Positions 1-64,000 of a stretch of DNA of 64,000 nt are shown here, one piece after another. Positions within the stretch are counted from its first letter, which is position 1, and every line of letters begins with the position of its first letter. The notes beneath the pieces are model-generated. The model was not told the origin of the DNA. It saw only the letters and a list, made by a program, of their open reading frames with translations, and did not search any database. The position numbers were made by a program, and so were the translations under genes. This DNA comes from Terriglobia bacterium. Its GTDB lineage: Bacteria > Acidobacteriota > Terriglobia > Bryobacterales > Bryobacteraceae. The DNA lies in assembly GCA_020073345.1 (NCBI GenBank), contig JAIQFI010000029.1, forward strand, positions 1-64,000, in the 5' to 3' direction.

Positions 1-1026
1 GTGGGTGCCAACAGCTACACTTACGACGCTGCCGGCAACATCACCGCCGACGGCGTGAACACCTACACCTGGAGCGCTGCCGGACTGCTCGGCATCGTCA
101 AAGTCGGTGGCACCACCGTCGGGACCTATACTTACAATGCTTGGAATCAACGCGCGAAGAAGGTAGCGGCGAGCACGGCTTATTATGTTTACGGTGCGGG
201 CGGGCTGCTGTATGGTGAATACGACACCTCCGGCAACTTCATCCGCGAATATGTTTACTTGAACAGCGCACCTCTCGCCCAAATCAACTCCGGCTCGCCC
301 GAAGTCCTTACGTACCTCCATACTGATCACCTCGGTACGCCGCGCTTCGGCACGAACACGGGCGGAACGCAGGTCTGGGCCTGGGCCAACGACGCCTTCG
401 GCACCAGCACACCTACGGGCACCACCACCGTCAATCTCCGCATGGCGGGCCAATACTTCGACTCCGAGTCCGGCCTATTCAACAATTGGAACCGATATTA
501 CAACCCGGCCATCGGCCGCTATATCTCCAGCGATCCCATCAGTATCGCGGGTGGCCTGAATACCTTCGGTTACGTCGGGCAAAGTCCGGTGATGCGGATT
601 GACCCATGGGCCTGGAAACCCGGAGACCCATATTCATCACCCGAGGAAGCTGCAAAGGCCGCTTTGCAAGACATCTTCGAACTTTCTCGGCAACAGCACG
701 TTGAATATGCTGGACGGATCTATCAACTATCATCCGGCTGGCCATTTAGCTCGCCAACATATTCTTACACCGCTCCTAACCCCGGGGATGAGGTTCAATC
801 TGATCCCGGACCCACAACTTGCGGGGGAAAGGGCCCTAATCGGGGCTATTATCACACGCATGTGATTTCGAATGACTTTTCCGATACAGATATGGGCCTT
901 GCGACTAGGGAACAGGAGCCCGGCTACCTTGCGACGCCCACTGGGGACGTTTACGAATACATACCCATGAAAACGAACGCAACTGAAGCAGCACAGGCCC
1001 CTATATTGATCGGACACGTTTTCTGA
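1..1026 (+). CDS. RHS repeat-associated protein, C-terminal part with DUF4329-like tip (5' truncated by window)
   Basis: The reading frame is already open at base 1, so this is only the C-terminal 341 residues of a much longer RHS/YD-repeat protein. YD-type repeats (for example YTYNAWNQRAKKV) are followed by the RHS core: HTDHLGTPRFGTN near residue 106 and YYNPAIGRYISSDP near residue 167. RHS proteins enclose a variable toxin tip in a shell and deliver it to other cells. After a slightly unusual core end (DPWAW rather than DPxG) comes a tip of about 135 residues with HTH..S..FSDTD and a conserved YLATPTGDVYEY stretch. I recognise this as the DUF4329 type found at RHS C-termini. The gene 2 nt downstream looks like its immunity partner. 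Target of the tip is unknown. Confidence 0.85.
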   Translation: MGANSYTYDAAGNITADGVNTYTWSAAGLLGIVKVGGTTVGTYTYNAWNQRAKKVAASTAYYVYGAGGLLYGEYDTSGNFIREYVYLNSAPLAQINSGSPEVLTYLHTDHLGTPRFGTNTGGTQVWAWANDAFGTSTPTGTTTVNLRMAGQYFDSESGLFNNWNRYYNPAIGRYISSDPISIAGGLNTFGYVGQSPVMRIDPWAWKPGDPYSSPEEAAKAALQDIFELSRQQHVEYAGRIYQLSSGWPFSSPTYSYTAPNPGDEVQSDPGPTTCGGKGPNRGYYHTHVISNDFSDTDMGLATREQEPGYLATPTGDVYEYIPMKTNATEAAQAPILIGHVF

Positions 1027-1028
1027 CC

Positions 1029-1718
1029 ATGATAAAGCCATTCACATATACCCTCCTTCTGGCGCTTTTTGTTTTCGTCGGCTCCGCCAGAGCCGGAGAA
1101 CTTGATCGCGGTATGGAGGCTTTGTTCGGCCATCGTGACTATCAGAGCGCCAAACAACTGCTGCAACCTCTTGCTGACCAAGGTAACGCTTTGGCCCAAT
1201 ATGAAATCGGAGCGATGTATGAACGCGGCTGGGGATCCGAGCAGGACCTCGAAGAGGCGCTAAAGTGGCTGCAAAAAAGCGCAGACCAGGGCTTTTCACC
1301 GGCACAGGATCTTATTGCAGATATATACGACCGGGGGCTAGGTGTTCCTGCGGACCACGCAAAAGCGAAAGAATGGCGAGATAAGTCAAAAGCTTCTGAA
1401 AAGAGTTCAGCAACCATAGACCACAGATGGATTGTTAGGCCTCCACACTATCGAGAGATGTTGCCAAGATATCGCCCTTTTCCCCCTGAGGGCGTTATCC
1501 CGGATGAAGCAACGGCCATCCAGGTGGCTGAGACGATACTTAAGACACGTCATGGTGAAGCCACGGTCAAGTCGCAGGAGCCATATTCAGCTTTCCTTAA
1601 GGGCGACGTATGGACGGTTCGTGGGCATATGCTACCTCCGGGTTGGATTGGCGTTGTTTTCGAAGTTGAAATCTCAAAATCCCGAGGCTGTATCCTTGGA
1701 ATTGATGAGGAAAATTGA
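1029..1718 (+). CDS. Sel1-repeat protein with NTF2-fold immunity domain (probable RHS immunity protein)
   Basis: 229 residues starting with a signal peptide (MIKPFTYTLLLALFVFVGSA, cut near residue 23). Two Sel1/TPR-like repeats follow (about 52-125; AQYEIGAMYERGWG and AQDLIADIYDRGLG). The last 70 residues (about 158-229) have the pattern of the NTF2-fold immunity family (Imm-NTF2-2, YbbC/YhhH type): VIPDEATAIQVAE, VWTVRG and a final strand with GCILGID. The start lies 2 nt after the RHS stop, which is typical of a polymorphic toxin and immunity pair. The signal peptide suggests protection in the periplasm. Pairing with the RHS tip is inferred from position and family; the Sel1 repeats may help bind it. 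Confidence 0.8.
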   Translation: MIKPFTYTLLLALFVFVGSARAGELDRGMEALFGHRDYQSAKQLLQPLADQGNALAQYEIGAMYERGWGSEQDLEEALKWLQKSADQGFSPAQDLIADIYDRGLGVPADHAKAKEWRDKSKASEKSSATIDHRWIVRPPHYREMLPRYRPFPPEGVIPDEATAIQVAETILKTRHGEATVKSQEPYSAFLKGDVWTVRGHMLPPGWIGVVFEVEISKSRGCILGIDEEN

Positions 1719-1737
1719 GGCCGATAACTATGAGCAA

Positions 1738-1782
1738 TCAGGGGACACAATAGTAATTTACTGAAGGTATTGTGCCCCCTGA
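1738..1782. repeat. 45-bp imperfect palindrome
   Basis: Arms TCAGGGGACACAATA (1738-1752) and TATTGTGCCCCCTGA (1768-1782) are reverse complements with one mismatch and enclose 15 nt. It lies just past the stop of the immunity gene. There is no T-run, so it is not a classic terminator. It could be a REP/MITE-like unit or a pair of inverted transposon ends left inside the island. No second copy was noticed in the window. Confidence 0.5.
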
Positions 1783-1860
1783 TCTACGCGCTCGTTGGCA
1801 GCGGCAACCTGATCGGCACCTGATTTCCAAGCTCAAGTTTCCTACCCTGACAGGAAACGA

Positions 1861-1890
1861 ACGGCCCGCGCCACGAGAGGCGCGGGCCGT
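1861..1890. terminator. Bidirectional hairpin terminator between convergent genes
   Basis: Perfect 12-bp stem ACGGCCCGCGCC / GGCGCGGGCCGT with a 6-nt loop, followed on the plus strand by TTCTGTTT and on the minus strand by TCGTTTCC. It sits between the ends of the plus-strand immunity gene and the minus-strand small-gene cassette, so it can serve both. The stretch from 1719 to 1909 holds only this and the palindrome before it. Confidence 0.7.
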
Positions 1891-1909
1891 TCTGTTTCGG
1901 CTTTCTTTG

Positions 1910-2164
1910 TCAGTGTGTCGTGGCGTCGTACCAGATGGGATGCGGATCGTGCTTCTGTGCCGCCACATCGATCACGCGGCCGTCACGAAGGCGAAAGAAC
2001 AGGCTTGGACCGTAGCCCTGCTTGTGTTCGTGGATCTGGACAACATCGCTGCCCTCGAAACCGTAGAACTCTCTCTTGTTCGCCGCCTGGGTCAGGCCCA
2101 GTTCTTTCCTGACCCGGAAATGCTTCTCCATCACCGTGTCGTAGCAATTTGCTTCGATGTGCAT
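1910..2164 (-). CDS. Small hypothetical protein, tandem paralogue B
   Basis: 84 residues starting at ATG 2164 (MHIEANCYD), 4 nt after the stop of the gene before it in the same direction. An upstream extension to 2227 would run into that gene, so the internal ATG was chosen. It shares a clear pattern with the preceding gene: F.GF..S.V..IH.HK.G.G..L.FRLR.GRV.D..A. The two are therefore a tandem duplication that has diverged. No signal peptide, membrane segment or known family was recognised. Its position on the island next to an RHS toxin/immunity pair is the only functional hint. Confidence 0.6.
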   Translation of the reverse strand: MHIEANCYDTVMEKHFRVRKELGLTQAANKREFYGFEGSDVVQIHEHKQGYGPSLFFRLRDGRVIDVAAQKHDPHPIWYDATTH

Positions 2165-2168
2165 GGCG

Positions 2169-2423
2169 TCACCCCGCTGCCTGGTCGTACAGGTCCGGAT
2201 CGCGGCAGGTCGCCATTGCCACTTCATCGACGACGCGTCCGCAGCGCAGGCGGAACCAAAGGCCCTCGCCGATACCAGTTTTATGAAAATGAATCCCCGC
2301 CACCTGGCTGGGACGGAAGCCGAAGTAATCTTCCGGCGTCGAGGCTGTTGTATGCCCGAGCAGCACGCCTTGCCGGTGATGTTTTCTCATCAGGTCGTTG
2401 AAGACCCCGCGCAATGAATTCAT
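2169..2423 (-). CDS. Small hypothetical protein, tandem paralogue A
   Basis: 84 residues from ATG 2423, which has GAGGTG five nt upstream. A GTG at 2435 overlapping the previous stop is an alternative start. The C-terminal half (YFGFRPSQVAGIHFHKTGIG, then FRLR.GRVVD) aligns with the gene downstream, while the N-terminal 30 residues do not. The shared histidine pair in IHFHK / IHEHK may be a binding or active site, but this is a guess. Second gene of a three-gene minus-strand cassette with very tight spacing, so probably co-transcribed. Confidence 0.6.
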   Translation of the reverse strand: MNSLRGVFNDLMRKHHRQGVLLGHTTASTPEDYFGFRPSQVAGIHFHKTGIGEGLWFRLRCGRVVDEVAMATCRDPDLYDQAAG

Positions 2424-2431
2424 GCTGCACC

Positions 2432-2716
2432 TCACAAGCGCATCGAGGGAGAGTTCACGTCAATCCGCTTCTTGACGCGGTGTGACTGGTCTTTGTCCAC
2501 AGGCTCGGCGACGACGGTCGATACTGTTGTCGGCTTGTAGAACTTGCTCTCGGCGCTGGGGGCGTCTTCCCTGGCAACGAGCTTTCCGTTGCGGTAGGTG
2601 CCGAAAGAACCGTCAGCATGCCGCAGCCGCTTCGAGAGGAAATCGCACTCGGTCTTGATCTCCCGACCCTTCTTGTCACGAAAACTGGATTTGCCGTACC
2701 CGCCATTCAGGCTCAT
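2432..2716 (-). CDS. Small hypothetical protein, first gene of the cassette
   Basis: 94 residues from ATG 2716 (MSLNGGYGKSSFRDKKGREI), with a good ribosome site (AGAGGGG) 6-7 nt upstream; the open frame extends further 5' without such a site. The protein is basic and polar with no hydrophobic segment. I do not recognise a family. The KSSFRDKKGREI..ECDFLSKR and DGSFGTYRNGKLV stretches suggest small beta-hairpin units. The gene is immediately followed by the two tandem paralogues, so the three probably form one operon on the island. Confidence 0.55.
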   Translation of the reverse strand: MSLNGGYGKSSFRDKKGREIKTECDFLSKRLRHADGSFGTYRNGKLVAREDAPSAESKFYKPTTVSTVVAEPVDKDQSHRVKKRIDVNSPSMRL

Positions 2717-3120
2717 GCAATACGCCCCTCTGAAAATTACCTTGTGAAAAATGCTTATTCCCCAAGCCTGCCAGATTCTAACGCAACCGCCAATTGTCCG
2801 TTTGGCCAATGGTCCAGAATCGCGAAAGTGGCTAGAATCCCTGTAAAAGCCCTTGTTTCCTTGCCTGAGTCAACAATCACAGATTGCGGCAGATGCTGAC
2901 TGGCGGTTCATTTTCCGCTGGCGAAAACCTCGATCGCCGCATCGACCAGGACACGCCGAAGCACAACGTGCCATGCTAAAGGTTCACCTCGATCACGCGT
3001 CGAACCTGACGCACCCGAGGGCCGGGGAAGGCCGATCGCAAAACCCTGAAATTTACACAGTTGCTTACACAGTTTCACATTTCAGAAATGCAAGTAGCAG
3101 AAAAAAAGAATGTTATAGCC
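2717..3120. other. Non-coding island edge, no supported gene
   Basis: About 400 nt between the cassette and the tRNA fragment. It contains the cassette promoter region at its left. Short open frames exist on the plus strand, but none has a ribosome site or a recognisable product. The stretch 2890-3060 is GC-rich compared with the AT-rich flank at 3060-3120, which may mark decayed element DNA. No integrase could be recognised here. Confidence 0.4.
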
Positions 3121-3189
3121 TAAGCAAGGGGACTTAAAATCCCTTTTTCCGTAAGGAGAGTGTGGGTTCAAGTCCCACCCCGGGCACCA
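3121..3189 (+). tRNA. 3' fragment of tRNA-Leu(UAA): probable island attachment remnant
   Basis: The stretch reads as the 3' two thirds of a leucine tRNA. It has an anticodon arm with loop CTTAAAA (3133-3139, anticodon TAA), a long class II variable arm, a T arm (GTGGG TTCAAGT CCCAC, 3162-3178), the acceptor strand CCCGGGC (3179-3185), A and an encoded CCA (3187-3189). The matching 5' acceptor strand GCCCGGG and D arm are absent: the AT-rich sequence before 3121 does not fold as one. It is therefore not a working tRNA but the kind of 3' duplicate left when an element integrates into a tRNA gene. The orientation places the element to the left. Confidence 0.75.
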
Positions 3190-3199
3190 TTACATCGAT

Positions 3200-3469
3200 A
3201 TGCCTGACTCATCCCGCCCCTTTCCGCCCACGGCTGCCGCCGCGCTCAGCAACGGCAACAAGATCGAGGCGATCAAGATCGTCCGCCAGGAATGGGGCCT
3301 GGATTTAAAAGACGCCAAGGATGCCGTGGAGGCTTACGTCAAGACCCAGCCGGCTCTGGCCGCGACCATGCAAGAGGCCAGCGCGAGTTCGCAGCGCGGT
3401 TGCATCACCTGGCTGCTGGTTCTGGCACTGGCGGGGGCCGCGGTTTACTATTTTTTACGGGCGCGGTGA
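3200..3469 (+). CDS. Ribosomal L7/L12 C-terminal-domain-like membrane protein
   Basis: 89 residues. Residues 12-45 (AAALSNGNKIEAIKIVRQEW then GLDLKDAKDAVEAY) follow the helix-turn-helix of the L7/L12 C-terminal domain, here detached from the ribosome. A single C-terminal membrane helix (about 68-87, CITWLLVLALAGAAVYYFL) anchors it. Small proteins of this architecture are common and uncharacterised. It is the first intact gene after the tRNA fragment, so it is probably backbone. Its stop lies 1 nt from the convergent SMR gene. Confidence 0.7.
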   Translation: MPDSSRPFPPTAAAALSNGNKIEAIKIVRQEWGLDLKDAKDAVEAYVKTQPALAATMQEASASSQRGCITWLLVLALAGAAVYYFLRAR

Positions 3470-3470
3470 G

Positions 3471-3809
3471 TTACTGATGGCTGCCGGTCAGATATAAACC
3501 GGCGACTCCGATCACGATCAGCAGGGTAGAGACGCTGCGCAGCACCGTCACCTGCTCCTTGAACCACAGGACGCCCATGACGGCCACCATCAGCGTTCCG
3601 ACGCCCGACCAGACCGCGTAGGCGGTGCCCACGGGAATCCTGGAAACCGCCACGGAGAGACCGAAGAGACTGACCAGATAGAACGCGAACATCAGTACAG
3701 TGGGCCACAGCCGCGTCATGCCTTCGGTGAATTTCAGGGTCAGCGTGCCCGCCACCTCAAACACAATCGCGAAAAACAAGATGAGCCAGCTCACTGGTTG
3801 GTGGGTCAC
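3471..3809 (-). CDS. Small multidrug resistance (SMR) family transporter
   Basis: 112 residues with four membrane helices, the normal SMR size. The essential membrane glutamate lies in helix 1 (IVFEVAGTLTLK, about residue 18). The motif GTAYAVWSGVG in helix 3 is typical of EmrE/SugE/Gdx proteins. These work as antiparallel dimers that exchange cations or guanidinium for protons. The helix 1 context (FEVAGT) does not decide between the Qac-like and Gdx-like branches. Its start overlaps the stop of the SDR gene by 4 nt (ATGA), so the two are translationally coupled. Confidence 0.85.
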   Translation of the reverse strand: MTHQPVSWLILFFAIVFEVAGTLTLKFTEGMTRLWPTVLMFAFYLVSLFGLSVAVSRIPVGTAYAVWSGVGTLMVAVMGVLWFKEQVTVLRSVSTLLIVIGVAGLYLTGSHQ

Positions 3810-4942
3810 GCCAAAGTCAGCGACAGCTCGAGATCGCTGCGCATCTGTTCATAGATGCTGGACGGGGAGGATTCCTCGCAGACCCGCATGTAATCGGTAA
3901 AGCGCGGCGGGACTGGAACGCCTTCTTTCAACAGACGGCAATTGTCGAATACCAGGTCGCGCGAACAGAACCGGTAGTACAGCTCCAGGGCGTGCAGAAG
4001 ATGGCGGGGGTGCCCGTCACCGGCCGCCTGCATGACCCGCTTGACGGTGAGCTGACGGATCCCGCCGATCTCATACCGGTCCTCGGACGCTCCGCCGCGG
4101 AGGCGTGCATATTCCGCCGCGAGTTCTTTCCAGCGCACGGAGCCCGCTTTGCCCGCCGAGATGTGATAGCGCTTGTGTTTAAGGTTAGACGCGAAGAGCA
4201 GGCGCCGCAGCGACGAGGCGGCCCAGTCTACCGGGACCACGTCGATGCGGTTGTCCAGATCCCAGGTAATGAAACGCAGCGCTTCCACCGCGCGCAAGAC
4301 CCAGTAGATGCTGCCTGACGGCTTGCAACCCAACTCCGTATGCCCGACGACGATGGACGGCCGGGCCACCACCAGGGGAAGATCGGCGAATTGCTCGGTG
4401 AGCAGCCGCTCGGCTTCCGCTTTGCTGCGGGTGTAGGCGACCAAGTGCGCCGCGCGCTCATCGGGATAGTCGTCTTCGTGAACCACGGGGCTCGGAGAAG
4501 CGCCGCAAATCGCAGCGGTCCCGGTATAGATGAAGCGCTCCAGGCCTCGGCCGCGCATGGCGTTGGCGACCGAGAGCGCGCCCCCGACGTTGGTCGTGCG
4601 GATTGCCCGGCTGTTGCCGAAGGACGTGCTGGCCGCCAGATGGAGGACGTGGGTGACGCCATCCAGATGCGACGACGCATGCCAGTCCTCGGAAAGAAGA
4701 TCGCCGCGTAGTACCTTTACGTTCTTGGGTAGTCGATCCGGCGCGCCGAACCGGGCCACCGAGCGGCGAACCCGCTCTTCGGCGGTATCGTCGTCATCGG
4801 CCCGCACCAGACAGACCACTTCTCCGTCGAACGAGGACTGGAGGAGATCAGAGAGAAATGCGCCCCCTAGGAAACCGGTTACTCCCGTGAGGAAGACCGT
4901 CGGCGCGCTCCACGAGCTTTTGTGCAAAAATCCATTTAACAA
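3806..4942 (-). CDS. Extended SDR / thioester-reductase-like NAD(P)-binding protein
   Basis: 378 residues. The Rossmann dinucleotide motif GVTGFLGG is at about 20-27, and the catalytic YxxxK is in AYTRSKAEAE near 173. The layout matches the NAD_binding_4 (male sterility, thioester reductase) branch of extended SDRs, which act on acyl or sugar substrates; the substrate is unknown. The start appears to be TTG 4942 with AGGGTG about 9 nt upstream, since no in-frame ATG precedes the Rossmann motif. It overlaps the SMR gene by 4 nt, suggesting the exporter and enzyme serve one process. Confidence 0.75.
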   Translation of the reverse strand: MLNGFLHKSSWSAPTVFLTGVTGFLGGAFLSDLLQSSFDGEVVCLVRADDDDTAEERVRRSVARFGAPDRLPKNVKVLRGDLLSEDWHASSHLDGVTHVLHLAASTSFGNSRAIRTTNVGGALSVANAMRGRGLERFIYTGTAAICGASPSPVVHEDDYPDERAAHLVAYTRSKAEAERLLTEQFADLPLVVARPSIVVGHTELGCKPSGSIYWVLRAVEALRFITWDLDNRIDVVPVDWAASSLRRLLFASNLKHKRYHISAGKAGSVRWKELAAEYARLRGGASEDRYEIGGIRQLTVKRVMQAAGDGHPRHLLHALELYYRFCSRDLVFDNCRLLKEGVPVPPRFTDYMRVCEESSPSSIYEQMRSDLELSLTLA

Positions 4943-4955
4943 GCGGATACACCCT

Positions 4956-4973
4956 GTGCCTATATTTTGGCAC
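4956..4973. promoter_or_regulatory. Inverted repeat upstream of the SDR-SMR operon
   Basis: GTGCC-N8-GGCAC (4956-4960 / 4969-4973) with an AT-only centre TATATTTT, 14 nt before the SDR start. It sits where an operator or the -10 region would be expected. It may be a repressor site for the small operon, or chance. Confidence 0.3.
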
Positions 4974-5048
4974 TGCCCCTGTGGATTTCGAGCGTGTTCA
5001 GCCGTTAAAATCCCGTAATGAGACAGCCCAAGTGAGGCAGCATAAGGA

Positions 5049-7361
5049 CTATAAAAGTTCTTTAAGAATTCGTCCGGCGACTTCCTTGCCGCGCTCCCCC
5101 ACTTCCCCGATGGGGCCGACGCAGCTCGGGCAACCTACCAGGCAGGGGCAGGCAGCCAGCAGCTTCGCGGCGCCATCCAGGAGCCGCGGAGCGAGTTTGA
5201 AGAGCGCAGCGCTCTGTCCGATACCGCCCGGGTAGTTGTCGTACAAGTACAGATTCGGCTCGAAGGCGGTGAGGCTGCCGGCGATGTCTTCGGTAATCGA
5301 CACGCCCAGGTCGCGCGGATCGCACATAACGCATAGAGCTCCTACTGTTCGTAGGAGCGCAGCGAGGGCAGTGAGGCCCCCCTGGCGATCGGTGGGGGAG
5401 AGATCGGTGAAACGCGCCAGGAATTCGGCTGGGAAATGCAGCCAGAACGCGGTGGTGTGCATCTCCTGCTCGGGCATGGAGAGGTTGCCCGCGCCCACGT
5501 TTTCCATGGTGTAGAACTTGATCTTCTTGAAGCCCACGATCTGCCGGGTCAGGCGCACGTCCCCATGGGCGATTTTGACGCCGCCTGACGGCGACGACTC
5601 GACCTCTTCGAGTTCCTTCACCTGCGTGTAGTCGATGGCGTCAGTGAAGTAGTCGGAATCCACGCGGCGCACGTAGGCCTTGCGGCCTTCGTAATCGAAG
5701 CGCTCGACTTGATACTGGCGCGCGTCGTGCAGATAAATCGCTTTCTCATACAACGTCGTCAAAGCTGCGGTAAACGCGACTTCCGCGATGACCTGATGAT
5801 CGCCGGTTACATCCACCACCACGAAGTTGTCACTGGAGACCGACCGCAGGCTGACGGCGTCGGCGGGGTAGGTGTCGGAGGTCCAGTGCCACGACGCTCC
5901 TGAGTGATGGAGGAGCTTCAAGTCGCTTAGAAAGCGGCACAACTCGCCGCTATCATGTGGACCAAACGGTTCGCCGTCCCGGATGGGCAGCTCGAAGGCA
6001 GCGCATTTCAGGTGGCTCAGCAGGATTTCGAGGTTATCCGGATTGATGTAGGCGTGCTCCGGAGGCCGGTCGAAGAAGTACTCGGGATGCTCGATGATGT
6101 ACTGATCGAGCGGCGCGCTGGAGGCTACCAGCACCGCCAGCGACGCGGTCTGCCGGCGGCCCGCCCGGCCCGCGCGCTGCCAGGTAGACGCAATGGTCCC
6201 GGGGTATCCCGCCATCACCACGGCGTCCAGTGAGCCAATATCTATTCCCAGCTCTAGCGCGTTAGTAGCTACCACAGCGCGAATATCGCCGTCGCGAAGC
6301 TGGCCCTCGATTTCGCGCCGTTCCTTGGGCAGGTATCCGCCGCGGTAGCCTCGGACGCCCGAATAGTCGTCTTTCAGATAGGTGAGCAGAATCTCCGTAG
6401 CCAGGCGGCTATTGGCGAACACCAGCGTCTGCTGGCCGCGATCGAGAAGCTCGCGCGCCATTTTTCGCGATTCATTCAAGTAGCTTCTGCGGATCCCTAG
6501 CGCGCGATTCACCACCGGCGGATTATAGAACACTACGTACTGATCGCCGGAAGGCGCTCCGTTGCGCTCCACCAGCTCGAACGGGAGCCCAGTGAGAGCC
6601 TCGGCCAGTTCCTTGGGATTGGCGATGGTCGCCGAACAGCAGATGAACTGCGGGGACGATCCATAGAACTCGCACACGCGCTTCAGGCGGCGCAGAAGAT
6701 TCGCCAGGTGGCTGCCGTAGACGCCACGATAGTAGTGCAGCTCGTCGATCACCACATAGCGAAGATTCTCAAATGCCTTGGCCCACTTCGTGTGGTGCGG
6801 AAGGACGCCCGAGTGGAGCATATCGGGATTGGTGAAGATTACGTTGGCTCGCTCGCGGATGGCCCGGCGCGCGTCTTGCGGTGTATCGCCATCGTAAGTA
6901 AAAGCACGAAGGTCGGAACCCATGGCATCTACCGCCTTCTGAAACTCGACCAATTGGTCGCCAGCCAAAGCCTTGGTCGGGAACAGATACATCGCGCGCG
7001 CGTTGGGATCGGCCAGAAGACCGTTCAACACCGGCAGGTTGTAGCACAGAGTTTTGCCGCTGGCAGTGGGCGTCACGATTACGGTGTTGCGTCTGGCGGC
7101 TGCGTGCGAGAAGGCTTCGGCCTGGTGCGTGTAGAGGCGGTCGATTCCGCGTGAGACCAGGGCTTTTTGGAGAGAAGGCGCCAGTGTTTCCGGAAACTCG
7201 GCGAATTCGCCGGGCCGGGCAAGCCGATGGCGGACGGCGCGAACGGGAGAGTCCGGGTCGGCCATCCATTGCTGGAATCGCTCAATCGCTCCAGAAAGGC
7301 CGCTCTGGCGCGCGAGAATCCGCTCGCGCGCTGGCTCAGGAAAACCGATGCTGAGGTTCAT
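5049..7361 (-). CDS. mrfA: MrfA/YprA-like DEAD/DEAH-box helicase with DUF1998
   Basis: 770 residues. Superfamily 2 helicase motifs are present in order: TPTASGKT (97-104), DELH (206-209), SATIANP, and QRAGRAGRR. The C-terminal DUF1998 domain carries a cysteine cluster (C738, C740, C744, C747 in CPCLVGCPSC), as in Bacillus subtilis MrfA. That protein is a 3'-5' helicase that helps repair mitomycin damage together with the MrfB exonuclease. No mrfB-like gene is nearby. The start at ATG 7361 gives the expected N-terminus. Assignment to the family is firm; the exact repair role is inferred. Confidence 0.85.
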   Translation of the reverse strand: MNLSIGFPEPARERILARQSGLSGAIERFQQWMADPDSPVRAVRHRLARPGEFAEFPETLAPSLQKALVSRGIDRLYTHQAEAFSHAAARRNTVIVTPTASGKTLCYNLPVLNGLLADPNARAMYLFPTKALAGDQLVEFQKAVDAMGSDLRAFTYDGDTPQDARRAIRERANVIFTNPDMLHSGVLPHHTKWAKAFENLRYVVIDELHYYRGVYGSHLANLLRRLKRVCEFYGSSPQFICCSATIANPKELAEALTGLPFELVERNGAPSGDQYVVFYNPPVVNRALGIRRSYLNESRKMARELLDRGQQTLVFANSRLATEILLTYLKDDYSGVRGYRGGYLPKERREIEGQLRDGDIRAVVATNALELGIDIGSLDAVVMAGYPGTIASTWQRAGRAGRRQTASLAVLVASSAPLDQYIIEHPEYFFDRPPEHAYINPDNLEILLSHLKCAAFELPIRDGEPFGPHDSGELCRFLSDLKLLHHSGASWHWTSDTYPADAVSLRSVSSDNFVVVDVTGDHQVIAEVAFTAALTTLYEKAIYLHDARQYQVERFDYEGRKAYVRRVDSDYFTDAIDYTQVKELEEVESSPSGGVKIAHGDVRLTRQIVGFKKIKFYTMENVGAGNLSMPEQEMHTTAFWLHFPAEFLARFTDLSPTDRQGGLTALAALLRTVGALCVMCDPRDLGVSITEDIAGSLTAFEPNLYLYDNYPGGIGQSAALFKLAPRLLDGAAKLLAACPCLVGCPSCVGPIGEVGERGKEVAGRILKELL

Positions 7362-7406
7362 TCTTCGCCCTTTCTTCGCTAGAATAGCGCAGGGCGAGAA
7401 GAAAAA

Positions 7407-7709
7407 CTAGGCGGATTCGCGCAGAAACTCGTAGCGCTCCAGGGTAGCCGCGAAGGCTGACCGGTGTTCTTCGCGGAGTACTTTCCCGACGCAGCGCAGA
7501 CGAACGTCTCTCGGCACGCCTGGAGTGCGGGGCAAGGTGATCAGGTATTCGATCGATTCGCCCAGTGGCAGCCGGCCTTCGGCGGTGAAGAACACACCGG
7601 CGGAACTCACGTTCTTGGTCTCTCCGCGCACGGTCAAGGGGGATCCGGTGCGGACCACTTCGAACGGGAGGCGGAGTTCGAAGCGCTGGTGCTTTCGCTG
7701 TTCAGTCAT
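7407..7709 (-). CDS. PilZ domain protein
   Basis: 100 residues making up a single PilZ domain. The c-di-GMP binding motifs are both present: RKHQR near the N-terminus (RxxxR, residues 5-9) and NVSSAGV (about 33-39, the D/NxSxxG motif). Such stand-alone PilZ proteins are c-di-GMP receptors that act by binding a partner. The gene is upstream of the helicase in the same direction with a 45-nt gap, so they may be co-transcribed, though no functional link is evident. Confidence 0.85.
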   Translation of the reverse strand: MTEQRKHQRFELRLPFEVVRTGSPLTVRGETKNVSSAGVFFTAEGRLPLGESIEYLITLPRTPGVPRDVRLRCVGKVLREEHRSAFAATLERYEFLRESA

Positions 7710-7858
7710 GACTTAACCGACTGTAAGCCTAGGTATCTCTAAGGTCAATAGGCTGTGGGCTCAGCTACAGGCCTTACTGTATTAGTACTTCCACTGTTTA
7801 GGTTCAGTAGATCTGCCACACCGCTGTTCAAAAGGGAGTATGGGAAAATGAAGATCGC

Positions 7859-10626
<2,768 letters not shown>

Positions 10627-10627
<1 letters not shown>

Positions 10628-11595
10628 TGAAACCAAGTGCCAGCAAGTACTCCGTAACACCGCTGTCGTTCGAAGGACTGAAGACCGTCCCGATCGCCGA
10701 GCGCGGCGGCAAGGTCCAGGTGAGCCAGTTCGCACGGCCGTTTCAGAAGGGCGAGGGCGTCGCGCGACTCATTGAATCCTTCCCGGAGATCCTGGCAGGG
10801 CAGGCCTTCCGTGGTGTTGTGGATGCCCTGAAGAGAGCCCGCGTCGAATCGCGCGCGATCCTGTGGGGCATGGGCGGCCACGTCATCAAATGCGGCCTGG
10901 GCGACGTGCTGCTGGACCTGATGCGGCGGGGCTGGGTGACGGCCTTCGTGATGAACGGCGCGGCATCGATCCACGATTTCGAGATCGCCATTGCGGGCCA
11001 GACCAGCGAAGACGTGGAGACCGTTCTGCCGGACGGGCGTTTCGGCGCGTCTGAAGAGACGGGTCGCGAGATGAACGTGGCGATCACCGAGGGTAATCGT
11101 CACGAGATCGGAATGGGCGAAGCGCTGGGGAAACATCTTCAGACGCTGGCAAAGGCGGAGTTCTCGCCGCACAGCGTGCTGGTGGGCGCCTACGGCGCGG
11201 CGGTTCCGGTAACCGTTCACGTTGCCATCGGCACGGATACCCCGCATACGCATCCGCGCGCCGACGGAGCCGCCATCGGAGAGACCACCCATCGCGATTT
11301 TCGCCTGCTGTGCTCGCTGGTACGAGGGCTTGACAATGGCGGCGTGTATCTTAATCTTGGATCGGCGGTGGTGCTGCCCGAAGTGTTCCTGAAGGCGGTG
11401 TCGGTAGTGCGCAACCTGGGGCACCCCCTGGCTGAATTCACCACCGTGAATTTCGATTTTCTACAGCATTACCGCCCGAAGGTCAACGTAGTGGAGCGGC
11501 CGCACGCGCGCTCGGGCGGACACGGCTTCGCCATCACCGGCCACCATGAAATTATGATCCCCCTGCTGGCGGCAGCGTTAGTAGAATTAAGCTGA
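10627..11595 (+). CDS. Deoxyhypusine-synthase-like protein
   Basis: 322 residues. The stretch NGAASIHDFEIAIAGQTSED (about 110-129) is the signature of deoxyhypusine synthase, which moves an aminobutyl group from spermidine to a lysine using NAD. The region where true synthases carry the catalytic lysine is replaced by a histidine-rich loop (VTVHVAIGTDTPHTHPRAD, near 200), and I see no equivalent of the usual GDM..K motif. This is a divergent bacterial homologue of unknown reaction; a related NAD-dependent transfer is possible. The GTG start overlaps the uvrA stop (TAGTG), so translation is coupled. Confidence 0.65.
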
Positions 11596-11599
11596 CGAA

Positions 11600-12304
11600 A
11601 TGACACCCTCCCGGGACAGGCGCGCTTTCTGGGGCTTCGAGGATCTGGCGCTGTTCCTGGGCGCCGTTCTTCCCGCCTGGCTGGTGGGCACGTTGGTGCT
11701 CCGATTCGGGCGGGCCCTGGCGCCGGGCGCGTTTTCAAACAACGCGGTGCGGGCGCTGGTGTTCCAGAGCGCGATTTACGCGCTTCTGGTGGGCGCGATG
11801 TACATGGTGATCACCTTTCGATATGGGCGGCCGTTTTGGAAGTCGATGGGCTGGGTGGCGCCGGAGCGGGGAGCGTGGTGGTGCGTTTTTGGCGGACCAG
11901 CCCTGGCCGGTGGACTCTCCGTGTTGGGCGTGATCCTGCACACGCCGACGATTCCCACGCCCGTGGAAAGCCTGATTTCCGGGCGCGGCTCGCTGGTGCT
12001 GGTGGCTTTCTTCGCGGTGGTGCTGGGTCCCTTATTCGAGGAACTGCTGTTTCGCGGGTTTCTACAACCCCTGCTGCAGCGAGCACTAGGCGCTTGGCCC
12101 GCCATTGTGCTGGCGGCAACCGGATTTGCACTTCTGCACGGCCCGGAATACCAGTGGGGCTGGCAGCAGCTGCTGGTGATTGGATTGGCGGGTGTGGCTT
12201 TTGGTTATGCGCGTTACAAGACCGGCTCCACCGCGGCAGGCGCGCTGCTGCATGGCGGTTACAATCTCACGTTTTTCGTGGGATACCTGATTCAAACGAG
12301 GTAA
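11600..12304 (+). CDS. CPBP-family intramembrane metalloprotease
   Basis: 234 residues with about six to eight membrane helices. The CPBP/Abi (CaaX protease-like) motifs are present in order: EELLFRG (EExxxR, about 144-150), FALLHG (FxxxH, about 172-177) and LLHGGYN (HxxxN, about 213-219). These glutamates and histidines form the active site in the membrane. Substrates of bacterial members are mostly unknown. It lies 4 nt after the DHS-like gene, so uvrA, that gene and this one may share a transcript. Its 3' end overlaps the convergent hpnK-like gene by 38 nt. Confidence 0.85.
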   Translation: MTPSRDRRAFWGFEDLALFLGAVLPAWLVGTLVLRFGRALAPGAFSNNAVRALVFQSAIYALLVGAMYMVITFRYGRPFWKSMGWVAPERGAWWCVFGGPALAGGLSVLGVILHTPTIPTPVESLISGRGSLVLVAFFAVVLGPLFEELLFRGFLQPLLQRALGAWPAIVLAATGFALLHGPEYQWGWQQLLVIGLAGVAFGYARYKTGSTAAGALLHGGYNLTFFVGYLIQTR

Positions 12305-13106
12305 GCTCGCGGAAGCTCACCAGCTTGACGCTCGCATCGGCGAGCGCCGCGCGAACCTCTGGGGATATAAGCGCTCGCAGCTCCTCCTCCCGACTTTCCT
12401 TAAGGCGAGTGCGGGCCGCACGCAGATCGTCGCCGCAACGGCCGGGATGGCACATGAACTCGGTCACGCCTTCCGGCAAGGCGCGGATCAGCTCGACTAA
12501 ATCATCGCTGCGATAGCGCCCGGTGAGACGGAATCCCGCGAACCAATCAGTCGAACGGCAGCGATGACGCGTGAGCGCGGCGCTAAAGCGCCCATTCATA
12601 AGACGCATGAGCTTATTGGTCCATGCCCTTTTCGCCCCGCCCACGCCGCCCGGCTGGAGCGGAAAATCAAACGGGCGCCGCACCCAGGGGATCCGAAACT
12701 CCTCGGAGATACGGGCGACGGCTTCCAGCACGGGAGGAAGCAGGTGCGTGTGCTTGTGGGTATCCAGATGCGTCGGACTCAGGCCAGCGTCGACAATGCG
12801 GCGGACTTGTTTGACCAGTTCGCCGTAGATGTGAATGCGCCCCAGCGCCACGTCGCGCACCAGTCGCGGGATGGTGGGCGGAAATCCGGGCGCTCCGACC
12901 AGCACCAGGTGGCAGCCGATATCGAGCGAAGGCGTTTCCCTGGCCAGACGCACGGCATCGTCGAACGCGGCACTTGTCGCTCCACCCGTGGCCATCAGCG
13001 TGGTCGCGGTCAGGATGCCGTCGCGATGGGCTTCAATAATTCCCGCGTTGATGTCGCGCGTGAAGCCGAAGTCGTCGGCATTGACGACCAGCTGTTTCGT
13101 CACCAC
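12267..13106 (-). CDS. ChbG/HpnK-family polysaccharide or hopanoid-associated deacetylase
   Basis: 279 residues of the YdjC-like fold. The metal-binding motifs are NADDFG (about 9-14) and HLDTHKHTH (about 117). The family includes ChbG, which deacetylates chito-oligosaccharides, and HpnK, linked to hopanoid synthesis; the length and N-terminus are closest to the HpnK type. The start is GTG 13106 (or 13103), overlapping the stop of mlaD by 7 nt. Placement at the end of an Mla lipid-transport operon is consistent with a role in outer-membrane lipid or glycan modification. Confidence 0.75.
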   Translation of the reverse strand: MVTKQLVVNADDFGFTRDINAGIIEAHRDGILTATTLMATGGATSAAFDDAVRLARETPSLDIGCHLVLVGAPGFPPTIPRLVRDVALGRIHIYGELVKQVRRIVDAGLSPTHLDTHKHTHLLPPVLEAVARISEEFRIPWVRRPFDFPLQPGGVGGAKRAWTNKLMRLMNGRFSAALTRHRCRSTDWFAGFRLTGRYRSDDLVELIRALPEGVTEFMCHPGRCGDDLRAARTRLKESREEELRALISPEVRAALADASVKLVSFRELTSFESGIPRKT

Positions 13107-14176
13107 AGCTTAAGCTGGATGGTGAGGAATTTCTTGGGATTCTTCCGGAAGTCCTTGAGCAGACCCTGCACTTCGCGCGAAGTTCCGTCGAGGCTTTCAA
13201 ACAGGCTCGGATCGTTCATCAGCCGCCCGATGGTTCCGTCGCCGTTGTTGACCTTGTCCAGAACGCTATCCAGCTTGCCCATTGAGGTGACCAGCTGGTC
13301 GTGCAGCTCGCTGCTGTTGAGCAGCTTGCTGACGGTGCCATCGCCCTTGTTGATGCGCGCGATTGTATCGCGCAGGTCGCCGATGGTTGCGCGGACCTCA
13401 TCGTACAGGGCGTCGTCCTTGAGGAGTTTGCCGGCGGTTCCCTGGCCCGCGTTGAGATTATCCACCAGAGTGTTAATCCGCCCCACGGTTCCCCGGACGT
13501 CCTGATACAGCGTATCCTCATGGATCAGCCGCCCCATGGTGCTATCGGGCGCGTTCAGAGCTGCGGTCAGGTTCTTGACGTCGTCCACGATTTCGACGGC
13601 ACGGTTGTAGAGCGTCTTGTCCACCAAGAGCGCCCCAATGGTCCCCTTGCCGCCTTGGATATCGTCTATGATTCCGTTGACTCGCTCCATGATTTTCTGC
13701 AGGGTGGCCAGAGTCGAGGAACTCTGCGCGAAGATATCCTCGATCTCGGGAGTATCGGCGCTGGGAATTTCCGAGCCGGCCCGGATGGTCTCGGGCTTGG
13801 TTCCCTTCTTGATGTTGACGTAGCGGCTGCCGAGCAGATTCTGCTGCGCGAGCTTGGCCTGCGAATCGACGGGAACCAGATTCAGGGCATCGTTATAAAT
13901 ACTCAGGGTGAGTTTCACGATCCGGCTCGGATCGGACGAGCCCGAGAGCTCCACCTTTTTCACTTTGCCGATCAGGATGCCGTTCAGCCGGACGGGCGTT
14001 GCTCCTTCCGTCATGGCGACGGAATCGGGCAGATAGGTGAACACCTCTGTGGTTGTGCGGAATAACGGGTTGACGCCGGACATCAGGATAATCAGGAAGG
14101 CCAAAAGGAGCAGCGCGAACATGGCCATGAGGCCGACTTTCAGCTGGGACCACGTCGATTTGCTGGTTGTAGGCAT
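13100..14176 (-). CDS. mlaD: MlaD-family (MCE domain) lipid-transport protein
   Basis: 358 residues. One N-terminal membrane helix (about 14-34) is followed by an MCE domain (about 42-125, ending in GSRYVNIKKG). MCE proteins form hexameric rings that pass phospholipids between inner-membrane transporter and outer membrane. The C-terminal part is a long helical region with repeating G.GT.GKLL / G.GTIG.L units, the type that builds tunnels in longer MCE proteins. Third gene of mlaE-mlaF-mlaD, starting 5 nt after mlaF. Confidence 0.88.
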   Translation of the reverse strand: MPTTSKSTWSQLKVGLMAMFALLLLAFLIILMSGVNPLFRTTTEVFTYLPDSVAMTEGATPVRLNGILIGKVKKVELSGSSDPSRIVKLTLSIYNDALNLVPVDSQAKLAQQNLLGSRYVNIKKGTKPETIRAGSEIPSADTPEIEDIFAQSSSTLATLQKIMERVNGIIDDIQGGKGTIGALLVDKTLYNRAVEIVDDVKNLTAALNAPDSTMGRLIHEDTLYQDVRGTVGRINTLVDNLNAGQGTAGKLLKDDALYDEVRATIGDLRDTIARINKGDGTVSKLLNSSELHDQLVTSMGKLDSVLDKVNNGDGTIGRLMNDPSLFESLDGTSREVQGLLKDFRKNPKKFLTIQLKLW

Positions 14177-14181
14177 GGCGC

Positions 14182-15039
14182 TCAGGCGCCTCCCGCGCGC
14201 AGGAACTTGCGGACATACGAGTCCTGGCTGCCTTGTAGCTCAGGCTCCGTTCCCTCGAAAACCAGGCGGCCTTCGTTCATGACCAGGAATTTGGTGCTCA
14301 CCTGGCTCAAGTCCCTTCCCCCGCCTGCCCGTTCGATCTGGCCACTGTTGGGATTGTAGCGAAAGTTCGCCATGAGATGCCCGTCCTGATAGCGATGCGT
14401 AACCATGATAGTGGCGGTATTGCGCAGGTCGCGTTCCTTGAGGATCAGGGCGACGATGGTGTTGGCGGTGATGGGGTCCAGGCCGGCCGTGGGCGAATCG
14501 TAGAGCAGCAAAGCGGGCTCGGCCACCACGGCGCGGGCGATCCCCACGCGGCGCCGCATTCCTCCCGATAGCTCGTTGGGAAACTTGTCGAGGGTTTGCT
14601 CCAATTCCACGAATCGCAGGGATTCTCGCACGCGCTCCTCGACCGTGCGGGCCGCACCGTTGCCATTCGAGTTGGCCGCCGCGGCGTGCTGCAGAACTCG
14701 CTGGTTGGTAAGAGGGTAGGCAACATTTTCAGCGACGGTAAGGGAATCGAACAATCCGCCCTCCTGGAACAGGATTCCGACCCGCGCCCGCATGTCGAAC
14801 AAGTCCTGCTCACGGAGGCGAGTGATCTCCTGATCGAAGAGCCAAACGCGTCCGGAATCGGGCCTCACCAGCCCCACCGCCACCTTGAGCAGCATGGTCT
14901 TTCCGCTGCCGGCAGCGCCCAGAACCACATAGGTCTGGCCGGGGCTCACCTGGAACGATACGTGATCGAGCGCCGCTGTTCCGTCAAAATGCAGGCTGAC
15001 GTCTTCGAAACGCAGGATAGTGGAATCGCCGGGTGTCAC
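14182..15039 (-). CDS. mlaF: Mla-type ABC transporter ATP-binding protein with altered Walker B
   Basis: 285 residues. Walker A is GAAGSGKT (41-48), the signature LSGGM (157-161) and the H-loop MVTHR. Walker B ends in LLLYDSP, so residue 182 is serine (codon TCG at 14496-14494) where the catalytic glutamate is expected. A further oddity is an insert of about 35 residues after the H-loop (GHLMANFRYNPNSGQIERAG). The N-terminal 15 residues of the helical domain also carry an alanine/asparagine-rich insert (115-131). It energises the MlaE permease. Gaps to both neighbours are 1-5 nt. Confidence 0.88.
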   Translation of the reverse strand: MTPGDSTILRFEDVSLHFDGTAALDHVSFQVSPGQTYVVLGAAGSGKTMLLKVAVGLVRPDSGRVWLFDQEITRLREQDLFDMRARVGILFQEGGLFDSLTVAENVAYPLTNQRVLQHAAAANSNGNGAARTVEERVRESLRFVELEQTLDKFPNELSGGMRRRVGIARAVVAEPALLLYDSPTAGLDPITANTIVALILKERDLRNTATIMVTHRYQDGHLMANFRYNPNSGQIERAGGGRDLSQVSTKFLVMNEGRLVFEGTEPELQGSQDSYVRKFLRAGGA

Positions 15040-15040
15040 T

Positions 15041-15805
15041 TTAAGTTACGAAAATACGGTTCCAGACATAGGTGATAAACGCCGTCAGCACGAAGATCCA
15101 GACCGACGAGGTGACCACGGCGCGCGTGGTGGACCGGCCCACGCCCTGCGTGCCGCCCGTGGTCCGCATGCCGTAGAAGCATCCCACCAGGGCAATGATG
15201 ATGGCGAAAACCAAGGGTTTGAGCAGACCCTGGGCCAAATCATTATATTCCAGAATCTGCCAGGCTGAGGTCCAGTATTCGGAAAACGTCAGACCCAGCA
15301 TGGTGCTGGCGATGAAATATCCGCCGGTCAGCCCGATGAAATCCGAAATGATGGTCAGCAACGGTAGTACCGTGGCCAGAGCGATCAACCGCGGGGTCAC
15401 CAGTTTCTGAATCGGATCGGTTCCCAGAGCGCGCATGGCGTCGATCTGCTCGGTGACCTTCATGGAGCCCAGCTCGCTGGCAATACCGCTGGCGTTGCGG
15501 CCAGCCACCAGCACTGCCGTCAGCACGGGGCCCAGCTCGCGCACCAAGGTGATGGAGACGATCTGGCCAACCTGGCCTTGCGCGCCGTACTGCGTCAAGG
15601 CGCGCGCCATCTGCAAAGCCATGACGATGCCGCTGAACAGCCCGATCAGGGACACGATGAACAGCGATCCGACTCCGATCACGTCCATCTGGATAAAAAT
15701 GTCGTCGGGGTAGTGCGGGCCGCGGAAGATATTGCGGAACGCCCGGATCCCCAGCAAAACAAACTCCTGAAACGCCTCGACTGGCGATTTTAGGATGTTG
15801 AGCAA
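15041..15805 (-). CDS. mlaE: Mla-type ABC transporter permease
   Basis: 254 residues of the MlaE/YrbE family, the membrane core of the phospholipid transporter. The family pattern is clear: VRELGPVLTAVLVAGR followed by GSMKVTEQIDAMRALGTDP, then four to five membrane helices. First gene of the mlaE-mlaF-mlaD-hpnK-like unit. The start appears to be TTG 15805 preceded by a GGGGGA site; no in-frame ATG is nearby. The gap to the divergent peptidase gene is only about 44 nt, so the two promoters must overlap. Confidence 0.88.
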   Translation of the reverse strand: MLNILKSPVEAFQEFVLLGIRAFRNIFRGPHYPDDIFIQMDVIGVGSLFIVSLIGLFSGIVMALQMARALTQYGAQGQVGQIVSITLVRELGPVLTAVLVAGRNASGIASELGSMKVTEQIDAMRALGTDPIQKLVTPRLIALATVLPLLTIISDFIGLTGGYFIASTMLGLTFSEYWTSAWQILEYNDLAQGLLKPLVFAIIIALVGCFYGMRTTGGTQGVGRSTTRAVVTSSVWIFVLTAFITYVWNRIFVT

Positions 15806-15849
15806 ACCGGATCCCCCGATAGTGTAGATGCTAACATTAGGTGCGCGCG

Positions 15850-16809
15850 ATGAAGGGTTTGACCGATATTCCAGGCATCCTGGTCGGCCACGCTTCCGAT
15901 TATGACGGATTGACGGGCTGCACGGCCATATTGTGCGAGGCTGGCGCGGCGGCGGGCGGCGACATCCGCGGCTCGGCTACGGGCACCGAAGAGTGGGATC
16001 TGCTCCATCCGCACCATGTGACCGAGCGCATTCACGCGGTGGTTCTGGCGGGCGGCAGTGCCTTTGGCCTCGAAGCGGCCAGCGGCGTTCGTCGCTACCT
16101 GGAACACAAAGGCGTGGGGTTCGAAACCGGAGCGGCGCGCGTGCCTCTGGTTCCCTGCGCGATTCTCTATGATTTGAATGTCGGGAAAAGCAGCGCACGG
16201 CCTACCCGGGAAATGGGCGAAGCCGCGGCCTCGGCAGCCACGGACGAAGCTGTGGCCGAAGGCGCAGTAGGGGCGGGCACCGGCGCGACCGTGGGGAAGC
16301 TGTTTGGGCTGGAGCGCGCCATGAAATCGGGCGTCGGCTCGTGGACCGTGGAGCTTACGGGCTCCTACGCCGGCGTGAAGGTGGCCGCGCTGGCCGCTGT
16401 AAACGCGGTGGGCGACGTGCGCGATCCCGCCACACGAAAGATTGTCGCGGGGGCGCGCATTACTCGCAACTCGATGGAATTCGCCGATAGCGCCCGTGCG
16501 ATGAAGGCCGGGGTACAATCGGGATTCTCGCGCGCGAACACGACGCTGGTGGTGGTGGCGACCAACGCTCGCTTGAACAAAGTGGAAGCCACCAAGCTAT
16601 CGCAACTGGCGCAGTTAGGGGTCGCGCGGGCGATCGATCCGGTGAATACGATGTCGGATGGCGATGTCACGATCGCTCTCTCGATCGGGAATGGCGCGGC
16701 GCCGATTGACGCGTTGGGAGTGGCGGCGGCCGAAGCAACGGCAGAAGCGATTCTGCGCGCGGTGCGCGAGGCGCGGACGCTCGGCGGGGTACCGGGCCTC
16801 AAAGCGTAA
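15850..16809 (+). CDS. P1-family peptidase (DmpA/L-aminopeptidase-like)
   Basis: 319 residues from ATG 15850 (MKGLTDIPGILVGHASDYDG), which has AGGTG upstream; GTG 15841 in the same frame is an alternative. Family P1 enzymes are N-terminal nucleophile hydrolases that cleave themselves and then release N-terminal or beta-amino acids. The family features seen are GGSAFGLEAASGV (about 59-71), a long Gly-rich middle, and ANTTLVVVATNA (about 230), where a threonine after ANT is the likely cleavage and nucleophile site. No signal peptide, so cytoplasmic. It starts divergently from mlaE and is followed 6 nt later by a GntR regulator. Confidence 0.8.
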   Translation: MKGLTDIPGILVGHASDYDGLTGCTAILCEAGAAAGGDIRGSATGTEEWDLLHPHHVTERIHAVVLAGGSAFGLEAASGVRRYLEHKGVGFETGAARVPLVPCAILYDLNVGKSSARPTREMGEAAASAATDEAVAEGAVGAGTGATVGKLFGLERAMKSGVGSWTVELTGSYAGVKVAALAAVNAVGDVRDPATRKIVAGARITRNSMEFADSARAMKAGVQSGFSRANTTLVVVATNARLNKVEATKLSQLAQLGVARAIDPVNTMSDGDVTIALSIGNGAAPIDALGVAAAEATAEAILRAVREARTLGGVPGLKA

Positions 16810-16815
16810 AGAATC

Positions 16816-17703
16816 ATGATGCGCTTGTGGCTGTCGAAGAACTCGGCGGCTAGCCTACGCGAACAGCTCGGCACGCAACTCACGCTCGGCGTCATCAGCG
16901 GCGACCTCAAGCCCGGCGAGAAGCTGCCCAGCGTGCGCGAACTGGCGCGGCGCTACGAAATTCATTCCAACACTGTGAGCGCAGCTTATCGAGATGTGGA
17001 AGGTCGTGGGTGGTTGGAAGTCCGCAAGGGCAGCGGCGTATACGTCCGCGATCTGCGCGAGCCGACGACGGGTAAGTCGTCGCTGGACGAACTGATCGAG
17101 GGTTTTCTGGCCGAAACCCGCGCGCGGGGATTTTCCGCGGGCGAGGTTCGTGCAGGCCTCGCTCAAGTGCTGGGGGCGGCTCCGGTTCGCCGGGTGATGT
17201 TGATCGAGCCCGAGCCTGAGCTCGGCGAAATTCTGGCCGCCGAGTTGCGCGGCCAGATAGCCCTGCCGGTCACGGCAGGGGTTCCCAACGGGTTCAACGA
17301 AGCCGCGGCGGTCGCTCTGATGAGCCGAAGGCATCTGCTGCCGCCAGGCGTTCCGCATCACTTTTTGCGGATGCGCTCGGTTCCCGAGTATCTGCAAGGC
17401 CAGACACGACCCGCCCCCGATGCGCTGATCGGCGTGGCCTCGTCCTCGCCCGAGATCTTGCGCAGGATTCGCACGATCCTGGCGGCGGCCGGTCTGGACC
17501 CGGAGGCTTTGGAATTTCGCGACGCGCGAGAAACCGGCTGGCGGCGCGGCTTAAGTACGTGCCAGTTCGTGATTACGGACGTTGTGACGGCACCACGGTT
17601 ACCGGCAAAATGCGTGGCCCGGGTATTTCGAGTGCTTTCGGACGCCTCCCTCGCGGAGCTAGGGCGATTCCTGGAGCTTGTGACAGATCAGAAAGTGTCC
17701 TAA
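16816..17703 (+). CDS. GntR-family transcriptional regulator
   Basis: 295 residues. The N-terminal winged helix-turn-helix (about 10-75) has the GntR pattern: LREQLGTQLTLGVISGDLKP, KLPSVRELARRY, and GSGVYV at the wing. It resembles the YtrA branch in its first 80 residues, but the 200-residue C-terminal part is not a recognisable UTRA, FCD or aminotransferase domain. It lies 6 nt after the P1 peptidase, so it may be co-transcribed and may control that peptidase or the divergent mla genes. Confidence 0.8.
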   Translation: MMRLWLSKNSAASLREQLGTQLTLGVISGDLKPGEKLPSVRELARRYEIHSNTVSAAYRDVEGRGWLEVRKGSGVYVRDLREPTTGKSSLDELIEGFLAETRARGFSAGEVRAGLAQVLGAAPVRRVMLIEPEPELGEILAAELRGQIALPVTAGVPNGFNEAAAVALMSRRHLLPPGVPHHFLRMRSVPEYLQGQTRPAPDALIGVASSSPEILRRIRTILAAAGLDPEALEFRDARETGWRRGLSTCQFVITDVVTAPRLPAKCVARVFRVLSDASLAELGRFLELVTDQKVS

Positions 17704-17710
17704 GCACCCC

Positions 17711-17731
17711 GGGCGTCGTCTTCAGACGCCC
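17711..17731 (+). terminator. Hairpin terminator after the GntR gene
   Basis: GGGCGTC (17711-17717), 7-nt loop, GACGCCC (17725-17731), then TTATTCT. It lies 8 nt past the stop of the regulator and just before the next gene, which therefore needs its own promoter or read-through. Confidence 0.6.
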
Positions 17732-17744
17732 TTATTCTGTGGCC

Positions 17745-18332
17745 ATGAAGGTTCTACTCGCACTGGCCATGACGGTGGTGTCCGGCGCTGTCGCAGCCGA
17801 GATCCCGACCGGGACCCATTTATTGCTCCGGATGGAGCATTCTGTGAGTTCACGGACAGCAAAGGTGGGAGATGGGGTTCATCTGCGAACCAGTGTCCCG
17901 ATCAGCGCTGGCGGCAGGATCGTGGTGCCCATGGGTAGCTATGCGCAGGGCGTGATCTCGGGTGTCAAACGCGGCAGGCGTGGGAAAGCCGAATTGCAGA
18001 TTCAACTGGTGACATTGATGTTGCCCAGCGGAGAAGTCTTTAATGTTTCGCCAAAGACTTCGTCCGTCGAGTCGGATAATAGTCGGCCGGTGACGTCGAG
18101 GCCGGCCTTGGGAACATACCCAGGTGCAACCCCGCTCGGTCTGACTATCGCAGGAGCAATCGCGGGCGGACAAATCGGCGCGCGTGTTGGCTTGGGAGTT
18201 GGCGTGGCCGTGGTCCTGATATCAGCCATCGCCGGCCATCGCCAGGAAGTGGAACTTCGTCAAGGCGCGGCGATGGATGTGGTTTTCGACCAGCCGACCA
18301 CCATCGAGCAGCTGAACAGGAGGATTCAATGA
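17745..18332 (+). CDS. Secreted hypothetical protein with glycine-rich segment
   Basis: 195 residues from ATG 17745; longer open frames upstream run into the GntR gene. A signal peptide (MKVLLALAMTVVSGAVAAE, cut near 19) is followed by a beta-rich domain (about 20-110; IPTGTHLLLRMEHSVSSR, GGRIVVPMGSYAQGVI). The segment 130-165 is rich in glycine and alanine and looks like a membrane or glycine-zipper stretch (IAGAIAGGQIGARVGLGVGV). The layout is common in Acidobacteriota envelope proteins of unknown role. I cannot name a family. Confidence 0.65.
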   Translation: MKVLLALAMTVVSGAVAAEIPTGTHLLLRMEHSVSSRTAKVGDGVHLRTSVPISAGGRIVVPMGSYAQGVISGVKRGRRGKAELQIQLVTLMLPSGEVFNVSPKTSSVESDNSRPVTSRPALGTYPGATPLGLTIAGAIAGGQIGARVGLGVGVAVVLISAIAGHRQEVELRQGAAMDVVFDQPTTIEQLNRRIQ

Positions 18333-18341
18333 TCAGAAGGC

Positions 18342-18569
18342 TTACGCGGCGGCGACGTGGGCGAGCGGAATGCCGTATCGCCCCAGCGCGGCTTCCACGT
18401 CCTTCTTCATCAGCCGCGACGCGTCGTAATCCACGGTGATCTTATCGAGCGACGGGGCCAGCTGGACCCGCACCATTCCATACACGCTATGAATCGCCGC
18501 GATGTGGGTATAGTCCTCTTCCTCGGTAAGCTTGCGCTCGAGATCGTAGTGGAGTGTGACCTTGGTCAT
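18342..18569 (-). CDS. Small HMA-like ferredoxin-fold protein lacking CxxC
   Basis: 75 residues from ATG 18569 (MTKVTLHYDLERKLTEEE). The pattern of strands and helices, and the segment ITVDYDASRLMKKDVEAALG, resemble heavy-metal-associated domains (copper chaperones). The metal-binding CxxC is absent, and no cysteine is present at all. A metal role is therefore unlikely without other ligands. Upstream extension would overlap trmJ and has no coding character. It lies 14 nt after the trmJ stop in the same direction and is probably the last gene of ribH-nusB-trmJ. Confidence 0.6.
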   Translation of the reverse strand: MTKVTLHYDLERKLTEEEDYTHIAAIHSVYGMVRVQLAPSLDKITVDYDASRLMKKDVEAALGRYGIPLAHVAAA

Positions 18570-18583
18570 GTTCGTGAAGAACT

Positions 18584-19303
18584 TTAGGATAACAGCTTCC
18601 AGCGAATCTGCCGCAGGATTCCCAGCCACACCTCGGCATCGTGCGCAGTGAGTTTCATGCGGCGAATCAGGCGGCGGAGCTTGAGTTCCGTCGATCCTTC
18701 CACGCGCTCGTGCACGTAGCCGGATTGCTCCAGGATCTCTTCCAGCATTGCAGTGATCCGCTCCAGATCGCCGGCCTTGGCGGCGCGTTTCGCCTCGGGC
18801 TCGGCCTTCGCGGCAGCCGGGCTGCGTACGATCTCGTACAGGCACACGGCCACGGCTTGGCCCAGGTTCATCGAAGCGTGTTCATCGCGCGTGGGGATCC
18901 GCATCAGCCAGTGGCAGTGGCTCATGTCAGCATTCGACAGCCCGAATTTTTCCGATCCAAAGAGCAGCGCCACGGGCGCACTCGCCAGCTTGCGAGCAAT
19001 CAGCTTGCCGCCAAGCTCCAGCCGCCGCAGCGGATGCTCCAGCGCGCGATGACCAATGGAGGTGGTGCCCACGACCAATCCACAATCGGCCACGGCCTCG
19101 CCCAGCGTCGCATATTCTTTCGCCTTTTCGAGAACCTTATAAGCCTTCACCGCCGAGCGGGCTTCCCGAAACGCCACCTCGTACGGATTGACCAGCCGAA
19201 GCTCCGTGCATCCGAAGTTACTCATGGCCCGGGCGGCCGCGCCGATGTTCAGAGGATTGCGCGGGGCTACCAAAACCACGCGTAAGGGATTTTTATGCTC
19301 CAT
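18584..19303 (-). CDS. trmJ: tRNA (cytidine/uridine-2'-O-)-methyltransferase TrmJ family
   Basis: 239 residues of the SPOUT/TrmH fold. VVLVAPRNPLNIGAAARAMS at 9-28 is the N-terminal motif, VALLFGSEKFGLSN (about 113) is the SAM-binding trefoil knot, and IPTRDEHASMNLGQAVAV is the knot exit. TrmJ methylates the ribose at position 32 of some tRNAs. The length and the C-terminal extension (after about 165, TELKLRRLIRRMKLTAHDAE) fit TrmJ rather than TrmL. It starts 11 nt inside nusB. Confidence 0.85.
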   Translation of the reverse strand: MEHKNPLRVVLVAPRNPLNIGAAARAMSNFGCTELRLVNPYEVAFREARSAVKAYKVLEKAKEYATLGEAVADCGLVVGTTSIGHRALEHPLRRLELGGKLIARKLASAPVALLFGSEKFGLSNADMSHCHWLMRIPTRDEHASMNLGQAVAVCLYEIVRSPAAAKAEPEAKRAAKAGDLERITAMLEEILEQSGYVHERVEGSTELKLRRLIRRMKLTAHDAEVWLGILRQIRWKLLS

Positions 19304-19712
19304 CGCGGCGAACGGCGTCTAGGACTCCGTTAATAAACGCGACCGACTCGTCGGTGGAGAACTTTCGGGCAAGCTCCAGCGCTTCGTCGATCACCACCGG
19401 AGCGGGCGTGCCCACATCGGTCATCTCGTAAACGGCGAGGCGCAGGATGTTCCGATCCACGGCAGGCATGCGATCCAGACGCCAGTGATCGGACTTGGCG
19501 GCAATGCGCTGATCGATCGCGGCGGCCTGTTCGGTAGCGCCGCGAACCAGCGATTCCATGAACTCGTCGGGTTGGCCCGGAGTCGGATCCTCCTCTTCCG
19601 AATCCAGAGTTTTGTAGAATGCGGCGATTGCGTCATCCACGGGCTGCTGGCGCAAGTCGCAGGAGAACAGGACCTGGAGAGCGCGCTGGCGGGAGCGGTG
19701 ACGGGCAGGCAT
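19293..19712 (-). CDS. nusB: Transcription antitermination factor NusB
   Basis: 139 residues, normal for NusB, an all-helical RNA-binding protein that joins NusE in rRNA antitermination. The N-terminal [17 protein letters not shown] and the C-terminal [20 protein letters not shown] then FINGVLD are the family signatures. It starts 1 nt after ribH and overlaps trmJ. The ribH-nusB order is widely conserved. Confidence 0.93.
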
Positions 19713-19713
19713 A

Positions 19714-20187
19714 CTACTTTCCGAAACGCGCCATCTCGATCGCGGTCATCGCTGCGTCGTAGCCTTTGTTGCCATGTCGGCCGCCGGCGCGCGCCTCCGC
19801 TTGCTCCATGGTATCGGTGGTCAGAACGCCGAAGGCCACCGGAATATTGCACTCGAGCGCGACTTGCTGCAACCCGCGCGCGGCCTCACCGGCGACGAAA
19901 TCGAAGTGGGGCGTCTCGCCGCGGATCACGGCCCCCAGAGCGATGATGGCACTGTAGCCACCGTGGGCCAGCCATTTCGCGGCCAACGGCAACTCGAACG
20001 CCCCAGGAACATAGAACACCTCGATCCCGGCGGCGCCGGCTTTGGTAAGGGCTTCGCGTGCGCCTTCCAGCAACTTTTCAGTGATGCCAGAGTTAAAGCG
20101 CGCCACTACGATGGCGAACTTCAGACTGCTGGCGTCGTTTCTTCCAGACGCTATCGCGTCGGCACTCCAAGGGGTTTCACGAGACAT
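19714..20187 (-). CDS. ribH: 6,7-dimethyl-8-ribityllumazine synthase
   Basis: 157 residues from ATG 20187 ([10 protein letters not shown]); the frame is open further to a TTG at 20220, without support. It makes the last precursor of riboflavin. Motifs are VARFNSGIT (about 28), [12 protein letters not shown] (about 59), [14 protein letters not shown] (about 83, with the catalytic histidine region) and FGVLTTDT (about 118). No other rib gene is nearby. Divergent from lepA over a 63-nt gap. Confidence 0.94.
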
Positions 20188-20250
20188 CGTGGGATAATCA
20201 AGATACCGGTTCGGCTTCAATCATACCGCGCTCATACGACAGTAGTAAGC

Positions 20251-22062
20251 ATGGATCCCCAGAGAATCCGGAATTTCAGCATTATTGCGCACATCGACCA
20301 CGGCAAGTCCACGCTGGCCGACCGTCTGCTCGAAGTGACCGGCGCGCTCAGCCAGCGCGAGATGATGGCGCAGGTGCTGGACTCGATGGATCTGGAGCGC
20401 GAGCGCGGCATCACCATCAAGGCGCACGCCGTCCGGCTGAACTACCGCTCCAAGGACGGTGTGGACTATCAGCTCAACCTGATTGACACACCTGGCCATG
20501 TGGACTTCTCCTATGAAGTGTCGCGCAGTCTGCAAGCCTGCGAAGGCGCCCTGCTGGTGGTGGATGCGTCCCAGGGCGTCGAAGCCCAGACGCTCGCCAA
20601 CACCTACCTGGCGCTGCACCATAATCTTGAAATCATTCCGGTGATCAACAAGATCGATCTGCCCTCGGCCGAGCCCGAGCGGATTCGTGAGCAGATCGAG
20701 CAGTTGATCGGCCTGGACGCCAAGGACGCCATTCTGGTGAGCGCCAAACAGGGCATCGGCATCGAGGACGTGCTCGAAGCAGTGGTGCATTTGATCCCGC
20801 CTCCTAAAGGCTCGCCCGATGCGCCTTTACGCGCGCTGATTTTCGATTCCTGGTTCGACCCGTACCGTGGCGTGATTATTCTGACGCGCGTACTGGAAGG
20901 CCGGCTGTACAAGGGGCAGAAGATCCGGCTGTGGTCGAGCGAAAAAGTGTTTGAGGTGGACGGGCTGGGGTATCAATCGCCCAAGCCGATTCCGTGTGAC
21001 GAGCTGAGCGCCGGCGAAGTGGGATTCTTATTCGCCAACATCAAGACCGTATCGGATGCTCAGATCGGCGACACGATCATCGACCACGCGAATCCGGCAT
21101 CCGAACCACTGCCGGGATTCGAGCCGCTGAAAGCGATGGTGTTCGCGGGTCTGTATCCGGTGGAATCGCACGAGCACGGTATGCTGCGCGACGCGCTCGA
21201 AAAACTCCGGCTGAATGACAGCGCCTTCAGTTTCGAGCCCGAAAATTCAGCGGCGCTGGGCTTCGGCTTCCGCTGCGGATTCCTGGGGCTGCTGCACCTG
21301 GAAATCGTGCAGGAACGCCTGGAGCGCGAGTTCAACATCAACTTGATCACTACGGCGCCGGGAGTGCGCTACAAGATCACCCTTACGGACGGGACGGTTG
21401 CGGAGGTGGACAACCCATCCAAATTCCCGGATCCTTCGGGCATCGAAAAGATCGAAGAGCCCATCATCGAAGCCACGGTGATTACGCGCGAAGAGTATAT
21501 CGGCGAGATCCTCAAGCTGATGGAAGAGAAACGCGGAAACCAGAAAAAATTCGAGTACATCGGCGGCGGCCGCGTGATGCTGGTCTATGAAATGCCGTTG
21601 AACGAAATCGTGATGGATTTCTACGACCGCTTGAAGTCGGCGTCGCGGGGATATGCCTCGCTCGATTATCACCTGGCGGGCTATCGCATCTCGAAGATGG
21701 TGCGGCTGGATGTCCTGGTGGCCGGAGAGCCGGTGGACGCGCTATCGATGATCGTGCACGCGGACTTTGCCTATGAGCGCGGCAAAATGCTGATCGAGCG
21801 GCTGCGTAAGCTGATTCCGCGGCAGATGTTCGAAGTAGCGCTGCAGGCAGCCATCGGAAGCAAGGTGATCGCGCGCGAAACCATTTCGGGAATGCGCAAG
21901 AACGTGCTGGCGAAGTGCTACGGCGGCGATATCTCGCGCAAACGCAAGCTGCTCGAGAAGCAAAAGGAAGGCAAGCGCCGCATGAAACGCGTGGGGAAAG
22001 TGGAGATCCCGCAGGAAGCGTTCCTGGCAGTGCTCAAGGTCGGCGGATCGGCCGAGGAGTAG
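20251..22062 (+). CDS. lepA: Elongation factor 4 (LepA)
   Basis: 603 residues from ATG 20251 ([18 protein letters not shown]). The frame is open much further upstream through the antisense of ribH, which is not coding. GTPase motifs: AHIDHGKST (13-21), [16 protein letters not shown] (switch I), IDTPGHVDF and NKIDLP. The LepA-specific C-terminal domain is present ([20 protein letters not shown] type). EF4 acts on ribosomes during translation under stress. Divergent from ribH, and it ends 1 nt from a convergent gene. Confidence 0.97.
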
Positions 22063-22063
22063 C

Positions 22064-22969
22064 CTACCGCGCTTCCTCGTAAACGCGCCGCACGACGTTA
22101 GGAATCGGATTCATATTCTCCCAATCCGGGTACTTCGCTTTCAGCTCGGATTGCAACAGCTTGCCAGCTTCCTCCACCGAAGTCCCCTGGCGCTTCAGTT
22201 CCAGCGCCCGTCGCTGCACATCGACCAGAAACGCGCGCTCCTTGCCGATCAGAGAGCCGTCCCCTAGCGCACCATGATCAGGAACCACATAGCGCGGCTT
22301 GAGCGGCTCGAGCTGGTCGAGCAAGGACAGCCAGCCTTTCACGCTCGCGTCCTCGTTGGGCATGTTAGGCACCAGCTTGTTCTGGACGATGTCGCCGGGG
22401 ATCAGCACGCTGTCCTCGGGCACAAAGATCAGCTCGTCGCCTTTGGTGTGCGCGGCGCCCCACCAGAACAGGCGAACGGTAACTCCGCCGAGATCGAGTG
22501 TCGCCTCGCGGTCGAACACGATGTCCGCCTGGCGCAGCTTGACTCCCTGAAGCAGCTCCTTGTTCTGTGCGGACCGGCTGCTGAACAAGTCGATATATTC
22601 CGTGCCACGGCGGCCGATCTCGTCTTGTTGCGCGGAGGGGCGAATCAGGATGGTATTGGCCGGAAACGCGCTCTCGCCGGCGGCATGCTCAGGGTGAAAG
22701 TGCGTGGTCGTGAGATAGAGCGCGGGACCTTTAGCCAGCCTCTGCGCCTCGCGCGCCACGATCGCGCCGTTGCGCGGGCCCATGCCGGTATCGACCACCA
22801 ATGTCGCGCGGGTTCCAACCACGTAGGCGATATTCGGAAAGCCGATGATGGCATAAACGTGGTCCGAGACGCGAGTGACGGCGTTTTCGGGCACGCCTTG
22901 CTGGGCCTGGGGCAAGCCGATCGTGACGCACAGCGCGCCCAAGAGAAAGAGTTTAATGCAGAGCCGCAT
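22064..22969 (-). CDS. Secreted metallo-beta-lactamase-fold hydrolase with HxHxEH motif
   Basis: 301 residues from ATG 22969; a longer upstream frame runs through the next gene's promoter. Signal peptide MRLCIKLFLLGALCVTIG (cut near 23). The MBL fold shows GMGPRNG (about 69), THFHPEH (about 90-96), then a histidine in GAAHTKGDE and GDIVQNK. The zinc motif is HxHxEH instead of the usual HxHxDH. Similar secreted MBL proteins often accompany PQQ dehydrogenases, as here (the gene at 23020 is divergent). Substrate unknown. Confidence 0.75.
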   Translation of the reverse strand: MRLCIKLFLLGALCVTIGLPQAQQGVPENAVTRVSDHVYAIIGFPNIAYVVGTRATLVVDTGMGPRNGAIVAREAQRLAKGPALYLTTTHFHPEHAAGESAFPANTILIRPSAQQDEIGRRGTEYIDLFSSRSAQNKELLQGVKLRQADIVFDREATLDLGGVTVRLFWWGAAHTKGDELIFVPEDSVLIPGDIVQNKLVPNMPNEDASVKGWLSLLDQLEPLKPRYVVPDHGALGDGSLIGKERAFLVDVQRRALELKRQGTSVEEAGKLLQSELKAKYPDWENMNPIPNVVRRVYEEAR

Positions 22970-23019
22970 CCGCCTACCTCTCTGCCGCAGTATTCTACTA
23001 CAGAGGAGCGGCCCATCCA

Positions 23020-24561
23020 ATGAAACGACTCTCAGTGTGCGCATCGCTGTTATGGCTCGCCGGTATCCTGAGCGCCCAGACAGCGAATCCATGTCCGGCC
23101 GGCAAGCCGTTCGATCCTGCCGGTGCCTCTTGGATCGGCTGGGGAGGCGATCTGGCGAACACGCGGTTTCAAGGTTCGAATGACGCCAAGATCGCGGCGG
23201 CGGACGTCCCACGGCTCAAGCTGAAATGGGCTTTCGGATTCCCTGGCGCAAAATCCGTATACGGTCAGCCCTCCGTGGTTGGCGGACGCGTATTCGTCGG
23301 AGTCGATACGGGCGCCGTCTACTCGCTGGACGCCTCGACCGGATGCGTGTATTGGATGTTCCAGGCGGAATCCGGCGTGCGCAGCGCTGTCACCTTGCAT
23401 CGCATCGAAACGCGATCCGTCGTGTTCTTTGGTGATGGCAAGGCGAACGTCTACGCAGTCGATGCAGTTACGGGGCAGCAGATTTGGAAAGCTCAGGCTG
23501 ATTCACATGCCTCAGCCCGAATTACGGGCGGCCTCAAAGCTTTCGAAGGACGTGTGTACGTGCCGGTGGCGTCGGGCGAGGAGGGCGCGGGGCCCAACCG
23601 CAATTACGCGTGCTGCACCTTTCGTGGCAGCGTGGTCGCGCTGGAGGCCGCGACGGGCAAGCAGGTCTGGAAAACCTACACGATCGCCGAGGAGCCCAAG
23701 CCGGTTGGGAAGAACGCCAACGGCGTGCAGCGGTTCGCTCCGGCCGGCGGCGGAGTTTGGAATTCGCCCACCATCGATCCGGCGCGACACGCGCTGTACA
23801 TCGGCACGGGCGACTCCTACACGGAACCCGCGGCTGACACCACCGACGCGATCATGGCCATGCACCTGAACACCGGCAAGATCCTGTGGTCGGTGCAGGA
23901 CACCGGAAAGGATGCATGGCTGGCGGGGTGCAACGGTGCGACGCCTCCAGAGAACTGTCCCAAAGAGCTTGGGCCGGATCATGATTTCGGCTCGCCACCA
24001 ATCCTGAAGACTCTACCGGGCGGGCGAACCATCCTGGTTGCGGGTCAAAAGAGCGGCAATGTATGGGCTCATGATCCCGACCGGAAAGGCGCGGTGATCT
24101 GGAAAACCGCGCTAGTGAACAACACCAGCGAGTTCGGTGGAAAGATCGTCTGGGGAGGCGCGGCTGACGACCAGACTGCCTACTTCGGCCTGGGCCCCGG
24201 AGGGATCGCCGCGGTGCAGCTTCGGGACGGCGAAAGGAAATGGTTCACCATGCCGGAACTCGCGCCGGCGATGGCACAGCATCCCGGGCACGAGGGTCCC
24301 CTGACAGCGATCCCGGGCGTGGTGTTTTCGGGCGCCTGGGATGGGATACTGCGTGCGCTCTCCGCGGCCGATGGGAAAGTGATCTGGGAGTACAACACCA
24401 TTCAGGAATTCACCACTGTGAACGGAGTGGCTGCGAAAGGCGGTTCCATGGGGGCCGCGGGACCGGTGATCGCCGGCGGGGTGTTGTTCGTCCCATCGGG
24501 TTACGTCGGGGTCCGGCAGGGGATTCCCGGTAATGTGCTGCTAGCTCTGTCCGTACCGTAA
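23020..24561 (+). CDS. PQQ-binding-like beta-propeller dehydrogenase (polyvinyl-alcohol-dehydrogenase-like)
   Basis: 513 residues with a signal peptide (cut after LSAQT, near 20). PQQ/WD-like repeats occur throughout (AVYSLDASTGCVYWMF, NVYAVDAVTGQQIWKA, VVALEAATGKQVWKT). The vicinal pair in NYACCTF (about 205) resembles the disulfide ring near PQQ. The arrangement is closest to polyvinyl alcohol dehydrogenase-like quinoproteins; no cytochrome c motif is present, so electrons must go to another carrier. Ribosome site GAGGAG about 10 nt before ATG. Divergent from the MBL gene; an SDR follows 14 nt later. Confidence 0.75.
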   Translation: MKRLSVCASLLWLAGILSAQTANPCPAGKPFDPAGASWIGWGGDLANTRFQGSNDAKIAAADVPRLKLKWAFGFPGAKSVYGQPSVVGGRVFVGVDTGAVYSLDASTGCVYWMFQAESGVRSAVTLHRIETRSVVFFGDGKANVYAVDAVTGQQIWKAQADSHASARITGGLKAFEGRVYVPVASGEEGAGPNRNYACCTFRGSVVALEAATGKQVWKTYTIAEEPKPVGKNANGVQRFAPAGGGVWNSPTIDPARHALYIGTGDSYTEPAADTTDAIMAMHLNTGKILWSVQDTGKDAWLAGCNGATPPENCPKELGPDHDFGSPPILKTLPGGRTILVAGQKSGNVWAHDPDRKGAVIWKTALVNNTSEFGGKIVWGGAADDQTAYFGLGPGGIAAVQLRDGERKWFTMPELAPAMAQHPGHEGPLTAIPGVVFSGAWDGILRALSAADGKVIWEYNTIQEFTTVNGVAAKGGSMGAAGPVIAGGVLFVPSGYVGVRQGIPGNVLLALSVP

Positions 24562-24575
24562 AGGAGATCGATCCC

Positions 24576-25388
24576 ATGGGGAGACTGGAAGGCAAGAACG
24601 TTCTGGTGACGGGAGCTTCTTCCGGAATCGGGCAGGCGATCGCGGTTCGCTTCGCACAAGAGGGAGCCAACGTCGCGATGAACTATCGCGGCGAGCCGCA
24701 AGAAGTTCAGCAGACCCAGGAGATGGTGCGCAAGGTTCGATCAAGTGACGCCCGTTCCAGCGCGTCGGTGAAAGACCTACCGGTGCAGGCCGACGTCTCC
24801 CAGGAAGTCCAGGTTCAGAAAATGTTCCGGCAGGTGATCGAGTCGTTTGGTTCGCTGGACGTGCTGATTAACAACGCGGGAATTCAAATCCCCACGCCGA
24901 GTCACGAAACTGAAATGGCGGATTTCGACCGGGTTCTAGGCGTGAACTTGCGGGGCGCGTTCCTCTGTGCGCGCGAAGCGCTGCGGCACTTCGTAGCTCG
25001 CGGAACCGGGGGAGTGATCGTGAACAACTCCAGCGTGCATGAGATCATTTCCAAGCCCACATACGCCAGCTATTCGATCAGTAAAGGCGGCATGGAGAAT
25101 CTGACCAAGACACTCGCCCTGGAATACGCGGGGCGAGGAATTCGGGTAAATGCCGTGGGGCCCGGCGCGGTGGTGACACCGATCAATAAAGCCTGGATCG
25201 ACAATCCCAAAGCTCGCGAGGAAGTGTGCAGTCACATTCCCATGGGACGGCCCGCCAGTGCCGAAGAAATCGCCGCAGTGTTCGCGTTCCTGGCCTCCGA
25301 CGATGCTTCGTATATCACTGGTCAGACGATTTTCGCGTGCGGCGGCTTGACGCTTTACCCTGAGTTCCGCGAGCCCTGGTCGTCCTGA
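24576..25388 (+). CDS. Short-chain dehydrogenase/reductase (glucose 1-dehydrogenase-like)
   Basis: 270 residues of the classical SDR family. TGASSGIGQAIA (about 13-24) binds NAD(P), NNAGIQ (about 101) is the structural motif and YSISKGG (YxxxK, about 166-172) holds the catalytic tyrosine and lysine. NAVGPGAVVTPINK near the C-terminus fits glucose 1-dehydrogenase-like SDRs. Ribosome site AAGGAGA before ATG 24576. It lies 14 nt after the PQQ enzyme, so both may work on the same sugar or alcohol. Confidence 0.85.
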   Translation: MGRLEGKNVLVTGASSGIGQAIAVRFAQEGANVAMNYRGEPQEVQQTQEMVRKVRSSDARSSASVKDLPVQADVSQEVQVQKMFRQVIESFGSLDVLINNAGIQIPTPSHETEMADFDRVLGVNLRGAFLCAREALRHFVARGTGGVIVNNSSVHEIISKPTYASYSISKGGMENLTKTLALEYAGRGIRVNAVGPGAVVTPINKAWIDNPKAREEVCSHIPMGRPASAEEIAAVFAFLASDDASYITGQTIFACGGLTLYPEFREPWSS

Positions 25389-25638
25389 TGGGTCCCCGGA
25401 TTTCGTAAGCCCTTTCAAACCAAGGAGATCCCCCGGGGGCCTACCCTTTGTTACAGTTCCCGCCGATCTCTTGCATACAGCGCCCACCAGCCCAAGTGTC
25501 TGCCTAGGGTTGCAGGGGAGTTCTGCGTCGAACGATGTCCAAGTTACGCGAGCGAACTGAGAGACGGGGGCACGGGCGGATTTGCGCGCCGGCGGGGCGG
25601 CAACTGTGAGCCGGTACTTCGCGTTCAATCGCAGGAAC

Positions 25639-26169
25639 ATGACCTGCAGACTCGCCTTGCTGGCATTGGCCGCCGCTCTCGGCAACCTTCCCGCGGAAAC
25701 CCCGGTGGCCGACGAATATCAGGTGAAGGCGGCATTCTTGTTCAACTTCCCCAAGTTCGTCGAATGGCCAACGGAAGCCTTTAAAGGCCCCGGAGATCCG
25801 ATTACGATTTGCGTGTTTGGACAAAATCCGTTCGGTACTGCGCTAGAGGATGTGGTCCGCAACAAGACCGTGGCGAATCGGGCGTTCGTAGTTCGCGATG
25901 TTGTGAATGCCCAGCAGGCGAGTAAGTGCCAAATCGTTTTCGTGGCTGCTTCAGAGCGGAAACGCTATCGTCCGCTCCTGGAGGAGCTCAGGGGGCGCAG
26001 CATTTTGACCGTCGGCGAAACGGACGACTTCACCGTGAACGGCGGGATCATCAATTTCAAATTGAAAGATGCGCGGGTGCGGATCGAAATCGACGCCGGC
26101 GCGGCCGAGCTGGCCAAGCTGCACATAAGCTCCAAGCTTTTGAGCCTGGCCGAAGTCGCGAGGAAATAG
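25639..26169 (+). CDS. YfiR-family periplasmic protein (DUF4154)
   Basis: 176 residues from ATG 25639 (MTCRLALLALAAALG, signal peptide); the frame is also open from 25582. The domain begins with EYQVKAAFLFNFPKFVEWP, the hallmark of YfiR/DUF4154, and goes on with CVFGQNPFG and a final INFKLKDARVRIEID. In Pseudomonas, periplasmic YfiR binds the periplasmic part of the diguanylate cyclase YfiN and holds it off. Here the next genes are a TonB receptor and a kinase with a YfiN-type sensor domain, so this is probably the periplasmic regulator of that kinase. The 250 nt before the gene hold no other recognised element. Confidence 0.85.
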   Translation: MTCRLALLALAAALGNLPAETPVADEYQVKAAFLFNFPKFVEWPTEAFKGPGDPITICVFGQNPFGTALEDVVRNKTVANRAFVVRDVVNAQQASKCQIVFVAASERKRYRPLLEELRGRSILTVGETDDFTVNGGIINFKLKDARVRIEIDAGAAELAKLHISSKLLSLAEVARK

Positions 26170-26203
26170 GGAGCAACGAAATGTATACGGGAGCACCGAA
26201 CAA

Positions 26204-28204
26204 ATGAATCCAACACGGTGGCTTTGGATTGTTATTCTTTTCGCGCTGTGCTTATCAGGGCGGGCAACCGCGCAGGTGTCCTCGCAGACGCCATCAACAG
26301 GCGCGGGGCACGATCTCAGCTCGCTGGACCTGGAATCGCTGCTGAACACAAAGGTCATCACGGCCTCCAAGTTCTCTGAGAACCTGGCTGACGCGCCGGG
26401 CGTGATCTCCGTGATCAGCCAAGACGAACTGCGGAGATTCGGGGGGACGACGCTCCAGGAAGTGCTGGAGCGGGTACCCGGGCTGAGTCTTGCCAGCGCC
26501 TACTTCACCGACCGCAGCCTGATAGCGGCACGCGGCGATCAGACTAAGATCAACGGGGGCCACGTTCTGTTCCTCATCAACGGCCGGCCAACCCGCGAGG
26601 TGCTGGAGGGCGGCCTGATCAGCGATTTGCTGGAAGCCTTCCCCGTCAACGCTCTCGAGAAGATCGAGGTCATTAAAGGACCTGGCTCTGTTTTGTACGG
26701 GTCCAATGCATTCTCCGCAGTGGTCAACCTGATCACGAAAAAGGCCGAAAGCAACGGCATCGCCGTCAGCGGGCTCGGCGGCGAGCAAGGCGCGAAGGGC
26801 AGCTCCGGACAGGTGATGATCAAACGCGGAAGCTTCAGCCTCTTCGGAGCGGGCCAGTTCCACCAAAGGCCCAACTGGACCACCGACTACCGGCTTCCCG
26901 TTTCCTTGATCGGGGATCCCGTGGCACCGGTTGTTCCTCTGGTACAAAACCTAACACTGGAAGACCGTGGGGATGGCGCGTATCTCGGAGCAAGCTACAA
27001 GAATCTCGCCTTCATGTCTTCTTTCACCGAATGGCATGCTCCTTCGTTTGTGCGGGGAAGCACCGCTTCAAACAAGTGGAGACGGGGCTTCGCGGACCTG
27101 GGGTACACGGTCAAGGCTACCAACGATTGGGACATGAGCTTCAACGCGACGTATACCCGAAACACGTTCGACAATTTCGGGTATCCCAGCATCGGCCGGG
27201 ACTCCCAGGAACTGGTGCTGGAGTGGACCAACGGGGTGACGTTTAGCAACCGGGATCGATTGACTTTCGGAGCGCTGTTCAATCACGTCGAGGGACAGGA
27301 GACCTACTTCGGAATCGATCCGCCGTTCCAAATCTCCGATGGTTCACGTCCGGGCGGTGCCTTCTACGCGCAGTGGGATCATCAGCTCGTAGACACGGTG
27401 AAACTGGTCGGCGGCGTCCAGGTAAACAAAATTGATGGCACCGGCATGAACGTGGTGCCGAGAGCGGGCGTCGTCTGGAACCCCACGCCTCATGTGGGCG
27501 TAAAAGCCTTGTATAGCGGAGCCTTCCGGGCGCCCAGCATCAACGAGACGATGCTGAATCACCCTGGCTTGCAGGGAAACCCGGATTTGAAGCCGGAAAA
27601 GGTGGGAACCGTGGATCTTAGCGTGAGCTATCAGGCGAATCGTTTCCAAGGGGCACTCACGTACTTCCATAGCCGGCAAACCGACAGCATTGTTGTGGAT
27701 ACGCAGCCGGTTCGCTGGAGGTACCTGAATCTGGGCGAAGCCACGTTTGAGGGATTCGAGCTCGAAAGCAAGTACTACCTGCGGAAAAGTTTCTTCCTGA
27801 CCGGATCGGTATCCTACCAGGCCAACGAGGATGGAAACGAAAACTATAACGTAACGCCAGTCCCAAACTTTGGGGCGAAGGCTGGTCTCAGTTACCGCGC
27901 GGAGAACGGGCTGACACTGAGCATATTCGATAACTACCAGGGCGCTCTTAACGGATTCAGCAACACCACCGTCAATCCGAGCCCTATGGCTTATCACCTG
28001 CTGAGTTCTCACTTTCGATACGACCTTTCCCGCTATCTGGGGTCCAGAGACAAGGGCGGCGTAGCCTTTTTCGCGCATGCGGAAAACCTCGCCAACTACC
28101 AGGTGTGGCTGCCGGATTGGGGGAATAACTCCGGCGATACGATGCCGGTGAACCGCGGCCGGACGGTCTATTTCGGTGTTGAGTTTTCGTTGGGACGAGA
28201 GTAA
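26204..28204 (+). CDS. TonB-dependent outer-membrane receptor
   Basis: 666 residues. Signal peptide to about 24 (GRATAQ), then a linker (SLDLESLLNTKVITASKFSE) that starts the plug of a TonB receptor subfamily, plug domain about 60-180 (GVISVISQDELRRFGG, IEVIKGPGSVLYGSNAFSAV), and a 22-strand barrel to a C-terminal aromatic-rich strand (TVYFGVEFSL). The ligand is unknown. The SLLNTKV.TASK class is often found beside YfiR and hybrid kinase genes. It lies 34 nt after yfiR and 39 nt before the kinase, consistent with one operon. Confidence 0.9.
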   Translation: MNPTRWLWIVILFALCLSGRATAQVSSQTPSTGAGHDLSSLDLESLLNTKVITASKFSENLADAPGVISVISQDELRRFGGTTLQEVLERVPGLSLASAYFTDRSLIAARGDQTKINGGHVLFLINGRPTREVLEGGLISDLLEAFPVNALEKIEVIKGPGSVLYGSNAFSAVVNLITKKAESNGIAVSGLGGEQGAKGSSGQVMIKRGSFSLFGAGQFHQRPNWTTDYRLPVSLIGDPVAPVVPLVQNLTLEDRGDGAYLGASYKNLAFMSSFTEWHAPSFVRGSTASNKWRRGFADLGYTVKATNDWDMSFNATYTRNTFDNFGYPSIGRDSQELVLEWTNGVTFSNRDRLTFGALFNHVEGQETYFGIDPPFQISDGSRPGGAFYAQWDHQLVDTVKLVGGVQVNKIDGTGMNVVPRAGVVWNPTPHVGVKALYSGAFRAPSINETMLNHPGLQGNPDLKPEKVGTVDLSVSYQANRFQGALTYFHSRQTDSIVVDTQPVRWRYLNLGEATFEGFELESKYYLRKSFFLTGSVSYQANEDGNENYNVTPVPNFGAKAGLSYRAENGLTLSIFDNYQGALNGFSNTTVNPSPMAYHLLSSHFRYDLSRYLGSRDKGGVAFFAHAENLANYQVWLPDWGNNSGDTMPVNRGRTVYFGVEFSLGRE

Positions 28205-28243
28205 TCCAGGATGCGTCGACGGAGGGCTTAGGCGGGATTTGGC

Positions 28244-30652
28244 ATGAGCATCGCGACCCGGTACTACAATCTGCCGATCAAGTACAAACTGCGCCTGGTC
28301 ATCATGGCCACGGTCAGCTGCGCACTGATGCTGGCGTGTGCGGCGGTTCTGGTTTATGACCAGATTGCCGCCCGGGAATCGATGCGGAATGACTTGGATG
28401 TTCTAGCGGAAATTTTCGCCTCAAACAGCACCGCCGCCCTCAGCTTCAATGACGGCCCGACGGCCGAGGAACTTCTCTCGGCGCTCGAGGCCAAGCAGCA
28501 TATCACTTTTGCCGCGCTCTTCCGGCCCGACGGCACGATTTTTGCGAGATACCACCGGGAAGGACCCGACGCCAGGCAAGTGGTGACTCCGCCGGCCGTG
28601 GATCGTACCTGGTTTGAAGGCGACCGGCTGATCGTGTTCAAGGGTGTGTGGCTCAAGGGGCAGAAGATCGGGACGGTGTGTCTCCAGTCCGATCTGGAAG
28701 AGCTCAATGGCAGGCTTCGCCGCTTTGCGGGGATCGTCCTGGCAATCCTCACCTGGACCGCGCTGCTGGCCTTGCTCCTTTCTTCGCGGCTACAAGGCAT
28801 TATCCTGCGGCCTATCGTTCATCTCGCCGAAGTGGCCCGGACGGTATCGGCAAAGAAAACCTACGCGTTGCGCGCGGTGAAGCAATCGGATGACGACCTG
28901 GGCCAGCTCACTGACGATTTCAATCTCATGCTGGCGGAAATCGAGCGCCGGGACGAAGAACTCACCGGACACCGGTACCGCCTGGAGCAAGAAGTCGCTT
29001 CGCGCACCGCGGACCTGGTGGTAGCCAAGGATAAAGCCGAGGCGGCCAGCCGCGCCAAGAGCGAGTTCCTGGCCAACATGAGTCACGAAATCCGGACTCC
29101 GATGAACGGAGTGATGGGCATGACCGAACTGGTCCTCGACACGGAGTTGACGCCGGAGCAACGCGATTACCTGAATACCGTGAAGTCGTCGGCGGACTCG
29201 ATGCTGACGTTGATCAACGACATTCTGGACTTCTCGAAGATCGAAGCCGGGAGGCTGGAGCTTGATCCAGTTCCGTTTAATCTGCGCGATCACGTTGAGG
29301 AGGCCGCGCGAGTGCTGGCGCTCAAGGCGCATGAAACCAACCTGGAGCTGATATGCAATGTGGGGCCGGATGTACCGGAATACGTAGTCGGGGACGTGAC
29401 CCGGATCCGGCAAATCCTAGTCAACCTGCTCGGCAACGCGGTCAAGTTCACCCCATCCGGCGAAGTGGAATTGGAAGTGGATCTGGCCTCGAAGGAACCG
29501 AATGAACTGACCTTGCACTTCATGGTGCGCGATACGGGCATCGGAATTCCTAAAGAAAAACAGGAACTGATCTTCGATGCTTTTACACAGGTGGATGGTT
29601 CCACGACACGCAAGTACGGAGGCACCGGACTGGGGTTGACCATTTCGGCCCGCCTTGTGGACGCGATGAGAGGAAGGATTTGGGTGGAGAGCGAGCCCGG
29701 CAAGGGAAGCGCTTTCCATTTCACTGCAAAACTAGGTGTTGCACCTCAATCGGTCCAGACGCGGCCGGCAGACAAAATGTCGCTGGACGGAGTTCGCGTG
29801 TTGGTGGTCGACGACAATCTGACCAACCGGCGGATTTTGACGGATATGTTGCGGAACTGGGGAATGCAGCCTGCGCCGACCGCGAGCGCTCCGGAAGCCT
29901 TGGCGCAGATGCGCCGCGGCGCCGAGCATGGCCAACCCTTCCAGTTGGTTTTGACGGATGTTCACATGCCCGAAATGGACGGCTTCGACTTGGTTCAGCG
30001 CATTATGCAGTCTCCCGATTTGACCAACGCATGCATTCTGATGCTGACTTCCGGGGAACATTTGGGGGACCTGGCGCGCTGCAGGGAACTAGGCATCTCG
30101 GCGTTCCTTACCAAACCCATCCGGCGGGCAGAATTGCGCACGGCGATCGTGAACGCCATCGCGGATCGAGGTCGCAGCAGCGAGACGGTTCAGGATCTGC
30201 GCAAGCTGGCGCGAAGAACGGCCAGGCCAGCACCGGCCAGCTCCGGCGCGCACATCCTTTTGGCGGAGGACAACGATGTCAACCAACGCGTGGCGCGCGC
30301 GATTCTGGAAAAGGCGGGACACAGCGTGGTGCTGGCCCGCACCGGCCAGAAGGCTCTGACTCTATGGGAAGAGCAGCCCTTCGACCTGATCCTGATGGAC
30401 GTGCAGATGCCGGAGATGGACGGTTTTGAAGCGACCGCCGTGATTCGCGAGCGGGAAAAGCAATCCGGCGCGCACATGCCCATCATCGCCATGACGGCGC
30501 ACGCCATGAGCGGCGACCGCGAACGTTGCCTGGCCGCCGGAATGGACAACTACATCTCCAAACCGATTGATGCTCCGGCTCTTCTGGGCTTAGTGACGAA
30601 ATACCAGACCAAATCCCACGCTGAGGCTCCCGTCAGTAACGCGGTTTCGTAG
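28244..30652 (+). CDS. CHASE8 hybrid sensor histidine kinase with two receiver domains
   Basis: 802 residues. Helix 1 about 20-40; periplasmic CHASE8 domain (about 44-150; [17 protein letters not shown] then [14 protein letters not shown]), as in YfiN; helix 2 about 163-183; HAMP; coiled coil; HisKA with [15 protein letters not shown] (phospho-histidine near 284); HATPase with NLLGNAVKF and GTGLGLTI. Two receivers follow: [22 protein letters not shown] and [22 protein letters not shown], both with intact aspartates. No diguanylate cyclase or output domain is present. The target regulator is not in the window. Confidence 0.9.
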
Positions 30653-30668
30653 ACGCGGCGTGAGTTGC

Positions 30669-32453
30669 TTACTGTAAGGGCTTCCCGTCCAGGACGAACG
30701 TCATTAGCTTGGGGAACACCGTCTGCGCCGTCGTCGGAGGCGCCGGAGCGCCTGGTTCGGCGCTGCGAGCCACCACGATTCCCTGGCCGCCCATCAGCGC
30801 GACGTACTGTTTACCGTCCAATTGATACGTGATCGGCGGGCCCATGCCTCCGCGGAGTCCGGTCTGGATATCCAGGAGCTTTTCGCCTTTGTCGGCGCTA
30901 TAAGCGACCAACCGCCCGTCCGGAATCACCTGGATCACCAGATTGCCCGCGGTGGTCACGGTTCCCCCGCCGATCGATCCGCCGCCTTGGGTCCGCCAGC
31001 GTTCTTTCTGCGTCACCGGGTCCCAGGCGACCAGCACATTCGTTTGCCCGGCGGGAGGAGCTTCGGGGCCTATCGCAGGCGGAGCCGGGAGTGTGGGCGG
31101 AGGAGGAGGCGCAACACCCTGGCCATTCGCCGGAGGCGCTCCGCGCTTCACCCCGATGTTGCTTCGACCCGGTTGATAAGCGAACGCCGGGTCGATCGCG
31201 AAGTTCGAACTGCTCACCATGGAAGTCGGGACGTACACCAGCCCAGTCGTGGGATTGAACGACATGGGGGACCAGTTGTGCGCCCCACCCGGACCCGGTG
31301 AAATCTGAATGGTCTCGTTGCCGTAGTGCGCTTCAGGGTTGACGAAAGGGCGCCCCGTGCGCTCGTCCAGACCTCTCGCCCAGGTGACTTTGGCGAAGGG
31401 CTGGCCGGAGATGAACTGGCCCGAGACGCGGTCGATCACGTAATAGAACCCGTCTTTGTTGGCCTGCATCAGGACCTTGCGCTGCTGGCCCCGAATCGTG
31501 ACGTCCGCGAGCAGCAATTGCTGGACGCTGTCGTAGTCCCAGGAATCGCCTGGCACGACTTGGAAATACCATTTCAGCTCGCCCGTGTCCGGTTTCACGG
31601 CGAGAATCGATGCGAGGTACAGATTCTCCTTGCCCTTCGACTTGCGCAGCTCTTCGGGCCAGGGGCCGCCGTTGCCGGTGCCAACATAGAGGAGATCGGC
31701 ATCGGGATCGTAGGCCATGCCATCCCAGACCGATCCGCCGCCGCCGAGCTTCCAATAGTCGCCCGACCACGTTTCCGCGGCTTTCTTGAGCGCAGGATGC
31801 TCGAAAGGTTTCGAAGGATCGCCCGGAACGGTGTAAAACTTCCATGCGAATTTGCCGGTGGCGGCGTCGAAGGCGGAGAAGAATCCGCGAATGGGGAGTT
31901 CGGCGCCCGCGACACCAATGATCACTTTCCCTTTGGCGATACGCGGCGCCATGGTCACGGTGTAGCCTTCGTTCGAATAGGACACGCGGGATTCCCAGGC
32001 CGGCTTTCCCGTTTCCGCATTGAGAGCGATCAGGCGGCCGTCGATGATCGGCGCGATGATCAGGTTCTGATAAAGCGCAAGGCCGCGATTCACCACGCCG
32101 CAGCAGATTTGCGGGCGCGTTTTATCCTGATTGACTTCCGGGTCCCAGCGCCACTTCTCCTTGCCGGTGCGCGCGTCGACCGCGATAACGACGCTCCAGT
32201 TTGTGATGCTGTAGAGCGTGCCGTTCGAGAACAGCGGCGTGGCTTCCTGGTTTCCACCGCCTTTGCCGAGATCGAAAGACCAGTTCAGGCCCAGGCGGCT
32301 AACGTTCGAGACGTTGATCTGATTGAGCGGGCTGTAGCGCGTCTCACCCGGAGTCAGGCCATAGCTGGTCCACTCATCGGGATTCGCCGAACGGGCAGAC
32401 TGGGCATGGACGAACGGCAGCGCCATCAGGGTTGCAAGCAGGATCTTTTTCAC
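30669..32453 (-). CDS. PQQ-dependent dehydrogenase, alcohol-dehydrogenase-like, no cytochrome c domain
   Basis: 594 residues with a signal peptide (cut near 18). PQQ features are the vicinal pair C117-C118 (QICCGVV), GDSWDYDSVQ (aspartate region) and GPGGAHNWSPMSFNP. It matches type II alcohol dehydrogenases up to the linker after the propeller (LMTFVLDGKPLQ), then stops just where their cytochrome c domain begins; whether that is loss or the ancestral state is open. Residues about 440-480 form a proline-rich insert. It ends 16 nt from the convergent kinase gene. The frameshifted gene at 60975 is a close relative. Confidence 0.82.
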   Translation of the reverse strand: MKKILLATLMALPFVHAQSARSANPDEWTSYGLTPGETRYSPLNQINVSNVSRLGLNWSFDLGKGGGNQEATPLFSNGTLYSITNWSVVIAVDARTGKEKWRWDPEVNQDKTRPQICCGVVNRGLALYQNLIIAPIIDGRLIALNAETGKPAWESRVSYSNEGYTVTMAPRIAKGKVIIGVAGAELPIRGFFSAFDAATGKFAWKFYTVPGDPSKPFEHPALKKAAETWSGDYWKLGGGGSVWDGMAYDPDADLLYVGTGNGGPWPEELRKSKGKENLYLASILAVKPDTGELKWYFQVVPGDSWDYDSVQQLLLADVTIRGQQRKVLMQANKDGFYYVIDRVSGQFISGQPFAKVTWARGLDERTGRPFVNPEAHYGNETIQISPGPGGAHNWSPMSFNPTTGLVYVPTSMVSSSNFAIDPAFAYQPGRSNIGVKRGAPPANGQGVAPPPPPTLPAPPAIGPEAPPAGQTNVLVAWDPVTQKERWRTQGGGSIGGGTVTTAGNLVIQVIPDGRLVAYSADKGEKLLDIQTGLRGGMGPPITYQLDGKQYVALMGGQGIVVARSAEPGAPAPPTTAQTVFPKLMTFVLDGKPLQ

Positions 32454-32467
32454 GATTCAACTCCTTT

Positions 32468-32971
32468 TCAGGCCTGCATGGGAGCGTCGGCGCCGCCCCA
32501 GAGATTCATAGTGTTCAGCTCGTCGCGGCCGCAGGCCTTCAAGTACAGGAACAACTGCGTGCGATACGCCGCGAACCCGCCGAGTACCAGATACACAATG
32601 TGCGAACCGCGGCTAGCTTTCTTGCCGAAGAAGTCGATCTCGCCGCGGAAATCAGCATCCGAGAACGCACCGAGCTGTTGGGCGTAGTCACCGCTCTGTT
32701 TTTCGATTGCCGCGAGAACTTGATCGAAGTTCATGGCATTGGCCGCGGCCTGGGCAGCGCCGAAAGCCGACCCGTCAAAAGCGCCGGTCTTGATCGCCGG
32801 GATCAAGCTGGGACCCATGATGGTCAGATAGCGAAGCAGTTCGATAGTGCTGCGCTGCTTCGGCGTCGGACGATAGTCTAGCTGGCTGCGATCTACTTTA
32901 CTCGCCAGATGGAGGAGGATTCGAACCTCGTTCTGCAAGGAGGCAATGAGTTCTTCTTTTGTTAGGACCAT
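32468..32971 (-). CDS. DUF1993-family DinB-like protein
   Basis: 167 residues, all helical. LIASLQNEVRILLHLASKVD then DYRPTPKQRSTIELLRYL resembles the DinB/DUF1993 superfamily of small helical-bundle proteins, some of which bind metal through three histidines. Here HL (about 22) and H in RGSHIVYLVLGG (about 125) could be two of them, but I cannot confirm a full set. No signal peptide. It is placed between two PQQ dehydrogenase genes in the same direction (14 and 11 nt gaps), so it is probably in their operon. Confidence 0.6.
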   Translation of the reverse strand: MVLTKEELIASLQNEVRILLHLASKVDRSQLDYRPTPKQRSTIELLRYLTIMGPSLIPAIKTGAFDGSAFGAAQAAANAMNFDQVLAAIEKQSGDYAQQLGAFSDADFRGEIDFFGKKASRGSHIVYLVLGGFAAYRTQLFLYLKACGRDELNTMNLWGGADAPMQA

Positions 32972-32982
32972 GTTCTCGTTTC

Positions 32983-35010
32983 TTAGTTTTCTGGATTCGG
33001 CGCTGCGCCGCGGCCGCCTGCGCCGCCACCACCGCCTCGTCCACCACGACCGCCACGCCCGCCGGGTGCGCCGGGCTGCCCGACGGCGAGTCCAACCAGT
33101 TCGGCTCCGTTGCCTTGCGTGCCGTTCACCACGGCCACCAGGAACTGCCGCCCGTTGACCAGATACGTCATAGTGGGACCGACGCTGGAGCCTAGCGGCA
33201 TTTCATGGATCACGGCTCCGGTCTTCTTATCGATGAAACGGAGGTCGGCGCTGCCTTCCACCAGCATCGTCTTGGTCACCAGGATGGGCGAGCGCTGCCC
33301 GCCGCCCCAACCGCTGGCGTCGATGCCAGCCGCCTTGAGCGCAGGATTATTCACGATGGCGTCAGTAGGCTTGCCGTTCGGAATCATCCATGCCTGATCG
33401 CCGGTGTTCAGATCGAATGCCGTGATGCGGCCGTACGGACCTTTGATCAGCGGCAGGTTACCCGCAACGTTGGTGTTCCCGCCTCCGCCGCCAGCGATGT
33501 ACGGCATCTCCGAGCGATCTGCGCCTGGAACCAGCGTAGAAATGTACGGGCTGGTGGTCGAAGGAATGTACAGCATCCCGGTTTCAGGATCGACCGCGCC
33601 ACCCATCCAGTTCGCTCCGCCGCCCGCACCCGGAAGCTGTATCGTACCGAGTTTGCCGCCGGTGTCCTTAACGATCGGCGGAGTGTAGATCGGCCCTAGG
33701 ACGTAATTCGAGGCGATCTTCAAAGCCTCGGCCTTGATCTCGGGAGTGTAATCCGCCAGGTCGGCTTCGGTCACGCCCTGGCGATCGAACGCTGCGGGCT
33801 TCGTCGGGAAAGGCTGCGTGGGCGAATACCACTCGCCTGGAGCGCTGCCTTTCGGCACCGGACGTTCTTCGATGGGCCACACCGGCTGCCCGTTGGTGCG
33901 ATCGAACACAAACGTGAACGCCGACTTGTTCACTTGCGCCAGAGCCTTGATCTTTTTCCCGTTCACGGTGAGGTCGAGCAGAATGGGTGCGGCGGGAATA
34001 TCGTAGTCCCACATCTCGTGGTGAATTAACTGGTAGTGCCAAACTCGTTTGCCGGTTTTCGCATCCAGACACACGACGCTATCGGAAAACAGGTTCGCGC
34101 CGGGACGCTGGCCGCCGTACGTATCGCCGCTGGGTGCCTCAACGGGAATGTAGACGTAGCCGAGCTCTTCATCGCCGGTCAGCGGTCCCCACGCGCCGGT
34201 GTTGCCGGTGAAAGTGTTGGAATCCTTGCCTCGGTCATCTTTGCCCCAAGTTTCGGCGCCGAATTCGCCGGGTTGCGGAACAGTGTGGAAGGTCCACAAC
34301 AGCTTGCCGGTGCGGACGTCGTAGCCACGGATATAGCCCGGCGTGTTCAGACGTGTCGGCAGCGCGACACCGACTTTCAAAGAAGCGCCGACCACCGCAA
34401 CATCGCGAATGATGATAGGAGGCGACGTGGCGCCGATGGTCCCGTTCTGGACGACGGGCCGGTCGAGGCCGAGCCACAGGTCTACGTGACTGTCTTTTCC
34501 GAAGTTCGCGATCGGGGCGCCGGTTTTCGCATTCAACTCAACGAGCTGATAGCCGGGCGTGATGAACAAGATCCGGTCGTCGCCGCGGCCATCGCTCCAG
34601 TAGCTGACGCCGCGATTGTTGGCGCGCACGGCTCCGCGCTCTGCCGTATCGTCGCCGCGATAGGTCCACAGAGTTTCGCCCGTGGCGGCATCGGCCGCGA
34701 CGACGGTGCGTCCGGTGCCTGCCGTGAAGAATAACTTGCCGCCAGCCATCAGCGGAGTCACTTCCCAGGCGGCCTGCGGAGCGGGGCCCATGTTCTGGGC
34801 TTTCCAGCGCCAGACCACTTGCAGATTCTTGACATTGGCCGCGCTGATCTGATCGAGTGGCGAATACCGGGTGCTGCCAGCGTCGCCTCCGTTCACGCGC
34901 CATTCGCCCGACGTGGGTGTTCCCTGCTGCCCCCGTGCAGGCGTCAGGTTCCAGACGGCGAACGCGGCCACGCCCAGGGCCAGCGTCACGGATGATTTTG
35001 TTCGATTCAT
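32983..35010 (-). CDS. PQQ-dependent dehydrogenase, membrane/soluble glucose-dehydrogenase-like
   Basis: 675 residues with a signal peptide (cut after ARGQ, near 28). The glucose-dehydrogenase branch of quinoproteins is indicated by RGVSYWSDGR (about 128), HHEMWDYDIPAAPIL (about 340) and PIEERPVPKGSAPGEWYSPT. It has no vicinal cysteine pair. The C-terminus is a glycine/arginine-rich tail (about 650-675) of simple repeats, unlikely to be folded. First gene of a minus-strand unit that includes DUF1993 and the gene at 30669. Its promoter shares the palindrome at 35024-35049 with the divergent gene. Confidence 0.8.
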   Translation of the reverse strand: MNRTKSSVTLALGVAAFAVWNLTPARGQQGTPTSGEWRVNGGDAGSTRYSPLDQISAANVKNLQVVWRWKAQNMGPAPQAAWEVTPLMAGGKLFFTAGTGRTVVAADAATGETLWTYRGDDTAERGAVRANNRGVSYWSDGRGDDRILFITPGYQLVELNAKTGAPIANFGKDSHVDLWLGLDRPVVQNGTIGATSPPIIIRDVAVVGASLKVGVALPTRLNTPGYIRGYDVRTGKLLWTFHTVPQPGEFGAETWGKDDRGKDSNTFTGNTGAWGPLTGDEELGYVYIPVEAPSGDTYGGQRPGANLFSDSVVCLDAKTGKRVWHYQLIHHEMWDYDIPAAPILLDLTVNGKKIKALAQVNKSAFTFVFDRTNGQPVWPIEERPVPKGSAPGEWYSPTQPFPTKPAAFDRQGVTEADLADYTPEIKAEALKIASNYVLGPIYTPPIVKDTGGKLGTIQLPGAGGGANWMGGAVDPETGMLYIPSTTSPYISTLVPGADRSEMPYIAGGGGGNTNVAGNLPLIKGPYGRITAFDLNTGDQAWMIPNGKPTDAIVNNPALKAAGIDASGWGGGQRSPILVTKTMLVEGSADLRFIDKKTGAVIHEMPLGSSVGPTMTYLVNGRQFLVAVVNGTQGNGAELVGLAVGQPGAPGGRGGRGGRGGGGGAGGRGAAPNPEN

Positions 35011-35023
35011 ATCACAACGTAGT

Positions 35024-35049
35024 GTATAACAAACCCTATCTTGTTATAC
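35024..35049. promoter_or_regulatory. Perfect palindrome in a divergent promoter
   Basis: GTATAACAA (35024-35032) and TTGTTATAC (35041-35049) are exact inverse complements around 8 nt. The 61-nt gap separates the starts of a PQQ dehydrogenase (minus) and a secreted protein (plus). Each arm contains a -10-like hexamer (TATAAC) pointing in opposite directions, so the palindrome may be both the paired -10 elements and an operator for one regulator controlling both genes. Confidence 0.5.
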
Positions 35050-35071
35050 TCGGCTTTGTAGGATCTCCGTT

Positions 35072-35722
35072 ATGATCAATCCACTTAAACCTCGTCGTAT
35101 GTTAGCTCTGACGTTCGCCCTGACAGCCACCCTGGTGGCATTTGCCCAAGAAGGCGGGAAGGGTGACCCGGACCGGGCCGTCACAGGCGGGCAGTTTCCA
35201 GCAGGCTGGAGCGCGCGCCCGGATCGCGGCGCCAACACCGGCATCAAATTTTCCCAAACTGGCGATGTCTACCACTTCCAGATGGGCACTACCGGAACGA
35301 TGTGGCGTAGCGACTGGACCAAGTCCGGCAACTACACCTACTCGGCTCGGCTGACCCAGATGAAGAAGGCTTCGCATCCGGTGTCGTATGGCCTGGTCAT
35401 CGGCGGGAGCAATATGGGCCCCTCGCCGACCTATACCTATTTCCTGGTTCGCCAGTCGGGCGAGTATTTCATCTCCAACTGGGAAGGGGCAGCGCCGAAG
35501 ACGGTGGTGGACTGGACTGCAAATGCCGCCATCACTAAAGAAGGTGCGGACGGGAAACAGGCCAACACGCTGGGCGTCCAGGTTCAAGGCGATAACGTGA
35601 TCTTCAGCGTCAACGGTAAGGAAGTCACGCGCTTGGCGAAGAGCAAGGTCCACGCGGATGGCGTGATCGGTTTCCGGGTCGGCCACACGCTGGATGTCGA
35701 TGTCGACCAGGTGAAGAAGTAG
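35072..35722 (+). CDS. Secreted concanavalin-like / DUF1080-like domain protein
   Basis: 216 residues with a signal peptide (first 25 residues, ending VAFAQ). The rest is a single beta-rich domain with alternating strands (YTYSARLTQMKK, YTYFLVRQSGEYFISNW, NVIFSVNGKEVTRL, VIGFRVGHTLDVDVDQV). This fits the lectin/glucanase-like fold of DUF1080 relatives; the match is to the fold, not to a named enzyme. No catalytic residues can be identified. It is divergent from a PQQ dehydrogenase and ends 2 nt from a convergent ankyrin gene. Confidence 0.6.
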   Translation: MINPLKPRRMLALTFALTATLVAFAQEGGKGDPDRAVTGGQFPAGWSARPDRGANTGIKFSQTGDVYHFQMGTTGTMWRSDWTKSGNYTYSARLTQMKKASHPVSYGLVIGGSNMGPSPTYTYFLVRQSGEYFISNWEGAAPKTVVDWTANAAITKEGADGKQANTLGVQVQGDNVIFSVNGKEVTRLAKSKVHADGVIGFRVGHTLDVDVDQVKK

Positions 35723-35724
35723 TT

Positions 35725-37131
35725 CTACTTCGCGCCGAGCTTTCTGAGCAACGCCGCGGTATCTTCGTGCACGTCGATGCGCTGGCCGCCGCGGCTGTTA
35801 CCGCCGGCTTTTCCGAGCGCGGCGTCGATGGGGGACTTTCCGCTGGAATCCTTCACATCAAGCTTGGCGCCATGATCGAACAGGTATTGGACCACGTCGT
35901 TCCATCCCCAGAACGCCGCGGCTGCAATCGGAGTTTGCTCCCTCCGGCCGCCGGACGCATTGATATCGGCGCCCGCTTTGAGCAGTAACTCAAGCGAGTC
36001 GATGGACCTCTGCTGCACGTCAAAGGTGGTGTAAAGCCCGCGCGTGTCGGCGTCCACCGATCCGAGTCCCGCCGCCGCCATGACCGGAGTGATTCCCTGG
36101 TTATTGGGAAGGTCGATGATTGCGCCGTGCTCCAGCAGCAGCTTAATCGCCGGAGCATCCAGAGCCTTGGCGGCGCGCAGCAGCGGCGTGGCGCCTATGG
36201 TTAACATCCCATCGACGCCGCGATCCGAGCCAATGCTCCGGTAGGGCGGCAGAAGCTTTAATTGCAGATTCGGATTCGCGCCCGCGTTCAACAGCTGTTC
36301 GATCACCTGCAGAGGCGTGGTGTCATCCACCGCCGGGGCATCGGGCCTTCCTCCGTGCGGAAGCGTGTTGTAGTCGACCGCGAGATACAGCGGGCTCCGT
36401 CCCCACCAGTCCCACTTGTTCACGTTCGCTCCGGCCTTGATTAGGTACGCCGCGACGTCCCAATGGGCGTTCCAGACGGCCGTGATCAGCGGCGTGACGC
36501 CTTCCGGATCGGCCAAATTCAGATCGGCCTTGCCTTCGACCATGGCTTTGACACATTCAAGGCAGCCTTCGCGAGTCGCGTACAGCATCGCCGTAAGGCC
36601 TCCGTACGAGCGATATTGCGCGCGCGGCTCGGTGCTCACCTGCGACGGGACATCGTTCACCATCGCACGGGCGTTGACGTCGGCACCGTGCGCAACCAGT
36701 TCCCTTACCATCGGGCCTTGGTTTTGCGCGGACGCCCACATGAGAGCGGTCTGGTCCTTCTGGTGCTCCTTTGCGTTCACGTGCGCGCCGTGTTCCAGCA
36801 GGAGCTTCGCCGCTGCGACGTTGTTGCCGCGCGCGATCAGCATCAGCGCAGTCTGACCGTCGGCGGAGGGAGAGTCGGGATCCGCCCCGGCCTGCAGAAG
36901 CTTATCGATGATGTCCGTGTTCGCGTTCATGGCGGCTTCGGACATGGGTGTCGCGCCGAACTCATTCCTGGCGTTGACATCCGCGCCGGCCTTGAGGAGC
37001 CGGTCGACCTGAGCGGCGTCGTTGTTGTGGGCAGCCCAATGTAGCGGGGTGGTGCCGTCAGATGACGGAGTGTTGATGTCGGCCGCGAGCGCCAACCCGG
37101 CAATCGCACTGGCTAAGAACAAGGTCTTCAT
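35725..37131 (-). CDS. Secreted ankyrin-repeat protein
   Basis: 468 residues. A signal peptide (MKTLFLASAIAGLALAAD) is followed by about ten ankyrin repeats with the TPLHWAAHNNDAAQVDRLLK / GADVNA pattern over nearly the full length. A longer insert (about 160-185) and one degenerate repeat near 260-310 interrupt the run. Export suggests a periplasmic or surface scaffold. It follows 2 nt after the DUF1552 gene and belongs to the DUF1592-DUF1552-ankyrin operon, a grouping seen in Acidobacteriota and Planctomycetes. Confidence 0.88.
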   Translation of the reverse strand: MKTLFLASAIAGLALAADINTPSSDGTTPLHWAAHNNDAAQVDRLLKAGADVNARNEFGATPMSEAAMNANTDIIDKLLQAGADPDSPSADGQTALMLIARGNNVAAAKLLLEHGAHVNAKEHQKDQTALMWASAQNQGPMVRELVAHGADVNARAMVNDVPSQVSTEPRAQYRSYGGLTAMLYATREGCLECVKAMVEGKADLNLADPEGVTPLITAVWNAHWDVAAYLIKAGANVNKWDWWGRSPLYLAVDYNTLPHGGRPDAPAVDDTTPLQVIEQLLNAGANPNLQLKLLPPYRSIGSDRGVDGMLTIGATPLLRAAKALDAPAIKLLLEHGAIIDLPNNQGITPVMAAAGLGSVDADTRGLYTTFDVQQRSIDSLELLLKAGADINASGGRREQTPIAAAAFWGWNDVVQYLFDHGAKLDVKDSSGKSPIDAALGKAGGNSRGGQRIDVHEDTAALLRKLGAK

Positions 37132-37133
37132 GG

Positions 37134-38450
37134 CTAGACCTCTTTGAACTTGCCGGAGCTGTCGCCAAATTTCTCTTCGGGAACTCCCACGCGATCGAGA
37201 ATCGTGAGCAGCATATTCGCCAGCGGAGTCTGGTCAGGATACTTCAGATGCTGACCGCCCTTGACCGATTTCCAGCCGCCCACCAGCGCCGTCGGCAGCG
37301 GATCGTGATTGTGCGCATTGCTGTTGCTCATATTACTGCCGTACAGAATCAAGGAGTGATCCAGCATGGTCCCGTCGCCATCCGGCATCTTCTGGAGCTT
37401 CGTGAGGAACTTGGCGAAAATGTCGGTGTGATAAGTCTGGATTTTGACCAGCTTGTCCATCTTGGCCTGCTCGTTGTTGTGGTGCGAGAGCGGATGGAAC
37501 GCGTCGGAGACGCCGATCTGGTTGTAGGTCAGTCCGCTGACCTCGGCGGCCATCATGAAGGCGAACACGCGCGTCATGTTGGCCTGATACGCCACAGCGA
37601 TCAGATCGAACAACAGGTTGATGTGCTGCTCGAAGGTGGGCGGGATGCCACCCGGCGTGTCGGGGATGTTTACGTGCGAAAGATCGCGCGCATCCATCTT
37701 CTCAACCCGCCGCTCGATTTCCCGAACCGTGTCGAGATAGTCGCTGACCATCGCGCGGTCCTGCGGTCCCAGGCTGCGCTGCAGATCGGCGGCTTCCGTG
37801 GAAACCAGGTCGAGAACGCTCGAATACTGCTTGGAGATCCGCTTGCGCTCCTCGGGCGTGTCGCCCTGTCCGAACATCCGCTGGAACAGCTTGCGCGGAT
37901 CGTTTTCCATGGGCAGCGGGTTGCTGGGCGTGCGGAAAGAGATGGTGCCCGCATAGCTGCAGCCGAAATCGCGATCGCAGGAGCCGCCTCCACCATGGAC
38001 CTCGGTCGCCACTTCGAGCGATGGAAACGGCGTGTCCTGGCCGATGTGTTGCGCGGCGATCTGGTCTACCGTCGGGCCGCCGAAGGGGTCCTGGCTCGCC
38101 CGCGGATGAACGCAACTCAGCCACGTGCCGGGAGTAATCGCATGGACGGCCGGGCTCACGGCGGGCCGGTTGGCCAGGCCGCTCACCACGGTCAGCTGTT
38201 TCTGGAAGGGGGCCAGCGGCTTGAGAATCGGCGACAGTTCGAAGTTCGAGCCTTCGGTTTTCGGCGTCCACTGACCCATGATGGCGCCGTGCGGGAAATA
38301 GATGAAGCCCAGGTGAGGCGTCGGATTCGCCGCCGTCTGGGCCAGGGCGGTCCGGGCGGGGATCATCGCGTCAAGCAACGGCAACGCGATGGCAGTGCCC
38401 ACGCCACGCAAAAAAGTCCGCCGGGGGAGATGCTTTTTCGTAATGAACAT
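37134..38450 (-). CDS. DUF1552 protein with Tat signal
   Basis: 438 residues. Twin-arginine signal PRRTFLRGVGTAIALPLLDA at residues 9-28, so the protein is exported folded. The remainder is DUF1552: GFIYFPHGAIMGQWTP, TVVSGLANRP, AQHIGQDTPFPSLEVATEV, and SHHNNEQAKMDKLVKI. These proteins are of unknown activity, related to the alkaline-phosphatase-like DUF1501 group, and are almost always encoded next to a DUF1592 cytochrome c protein. Here it starts 15 nt after that gene. Confidence 0.88.
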   Translation of the reverse strand: MFITKKHLPRRTFLRGVGTAIALPLLDAMIPARTALAQTAANPTPHLGFIYFPHGAIMGQWTPKTEGSNFELSPILKPLAPFQKQLTVVSGLANRPAVSPAVHAITPGTWLSCVHPRASQDPFGGPTVDQIAAQHIGQDTPFPSLEVATEVHGGGGSCDRDFGCSYAGTISFRTPSNPLPMENDPRKLFQRMFGQGDTPEERKRISKQYSSVLDLVSTEAADLQRSLGPQDRAMVSDYLDTVREIERRVEKMDARDLSHVNIPDTPGGIPPTFEQHINLLFDLIAVAYQANMTRVFAFMMAAEVSGLTYNQIGVSDAFHPLSHHNNEQAKMDKLVKIQTYHTDIFAKFLTKLQKMPDGDGTMLDHSLILYGSNMSNSNAHNHDPLPTALVGGWKSVKGGQHLKYPDQTPLANMLLTILDRVGVPEEKFGDSSGKFKEV

Positions 38451-38465
38451 TGGAAAACTCCCTTC

Positions 38466-40826
38466 CTAATTTCTCGCTGTTTCCGTTTTCTTCGCTGATG
38501 TTTCCGTGCCCTTGACGCTCATCTGAAATGGCGCGCTCTTCACGATCCCCATGATCACCGCGGAGAAGCGATAATCGTCCTTCGCGGCATCGCGCACGAT
38601 CCTGCGAACCCCGGGCATGTCGTAATATTCGATGCGCCGCCCCAGCCCGTACGTCAGCAGTTTCTCGGTCATGGTCTGCACGAACTGGTCGGAGTGCTTC
38701 ATCAAGGCCTGGCGAACGTCGGCGGGACCGTTGACCGAGGTTCCGTCCACCAATTTGCCGGCCGAATCGATCAGCGTACGTGCGTACTTGTCCTTGGTCC
38801 GCCAAGTGCCGATCGAATCGTAGTTTTCGAACGCGAAGCCCAATGGATCCATGACTCCGTGACATGCATTGCATGAGGGATTCGCCCGATGCTGCTCCAT
38901 GATCTCGCGCACCGTCCTAGCCTTCTCGCCTTCCTTGTTTTCCTTGAACGCCTCCACGTTGGGCGGCGGCGGCGAAGGCGGCGTCCCGGCGATGTTTTCG
39001 AGAATAAACGACCCGCGCAGCACCGGAGCCGTCCGGTTGGGATAAGACGTCACCATCAAAATCGCGCCCTTGCCGAGCAAGCCAAACCGATTCGGATCCG
39101 TGAGCGTAACGCGGCGGAACTGGTCGCCACGGACGTTGGGGATGCCGTAGTGCAGCGCCAGACGCTCGTTGACGAAGGTGTAATCGCCTTTCAGTAAATC
39201 CAGAGCGCTGCGATCTTCCTGGAATACGCTGCCCACGAACAGCTCCATTTCGCGCGTGAATGCCTGGCGCAGCCTCGCATCGAAACTCGGATAGACGATG
39301 GGGTCGGGCTCAAAGCTCGCCATGTCGCGCAGTTTCAGCCACTGGAACGCAAAGTTAGAGACCAGCGATTTCGCCTGCGGCCGCTTTAGCATGCGCTTCA
39401 CTTGCTGTTCCAGGACCGCCGGGTCCTTCAACTTGCCTTGCTCCGCAACGGTCAGCAGCTCGTTGTCGGGAATGCTGCTCCACAGAAAGAATGAAAGCCG
39501 GGATGCCAGCTCCAGATCGCTGATTCGGTACATGGAACCGGCCGCTACACTCTGCGGAGGAACTTCGGCACGGTACAGGAATTTCGGACTCGCCAGAATC
39601 GCGATCAGGCCGCCTTCAATACCCTTCTCGAAATCTCCGGCCGCGCGGGCTTCCTTGAAGAAGGTCATGGGCGCAGCAATGTCGCGATCCGTCACCGGCC
39701 TGCGGAACGCCCGGTGCGCGATGTTGGTGAAGATTCGAGACGCGCAGGCTGCTTCTTCGCTCGCGTCGGGCGGGCGGCAGACGAAAATCCGCTGGCGGCT
39801 GATAGTATCGACACGATTGCCGGCGGAATTGATCGGACCGTTAACGGTGAGCGCTGCGGGTGCAGCTCCACGGCCGCCTGCTCCGCCGTAGGCCGGGCCG
39901 CTTCCGCCGGGAACAAAAGATTGCAGCATGGACTCGTTTTCGATGAAGCTCCGAGCCGGCGTGCTCACTGCGATCTTGTGCATTCCGGCTTTCACCGTAA
40001 CGCGTCCTTGGGTCGAAATTTTCACGCCATCCAGGGTCACCACGGTGGCGTCAGACTCCGGAGTAAAACCGGCTGGCGGAGCCCCACCTCGGCCGCCTCG
40101 GCCTCCACCGCCGCCGCCCATGCGGAACTCATATTCGCCGTCCGCAGGGAACGGATACTCCGCCACCGTTCCACTCCGGGTGCCAAGAGGTAGATCCGCC
40201 GGATCCGCAGGAGTTCCCCGAAGGGTTACACGGACGGCGTCCGAAGGAAGCGGCTTGCCAATGGCCTGAACACTCACCGCGCGCGCGGCAGTTATGTATT
40301 GGTCCAGAAACGATGGCGATACCTTCAGCACGTTGGCGATATTGTCAAACCCGTCGGACATGTCGTCCGTCGGCAGGAGTGCCGCGGCGTCCACGTCGAT
40401 TCCGAACAACTCCCGCATGGCGTTGGCGTATTCGGTGCGGTTGAGGCGGTGCAGCGCAACGGCGCCCGGATTCGGATTGGCGGCCGCGGCCTGATCGAGG
40501 GAAGTTTCCAGCCATGTCACGAAGGAATCGACCGCAGTAAGATCCGGCCGAGGAGCGCCCGGCGGGGGCATCATGCCGCCGCGCAGTTTCCGCACGGCTC
40601 GTTCCCAAACGGCGCCGTCGTTGGAAAGATGCGCCAGATCCATGGTGTCGAACGTGAGATTCGCGGTTTTCAGGCGCGCGTTGTGACAGGTGACGCAATA
40701 CTTATCGAGAAGGGCTCGTGCCGATGCCGCGTTCGCCGCCTGAGCATTTCTCTGCTGAGCGTCAAGGTGTGCGGAAACGGAGATGAGAGCGAGCCCGAAA
40801 GTAGCAGCAGCGACAACGTAGCGCAT
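38466..40826 (-). CDS. DUF1592-family protein with N-terminal cytochrome c motif
   Basis: 786 residues with a signal peptide. A haem motif C44-VT-C47-H48 (YCVTCHNARLKTANLTFDT) starts a Planctomycete-type cytochrome domain. DUF1587 (HRLNRTEYANAMRELFGI, about 128-145), DUF1592, DUF1588 and a C-terminal DUF1585 with CNACHGVMDPLGFAFENYD (about 660) follow in order. A glycine-rich loop (about 236-252) interrupts the middle. The second CNACH is the usual second motif in this family. Partner of the DUF1552 gene; role unknown, probably extracytoplasmic degradation or electron transfer. Confidence 0.88.
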   Translation of the reverse strand: MRYVVAAATFGLALISVSAHLDAQQRNAQAANAASARALLDKYCVTCHNARLKTANLTFDTMDLAHLSNDGAVWERAVRKLRGGMMPPPGAPRPDLTAVDSFVTWLETSLDQAAAANPNPGAVALHRLNRTEYANAMRELFGIDVDAAALLPTDDMSDGFDNIANVLKVSPSFLDQYITAARAVSVQAIGKPLPSDAVRVTLRGTPADPADLPLGTRSGTVAEYPFPADGEYEFRMGGGGGGRGGRGGAPPAGFTPESDATVVTLDGVKISTQGRVTVKAGMHKIAVSTPARSFIENESMLQSFVPGGSGPAYGGAGGRGAAPAALTVNGPINSAGNRVDTISRQRIFVCRPPDASEEAACASRIFTNIAHRAFRRPVTDRDIAAPMTFFKEARAAGDFEKGIEGGLIAILASPKFLYRAEVPPQSVAAGSMYRISDLELASRLSFFLWSSIPDNELLTVAEQGKLKDPAVLEQQVKRMLKRPQAKSLVSNFAFQWLKLRDMASFEPDPIVYPSFDARLRQAFTREMELFVGSVFQEDRSALDLLKGDYTFVNERLALHYGIPNVRGDQFRRVTLTDPNRFGLLGKGAILMVTSYPNRTAPVLRGSFILENIAGTPPSPPPPNVEAFKENKEGEKARTVREIMEQHRANPSCNACHGVMDPLGFAFENYDSIGTWRTKDKYARTLIDSAGKLVDGTSVNGPADVRQALMKHSDQFVQTMTEKLLTYGLGRRIEYYDMPGVRRIVRDAAKDDYRFSAVIMGIVKSAPFQMSVKGTETSAKKTETARN

Positions 40827-40840
40827 TCAGATCTCCCTAA

Positions 40841-41776
40841 CTAGACAATCCCGCCTACTTCGCGAACGTGTCCCCACAGGCCCGGATAGGCGTTGCTGAC
40901 GAACAGTTCCGGATTGCCCCACTTGGCGTCGAAATCCTTGGTAACGCCGGCGGCCAACATATCTTTGGCGCCCATGCCTTTTCTCAGCAGCTCGACGAAC
41001 TTGGTGCGCATGGTCGCGCACATATCCGCCTGGGCCTGCAAATCCGCCCGAGCCTGCACCGCGCCGCTCCCGGGAATGATGCGCGTCTGCGCGTCACTTG
41101 TGTTGAGAAGCGTTTTACACGCGTCCGAAAGCCCGCCGATCCATCCGCCCGTGGTGTAATCCAGGATCGGGTAGTGGCCGACAGCGAAGACGTCACCCGT
41201 CATTAATATGTTGGGACCAGGGAAAAAGACGTAGATATCGCCATCGGTATGCGCCTGGCCCAGGTATCCGTACACCAGCTGTTCCTTGCCGAATGTCATT
41301 TTCCCAGTGGTATAGAAGGTCTGGTTGGGGAGGGCTTCCTTCGCACGAGGCTGAAAAATCTTGTGCTGCCACTTGCAGATGATGTCGGTGCCCATCCACA
41401 GCTTAGTGTTCTCATGGGCGATGATTTTGGCGCCGGCTTTGCCTAAAGCGTCGTTCGATCCCGTGCTTTCCAAATGCCAGTGGGTGTTGAATAGCGTCTG
41501 TACCTTGCGCCCGCCGGACTGATCGGAGACCACTTTCAATAATTCGGCAGAATGTTCCGGGGAACCCCCGTCGACGAGCAAGGCTCCGTCGGGTCCGGTC
41601 ACCAGCAGGACGTTCGATCCGGCTCCGGCGATGTGAATGTAATTATCGGCGAGCTTGGTGGCGGTGATGGAGGTTTGAGCCTTAGCTAAAGAGAGGCCCG
41701 CCGCGCCTGCAGCGAGCGTCCTGAGGAAGTCACGCCGGTCATAAGCGTTTTGGGAGGTACAAGCCACGTAAGCCAT
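40841..41776 (-). CDS. Tat-exported metallo-beta-lactamase-fold protein with altered zinc motif
   Basis: 311 residues. Tat signal RRDFLRTLAAGAAGLSLA (14-31). MBL-fold motifs: LLVDGGSPEHS, NTHWHLESTGSN (about 97-108), AHENTKLWM, HTDGDIYVFFPGPN and ILMTGDVFAVGHYP. The zinc motif is H-x-H-x-E-S, so both the aspartate and the third histidine of HxHxDH are changed. A one-zinc or differently bound site is possible. First gene upstream of the DUF1592 cluster (14 nt gap), so in the same operon. Confidence 0.75.
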   Translation of the reverse strand: MAYVACTSQNAYDRRDFLRTLAAGAAGLSLAKAQTSITATKLADNYIHIAGAGSNVLLVTGPDGALLVDGGSPEHSAELLKVVSDQSGGRKVQTLFNTHWHLESTGSNDALGKAGAKIIAHENTKLWMGTDIICKWQHKIFQPRAKEALPNQTFYTTGKMTFGKEQLVYGYLGQAHTDGDIYVFFPGPNILMTGDVFAVGHYPILDYTTGGWIGGLSDACKTLLNTSDAQTRIIPGSGAVQARADLQAQADMCATMRTKFVELLRKGMGAKDMLAAGVTKDFDAKWGNPELFVSNAYPGLWGHVREVGGIV

Positions 41777-41819
41777 TATATGGCGGAGTTGCAGAACGAT
41801 CGGTTACGAAAATTTGTTT

Positions 41820-43841
41820 CTAGTTGGGTAGGCGGAAGGCGATAAACTCGGCCTCGTACCCGGTACCCCCGATGGCTACCACGATGTATTGCTTTCCGTT
41901 CAGCATATAGGTCATCGGTGTACCAGTTTGTCCGGCCGGCATGAACACGGCCCCGGCATCTCTGCCGGATGCCTTGTCGTAGGCGCGCAGCATCGCGCCC
42001 TTCTGGCCTGATGCGTTCGTGAAGAAGTCCCTCTCGCCCGCGATCACCAGAGTCTTGGTCACCAGCGTACCGATCACTCCCGGCCGGCCGGTGCGCGGGA
42101 TCGTCAACCCCTTGAGCGCTGGATGGTTACGGATGTTATCCGGGGTTTCCCCGTGGGCCACCTGCCAGAGGATCTCGCCACGGTTCAGGTCGATGGCGTT
42201 GATGCTCGCATACGGCGGTTTGACCAGCGGCAGCCCTTGTACGGTCAAGCTTGCGATGTCGGTCTCGGTACCACGGGCTGCAGCGGGCCTCGTATCCTGG
42301 GCTGCATCCGCACCCGCGCCCCGCGTGGTCCGCGCACCAGTCCGCGCCGAACCTTGGATATAGGCTTCATCCGTCATTCTTGGATCCCCAGGAACCAGTC
42401 CCAGCGTGCTGATCGACCTCTGCGAAAACACGTACGCGATGTGGGTTTCAGGATCATAAGACCCGCCCGGCCAGTTGGTCCCACCGCCCGCGGTCGCCAT
42501 CGCCAGCGTCCCCAGAGGACCATCCACCTTGCTCACTACCGGCGGAGTAAAGACCGGTCCGAGCTTAAAGAGTGACGCAAGTTTCACCGCCTCGGCCCGA
42601 AGCGCCGGCGTGAAATCGATCAGGTCCTCGAGCTGGAATCCCTGCCGATCGTAGGCGGGAGGCTTACTCGGAAACGGCTGCGTGGGCGAGTACCATTCCC
42701 CTGGCACGCTACCCTTCTCCACCGGCTTTTCCTCGATCGGCCAAATCGGCTGGCCAGTCACGCGATTGAACACATATAAGAAGGCTTGCTTCGTGGGCTG
42801 CGCGACCGCCTTCACGGTTTGGCCGTTGATGGTGATGTCAACCAGAATCGGGGCGCACGGAATGTCCATGTCCCAGATTCCGTGGTGCACCAGCTGGTAG
42901 TGCCACTTGCGTTGGCCGGTTTTCAGGTCCACCGCGACCAGGCTCTCGCCGAACAGCCCATTGCCGGGACGATGGCCTCCGTAATAGTCGCCGGTCGGCA
43001 GTTCCACGGGAAGGTAGACCATCCCCAGTTCTTCATCCACGCTGATCTGGCCCCAGACGCCGGCATTGCCGGTGTAATCCGCGGAGTCTTTTTCCCAGGT
43101 GTCGTAGCCGAACTCACCGGGGCGCGGGATGGTGTGGAAAATCCACAGGCGCTTGCCGGTCTTCACGTCGAACCCGCGGACGTAGCCTTTGACGTTGGTC
43201 TTGCTGCGCGGCACTCCCCCCGAGCGGTGCGCGGCGCCGACAATCACGGTATCGCCGGCGACGACGGGCGTCGCGTGCAATCCGACCTCGCCTGTGACCA
43301 GGTCGATCTGCTGATCGTCTTCGAGTTTCAAATCGACGACTCCGCCTTGCCCGAAGCCGGGAACGGGAGCGCCGGTCTTGGCATTCAGCGCAACCAGGCG
43401 ATAGCCGGGCGTGACGTAGAGAATCCTCTCCTCGCGGCCATCGGTCCAGTAGGCCAGGCCCCGACCGGATAGTTGTCGCGGAGCCGCACTGCCTCGCGCG
43501 CCTTCTTTCTCGCCGTGGACCCATAGAAGCTCGCCCGTGGCAGCGTCGAGAGCGACGACGGCCCGCCGCGTTCCCGCTGTGGCGTAGAGGACGCCGTTTG
43601 CCATCAAAGGCGTCGTTTCCAGGTTGAACTCGGCGCGCGGGCCGACGTTGGTGGTCTTGAAACGCCAGGCGATCTCGAGTTTGTCGAAATTGCTCGCGCT
43701 GATCTGGTCGAGCGGTGAGTAATGCGTATTCCCGAGGTCGCCGCCGTAAGTCCGCCACTCGCCATTCTTGGCGCCTTGCTGGGCGGCGGCGGGCAACGCC
43801 ATCAACCCCCACGCCAACACCGTACCCAAAATCCGTTTCAT
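41820..43841 (-). CDS. PQQ-dependent dehydrogenase, glucose-dehydrogenase-like
   Basis: 673 residues from ATG 43841 (MKRILGTVLAWGLMALPAAA, signal peptide), preceded by AAGGAGG about 10 nt upstream; the open frame extends further 5' without support. It shares the branch of the gene at 32983: HHGIWDMDIPCAPILVDI (about 340), PIEEKPVEKGSVPGEWYSPT, and GGGTNWPGGSYDPETHIAY. A serine/alanine-rich insert near 520-555 is unlike its relative. Minus-strand, 43 nt before the MBL gene, so probably leads the MBL / DUF1592 / DUF1552 / ankyrin set. Confidence 0.82.
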   Translation of the reverse strand: MKRILGTVLAWGLMALPAAAQQGAKNGEWRTYGGDLGNTHYSPLDQISASNFDKLEIAWRFKTTNVGPRAEFNLETTPLMANGVLYATAGTRRAVVALDAATGELLWVHGEKEGARGSAAPRQLSGRGLAYWTDGREERILYVTPGYRLVALNAKTGAPVPGFGQGGVVDLKLEDDQQIDLVTGEVGLHATPVVAGDTVIVGAAHRSGGVPRSKTNVKGYVRGFDVKTGKRLWIFHTIPRPGEFGYDTWEKDSADYTGNAGVWGQISVDEELGMVYLPVELPTGDYYGGHRPGNGLFGESLVAVDLKTGQRKWHYQLVHHGIWDMDIPCAPILVDITINGQTVKAVAQPTKQAFLYVFNRVTGQPIWPIEEKPVEKGSVPGEWYSPTQPFPSKPPAYDRQGFQLEDLIDFTPALRAEAVKLASLFKLGPVFTPPVVSKVDGPLGTLAMATAGGGTNWPGGSYDPETHIAYVFSQRSISTLGLVPGDPRMTDEAYIQGSARTGARTTRGAGADAAQDTRPAAARGTETDIASLTVQGLPLVKPPYASINAIDLNRGEILWQVAHGETPDNIRNHPALKGLTIPRTGRPGVIGTLVTKTLVIAGERDFFTNASGQKGAMLRAYDKASGRDAGAVFMPAGQTGTPMTYMLNGKQYIVVAIGGTGYEAEFIAFRLPN

Positions 43842-43873
43842 CGAGGTTCCCCCTCCTTGTGCCACTAGCCAGT

Positions 43874-44740
43874 TTAGAACCAATCGAACTTCTTGAGCAC
43901 GAGGAGCAATCCCACGGTAGTCGTCACCATCAGGCCCGCGGCGACGGCGGTCGCGTGCGGTGAACTGGCCCACGGCAGTCCCATGGTGTTCATCCCGTAG
44001 AAGCCGGAGATGACGATCGACGGCAGGGCGATGGTTCCCAGCACCGTCAGCACCTTCATGACCTGGTTGGTCCGGTTCGCGACGCTCGAAAGATAGATAT
44101 CCATGGCTCCCGCGAGCAGATCGCGGTGCATCTCCACCATTTCCACGGCGCGAGCCAGGTGATCATACACGTCCCGCAGAAACGGCCAAAGGTCGCGCTG
44201 GATCAACTCGGTCTCCAGCCGCTGAAGGTGACTCGCGACATCGCGCATGTTCGTCAGAACGCGCCGCAGTTCGATCAACCCGCGCTTGAGTTCGAAAATG
44301 CGCTGGACCGTGTCGGGCGAGGGCTTCTCGAGAACCTTATCCTCGATGGCGTCGATAGCGTCGTTGAACCAATCGAGCACGGGCGCGTAGGCATCGACGG
44401 TGGCGTCCGTAATTTTGTAGAAGAGCTGGTCCGGGCGAGAGCGATCGGCGGACGCATGAAGCTTGTCTACGTTGCTCCGAAGACTGGGGCATTCACCCTC
44501 CTGAACAGTGATCAGGTAATCGCGACCCAGGAATAAATCGAAATCGGTGATCTCCAGCTCGCCCGCGGCATTGATGTGCACGGGCTTCAGGACGACAAAG
44601 ATGTAGTCCTCGCCGTCCTCCACTTTGGCCCGCTGGTTTCGATGGCGGCAATCCTCGATGTGCAGTGGGTGCAGGTGGTAGCGTTCCGCTAACGCGTCCA
44701 GCTCCGGGTCATTCGAGTCACGCAAGTCATGCCAGATCAC
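43874..44740 (-). CDS. corA: CorA-family divalent cation transporter
   Basis: 288 residues. The soluble N-terminal funnel domain (about 1-220; HPLHIEDCRHRNQRAKVE) is followed by two C-terminal membrane helices. The loop before helix 2 has the selectivity motif GMN in FYGMNTMGLPW (about 249). CorA proteins carry Mg2+ or Co2+; a short protein like this is within the family range. It lies 32 nt upstream of the PQQ gene in the same direction, but the function is unrelated. Confidence 0.88.
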   Translation of the reverse strand: MIWHDLRDSNDPELDALAERYHLHPLHIEDCRHRNQRAKVEDGEDYIFVVLKPVHINAAGELEITDFDLFLGRDYLITVQEGECPSLRSNVDKLHASADRSRPDQLFYKITDATVDAYAPVLDWFNDAIDAIEDKVLEKPSPDTVQRIFELKRGLIELRRVLTNMRDVASHLQRLETELIQRDLWPFLRDVYDHLARAVEMVEMHRDLLAGAMDIYLSSVANRTNQVMKVLTVLGTIALPSIVISGFYGMNTMGLPWASSPHATAVAAGLMVTTTVGLLLVLKKFDWF

Positions 44741-44810
44741 GAATCCATTATTGCGTTACGAAACCCGGGGAGGGCAGACAAGGTGAGTTTATGGTGTGCG
44801 ATCTGAAGGT

Positions 44811-44841
44811 GCCGTTGGGAGTGGACCTTGCTCCCAACGGC
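44811..44841 (-). terminator. Hairpin after the large TonB receptor gene
   Basis: Stem GCCGTTGGGAG (44811-44821) / CTCCCAACGGC (44831-44841), loop 9 nt, 14 nt past the stop of the receptor gene. There is no T-run, so it may need Rho or act as a 3' stabiliser. The rest of 44741-44854 is the upstream region of corA. Confidence 0.45.
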
Positions 44842-44854
44842 CTTGGTTCGTCGA

Positions 44855-47800
44855 TTAGAAGAAGAAGCGGGCGCCTAGCTGAATCAGACGCGGGTAGTTC
44901 GCCTGGGTTGTAATGAACCCGAACGATCCGTTGGTGAACGTCGTGTTCGGCCCGTTGAACGTCGGGGTATTGGTGAAGTTGAGCGCCTCGGCCCGGAACT
45001 GCGCTTTGAATCTCTCTCCTATCTGGAAGGTCTTGAAGAGGGAGACATCGAAGTTCACCTGACCCGGACCTCGCATGGAGATAACGCGGCCGACATTGCC
45101 AAACGTAAACTGGGGCGCGAGCGAGAAGGCCTTAGGGTTGATCCAGCCGTCCAGCCGCTGGGCGAATGGAGCGTCCACTTCAGGCGAGATCCCAGTCGCA
45201 TTGGGCCGTTGTGTGCTGGTGCCCAATACGCTGTTGTTGTTGGGCTGTGAAATCGCCAGCGGATATCCCGACTGGAGTACGCTGGTCACGTTGATCGACC
45301 ATCCGCCCGCAATCATGCCTAGGACCCGGTTCTTGGCGAGCATCGGCTTTCCGGGACCGAATGGAAGCTCGTAGGTACCCGCCAGCGAGAGGCGATTGGG
45401 CGTGCTGAAAGTGGACAGTCCGTATTCTGAAGACAGATCGTAGGAGTTCTGCGGACCGGCCGGAGCGCTGTTGAAATTGTTGCCGGTGGTTCCGTAACCC
45501 TGATCGATCGTTCTTGACCACGTGTAAGTGCCGAGTACGGTCAGCCCTTGGGAGAACCTACGCTGAATCTTAAAGTAGGCTGCCGTGTAGAACGACTTGT
45601 TCGTTCCGGACGGACTCAAGGTTACTTTCGTATATTGCGGATACGGCAGGAGCAGTTGGGAACGAGCAATGGTCGGATTCCCTACCGCGACCGCCCCGCC
45701 TTGCTGATACATCGGATTGGCTACACTCTGGTTCAACGCCGAACCCAGAGAGAGGTGCGCGGGATCGAGCTGATCGATATTGCGTCCGTCCTGCTGCAGG
45801 GCAACACCTTTCGATCCGATAAACCCCGTCGACACAACCAACGATCCCGGAAGCTGCCGTTGCAGGTCCAAAGAATATTGCTGGACGTAGCCGCCCGATC
45901 GCATGCTATTGTCCGGAGTCGTAATGTCCTGGCCGATTCCGGCGAGCCCTCCCTGTGAGTTGCCTAACGGAGAAAGAAATCCGTTGGGATAGGGATTCGC
46001 CAAAGTGGCAGACGGAGTGAAGTTGTTATTGATGGAGGAAACGATAGGAGTCGATTGAGAGTAACCCAGTGTACTTTGGAAGGAGAAGGACAGCGGCGCC
46101 CAAAATACGCCGTATCCCCCCCGAATCACGGTGCCTGGAGTGGGGGTGTAGGCGAAACCAAACCTGGGACCGAGCTTCACCGATAAGGGATTCATGCTCG
46201 TGGTGGGATTGCCGTTGACGCCGGCGTATAGGACAGTCCCAAAGATCTTCGGATCGGAGACGGTCGCTTGCAGCGGACTGGAAGCCTTCCCGTCGAACCC
46301 GACGATGTATGAGTTGCTAGCCTCTGCCGGACCAGTCTCATGTTCCAGCCGGAGCCCAAAGTTGACGGTCAGCTTCGGCGTGACGCGGAAATCGTCCTGA
46401 ACGAAAAAACCGTAGTAGTTCACAAAATCGTAAAACTTCGTTCCCACCGTAAGGCTGCCGCTGGTGGGGTAGCCCAGAAGAAGCGTAGCCATACTGGAAC
46501 CTGTTCCGGCGGTGGTTTTCTGCGGTGTGGCTCGCGTGAAGACATCCGTGAAGCCGAAACTGCTGGGCCCGACGCCGGGCGTCCCGTCATGGTGCAGCAG
46601 CCTCCAGTCGAATCCGGCCTTCAAATTATGCTTGCCCCAAAATTTGGAAGCGGTCACGTTGGCGCTCTTCGACCAGTAGACATTCTGAGTGGTGTTGCCG
46701 CCGCCGAAGCTCTGCATGTCCCCCATGGTGATGCTGGGGAACGCCGGGAAAATGGTCGCGTCCGCCACGGAACTCGAGAAACCTAGCTGGGTAATATCGA
46801 ATCCGCGGCTGATGGGTGGTGTGAAATTGGGAAAGCGGTTGAATCCGTATCGCGCCGTCACCACCATGGTGGGTGAAAGCGTGAAGGTGGAATTAACTTG
46901 AGTCGCGTCCACCTTCCGGTAAATCACGCCCTGGTTGGGCGACGCGATCTGATTCGGGAACCAGCGGTTACTGGGCTCCCGGCTCCCGTAGTGCAAATAG
47001 GAGGCCGAGGCTCGCCACCACGAAAACAGTTGGTGGTCGAGTTTCCAGGTGGTCTGATCCGCCCGGTTGAAAGCCGTTACGCTGGCGTTATAGTTGGGAG
47101 CACCATAAAACGGTGTGACGTCGTTCGGGAGCGGATAATACGATGCCAGAGCAACGCCAATGGGGCTTAGTTGTGCAGTCGGGATCTTGTTTCCGACAAA
47201 CGGCAGACGTGCGCCCGTAGTGAGATTGGTCGACAACGGATCGTAAATGACCTGTTGGGCTCCCGAGCGCGTCGTCGAGAGCGATTGCGAAAAATCTCCA
47301 ACGCGTTCCAGGTCGGTGGGGACGGAGAGGCGGGTTCCCGACGCATCGTACTGGCGATAGGCTTCCCCGGTCGCGAAGAAGAAGGTCTTGTTCCGACCGT
47401 CATAGACTTTCGGGATCACCACCGGTCCGCCGAACGAGCCGCCGTAATTCTTGAAGGGCTGTTCCAGGCGCGGCAGTCCGGCTCGATTCGAGAAGAAATT
47501 GTTGGCCACCCAATCGGTTTCCCGGAGGTATCCGAAAGCGCTGCCGTGAAGCTGGTTGGTGCCGGATCTGAGGAACACATTGAAGGTTCCTCCGCCGGTC
47601 CGCCCCATCTCCGCGTCGTACGTGTTGGCTTGCACCTTCATTTCCTGGACCGCTTCCTGCGAGGGGATGATCACCGCGCGGTTCGTGGAGTCAGTAATGG
47701 AGACGCCATCCAGGGTGTAGTTATTGGACCGTACCGGGCCCCCGGCGATCGATATCTGCGACGAGCCGGACTGATCCTGCATGCGATTGAATTTCGGATT

Positions 47801-48280
47801 GCCGACCTGCACCACGGATTCCGATAGTTTCGACAACATGAACGGATTCCGCCCCAGGTTCGGCAGATCGACCAGCTTCTGCGAATCGATGACCTGGCCG
47901 GTGGAGGCGTCCGCGGTCTGAAGCAGAGACACTTCGGCCGTGACGTTTACCTGATCGGAAACCGCGCCCAGCTCCAGCGTCAGATCCAGCGTCACGGCGG
48001 TCTGTGTGGCGACAACTACGCCGGCGTGCTCCAGCCGCTTGAATCCGGGCGCCTCGGCCGCGATGCTGTAGGTGGCCGGAGTAACGGAGGCGAACGTATA
48101 TTCGCCCAGTTCGTTGGTCAGTGTCGAGCGCTTGGCGGATGTTCCTTGATCGACGATCTCAACCTTCACCGTCGGCACGGCTCCGCCGCTCGGATCCTGA
48201 ATCCTTCCGCGCAGCGAGCCTACAAATGATTGGCCGTATGCCAGCGCGGCCAGAATCAATCCCAACAATGTAATTCTCAT
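44855..48280 (-). CDS. Oar-like TonB-dependent receptor with carboxypeptidase-regulatory domain
   Basis: 1141 residues. Signal peptide (MRITLLGLILAALAYGQS), then a carboxypeptidase-regulatory-like beta-sandwich (about 22-100; GRIQDPSGGAVPTVKVEI and TLTNELGEYTFASVTPATYS), plug domain (about 110-230) and a very long barrel ending in LGARFFF. This Oar-like layout is abundant in Acidobacteriota and is thought to import glycans or peptides, often working with secreted hydrolases. No SusD-like partner is nearby. It lies 160 nt downstream of the aminotransferase gene. Confidence 0.9.
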   Translation of the reverse strand: MRITLLGLILAALAYGQSFVGSLRGRIQDPSGGAVPTVKVEIVDQGTSAKRSTLTNELGEYTFASVTPATYSIAAEAPGFKRLEHAGVVVATQTAVTLDLTLELGAVSDQVNVTAEVSLLQTADASTGQVIDSQKLVDLPNLGRNPFMLSKLSESVVQVGNPKFNRMQDQSGSSQISIAGGPVRSNNYTLDGVSITDSTNRAVIIPSQEAVQEMKVQANTYDAEMGRTGGGTFNVFLRSGTNQLHGSAFGYLRETDWVANNFFSNRAGLPRLEQPFKNYGGSFGGPVVIPKVYDGRNKTFFFATGEAYRQYDASGTRLSVPTDLERVGDFSQSLSTTRSGAQQVIYDPLSTNLTTGARLPFVGNKIPTAQLSPIGVALASYYPLPNDVTPFYGAPNYNASVTAFNRADQTTWKLDHQLFSWWRASASYLHYGSREPSNRWFPNQIASPNQGVIYRKVDATQVNSTFTLSPTMVVTARYGFNRFPNFTPPISRGFDITQLGFSSSVADATIFPAFPSITMGDMQSFGGGNTTQNVYWSKSANVTASKFWGKHNLKAGFDWRLLHHDGTPGVGPSSFGFTDVFTRATPQKTTAGTGSSMATLLLGYPTSGSLTVGTKFYDFVNYYGFFVQDDFRVTPKLTVNFGLRLEHETGPAEASNSYIVGFDGKASSPLQATVSDPKIFGTVLYAGVNGNPTTSMNPLSVKLGPRFGFAYTPTPGTVIRGGYGVFWAPLSFSFQSTLGYSQSTPIVSSINNNFTPSATLANPYPNGFLSPLGNSQGGLAGIGQDITTPDNSMRSGGYVQQYSLDLQRQLPGSLVVSTGFIGSKGVALQQDGRNIDQLDPAHLSLGSALNQSVANPMYQQGGAVAVGNPTIARSQLLLPYPQYTKVTLSPSGTNKSFYTAAYFKIQRRFSQGLTVLGTYTWSRTIDQGYGTTGNNFNSAPAGPQNSYDLSSEYGLSTFSTPNRLSLAGTYELPFGPGKPMLAKNRVLGMIAGGWSINVTSVLQSGYPLAISQPNNNSVLGTSTQRPNATGISPEVDAPFAQRLDGWINPKAFSLAPQFTFGNVGRVISMRGPGQVNFDVSLFKTFQIGERFKAQFRAEALNFTNTPTFNGPNTTFTNGSFGFITTQANYPRLIQLGARFFF

Positions 48281-48393
48281 GAACGTTTGACCCCTTTTTT
48301 GAATTTGAACTTCGAAACTGCCACGGGGCGAGACGGTCGTTCTTGGAACGCTCCCACATGCGACCCTGCATTAGCGGGAACGGCTGTTACATG

Positions 48394-48418
48394 GCCCGGC
48401 GGGTCTCGGCCGCCGGGC
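48394..48418 (-). terminator. GC-rich hairpin after aminotransferase 1
   Basis: GCCCGGCGG (48394-48402), loop 7 nt, CCGCCGGGC (48410-48418), 25 nt past the stop of the aminotransferase gene. No T-run follows on the minus strand. It may separate the aminotransferase operon from the receptor gene, whose own promoter would be in 48281-48393. Confidence 0.45.
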
Positions 48419-48442
48419 TGGAAAAGTAATCCACTGCCTGAA

Positions 48443-49606
48443 TCAGGACATTACCCTGTCACAGGCAGCCTGGAATTTCTTCATTTCTTCGGCGGTGCCC
48501 ACCGTAACCCTCACCTTCGTGGGCCAGGCCGGCCATATGCGGCCGATGATCACCTTGTTATCAGCCATGGCTTGGGAAAAGTCCGCGCCCGGCCGGCCGA
48601 CCTCCATCATGAAAAAGTTCGTCTCGCTGGGGATGTACTTGATATTCTTCTTCTCCAAGTACGCAAACGTATCCTCGCGAATGCGCTTGTTAAGGGCCCG
48701 CCGCTCAGGCACCAGGCTCTTTACCTTGAGGCTGGCCAGCGCGCAGGCAGCGCCGGTCACAGGGACCCGGCCGTTCCCGTATGGATTCATTTTGCGGAGC
48801 AGATCCGGCCGTCCCAGGGCGAATCCCGCTCGCAGTCCCGCCATGCCGTAGATCTTCGAGAACGTGCGCAACACCACCACGTCCTTGCCCGCCGCCACCA
48901 GGTCGCTGGAGGGCTGCGCGTTTTCCGAGAAGTGGATATAGGCCTCGTCCACCACCACCACCGCGTCCGGCTTCTTCTTGGCGAGCAGATATTCGATGTC
49001 CTTGCGCGAGGTGAGCGTACCCGACGGGTTGTTGGGATTGCAGACGTAGTACGTACCCGCGTCCGGATCGGCCTTTATCATCGCCTCAACATCGTGCGAG
49101 TAATCCGGGCGAAGCGGAACGCCTGTGACCTTCGAGCCGATGAATGCGGGGGCGCCTCCGCCGTACCCGGGATTCGCCATTGTCCAGCTCCGCGTCGGCG
49201 AAGTGAAAGCGCACGAGGCTCGATGCAGCGGATCGCTCGATCCGGCGAAAGTAGCCACGTGGTCCTCCGGGACGCCTTCCACCGAGGCAATCATCTTAAG
49301 CAGGTCGTCACCTTCGCCGAAGGGCGAATACCTCCAGCCGTGGGGAGCGATCTTCGCGATCGCGTCGAGTCCTTCGGGATGCGGCCCCATGGGATTCTCG
49401 TTGGAACTGATGCGCACCACGTCCGGGTCATTGGCGCGGCGGTTGCCTCGCTTGCTCTGGCGTTCGGCGTCTTGGGCCATTGCAAATTCGTTGTAGAACG
49501 GCATCGTCGCGCCGGCGGTCAACAGCGTCGCGATCCTGCCGAACTGGCGGCGTGAAAAGCCCCTTTGCAGAAACTCCTGGGCTTTCGGAACAGTGTTCGT
49601 GGTCAT
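48443..49606 (-). CDS. Tat-exported HisC-like class I/II aminotransferase 1
   Basis: 387 residues. The N-terminal FLQRGFSRRQFGRIATLL (SRR at 18-20) is a twin-arginine signal with a hydrophobic stretch to AMAQ (42-45). The body is a fold-type I PLP enzyme of the histidinol-phosphate aminotransferase branch: NPNNPSGT (190-197), VVDEAYIHF (219-227) and K251 in TFSKIYGMAGLRAG as the PLP lysine. Export with cofactor already bound would explain use of Tat. Ribosome site AAAGGAGA. It lies downstream of the DctA-like symporter gene and is paralogous to the gene at 52288. Substrate unknown. Confidence 0.85.
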   Translation of the reverse strand: MTTNTVPKAQEFLQRGFSRRQFGRIATLLTAGATMPFYNEFAMAQDAERQSKRGNRRANDPDVVRISSNENPMGPHPEGLDAIAKIAPHGWRYSPFGEGDDLLKMIASVEGVPEDHVATFAGSSDPLHRASCAFTSPTRSWTMANPGYGGGAPAFIGSKVTGVPLRPDYSHDVEAMIKADPDAGTYYVCNPNNPSGTLTSRKDIEYLLAKKKPDAVVVVDEAYIHFSENAQPSSDLVAAGKDVVVLRTFSKIYGMAGLRAGFALGRPDLLRKMNPYGNGRVPVTGAACALASLKVKSLVPERRALNKRIREDTFAYLEKKNIKYIPSETNFFMMEVGRPGADFSQAMADNKVIIGRIWPAWPTKVRVTVGTAEEMKKFQAACDRVMS

Positions 49607-49730
49607 CGGAAGTCTCCTTTAGTTTTGGCGGCTAACGGCGCGGCAACGCCGTATGGCATCACTCGGCGGGGAGTCCAACATCCGGGGGCAGCGGAGCCTA
49701 TCCCGGACAAACAAACCCGGCAGAAGGCGC

Positions 49731-50975
49731 TCAGCGCGCGGTTTGCGCGAACGCTTCTTCCATGGCCGGTACTTCTTCCGGAAACTTCACACCTTCCCAT
49801 CGCGCTACAACAGCGGTTGCCAGGCAGTTGCCCAGCAGATTGACGGACGTTCTCGCCATGTCCATCAGTTCGTCAATTCCCAAAATCACTGCGATCCCTT
49901 CCAGCGGCAAGTTGAAAGACGCCAGCGTTCCCGCCAGAATCACCAGCGAGGCGCGCGGAACCCCGGCCACTCCCTTGCTGGTCAGCATCAGGGTCAAAAC
50001 CATCAGCAGCTGCGTTCCGAACGAAAGATTCACACCGGCCGCCTGCGCGACGAACACGCTCGCCAACGACAAATACAGCGTGGAACCGTCCAGGTTGAAG
50101 CTGTAGCCCGCGGGCAGCACTAGCGCGACGATGTGCTTGGGGACGCCGAAGCTCTCCATGTTCTCGAGCGCTCGGGGCAAGGCAGCTTCGCTCGATGTGG
50201 TGGAGAACGCGATCAAGAACGGCTCGCGCACGTGCGCGTAAAACTTTTTCAAGGGGATGCGGGCGATCACCGCCACGGTTCCCAGCACCACCACTACGAA
50301 GAAGACCAGCGCGCCGTACAGCGTCAATACCAGCTTGCCCAGATTGAGCAAAACCGCCGGCCCCTTCTCACCCACAGTGGCGGCCATGGCGCCGAATACT
50401 CCGATGGGTGCAAAATACATCACGTAGTTGGTGTAGCGGAACATCACCTCGGCCAGTGATTCGCAGAATTCGACTACCGGACGGGCTTTGAACCCGATGG
50501 CCGTGCAGGCCGCGCCGAACAGAATCGAGAAAACCACGATCTGCAAGACTTCGCCGCGCGCCATCGCGTCGAAAATGCTGGTTGGAATCGTATGTTCGAG
50601 AATCTGGGACAGCCCCGTTCCGGTCTGCGCCACGCCCGGAGCCGCGCCTTTTTCCAACTGAACTCCGATTCCCGGCTTCACCAGGTTCACGGCGCCCAGC
50701 CCGATGAACAACGCCAGAGTCGTCACCACTTCGAAGTACAGCAGCGCTTTGCCGCCGATCCGGCCCACAGTCTTGATACTGCCGGCTCCCGCGATTCCCG
50801 AGACAAGCGTCGCGAAAACCAGCGGGGCGATGATCGACTTGATGAATCGCAGAAACATCGTCCCTAGGATTCTCAGTTCCTTGGCGGGACCGGGAAGCAA
50901 CGCGCCGAAGACCATGCCGGCCACAACCGCCAGCAGGATCAGTGTTGTCAGGGATGGGCGTTTCAGCTGAGTCAT
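49731..50975 (-). CDS. DctA/GltP-family dicarboxylate or amino acid:cation symporter
   Basis: 414 residues from ATG 50975 (MTQLKRPSLTTLILLAVVAG). Upstream frames overlap the SulP gene and are not coding. The family pattern includes FLRFIKSIIAPLVFATLVSG, the serine-rich hairpin AFSTTSSEAALPRALE (about 280), PAGYSFNLDGSTLY, and SKGVAGVPRASLVILAG. These elevator transporters bring glutamate, aspartate or C4-dicarboxylates in with Na+ or H+. Placed between two exported aminotransferases, it is a candidate uptake route for their amino acid or keto acid products. Confidence 0.88.
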   Translation of the reverse strand: MTQLKRPSLTTLILLAVVAGMVFGALLPGPAKELRILGTMFLRFIKSIIAPLVFATLVSGIAGAGSIKTVGRIGGKALLYFEVVTTLALFIGLGAVNLVKPGIGVQLEKGAAPGVAQTGTGLSQILEHTIPTSIFDAMARGEVLQIVVFSILFGAACTAIGFKARPVVEFCESLAEVMFRYTNYVMYFAPIGVFGAMAATVGEKGPAVLLNLGKLVLTLYGALVFFVVVVLGTVAVIARIPLKKFYAHVREPFLIAFSTTSSEAALPRALENMESFGVPKHIVALVLPAGYSFNLDGSTLYLSLASVFVAQAAGVNLSFGTQLLMVLTLMLTSKGVAGVPRASLVILAGTLASFNLPLEGIAVILGIDELMDMARTSVNLLGNCLATAVVARWEGVKFPEEVPAMEEAFAQTAR

Positions 50976-50986
50976 CGGATCATCCC

Positions 50987-52258
50987 TTAAGGCACCTGCA
51001 AGTCGGGGATTCGCTCGCCCGCCGTGAAGAAACGTTGGTAGAGCGCGCGAGCGGCGTAAAACGAGCAGCCGATCGCGATGGCGATCACTGCGTTGAATGC
51101 GACGACGGAGACAGCGGTTCCGAGAAAAGCCCCGGCGTCCACACGATTCATCTTTTGGAGTCTGCGCCACGCGCTCCAGTCGAGCAGGCAGAGTCCCATC
51201 CAGGCCGTGACCCCGGCCAGGGCCGCCACGGGAATATGCGAAATCACACTGTTGCCGTAGCGCAGCATGGCAATCAGCAACAGCGCGTGGAAGATGTTTG
51301 AAACGCTGGTGGTACCGCCGCAGCGCACCACGGCCAGGCTGCGGGCCGGAATCCCCACGCTCAGAGGCGCGCCGAACATGCCCGAACAAATATTGGCAAT
51401 CCCATACGCACCCAGTTCGGCATCCGCGTCCGCCACCTTGGATCTCCGGTGCCGCCCGCGAAAATGTTCCACCACGCGCGACGTGATCAGGATGTTCACC
51501 GCCACCACAAACGCCATAACGAACCCTGAAGGTACGACCGTGAAGACGTCGCGCGGGCTCCAGGCGAATCCAACGAAGGAGGGCATCCCGGACCCAAGAG
51601 AACCGATCTCCGTTCCATGAAATCCGATGACTTTCGCGACCGCCAGCGCCGCCAGGATTCCTAAAAGAGGAGCCGGGGCACGCGGAATCCAGTGAGCCGA
51701 CGCCGTAGCCGCCGTCACTACGCAGAGGCCCGCTAGCGCAGGAGCCCAATGCGCGTTTCCCAGATTCCCGAGAATCCCGGCAAGCTGCTGCAGCGCCGAG
51801 CCCGAGGCGGCGACTCCGCCGACTCCGAGGATCGTATCGAGCTGCGAGATCACCATCATCGCCCCGATGCCGCAGGAAAATCCGGTCACTACCGAATGCG
51901 GCACACGCGCGATATGCCGGCCCAGACGCAAGACACAGAACACCATTAGAATGACAGCCGCCACCACGGAGATTTTGGCGGCTCCGCCGATCCCCTGCTC
52001 CCGCACGGCTTGCGCCACGAACGGCACCGTGACGCTGCCGGTTCCGCCGATCAGGACCGGATTCCGGCCCAGCACCGACGTCACCGGCGACGTCAGAATC
52101 GAGGTAAAAATACCAAGAACGGGAGGCAACCCCATCAACGATGCCATCGCTAATCCATAGGGCAACGCAATCAGCGCCGCTACCGCGCCGCCCGACAGAT
52201 CCCCTCCGAATCGCTCCCAGTTGTAGCTGGGATGCTTGAATAAAGAACGCAGCTTCAA
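50987..52258 (-). CDS. SulP-family anion transporter without STAS domain
   Basis: 423 residues, about 12 membrane helices. N-terminal DLSGGAVAALIALPYGLAMA, LIGGTGSVTVPFVAQAVREQ and ANICSGMFGAPLSVGIPARS are SulP/SLC26 features. The protein ends soon after the transmembrane core, with no C-terminal STAS domain (usual length with it is about 550). SulP members carry sulfate, bicarbonate or carboxylates; the substrate here is unclear. It lies 11 nt upstream of the symporter and 29 nt after aminotransferase 2. Confidence 0.85.
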   Translation of the reverse strand: MKLRSLFKHPSYNWERFGGDLSGGAVAALIALPYGLAMASLMGLPPVLGIFTSILTSPVTSVLGRNPVLIGGTGSVTVPFVAQAVREQGIGGAAKISVVAAVILMVFCVLRLGRHIARVPHSVVTGFSCGIGAMMVISQLDTILGVGGVAASGSALQQLAGILGNLGNAHWAPALAGLCVVTAATASAHWIPRAPAPLLGILAALAVAKVIGFHGTEIGSLGSGMPSFVGFAWSPRDVFTVVPSGFVMAFVVAVNILITSRVVEHFRGRHRRSKVADADAELGAYGIANICSGMFGAPLSVGIPARSLAVVRCGGTTSVSNIFHALLLIAMLRYGNSVISHIPVAALAGVTAWMGLCLLDWSAWRRLQKMNRVDAGAFLGTAVSVVAFNAVIAIAIGCSFYAARALYQRFFTAGERIPDLQVP

Positions 52259-52287
52259 ACTGTCACCTTTCGCTTTTTCCGAGCCGT

Positions 52288-53439
52288 CTACGCCGCCATT
52301 ACTTTCACGAACGCCGTTTTGAACTTGGCCATCTCCTCGGGAGTTCCGATTGAAACGCGCACGTGGGTCGGCCAGACGGGCCAGATGCGGCCGATATACA
52401 CTTTCTCCTTGCGGAGCGCCATGATCACCTGGTCGCCGGGTTTGCCGACGTCCACCATGATCTTGTTGGACACGGAAGGCACGTACTTGATGCCGTGCTT
52501 GTCGAAAAACGCTTGCACATCATTGCGCGTGTCGCCCATGATCTTGCGGCGCTCGGGAATCACCGTCGCCGACTTCAGACTGGCCGTGGCGCCGGCCATG
52601 CCGGTGATGGGCAAGGCTCCTGAGCTGTACGGCGTAATCTTGGCCAGCAGATCCGGCCGCCCGATCGCCGCGCCCGCACGCAACCCGGCCATTCCGTAAA
52701 TCTTGGAGAAGGTCCGCAGGATGACGATGTCCTTGTCCTTGGCCACCAGGTCCGTCCGCAGCCGTGCGCCCGAGATGTGCGTATAGGCTTCGTCGAGCAG
52801 GATGATCGCGCCGGCCGGCTTATTTTCCACCAGCCAGTCGATATCCGAGTCCGGCGTCAGCGTCCCGCTGGGATTGTTGGGGTTGCAGATATAAATCAGC
52901 CCGGCGTTGGGATCGGCCGCCGCCATGGCCTTCACGTCGTGCGCGTAGGTGTTCTTATCGAGCGGAACCTTGATCACCTTCGCCCCGATGAACTTGGCTG
53001 CGTTTCCGCCTGATTCGTAACCAGGGTCGGCCATGATGAAGCTCTTGGTCGGCGACGTGAAGCCCAGCGCGGCCTGGTGCAGCGGCGCACTGGAACCGGC
53101 GAACGGCCTGACGTAATCCGGCTTCACTCCTGATTGTGACGCGAGCGTTTCCTGGAACTCGTCAGTCAGTTCGTAGGAGTAGCGGCCCCCCATCTTGACC
53201 ACGTTGTGAATGGCCTCAATCGCCTCGGCGCATGGTCCGAGCGGATTCTCGTTCGCGTTGATCTTCACTGCGTCGGCGGGCATCCCGCGGACTTGTGAAA
53301 GCTGCGCCATAGCCGATTCGTTATAGAACGGCAAAGTGGTTCCAGCGCCGATGAGCGCGGCGATCCGGCCGAAACTCCGGCGGGAGAATCCACGCTGCAG
53401 GAAATGGGACTGTTGTTCGTTGGTTAAGACCGGGATCAT
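52288..53439 (-). CDS. Tat-exported HisC-like class I/II aminotransferase 2
   Basis: 383 residues from ATG 53439 (MIPVLTNEQQ), with GAGGAG 7 nt upstream; a TTG at 53454 is a less likely start. It has the same build as the gene at 48443: Tat signal FLQRGFSRRSFGRIAALIGA (SRR at 19-21), then NPNNPSGT, LLDEAYTH and the PLP lysine K246 in TFSKIYGMAGLRAG. Identity between the two is high throughout, pointing to duplication. First gene of the minus-strand operon with SulP, symporter and aminotransferase 1. Transcribed from a strong promoter with a structured leader. Confidence 0.85.
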   Translation of the reverse strand: MIPVLTNEQQSHFLQRGFSRRSFGRIAALIGAGTTLPFYNESAMAQLSQVRGMPADAVKINANENPLGPCAEAIEAIHNVVKMGGRYSYELTDEFQETLASQSGVKPDYVRPFAGSSAPLHQAALGFTSPTKSFIMADPGYESGGNAAKFIGAKVIKVPLDKNTYAHDVKAMAAADPNAGLIYICNPNNPSGTLTPDSDIDWLVENKPAGAIILLDEAYTHISGARLRTDLVAKDKDIVILRTFSKIYGMAGLRAGAAIGRPDLLAKITPYSSGALPITGMAGATASLKSATVIPERRKIMGDTRNDVQAFFDKHGIKYVPSVSNKIMVDVGKPGDQVIMALRKEKVYIGRIWPVWPTHVRVSIGTPEEMAKFKTAFVKVMAA

Positions 53440-53745
53440 GCTTGTTCTCCTCAAGAATTTTGAAAAACGGATTTCGGCTACGTGGCTGCCCGCGCATCAA
53501 AGATGGCGCGCAGAGTGGGAACTCCGGCTATGGGATCGTGCGCTCAAGCAGCCATTCGAGCTGCATTCGAACACACAAACCGCGTTACGGATTTAGAAGG
53601 GTCTTGCAGGGCAAGGTCCCTCTCGATTGAATCCAGGTGCCGTTACCTTGGCACGTTTCACTCCAACCGGGAGGAAAACCCCGACGCCTGCTAGGCGGCA
53701 GGAACTAACGAGGAAAGATTACCAGCCGTACGCCGATGTTGTCAA
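53440..53745 (-). promoter_or_regulatory. Promoter and structured 270-nt leader of the aminotransferase operon
   Basis: On the minus strand TTGACA (53745-53740), 18 nt and TAATCT (53721-53716) form a good sigma-70 promoter, placing the start near 53709. The leader to ATG 53439 is noncoding and has several hairpins: CCTGC/GCAGG (53687-53702, overlapping an alternative CGCC/GGCG), GTGCC/GGCAC (53637-53654) and CTTGC/GCAAG within GGG/CCC (53599-53620). The alternative pairings near the 5' end are suggestive of a switch. It does not match the known riboswitches I tried to compare (cobalamin, SAM, TPP, glycine, c-di-GMP). Function unknown. Confidence 0.45.
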
Positions 53746-53771
53746 TAGAAAAATGCGCGAAAACGCTGAGA

Positions 53772-54383
53772 TTAGCGGTGATGCTCCGCGCGCAATCGTT
53801 CCAAGTCGCTGGAGCTCAAGGGCAAACGCGGTGTGATCAGTTGCGATCCCGAAAGCGCGGATTTGGCTACGCCCTCGCGGCCATGATCGTGCGAATTGGT
53901 GAGTATGTGCACAAGCTCGTGCGCTACCACGCGTCCTAAGGCGCGCCCCAGCAGCTGCTCTCCTTGCGCATAATCGCCGCCAAACATCGCGGACCTCATC
54001 GACGCCGTCACTTGGTCGCAGGCCACTTCGCTAAAAGGCAGCACCGCTCCGTCGCTGGTGTGAGTAAACGCCAGAGGACCGCGCTCGTCGTAAAGAACCG
54101 GATTTGGCTCCAGGATGCATCGTCCGTTAAACCGCACCACCACCAGGTTTTCGTTGTCGCCCGCGTCGGTCGCGCCATCCGTTCGCTCGAGGGCCCGCCA
54201 CTTGAGCGTGAGCCCGGAATCCTTCAGAATTCCAGCCACTTCCTGCTGCATCTCGGAAATAGAGCGCGACGAGTGAGGTCCCTGGAAATCGAACACGATG
54301 GTTAATTTCTCAGACCCGGCGGCCTGCAGACAGCCTGCGGCAAACATGGCGATCATCGATAGACGGCACAGTACCTGGTGCAT
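53772..54383 (-). CDS. Lipoprotein with HExxH zinc-peptidase-like motif
   Basis: 203 residues from ATG 54383 (MHQVLCRLSMIAMFAAGC); the frame is open further to 54470. The lipobox AAGC (C18) suggests a lipoprotein. The body has VVAHELVHILTNSHDHG (about 146-162), a HExxH motif with further histidines nearby that could supply the third zinc ligand. The rest (VFDFQGPHSSRSISEMQQEV, VVVRFNGRC) is not a known peptidase family. Similar secreted proteins seem widespread in Acidobacteriota. It is transcribed toward the aminotransferase promoter and away from pdxS. Confidence 0.6.
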   Translation of the reverse strand: MHQVLCRLSMIAMFAAGCLQAAGSEKLTIVFDFQGPHSSRSISEMQQEVAGILKDSGLTLKWRALERTDGATDAGDNENLVVVRFNGRCILEPNPVLYDERGPLAFTHTSDGAVLPFSEVACDQVTASMRSAMFGGDYAQGEQLLGRALGRVVAHELVHILTNSHDHGREGVAKSALSGSQLITPRLPLSSSDLERLRAEHHR

Positions 54384-54520
54384 ACTTTGACCCAGCCGGG
54401 AGCGATCATTGCTCCCGTAATTCATTCTATCCCAATAGATCGGCGGATATTCCGCCTCCTGTATTACCACCGCCCTGTGCGGCGGTTACGGCTTCCGTCC
54501 TGTATTGGTTTCGGTTTTAT

Positions 54521-54550
54521 CTTGAAAAAGCGCCCATTCCTGGTGTAGTA
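54521..54550 (+). promoter_or_regulatory. Probable promoter of pdxST
   Basis: TTGAAA (54521-54526), 18 nt, TAGTAT (54545-54550) with TG one base upstream. The start would be near 54557, leaving a 129-nt leader. The leader contains a hairpin CGCCGCC / GGCGGCG (54565-54571 / 54585-54591). Another stem, ACCGCC/GGCGGT, lies further upstream near 54470-54490. Confidence 0.5.
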
Positions 54551-54685
54551 TTGACCATTCCGTTCCGCCGCCATCATCCCGTCAGGGCGGCGATTCCGCA
54601 CTGTCTGCTCACGCGACTTTCGCAGTCCTTTTGAACCACGCGGGTTCTTCCGACCGAGATTTCCTGCAAAGGAGACTGACTAGAC

Positions 54686-55570
54686 GTGTATCTCTCCGAC
54701 CAGTTCCGTCTGAAAATAGGCTTGGCCGAGATGCTCAAAGGCGGCGTGATTATGGACGTCACGACGGCGGCCCAGGCGCGCATCGCTGAAGAGGCCGGAG
54801 CTGCCGCGGTCATGGCGCTCGAACGGGTGCCCGCCGACATTCGCAAGGAAGGCGGCGTCGCCCGCATGGCCTCCATTCGCGTCATCCGCGAAATCATGGA
54901 CACTGTCTCCATCCCGGTGATGGCCAAGGCAAGAATCGGCCATTTTGCGGAAGCACGGGTTCTGGAGGCATTGGGCGTCGATTACATCGACGAGAGCGAG
55001 GTGTTGACCCCGGCCGACGAAGAGCACCACATCCACAAGCGCGATTTTCAAACGCCGTTTGTTTGTGGAGCGCGCAACTTGGGCGAAGCCTTGCGCAGGA
55101 TCGCCGAGGGTGCCGCCATGATCCGCACAAAGGGAGAAGCCGGCTCTGGCAACATCGTCGAAGCGGTGCGCCATATGCGGACCATCGTCAAGGAGATGAA
55201 GCAGCTTACGGTGCTCGGCAAGGAAGAATTGGTGCACGAATCCAAAAAGCTCGCCGCTCCGCTGGAGCTGGTGGAGTGGGTGGCCGCAAACGGGAAGCTC
55301 CCGGTGCCTAATTTCTCAGCGGGAGGGATCGCGACGCCAGCCGACGTGTCGCTGGTGATGCACTTAGGCGCGGAGGCCGTATTTGTGGGCAGCGGGATTT
55401 TCAAATCCGAGGATCCCGAAAGACGCGCCCGCGCGATCGTGAAGGCAGCTACGTACTACGCCGATCCGCTCAAGCTGCTGGAAGCCAGTTCGGACCTCGG
55501 GGAAGCGATGCGCGGCTTGGACGTCGCGACGCTGCCGGAATCGGAACTGCTACAAACTCGGGGGTGGTAA
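54686..55570 (+). CDS. pdxS: Pyridoxal 5'-phosphate synthase, PdxS subunit
   Basis: 294 residues, the normal size of PdxS, which joins ribose 5-phosphate, glyceraldehyde 3-phosphate and ammonia into PLP as a dodecamer. Features: [49 protein letters not shown] (lysine of the first site, about 82), [16 protein letters not shown] (lysine of the second site region) and [13 protein letters not shown]. Start GTG 54686 after AAGGAGA. pdxT follows immediately. Confidence 0.97.
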
Positions 55571-56128
55571 ATGAAGACCGTAGGAGTGCTGGCGCTCCAG
55601 GGCGATTTTGACGCGCATCGCCGGGCCCTGGAACGCGTAGGCGCGTGCGCGCTGGAAGTTCGCACGGCCATTGAAATGGATCACTGCGACGGCCTGGTCC
55701 TGCCGGGAGGCGAGAGCACCACTATGCTGAAACTGTTGGCGCAGGAGAACTTGTTTGAGCCCTTGCGACGCTTTGGGCACACCCGCCCGATTTACGGCAG
55801 TTGTGCCGGTGCGATTTTACTGGCTCGCACGGTCGCGGGCCCAGCGCAGAAATCTTTAAACCTGCTGGACATATCCGTGGAACGAAATGCGTATGGCCGG
55901 CAACTCGATAGCCGCATCGCCCGGATTCCTACCGCCGAACACGGCGAAATCGAAGCCGTCTTTATTCGTGCGCCGATCATTCGCCGGGTCGGGGATTCCG
56001 TCAGCATCGTGGCCATGTATGACGGCGACCCCGTGTGGGCCGAACAAGGTCCTCACATGGTGACGACGTTCCACCCGGAGCTCACGTCAGACTCCTGCGT
56101 CCATCGGAGGTTCATGGACAAGTTGTAG
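55571..56128 (+). CDS. pdxT: Pyridoxal 5'-phosphate synthase, PdxT glutaminase subunit
   Basis: 185 residues. The triad amidotransferase supplies ammonia to PdxS. GGESTTMLKL (about 47), GSCAGAILLA (nucleophile cysteine about 78) and TFHPELTSD (histidine and glutamate, about 168-170) make up the active site. ATG starts directly after the pdxS stop, so both are translated together. The only PLP synthesis genes in the window, a few hundred bases from two PLP-dependent aminotransferases. Confidence 0.96.
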   Translation: MKTVGVLALQGDFDAHRRALERVGACALEVRTAIEMDHCDGLVLPGGESTTMLKLLAQENLFEPLRRFGHTRPIYGSCAGAILLARTVAGPAQKSLNLLDISVERNAYGRQLDSRIARIPTAEHGEIEAVFIRAPIIRRVGDSVSIVAMYDGDPVWAEQGPHMVTTFHPELTSDSCVHRRFMDKL

Positions 56129-56136
56129 GCGTGGGC

Positions 56137-57375
56137 TCAAGCGCCTCGGTGACCTTCACTGGCGCTAGAGTCTTCGCGCCCAAAAACACTGAACCAGATC
56201 GCACCCCCCATGCCGAATGCAAAAGCCGCCAGGAAATTTTCGGCGGCGCCGAGCTTCCAAAGGAATGCTCCCCCGAAGGCCGCTAGCGACACCATCGTGT
56301 CGCGAAAAAGATAGTAGGCGCCGAACGCGGCGGCCTTCCGGTTCTGCGGGGCGAGTTGCATGATGAGCGCCTTGCGGGTCGGCTCACCGAATTCCTTCAG
56401 GCCGCGCACAATGAAAGCCACAATGAGCGCAGGGAAAGTGCGGGACAAGAGCAAAACCAGGGGGAACAGAGCAAAGTTGACGAAGGTGATTACTACGAAG
56501 GGCTTTTTTGAACCCTGGTCCGCCATTTTCGCCACGGGCAGATAGCAGACCACCGCGGTAGCCATCTCGATGGCTGTGAGAAATCCAAACTGCGTGGCCG
56601 TGACATGCGCTGTCCGATATCCGTCGACGTCGCGGATGCACCAAAGTACGACGTATGCGTAGGGGATTTGCTCGCAGAAACGAATCAGCAGATCAGCCGC
56701 GAAAAGGCTCTTCAACTGCGGTGAAAAGCCGCGCAGCAGACGCCACGGATTGTTGTGCGGGACACTTGGCGATGGGACCTCCGCGGCTTCCTCCATCAGA
56801 ATGTGCTGCATGGCTAGCGCGACCAGCGCCATGAGAATCGCTCCCAGGAATCCTATGCGCACGCCCGTAATCGGGCCCCATCGATCGATACAAAGGCCGC
56901 CGGCGATTGGGCCGAGCGCCATCGGCAACCGCCGCACCAGGGAATGCATGGCGACGCCGGTGACGTGCTTCTTGGAAGGAAGCACGTTGGAGATCAAGCC
57001 CATGGCAGCCGGCAACGAAATGGCTGTCCAGGAAAGAAACAGCACCGATCCCACGACCACGGCCTGCCAGCTGGGGATCGCCAGAACAATGAGGTATCCG
57101 GCGATTGAAATCAGATTAAAGACGGCCAAAGACCGCTTGATACCCAGACGCTCGGCTAGCCATCCACCTGGGAAGGCATACAGGGCGCCCAACAGGTTAT
57201 TGATGGCGTTGAGCGCCCCCGGCCAAAACATGCTGCTGCCCAGGGCGATCAGATACAGAGGCAAGAAACGCTCGGTCATCTTCTCGCCCATTCCAACCAG
57301 CACGACCATGGTCAGCATGCCCACAATGCTGCGCCGCAGCCCCAGCGCATCGCCGACGGCCTTCCAGCGACTCAT
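56137..57375 (-). CDS. Major facilitator superfamily transporter
   Basis: 412 residues with about 12 membrane helices. GALYAFPGGWLAERLGIKRS (about 64-83) is the conserved MFS loop 2-3. Long hydrophobic helices separated by short loops fill the rest, and the N-terminal half has TERFLPLYLIALG. The substrate is unknown. It ends 8 nt from pdxT (convergent) and starts 74 nt after the wtpC gene in the same direction, so it may be transcribed with it. Confidence 0.8.
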   Translation of the reverse strand: MSRWKAVGDALGLRRSIVGMLTMVVLVGMGEKMTERFLPLYLIALGSSMFWPGALNAINNLLGALYAFPGGWLAERLGIKRSLAVFNLISIAGYLIVLAIPSWQAVVVGSVLFLSWTAISLPAAMGLISNVLPSKKHVTGVAMHSLVRRLPMALGPIAGGLCIDRWGPITGVRIGFLGAILMALVALAMQHILMEEAAEVPSPSVPHNNPWRLLRGFSPQLKSLFAADLLIRFCEQIPYAYVVLWCIRDVDGYRTAHVTATQFGFLTAIEMATAVVCYLPVAKMADQGSKKPFVVITFVNFALFPLVLLLSRTFPALIVAFIVRGLKEFGEPTRKALIMQLAPQNRKAAAFGAYYLFRDTMVSLAAFGGAFLWKLGAAENFLAAFAFGMGGAIWFSVFGREDSSASEGHRGA

Positions 57376-57449
57376 GCGTGCGCCTCCGCGTCGCTCACGC
57401 TGCGACTGAGTTGTGATGTGTCAACCTGATTGAATGCCATGCGCCAAAC

Positions 57450-58499
57450 TCATTCCCGCAGGATGTGGATAGCCCGCTCCACATCCGCGGTCACCACGCC
57501 GCCCAGTTCCAGCATGTGAGAGCGGACCGAATGACGGCTCACATAAGCCGTCAGCGGGGCTGGCAGGCCGTCCACACGAAGTTGAACTGCTACGTAATGT
57601 CCTTCATCCGTCAGCGCGATGACTTCTCCGCACAGGTGATTGATTCGATCCGCGGGCGAGCCCGGAAGCAGAACCACTTCATCGGGATGGATCATGAGAA
57701 AGAGCGTGCCCTCCGCCTGCGTGGATTCGGCAACGATGGGGCCGGCAGCAATGCGTACGCCACCAGACGTTCTCTCTACGTCAGCTTTGTACAAGTTGAC
57801 GGCGCCGAAGAAATTTGCGGCAAACACCGTTGGAGGCCGGCGCAAGAGATCCTCCGCGGCGCCGATTGCGTCGAGACGTCCCTCCTTTATCAGAGCAATG
57901 GGCCCGCCCATTTGCCTAGCCTCGGAAAGATCGTGCGTCACGTGCAGAATGGTAAGTTTCCCGGCGGCGTGCAGCGTCTTCAACTCGCTGCGGAGCCGCG
58001 AAGCGGTGCCGCGATCGAGGGCGCTCAAAGGCTCATCGAGAAGCAGAACGTTTGGTTCGGGGACAAGCGCCCGTCCTATCGCGACACGCTGCTTCTCTCC
58101 GCCGCTCAGGGTGTGCGGATACCGGTGCAGCAAGTGGCGTATTCCGAGCAGTTCGGCAATCTCATCGACTCTTTTGCCGCTCGGTTCGCCACCGCGCTCC
58201 CGGTAACGCAACCCGAACGCGAGATTACGAGCCACATCGAGATGCGGGAACAGCAAGTAGTCCTGATAGACCATGCCAACGCCCCGTTTTTCCGGCGGCA
58301 AGGCCGTAACGTCCCTTTCGCCGATGAAGACCCTTCCCGTATCCGGCTGGTGGATTCCTAACAGAAGTTCGAGGAGCAGCGTCTTCCCTGCGCCGGTTGG
58401 CCCCACGATGACGAGATACTGTCCCGCGCTCACTTCGAGCGTAATATCCCGAATGGCGAATTCGGGCCAGACGCGGCTTATTTTTTCGAGCTTGATCAA
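57450..58499 (-). CDS. wtpC: Molybdate/tungstate ABC transporter ATP-binding protein (WtpC-like)
   Basis: 349 residues from TTG 58499, whose TTGA overlaps the permease stop; a longer frame upstream overlaps the permease gene. Walker A GPTGAGKTLLLELLLG (about 34-49), signature LSGGEKQRVAIGRAL (about 131-145), Walker B VLLLDEPLSALD and the H-loop VTHD. The C-terminal 120 residues include a TOBE-like domain. Energises uptake of oxyanions with the two upstream genes. Confidence 0.85.
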   Translation of the reverse strand: MIKLEKISRVWPEFAIRDITLEVSAGQYLVIVGPTGAGKTLLLELLLGIHQPDTGRVFIGERDVTALPPEKRGVGMVYQDYLLFPHLDVARNLAFGLRYRERGGEPSGKRVDEIAELLGIRHLLHRYPHTLSGGEKQRVAIGRALVPEPNVLLLDEPLSALDRGTASRLRSELKTLHAAGKLTILHVTHDLSEARQMGGPIALIKEGRLDAIGAAEDLLRRPPTVFAANFFGAVNLYKADVERTSGGVRIAAGPIVAESTQAEGTLFLMIHPDEVVLLPGSPADRINHLCGEVIALTDEGHYVAVQLRVDGLPAPLTAYVSRHSVRSHMLELGGVVTADVERAIHILRE

Positions 58500-59479
58500 T
58501 GTTCCGCTCGCCTCAGGGTTGCCACCGCACGAAGGCTGATGAAAATTGCCAGTGCGATGAGCAGCAGAAGGGCGGACAGGGGCTTGGTATAGGTGTAGCC
58601 GAAAAAGTTGTACCACTCAAACAGAAGCGTGTTAATCGTCTTCGGATAGTAAGCGATAATCGCGACCGAGCCGAATTCACTGATGGCCCGCGCCCAGGTC
58701 ATGATCGCGCCGGAGAGGAGCGCCCGCCACGTCAGCGGAATCGTAACGCGAAAGAAGGCCTGCAGATAGGTCGCGCCCAGGCTGCGGGCAACATATTCGA
58801 TTCTCGGGTCCACCTTCAGAAAACCGTCGCGGCAGTGGTTCACGATAAAGGGCAGCCCGACGAATAGCATCGCCAGCACGATTCCCCAATAGGTATCGCT
58901 GAGCAGAATGTTGAAGTGAGCATTCAGAGGTGCCCCAAGAATGCCACCGCGGCCAAAAATGAACAGCAGCGCGATTCCGGCGATGGTATGCGGAATGACC
59001 ACCGGCATATCGACGATTCCCTCAACCAGCGCCTTCCCGGCAAACTTTTCCCTCGCGAGCACGTACCCCAAAGGGACGCCGAATAAGAGCGAAATGAGCG
59101 TGGCGATGAGTGCGGCGCTCAGGGTAATCGACAGCGCGGCCTGGACTGCCGGATCACGGGCCGTGCTTGCGATGCGGGAAGGATCCGTCGTAAACAGGAG
59201 GTTCAGGATCGGGAGAACGATAAAAAAAACGAGAACACCGCCGGCGACTGTGAAAACCGCCAAGGGAGCGTAATTCCGATTCTTCGATTCACGTCCCCGC
59301 ACGGCCCAGACCGCAGCAGTGGCCAGGATCGCGGCCGCGATCCAATAGCGATCGAGCAGCAGGAAAACGGCCGCCAGGGGGATGGCAACCAACAACCAGG
59401 AAAAGGCCGAGAACCCGCCGGAATCCGGTAGCGCGCGGCGCTCGACCGGTTCGCCTGCGAAATCTTCGACTTTGGTCAC
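58496..59479 (-). CDS. wtpB: Molybdate/tungstate ABC transporter permease (WtpB-like)
   Basis: 327 residues, about eight membrane helices. The cytoplasmic EAA loop is ARSLGATYLQAFFRVTIPLT (about 230-249), where the ATPase docks. An N-terminal extension of about 70 residues with two further helices precedes the conserved permease core. It overlaps both neighbours by 4 nt. Confidence 0.87.
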   Translation of the reverse strand: MTKVEDFAGEPVERRALPDSGGFSAFSWLLVAIPLAAVFLLLDRYWIAAAILATAAVWAVRGRESKNRNYAPLAVFTVAGGVLVFFIVLPILNLLFTTDPSRIASTARDPAVQAALSITLSAALIATLISLLFGVPLGYVLAREKFAGKALVEGIVDMPVVIPHTIAGIALLFIFGRGGILGAPLNAHFNILLSDTYWGIVLAMLFVGLPFIVNHCRDGFLKVDPRIEYVARSLGATYLQAFFRVTIPLTWRALLSGAIMTWARAISEFGSVAIIAYYPKTINTLLFEWYNFFGYTYTKPLSALLLLIALAIFISLRAVATLRRAEH

Positions 59480-60528
59480 CGCGCCTCCCTGAGCAGGGGA
59501 CGCAGATTCTCGGGCGCTTTAGAGATGTCGTTCGTTTCCGCGGGAACTAAAGGCGTGATGTGAACACCGTTGAGGGCGTTCTGTCCGACGGGGCCGAGAA
59601 ATACCTCCAGGAAGTCGGCGGCGGCTTTTCTATTGGGTGCATTCAACGGGATAGTCAGTCCGTTGGCCTTGGCGCCGAGGGTCACGATGATTTTCCGGTC
59701 AGGTTTGTCGTTGAACAGGTTGATGGTCACGCGATTATAGACGCTCGACACAAGCGACAGATCCGACAGATTCACCTGCGCCGGAAGCGACACCGTTTTG
59801 ATCCCGGCCGGACCTTCGCCGATGACAGAACCCATGTAACCGAATGCATAGTCGATGTCTCCGGCGAGAATCATCGGGTACAAGGTCTCCGGGTCGGGAC
59901 GGATAATGACTCTGGAAGATTTCGGATTCAGATTCTCGGGAACATTCACTGTGTAGCGCCCACCAGACTCGGAGGCGGTGATCGCAGTGTTGGATGCGAT
60001 CAGGTTTTTGAAGATAGTGTCGTCCTTGTAATGAATGTTCGACAACATGATCTGGCCGAGCGAGAAATAGCCGTCGGGTCCGGCATTAGGATCGGCGATT
60101 CCCCATTTCACATCCGGACGCTGCAGTATCTTGTACCAGTTATCGCCGTTGATCTCATTCGCATACTTCGAATTGGCGGCGTAAGCGATGGTCATCTCGT
60201 CGTGGGCGTATCGAATCCACGCGTCGGCGTACTTGGGAAACATCACGGGCGGAATAATCGAGTAGTCGTCGGTATAAACGATATCCGCACGTTTTCCCAG
60301 GTCCGTGACCTTGCGCATGTTGGGCAGCGCGTCATCCTTTTCGCGCAGCACGCTGACGCCCGGGTATTTTGCCTTGAAGGCCTTCTGAGCGGCCTCAATC
60401 GCGGGCGTCGGTGATCCGTGATGGAAGATCACGAGGCTATTCGACTCCTCCGCAGCAGGTTTCGAGCACCCTGCGGTCAATACGCAGGCTATGGCGACTG
60501 CCGCTACCAGCCAGTGTTGTAACCGCAT
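59476..60528 (-). CDS. wtpA: Molybdate/tungstate-binding lipoprotein (WtpA-like)
   Basis: 350 residues. Lipoprotein signal with lipobox LTAGC (C21). WtpA-family features: ADIVYTDDYSIIPPVMFPKY (about 80-100), then EMTIAYAANSKYANEINGDN (about 112-131), WYKILQRPDVKWGIADPNAG and a C-terminal LTIPLNAPNRKAAADFLEVF. WtpA binds tungstate and molybdate tightly and is better known in archaea, with some bacterial members. The presence of this system suggests molybdenum or tungsten enzymes in the cell. First gene of the operon. Confidence 0.87.
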   Translation of the reverse strand: MRLQHWLVAAVAIACVLTAGCSKPAAEESNSLVIFHHGSPTPAIEAAQKAFKAKYPGVSVLREKDDALPNMRKVTDLGKRADIVYTDDYSIIPPVMFPKYADAWIRYAHDEMTIAYAANSKYANEINGDNWYKILQRPDVKWGIADPNAGPDGYFSLGQIMLSNIHYKDDTIFKNLIASNTAITASESGGRYTVNVPENLNPKSSRVIIRPDPETLYPMILAGDIDYAFGYMGSVIGEGPAGIKTVSLPAQVNLSDLSLVSSVYNRVTINLFNDKPDRKIIVTLGAKANGLTIPLNAPNRKAAADFLEVFLGPVGQNALNGVHITPLVPAETNDISKAPENLRPLLREAR

Positions 60529-60968
60529 CTATCCTCCGTCCGTAGTCCTTTTTTTGCCCCGCGGCACGAATGCGTAAGTCCGCCGGAAACCGAATATAAC
60601 ACACCAATTCTCTTTGAAGATGACCTGGAAACCAACCTTGGCAGCGTCGGAAATGGCACACTTTCTGCCACACGTTCGGATTCCGAGCCCGTCTCTGGAA
60701 TGCAGGCACGGCTTAAGTCATTGAATGATTTATGAAGAATGGGTGCGCCAGGACCTACCCAACCGGGGCGGCAGCGAGGAGGCGCACCGCGCCACCAGTA
60801 CGATTCGTGGAGATCCTGCTTTGACCCTCGCCCAGATGCAGACAGAACGCGGTGGAGGACGGTCCTCGTGCGGACGTAATCCGTTTTCTCTGGAAAAGAA
60901 CGTCCGGAGGCTGACTGAGTTTTCTTAAGGGCTGAAATCGGTCATACTGCCTTTGAAGGGATCGCCGC
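60529..60968. other. 440-nt divergent intergenic region
   Basis: No gene is supported here. It holds the promoters of wtpA (minus) and the PQQ gene (plus). A palindrome TGGCA-N7-TGCCA (60654-60658 / 60666-60670) matches the GG-N10-GC spacing of sigma-54 promoters on both strands, with weak agreement at the -12 box. A TATATT -10-like box for wtpA occurs near 60594-60599. No full ModE site was seen. Confidence 0.35.
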
Positions 60969-60974
60969 TTGACC

Positions 60975-62736
60975 ATGTCTAACATCAAGGCCATATTGGC
61001 CGCTTGCGTCATCGCCACTATCGCTCTGATATCCACCGTCACCGCCCAGCAGCCGCGTGCGGTGGACGCTAAAGTTCTCACCACCGCCGGCACGGCCAAA
61101 GACGCCATGCCCGGCACATGGCTCACCTACGGCCACAGCCAATCGGAACAGCGCTACAGCTTGTTGAAGCAAATCGACGAGACCAACGTCGGCAAGCTGG
61201 GATTGGCCTGGTCGGCGCCGCTCACCGCGGCGGGAGGCCGTGGTGGCACCGAAGGCACGCCTCTCATGTGGAACAACACGATCTACCAAACGATGGACAA
61301 CAGCATCGTGTACGCGCTCGACGCGCGCACCGGCGAACAGAAGTGGATGTACGATGCCAAGATTGATCCCATCACGCCGAGCCATATGTGCTGCGGCACA
61401 CACAACCGCGGGCTCGCGGTCTACGAGGGCAAGCTCATCCTGGCTGCCAACGACGCCCGGCTGATCGCCCTCGACGCCAACAGCGGCAAGGAGTTGTGGC
61501 AAAGCAAGGTCGCGGACATCAATCAGTACTACTCATTCACCATCGCGCCCCGCATCGCGGGCGACAAGGTGATCGTCGGTGTGGGCGGCGGCGAATACTT
61601 CATTCGCGGCTTCTTCGCGGCGTACAACCTCAAGGACGGGTCGCTCGCCTGGAAGTTCCACACGGTTCCGCCGGCCCCGGGCAAGCCCTTTGAGGACAAG
61701 GATCAGGAAAAGGCATCCAAGACCTGGGTCGGCGACTGGGCGAAGTACGGCGGCGGCGGCTCGGTGTGGGACGGCTTGGTGTACGACCCCGATACGAACC
61801 TGGTGATCGCTGGCACGGGTAACGCTGAACCGTGGCCGCAGGAAATGCGCGGCATCCCGAAATCGGAGTGGGGTAAGTGGGACAACCTCTATACCTGCTC
61901 GATCGTGGCAGTGGATGCGAGCAGCGGCAAGTTGAAATGGTATTACCAGACGGTCCCCACCGACAGTTGGGACTTCGATTCCGTGGGCGGCTTCATCATG
62001 GCCGATGTCCAGATCGAAGGCAGGACGCGCAAGGTCATCATGCAGGCTCCCAAGAGCGGCGTATTCTACATCCTGGACCGCACCAATGGACAGTTCATCT
62101 CGGCCGAGCCCTTCGTCCCGGTGAACTGGGTTACGGGCTTCGATAAGAAGAACAACGGCAAGCCGATCATCAATCAGGACGCCTACTACGATCAGACGAA
62201 TTCGGTGGTGATCTACCCGGGCGGCGGCGGCGCACACAATTGGGCGCCGATGTCCTACAACCCGAACGCCGGGTTGGTTTACCTTCCCTACTCCGCGGGC
62301 AGTTACACCTTCAACGCCGCCAAGGAACCCGATCCCAAGGCCGGTGGGGGCGCGCATGGGTTGGGTCGCGGTGGTCAGGATAAGAGGACGACCCCCATGC
62401 CGATCTGTTGGCGGCGGCACGCTGACCACGGCCAGCAACCTCCTGTTCCAGGTTGCGGGCAATACGCTGTACGCCTACAAGGCGGATACGGGTGACGAAC
62501 TGTTGGCGCTGCCGTTCAACCTCGGTGGTGGGGCTCCTCCGATCACCTACATGATCGACAACACGCAGTACGTCGGGTTTGCGACCGGCACCCAGTTCCT
62601 GGCTATGAAGGTCGGTGGCACGGCTCAAATGCCTCTGGCTCCGCCGCCGGGTCAGTTTGGTCGAGGTGGCAAGGGTGGTCCGCCGCCCGCAGCGCCAAAA
62701 TCCGCGGCTCCGCCGGCCCAAGAGCCGCACAAGTAA
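60975..62736 (+). pseudogene. PQQ-dependent dehydrogenase, alcohol-dehydrogenase-like, frameshifted
   Basis: Signal peptide MSNIKAILAACVIATIALIS (TTG 60969 is an alternative start), PQQ repeats, vicinal cysteines in HMCCGTHNRG (about 138), DSWDFDSVGG and GGGGAHNWAPMSYNP. At about 62343-62410 the frame changes: the first frame runs on into a non-homologous tail ending at 62495, while the C-terminal repeat (SVGGGTLTTASNLLFQVAGN) continues in the +1 frame to a proline-rich end at 62736. Joined, the protein would be about 587 residues, the size of its paralogue at 30669. Probably a recent mutation or an assembly error. Confidence 0.75.
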
Positions 62737-64000
62737 TTGGGCGAAGTGCCCCTGTCAAGAATAGGCCCAAAGGTTGCGGTCGACCGCGATCTCCCGTTCC
62801 ACGAAAGCCTGGTCCACATGCTGTGGCATGCGGTCGAGGCCAAGCCGGATAGCGTGGGGGTGATTTATCAGGACCGTTCCATCACATACCGGGAGTTCGG
62901 CCGCGCAAGCAATGGGCTGACGGCGCTGCTCGAGTCCCTCGGGCTAGAACCAGGGCCGATCGTCATCATGACGCCTAACTCCATTGAGATGGACGTGGCG
63001 CTAATGGCGGTGATGAGCGTGGGCGCGCAGGTCGCGCCGGTCAACCCATTCCTTACCGTCGCGGAGATCTGCAAGGTGCTCGATGGCTTCGGCGCGAAAG
63101 CCATCGTCTGCGATCAGAGCACGCTGGACAAAGCGAATGCCGTCGCCGCAAAGATCGGCGTCACTGATGTGGTCACGGTCGGAGAAGGCGGCGAGTCCTT
63201 ATCGCAATGGACCACAGACTCGCACCTCGACGTGCGGCCAGCGAAGATGCCGCGGGCCGACGATCTTGCACTTTCGATTTTCACCGGCGGCACTACCGGC
63301 GTTCCGAAAGGCGTCGACCATACGCATCGCGGCCTGATGTGGGGCCTGATTCAGCACGTCAGTGTCTGGCCGATCGCCTTCGGTGAAGGCGTCTTTCTGA
63401 ATGTTGCGCCGATGTTTCATATCTGGGGTCTGACGTATGCGACCTGGGTGCCGATCTTCACTGCCGGGACCCTGGTCATGATTCCGAAGTACGATCCCGA
63501 CGAGGTGGTGAGAGGACTGGCCGAGCATCGTGTCAGCATCTTTGCCGGTGGACCGGCACCTATTTACATGGGACTACTGAGAAGCCCGTTGTTCGATACG
63601 GTCGACCTTTCAGCGTTGAAATACTGCCCTTCGGGCGGCGCACCTTGTCCCGAGGACCTGCATCGAGAATGGCTTGAACGAACGGGCTGCCCGTTGCTGG
63701 AGGGCTGGGGCATGTCCGAAGGCGCTCCGTTTTGTCTCAATCTCTATGACGGCGAGCGCAAGCTCCTGTCGGTGGGCAATCCGGTGCCCGAGACCGAGGT
63801 CGAGGTGGTCGATCTCGAAACCGGAACGCGCGTCTTGCCGATGGGGGAACGAGGCGAGGTGCGAGTACGCGGGCCGCAAATGATGATCGGGTATCACAAT
63901 AAGCCCGAGGAGACGGCGTTCGCGCTCCGCGGCGGCTACATGTACACCGGCGATATCGGATATGTCGACCAGGACGGGTTTTTGTTTCTGGTCGACCGCA
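62737..64000 (+). CDS. AMP-binding acyl-CoA synthetase/ligase (3' truncated by window)
   Basis: Open from TTG 62737, directly after the previous stop, to the end of the window; GTG 62746 is an alternative start. It is an ANL-family enzyme that activates a carboxylic acid as acyl-AMP and then moves it to CoA. Motifs: FTGGTTGVPKGVDHTH (P-loop, about 182-197), EGWGMSEGAP (about 322) and YMYTGDIGYVDQDG (about 402-415). The C-terminal lid domain is beyond the window edge. Substrate not determinable. Probably co-transcribed with the PQQ gene. Confidence 0.88.
   Translation, partial: MGEVPLSRIGPKVAVDRDLPFHESLVHMLWHAVEAKPDSVGVIYQDRSITYREFGRASNGLTALLESLGLEPGPIVIMTPNSIEMDVALMAVMSVGAQVAPVNPFLTVAEICKVLDGFGAKAIVCDQSTLDKANAVAAKIGVTDVVTVGEGGESLSQWTTDSHLDVRPAKMPRADDLALSIFTGGTTGVPKGVDHTHRGLMWGLIQHVSVWPIAFGEGVFLNVAPMFHIWGLTYATWVPIFTAGTLVMIPKYDPDEVVRGLAEHRVSIFAGGPAPIYMGLLRSPLFDTVDLSALKYCPSGGAPCPEDLHREWLERTGCPLLEGWGMSEGAPFCLNLYDGERKLLSVGNPVPETEVEVVDLETGTRVLPMGERGEVRVRGPQMMIGYHNKPEETAFALRGGYMYTGDIGYVDQDGFLFLVDR

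What the first reader, a model, noticed from the sequence alone, without database searches (positions are those of the whole stretch)
48443..53745. Two Tat-exported PLP aminotransferases flank a carboxylate/amino acid symporter and an anion transporter
Both proteins have a twin-arginine signal followed by intact HisC-like catalytic motifs, which implies transamination outside the cytoplasm. They are close paralogues and enclose a DctA-type symporter and a SulP transporter in one direction with short gaps. An amino donor or product could be brought in by the symporter. PLP synthesis genes lie beyond the operon promoter. A periplasmic transamination unit of this kind is not one I know as a described system.
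Basis: partly seen in the sequence, partly recalled or inferred. Interest (0 to 1): 0.75.

Follow-up and report, generated by a model that had tools for sequence, protein, structure and literature searches.

The report
Periplasmic transaminase linked to anion transporter
A soil bacterium carries genes for amino-group-swapping enzymes that appear to be shipped outside the inner membrane, and in many related bacteria one of these enzymes is encoded beside an outer-membrane receptor, a peptidase-like protein and an anion carrier, suggesting that nutrients are chemically changed between the two membranes before being taken in.

Summary
In detail: two PLP aminotransferases (AT1, AT2; 53% identical) with Tat-type signals flank an acidic-amino-acid-type symporter (SDF) and a STAS-less SulP transporter, all on the minus strand. 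The interpretation needs three corrections. (1) Tat-exported periplasmic transamination is already described: the nearest characterised family is PtaA of Pseudomonas, not HisC; a canonical HisC sits beside hisD elsewhere in this genome. (2) The symporter, AT1 and the neighbouring PdxST genes are not part of what is conserved (SDF within 4 kb of the AT in 0 of 69 related loci). AT2 and SulP form a tight pair: in 250 genomes of the order, 92 of 104 SulP matches lie directly downstream of an AT on the same strand. An Oar-type outer-membrane receptor, and often a secreted HExxH protein of metzincin-like predicted fold, stand with them; both are present here (44855-48280, 53772-54383). I found no description of this unit in the papers searched. 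Most likely mechanism (inferred): the receptor brings an amino compound into the periplasm, the Tat-exported transaminase converts it to a 2-oxo acid, and SulP carries an anion across the inner membrane. Substrate and direction are unknown.

The parts
53772..54383 (-). Secreted HExxH protein (203 aa, signal-like start), metzincin-like predicted fold, no Pfam family over its cut-off
   Evidence: (H155 E156 H159 H167, C89, C122 invariant in 23); near the AT in 27 of 69 loci
52288..53439 (-). AT2: PtaA-like PLP aminotransferase with Tat-type signal (383 aa, ATG 53439)
53305..53439 (-). AT2 Tat-type signal SRRSFGRIAALIGAGTTLPFYNESAMA|Q (cleavage point inferred)
50987..52258 (-). SulP-family transporter without STAS domain (423 aa, TTG start)
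   Evidence: directly downstream of an AT in 92 of 104 matches in the order
49731..50975 (-). SDF/DAACS symporter with acidic-amino-acid binding residues; addition seen in the window only
   Evidence: 0 of 69
48443..49606 (-). AT1: second aminotransferase with Tat-type signal (387 aa), from a separate clade of genus paralogues
49475..49606 (-). AT1 Tat-type signal SRRQFGRIATLLTAGATMPFYNEFAMA|Q (cleavage point inferred)
44855..48280 (-). Oar-type outer-membrane receptor (CarboxypepD_reg + OMP_b-brl_4 barrel, 1141 aa); TonB dependence recalled from such families, no plug domain matched
   Evidence: near the AT in 42 of 69 loci
54686..56128 (+). PdxS and PdxT (PLP synthase), neighbour on the other strand; link to the unit not conserved

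Best explanation
A periplasmic transaminate-then-import route. An Oar-type outer-membrane receptor brings an amino compound (a peptide or amino acid) across the outer membrane; a secreted HExxH protein of metzincin-like fold may trim it; a PtaA-like transaminase, folded with PLP in the cytoplasm and exported by Tat, swaps the amino group against a 2-oxo acid in the periplasm; a STAS-less SulP carrier moves an anionic product or co-substrate across the inner membrane. In this genome a second Tat-type transaminase (AT1) and an acidic-amino-acid symporter have been added to the cluster, where the symporter could recover the glutamate or aspartate made when the cofactor is recycled. Shown here: genes, signals, catalytic residues, conserved linkage. 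Inferred: export, reaction, substrate, direction and order of steps.
For: Invariant twin-arginine signals and catalytic residues in 36 homologues with two TatC genes. AT-SulP: 92 of 104 SulP matches directly downstream of an AT, same strand, median gap 56 bases; 96 of 98 genomes with that SulP have an AT. Receptor near the AT in 42 of 69 loci and HExxH protein in 27 of 69, in several gene orders; where SulP is present and there is room, 24 of 27 and 21 of 27. Receptors beside ATs are 41-57% identical to the window's (matches of 200 aa or more), while the window receptor's best paralogue in its own genome over most of its length is 34%. Receptor-SulP-AT order with a divergent SulP occurs in Blastocatellia/Pyrinomonadaceae records and G329 (L097, L102, L149). 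The symporter keeps D394, R397, T398, N401 of GltPh. Precedent for a Tat-exported periplasmic transaminase: PtaA.
Against: No substrate, activity or localisation data. SulP is absent from 68 of 164 order genomes with an AT match and from 12 of 39 loci with 4.5 kb on both sides, so such transaminases also occur without it. Among the 23 genus genomes searched only G000 and G007 show the AT-SulP pair; G016 has the SulP with no AT on its 14.6-kb contig, and L147 has SulP and receptor without an AT. SulP substrates cannot be read from sequence. The genomes are related, so counts are not independent events. The 38% identity limit for counting receptors was set after seeing the identities.
Confidence: 0.42

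Rival explanations
1. Tailoring rather than uptake: like PtaA on pyoverdine, the AT converts an amino group of an endogenous exported metabolite (for example a metal chelator) in the periplasm; the receptor is the re-uptake receptor and SulP handles an anion of that pathway.
For: PtaA is the closest characterised family (AT2 362, AT1 332 bits; all 36 aligned homologues match it at E up to 1e-50) and works on an exported siderophore whose iron complex returns through a TonB-dependent receptor (passages).
Against: Below the PtaA cut-off of 500 bits; no NRPS condensation domain in the genome (0 matches; NRPS-independent chelators not searched); among the 45 largest neighbour families, looked at by eye only, none was recognised as siderophore biosynthesis.
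Confidence: 0.22
2. AT and SulP are co-regulated but act separately: the AT serves periplasmic amino-acid turnover and SulP is a pH, bicarbonate or sulfate carrier needed in the same conditions.
For: ATs of the same family occur without SulP in many loci (12 of 39; 68 of 164 genomes).
Against: 92 of 104 strict adjacency, and a divergent SulP (32%) with the same partners in another class (L102, L149).
Confidence: 0.18
3. Organosulfur use: the AT acts on cysteate or cysteine sulfinate; transamination of the latter yields an unstable oxo acid that releases sulfite, and SulP takes up the sulfur oxyanion or sulfo-oxo acid. The acidic-amino-acid symporter would take the same substrates.
For: SulP carriers are named for sulfate and the pairing of AT and SulP is very tight; the symporter keeps acidic-amino-acid residues. 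The chemistry is recalled, not from a call.
Against: SulP carriers cover many anions (recalled); score far below the sulfate permease model (148.5 against 380.45 bits); no sulfur gene was recognised by eye among the 45 largest neighbour families.
Confidence: 0.1
4. Ordinary cytoplasmic HisC-like aminotransferases with a fortuitous N-terminal extension, next to unrelated transporters.
For: HisC-like fold and motifs.
Against: Below the hisC cut-off (196 and 194 against 277); canonical hisC beside hisD elsewhere; RR invariant in 36 of 36 aligned.
Confidence: 0.04

Closest known systems
PtaA, periplasmic transaminase A of Pseudomonas (NCBIfam NF051461)
   Same: HisC-like PLP transaminase, Tat-exported with its cofactor; second-best NCBIfam model for both window ATs, and all 36 aligned homologues match it at E up to 1e-50
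   Different: Score below its cut-off; no NRPS condensation domain in this genome; here tied to SulP, receptor and HExxH protein
PRK09105 aminotransferase subfamily (NCBIfam NF006580)
   Same: Both ATs score above the curated cut-off
   Different: A family name without a stated function; says nothing of the gene unit
PA2531 of P. aeruginosa, listed among Tat substrates as an aminotransferase (PMC6085387, passages)
   Same: Aminotransferase with a Tat signal, credited there to that work
   Different: Homology to the window ATs not tested here; no such gene unit in the passages seen
PvdN of Pseudomonas
   Same: Tat-exported periplasmic PLP enzyme
   Different: Different reaction (decarboxylation that keeps the amino group); recalled to be another fold subtype
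SulP family (PF00916): sulfate permease, BicA, DauA
   Same: SulP transmembrane domain
   Different: No STAS domain here; scores far below each named model
Oar-type outer-membrane receptors of Acidobacteriota (name recalled)
   Same: CarboxypepD_reg domain and OMP_b-brl_4 barrel
   Different: The ones beside ATs resemble each other more than the genome's other copies do

Membership tests
PRK09105 subfamily (NF006580) | Score at least 444 bits | tested here: met
   AT1 464.8, AT2 475.5 bits; 465.2 and 476.1
PtaA (NF051461) | Score at least 500 bits | tested here: not met
   AT1 331.6, AT2 361.9 bits
PtaA (NF051461) | Tat signal and PLP lysine | tested here: met
   RR and K246 invariant in 36 rows
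PtaA (NF051461) | Acts on pyoverdine (NRPS product) | tested here: not met
   No condensation domain in the genome; only a proxy for the substrate
HisC (TIGR01141) | Score at least 276.55 bits | tested here: not met
   196.2 and 193.8; the genome's hisC scores 299
Tat substrates | N-terminal S/T-R-R-x-hydrophobic motif, hydrophobic stretch, AxA (motif recalled) | tested here: met
Tat substrates | Tat-dependent export | not testable with these tools
   needs a reporter fusion
SulP (PF00916) | Sulfate_transp domain over cut-off | tested here: met
   173.4 bits against 23.2
SulP sulfate permease (TIGR00815) | Score at least 380.45 bits | tested here: not met
   148.5 bits; no STAS domain matched
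DAACS (PF00375) | SDF domain over cut-off | tested here: met
   394.6 bits against 27.9
DctA (NF002461) | Score at least 513 bits | tested here: not met
   410.9 bits
GltP (NF008440) | Score at least 638 bits | tested here: not met
   372.2 bits
Acidic amino acid DAACS | GltPh D394, R397, T398, N401 | tested here: met
   alignment to 3v8g and 9bgz; role of the residues recalled
TonB-dependent receptors | TonB plug domain | tested here: inconclusive
   Pfam gave CarboxypepD_reg and OMP_b-brl_4, no plug model
Metzincin peptidases | Fold | tested here: inconclusive
   Model pLDDT 88.6; Foldseek top MMP-2 E 1.2e-4, TM 0.48/0.57, rmsd 7.2
Metzincin peptidases | HExxHxxGxxH spacing (recalled) | tested here: not met
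   Third invariant His lies 8 residues after the second (H159, H167)

The most novel reading that the evidence does not exclude
A self-contained outer-membrane-to-cytoplasm nutrient route in which amino compounds are deaminated by transamination in the periplasm and enter the cell as 2-oxo acids through a SulP carrier: receptor, peptidase-like protein, Tat-exported transaminase and carrier form one conserved unit, common in Bryobacterales and present in another gene order, with a divergent SulP, in a second acidobacterial class.
Probability: 0.35. Interest if true: 0.78.

Novelty: new variant of a known kind. Interest (0 to 1): 0.6.

Why it matters
Transamination is generally taken to be cytoplasmic (recalled); PtaA is the described exception, and its review says that PtaA also occurs in species that make no pyoverdine and may serve other periplasmic pathways. 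The unit found here gives such a transaminase a partner receptor and carrier and so offers a concrete, testable second function, in a soil group whose nutrient uptake is poorly known. It also sharpens the open question, raised in the same review, of how a cofactor locked into an exported enzyme is recycled: the acceptor 2-oxo acid must come from, or return to, somewhere, and one of these transporters is the obvious candidate.

Tried and rejected
Known RNA: no Rfam match at gathering threshold in 8 loci and only two sub-threshold hits in the window region, the dauA one antisense to AT2. Leader: the 332 bases upstream of AT2 have no blastn match at E up to 1 in 89 other loci apart from one 24-base hit. 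Promoter and terminator scans gave chance numbers. PLP-synthesis link: not conserved. Recent tandem duplication of AT1/AT2: not supported by the tree (quick method; long branches such as L091 and L100 flagged; the SulP label needs 13 changes on it). In that call I set three labels by hand: L038 and L039 as SulP-linked (SulP seen by tblastn, missed by my ORF picker) and window AT1 as not linked. Aromatic amino acid genes downstream of the unit in seven loci (only prephenate dehydrogenase was tested; the rest by eye) lie on the other strand with shared flanks and were read as synteny of near relatives. Plasmid search gave one 37% hit. No Foldseek search beyond the PDB was made.

Literature: listings (20 of 113 papers listed; 0 papers; 0; 0; 0; 1, a Leptospira paper, not opened); one search was badly worded ('sulp' matched sulphur words) and told nothing. 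Opened, passages only: PMC6206403 and PMC6085387. The original PtaA paper was not held, so its content is taken from the review.

Rows dropped and limits: of 78 distinct loci, nine distant ones at 27-29% identity (L104-L112) were left out, giving 69. The 69 include near-identical genomes and two contigs of one MAG (L055, L097); 46 SulP-positive loci include three with a divergent SulP (L055, L097, L102). My ORF picker missed the AT of L075, so Tat counts and tree lack it. In some searches the tool scored at most 7 candidates a genome, in 35 and 36 at most 4, and the AT list was cut, so 92 of 104 is a lower bound. Neighbour families were named by eye except where a call is cited.
Full report
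What is there. The window lies on contig C79 of a 6.23 Mb, 98-contig genome; AT2's closest named relatives are Bryobacterales/Solibacter-like Acidobacteriota (titles). On the minus strand, in transcription order, stand: a secreted 203-aa HExxH protein (53772-54383), AT2 (52288-53439), a SulP transporter (50987-52258), an SDF symporter (49731-50975), AT1 (48443-49606) and an Oar-type outer-membrane receptor (44855-48280). Gaps are 332, 29, 11, 124 and 162 bases (from the coordinates).

The transaminases. Both ATs carry Aminotran_1_2 and score above the NCBIfam cut-off for PRK09105 (AT1 465, AT2 476 against 444). PtaA, the pyoverdine periplasmic transaminase, is second (332 and 362 against a cut-off of 500) and hisC is below its cut-off (196 and 194 against 277). 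All 36 rows of alignment A2 match these three models at E up to 1e-50, with best E-values of 8e-170, 4e-125 and 7e-65. They are the only two of 8 matches in the genome over the PRK09105 cut-off. A canonical HisC (299 bits) with no twin-arginine start stands beside hisD on contig C13. The AT2 model (pLDDT 90) fits 3ly1, a putative HisC-like aminotransferase, best.

Export. In A2 (36 rows) both signal arginines (R20, R21), E41 and A45 of the signal, and PLP-site residues including K246, D216, Y219, R254 and R361 are invariant (their roles are recalled from HisC-like enzymes). RR was found in the first 100 aa of 84 of 85 ORFs of 330 aa or more, the window's two included; the exception, L039, is cut at a contig end, and in L072, L089 and one of two ORFs of L091 the RR found does not look like a Tat motif. 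A crude Tat rule of 85 ATs but 19 of 410 other conserved ORFs of the same loci, several of which look like real Tat proteins; the eight misses include cut or over-long ORFs. The genome has two TatC genes. Export itself is untested.

The conserved unit. Of 69 loci fetched from named genomes by AT2 (nine distant hits left out), a SulP lies within 1.5 kb in 46 (three of them divergent), the receptor (at least 38% identical, at least 200 aa) within 4.5 kb in 42, the HExxH protein within 5.5 kb in 27 and the SDF symporter within 4 kb in 0. Of the 39 loci with at least 4.5 kb on both sides, 27 have SulP, 25 the receptor, 21 the HExxH protein and 20 all three. SulP is on the AT's strand in 46 of 46, the receptor in 38 of 42, the HExxH protein in 22 of 27. 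Orders differ: HExxH-AT-SulP-receptor in four loci (L035-L037, L042; the window follows this with SDF-AT1 inserted), HExxH-receptor-AT-SulP in 13, receptor on the other strand in four (L059, L062, L068, L085), and receptor-SulP-AT in the Blastocatellia/Pyrinomonadaceae records L102 and L097 and in G329 (L149). In L102 the SulP carries a STAS domain. Twelve of the 39 lack SulP; they include four Caulobacter records.

Reverse test. In 250 genomes of the order (drawn by the tool), SulP gave 104 matches in 98 genomes; 92 lie 16 to 447 bases downstream of an AT on the same strand, AT upstream in 92 of 92, median gap 56. I read five of the other twelve: L146 has the AT cut by the contig end next to SulP, L145 an AT fragment at the contig end about 1.6 kb away, L148 a SulP cut by the end, L147 a receptor but no AT, L144 neither. 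Of the 250 genomes, 96 have both, 68 AT only, 2 SulP only (G481, which has that AT fragment, and G545), 84 neither (Fisher p 2e-21, which ignores relatedness). Against breadth: in a 396-genome phylum sample SulP at E up to 1e-60 was found only in the own genome and AT in 35; and of 41 near relatives 14 have an AT and 5 this SulP at 55% identity or more, other SulPs being 28% or less.

Receptor. It has CarboxypepD_reg and OMP_b-brl_4 domains and no plug model was matched; 'Oar-type' and TonB dependence are recalled. Such receptors are numerous (68 matches of the window's receptor in its own genome, pieces of one gene counted apart), so chance neighbourhood had to be weighed. The window receptor matches its genome's paralogues at 26-36% over long stretches (best by score 34%; a 299-aa contig-edge piece reaches 40% and a 58-aa piece 52%), but receptors next to ATs elsewhere at 41-57%, while further receptor-like genes in the fetched loci match at 24-29%. 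So the linked ones look like one subfamily; no tree was made, and the identity limit was set after seeing these values.

HExxH protein. It matches no Pfam family over its cut-off (DUF5700, a putative zinc peptidase, matches 11 of 23 members at E up to 0.5, best 0.0097). H155, E156, H159, H167, C89 and C122 are invariant in 23. The model (pLDDT 88.6) finds matrix metalloproteinases first in the PDB, best E 1.2e-4, TM 0.48/0.57, rmsd 7.2, four matches at E up to 0.001. The third histidine is spaced differently from metzincins (motif recalled), so I call it metzincin-like.

Symporter, AT1 and PdxST. The symporter aligns best with an aspartate transporter (9bgz) and keeps D394, R397, T398 and N401 of GltPh, with D405 replaced by N (numbers counted on the alignment). 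It fails the DctA and GltP cut-offs. A 70-71% homologue lies about 4 kb from an AT on the other strand in L123 and L125, and a 40% one in L117. In the tree AT2 sits in a starred set of 13 rows, 11 SulP-linked; AT1 sits in starred sets of unlinked genus paralogues, nearest L129 at 75%. So SDF-AT1 looks like an addition in this lineage. No PdxS was found in the 69 loci; L126 has one about 8 kb away.

Mechanism. I think the unit imports an amino compound after periplasmic transamination (0.42). Other contexts of the same AT family point to extracytoplasmic amino-acid and peptide breakdown: in L085 the AT stands beside an Oar-type receptor, an M19 dipeptidase, a Rid-family protein with a signal-like start and an amine oxidase with a Tat-like start; in L124 a histidine/aromatic amino acid lyase and an Lrp/AsnC regulator adjoin the receptor and AT. 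These are single contexts, not counts. A pyoverdine-type role is unlikely: no condensation domain in the genome.

Known or new. Periplasmic transamination by a Tat-exported PLP enzyme is known: PtaA, and PvdN as another exported PLP enzyme (passages of PMC6206403); PA2531 is listed among Tat substrates as an aminotransferase (passages of PMC6085387). For the AT-SulP-receptor unit I found nothing in searches 16 (20 of 113 papers listed), 22, 51, 60, 72, 73, 75, 78 and 85 of the open-access library, which lacks most subscription journals. Hence: new variant of a known kind.

Noticed in passing
L085:5750-14816: AT of the Caulobacter-like branch flanked by an Oar-type receptor, M19 membrane dipeptidase, a Rid-family protein with a signal-like start and an amine oxidase with a Tat-like start: looks like an extracytoplasmic deamination cluster.
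   Followed up: partly
L124:3347-10360 (L126 shares neighbour families 74 and 2): Histidine/aromatic amino acid lyase and an Lrp/AsnC regulator next to a receptor and AT transcribed divergently.
   Followed up: partly
window 53305-53439 and 49475-49606: The end of the Tat-type signal (LPFYNE..A.AQ) is strikingly conserved for a signal peptide in many of the acidobacterial homologues; reason unknown.
   Followed up: no
L102:8098-9777: The SulP of the Blastocatellia version carries a STAS domain, while the window's lacks one.
   Followed up: partly
G434:C1:345030-346184, G582:C123:2563-3714, G626:C99:34158-35330: AT matches with one in-frame TAG in three order genomes; pseudogene, sequencing error or misread start, not examined.
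   Followed up: no
G000 whole genome: 68 matches to the Oar-type receptor in one genome, pieces counted apart: a large expansion.
   Followed up: no
window 23020-24561, 30669-35010, 41820-43973, 60969-62495: Several ORFs that look like PQQ-type dehydrogenases cluster in this window (by eye, no family search).
   Followed up: no
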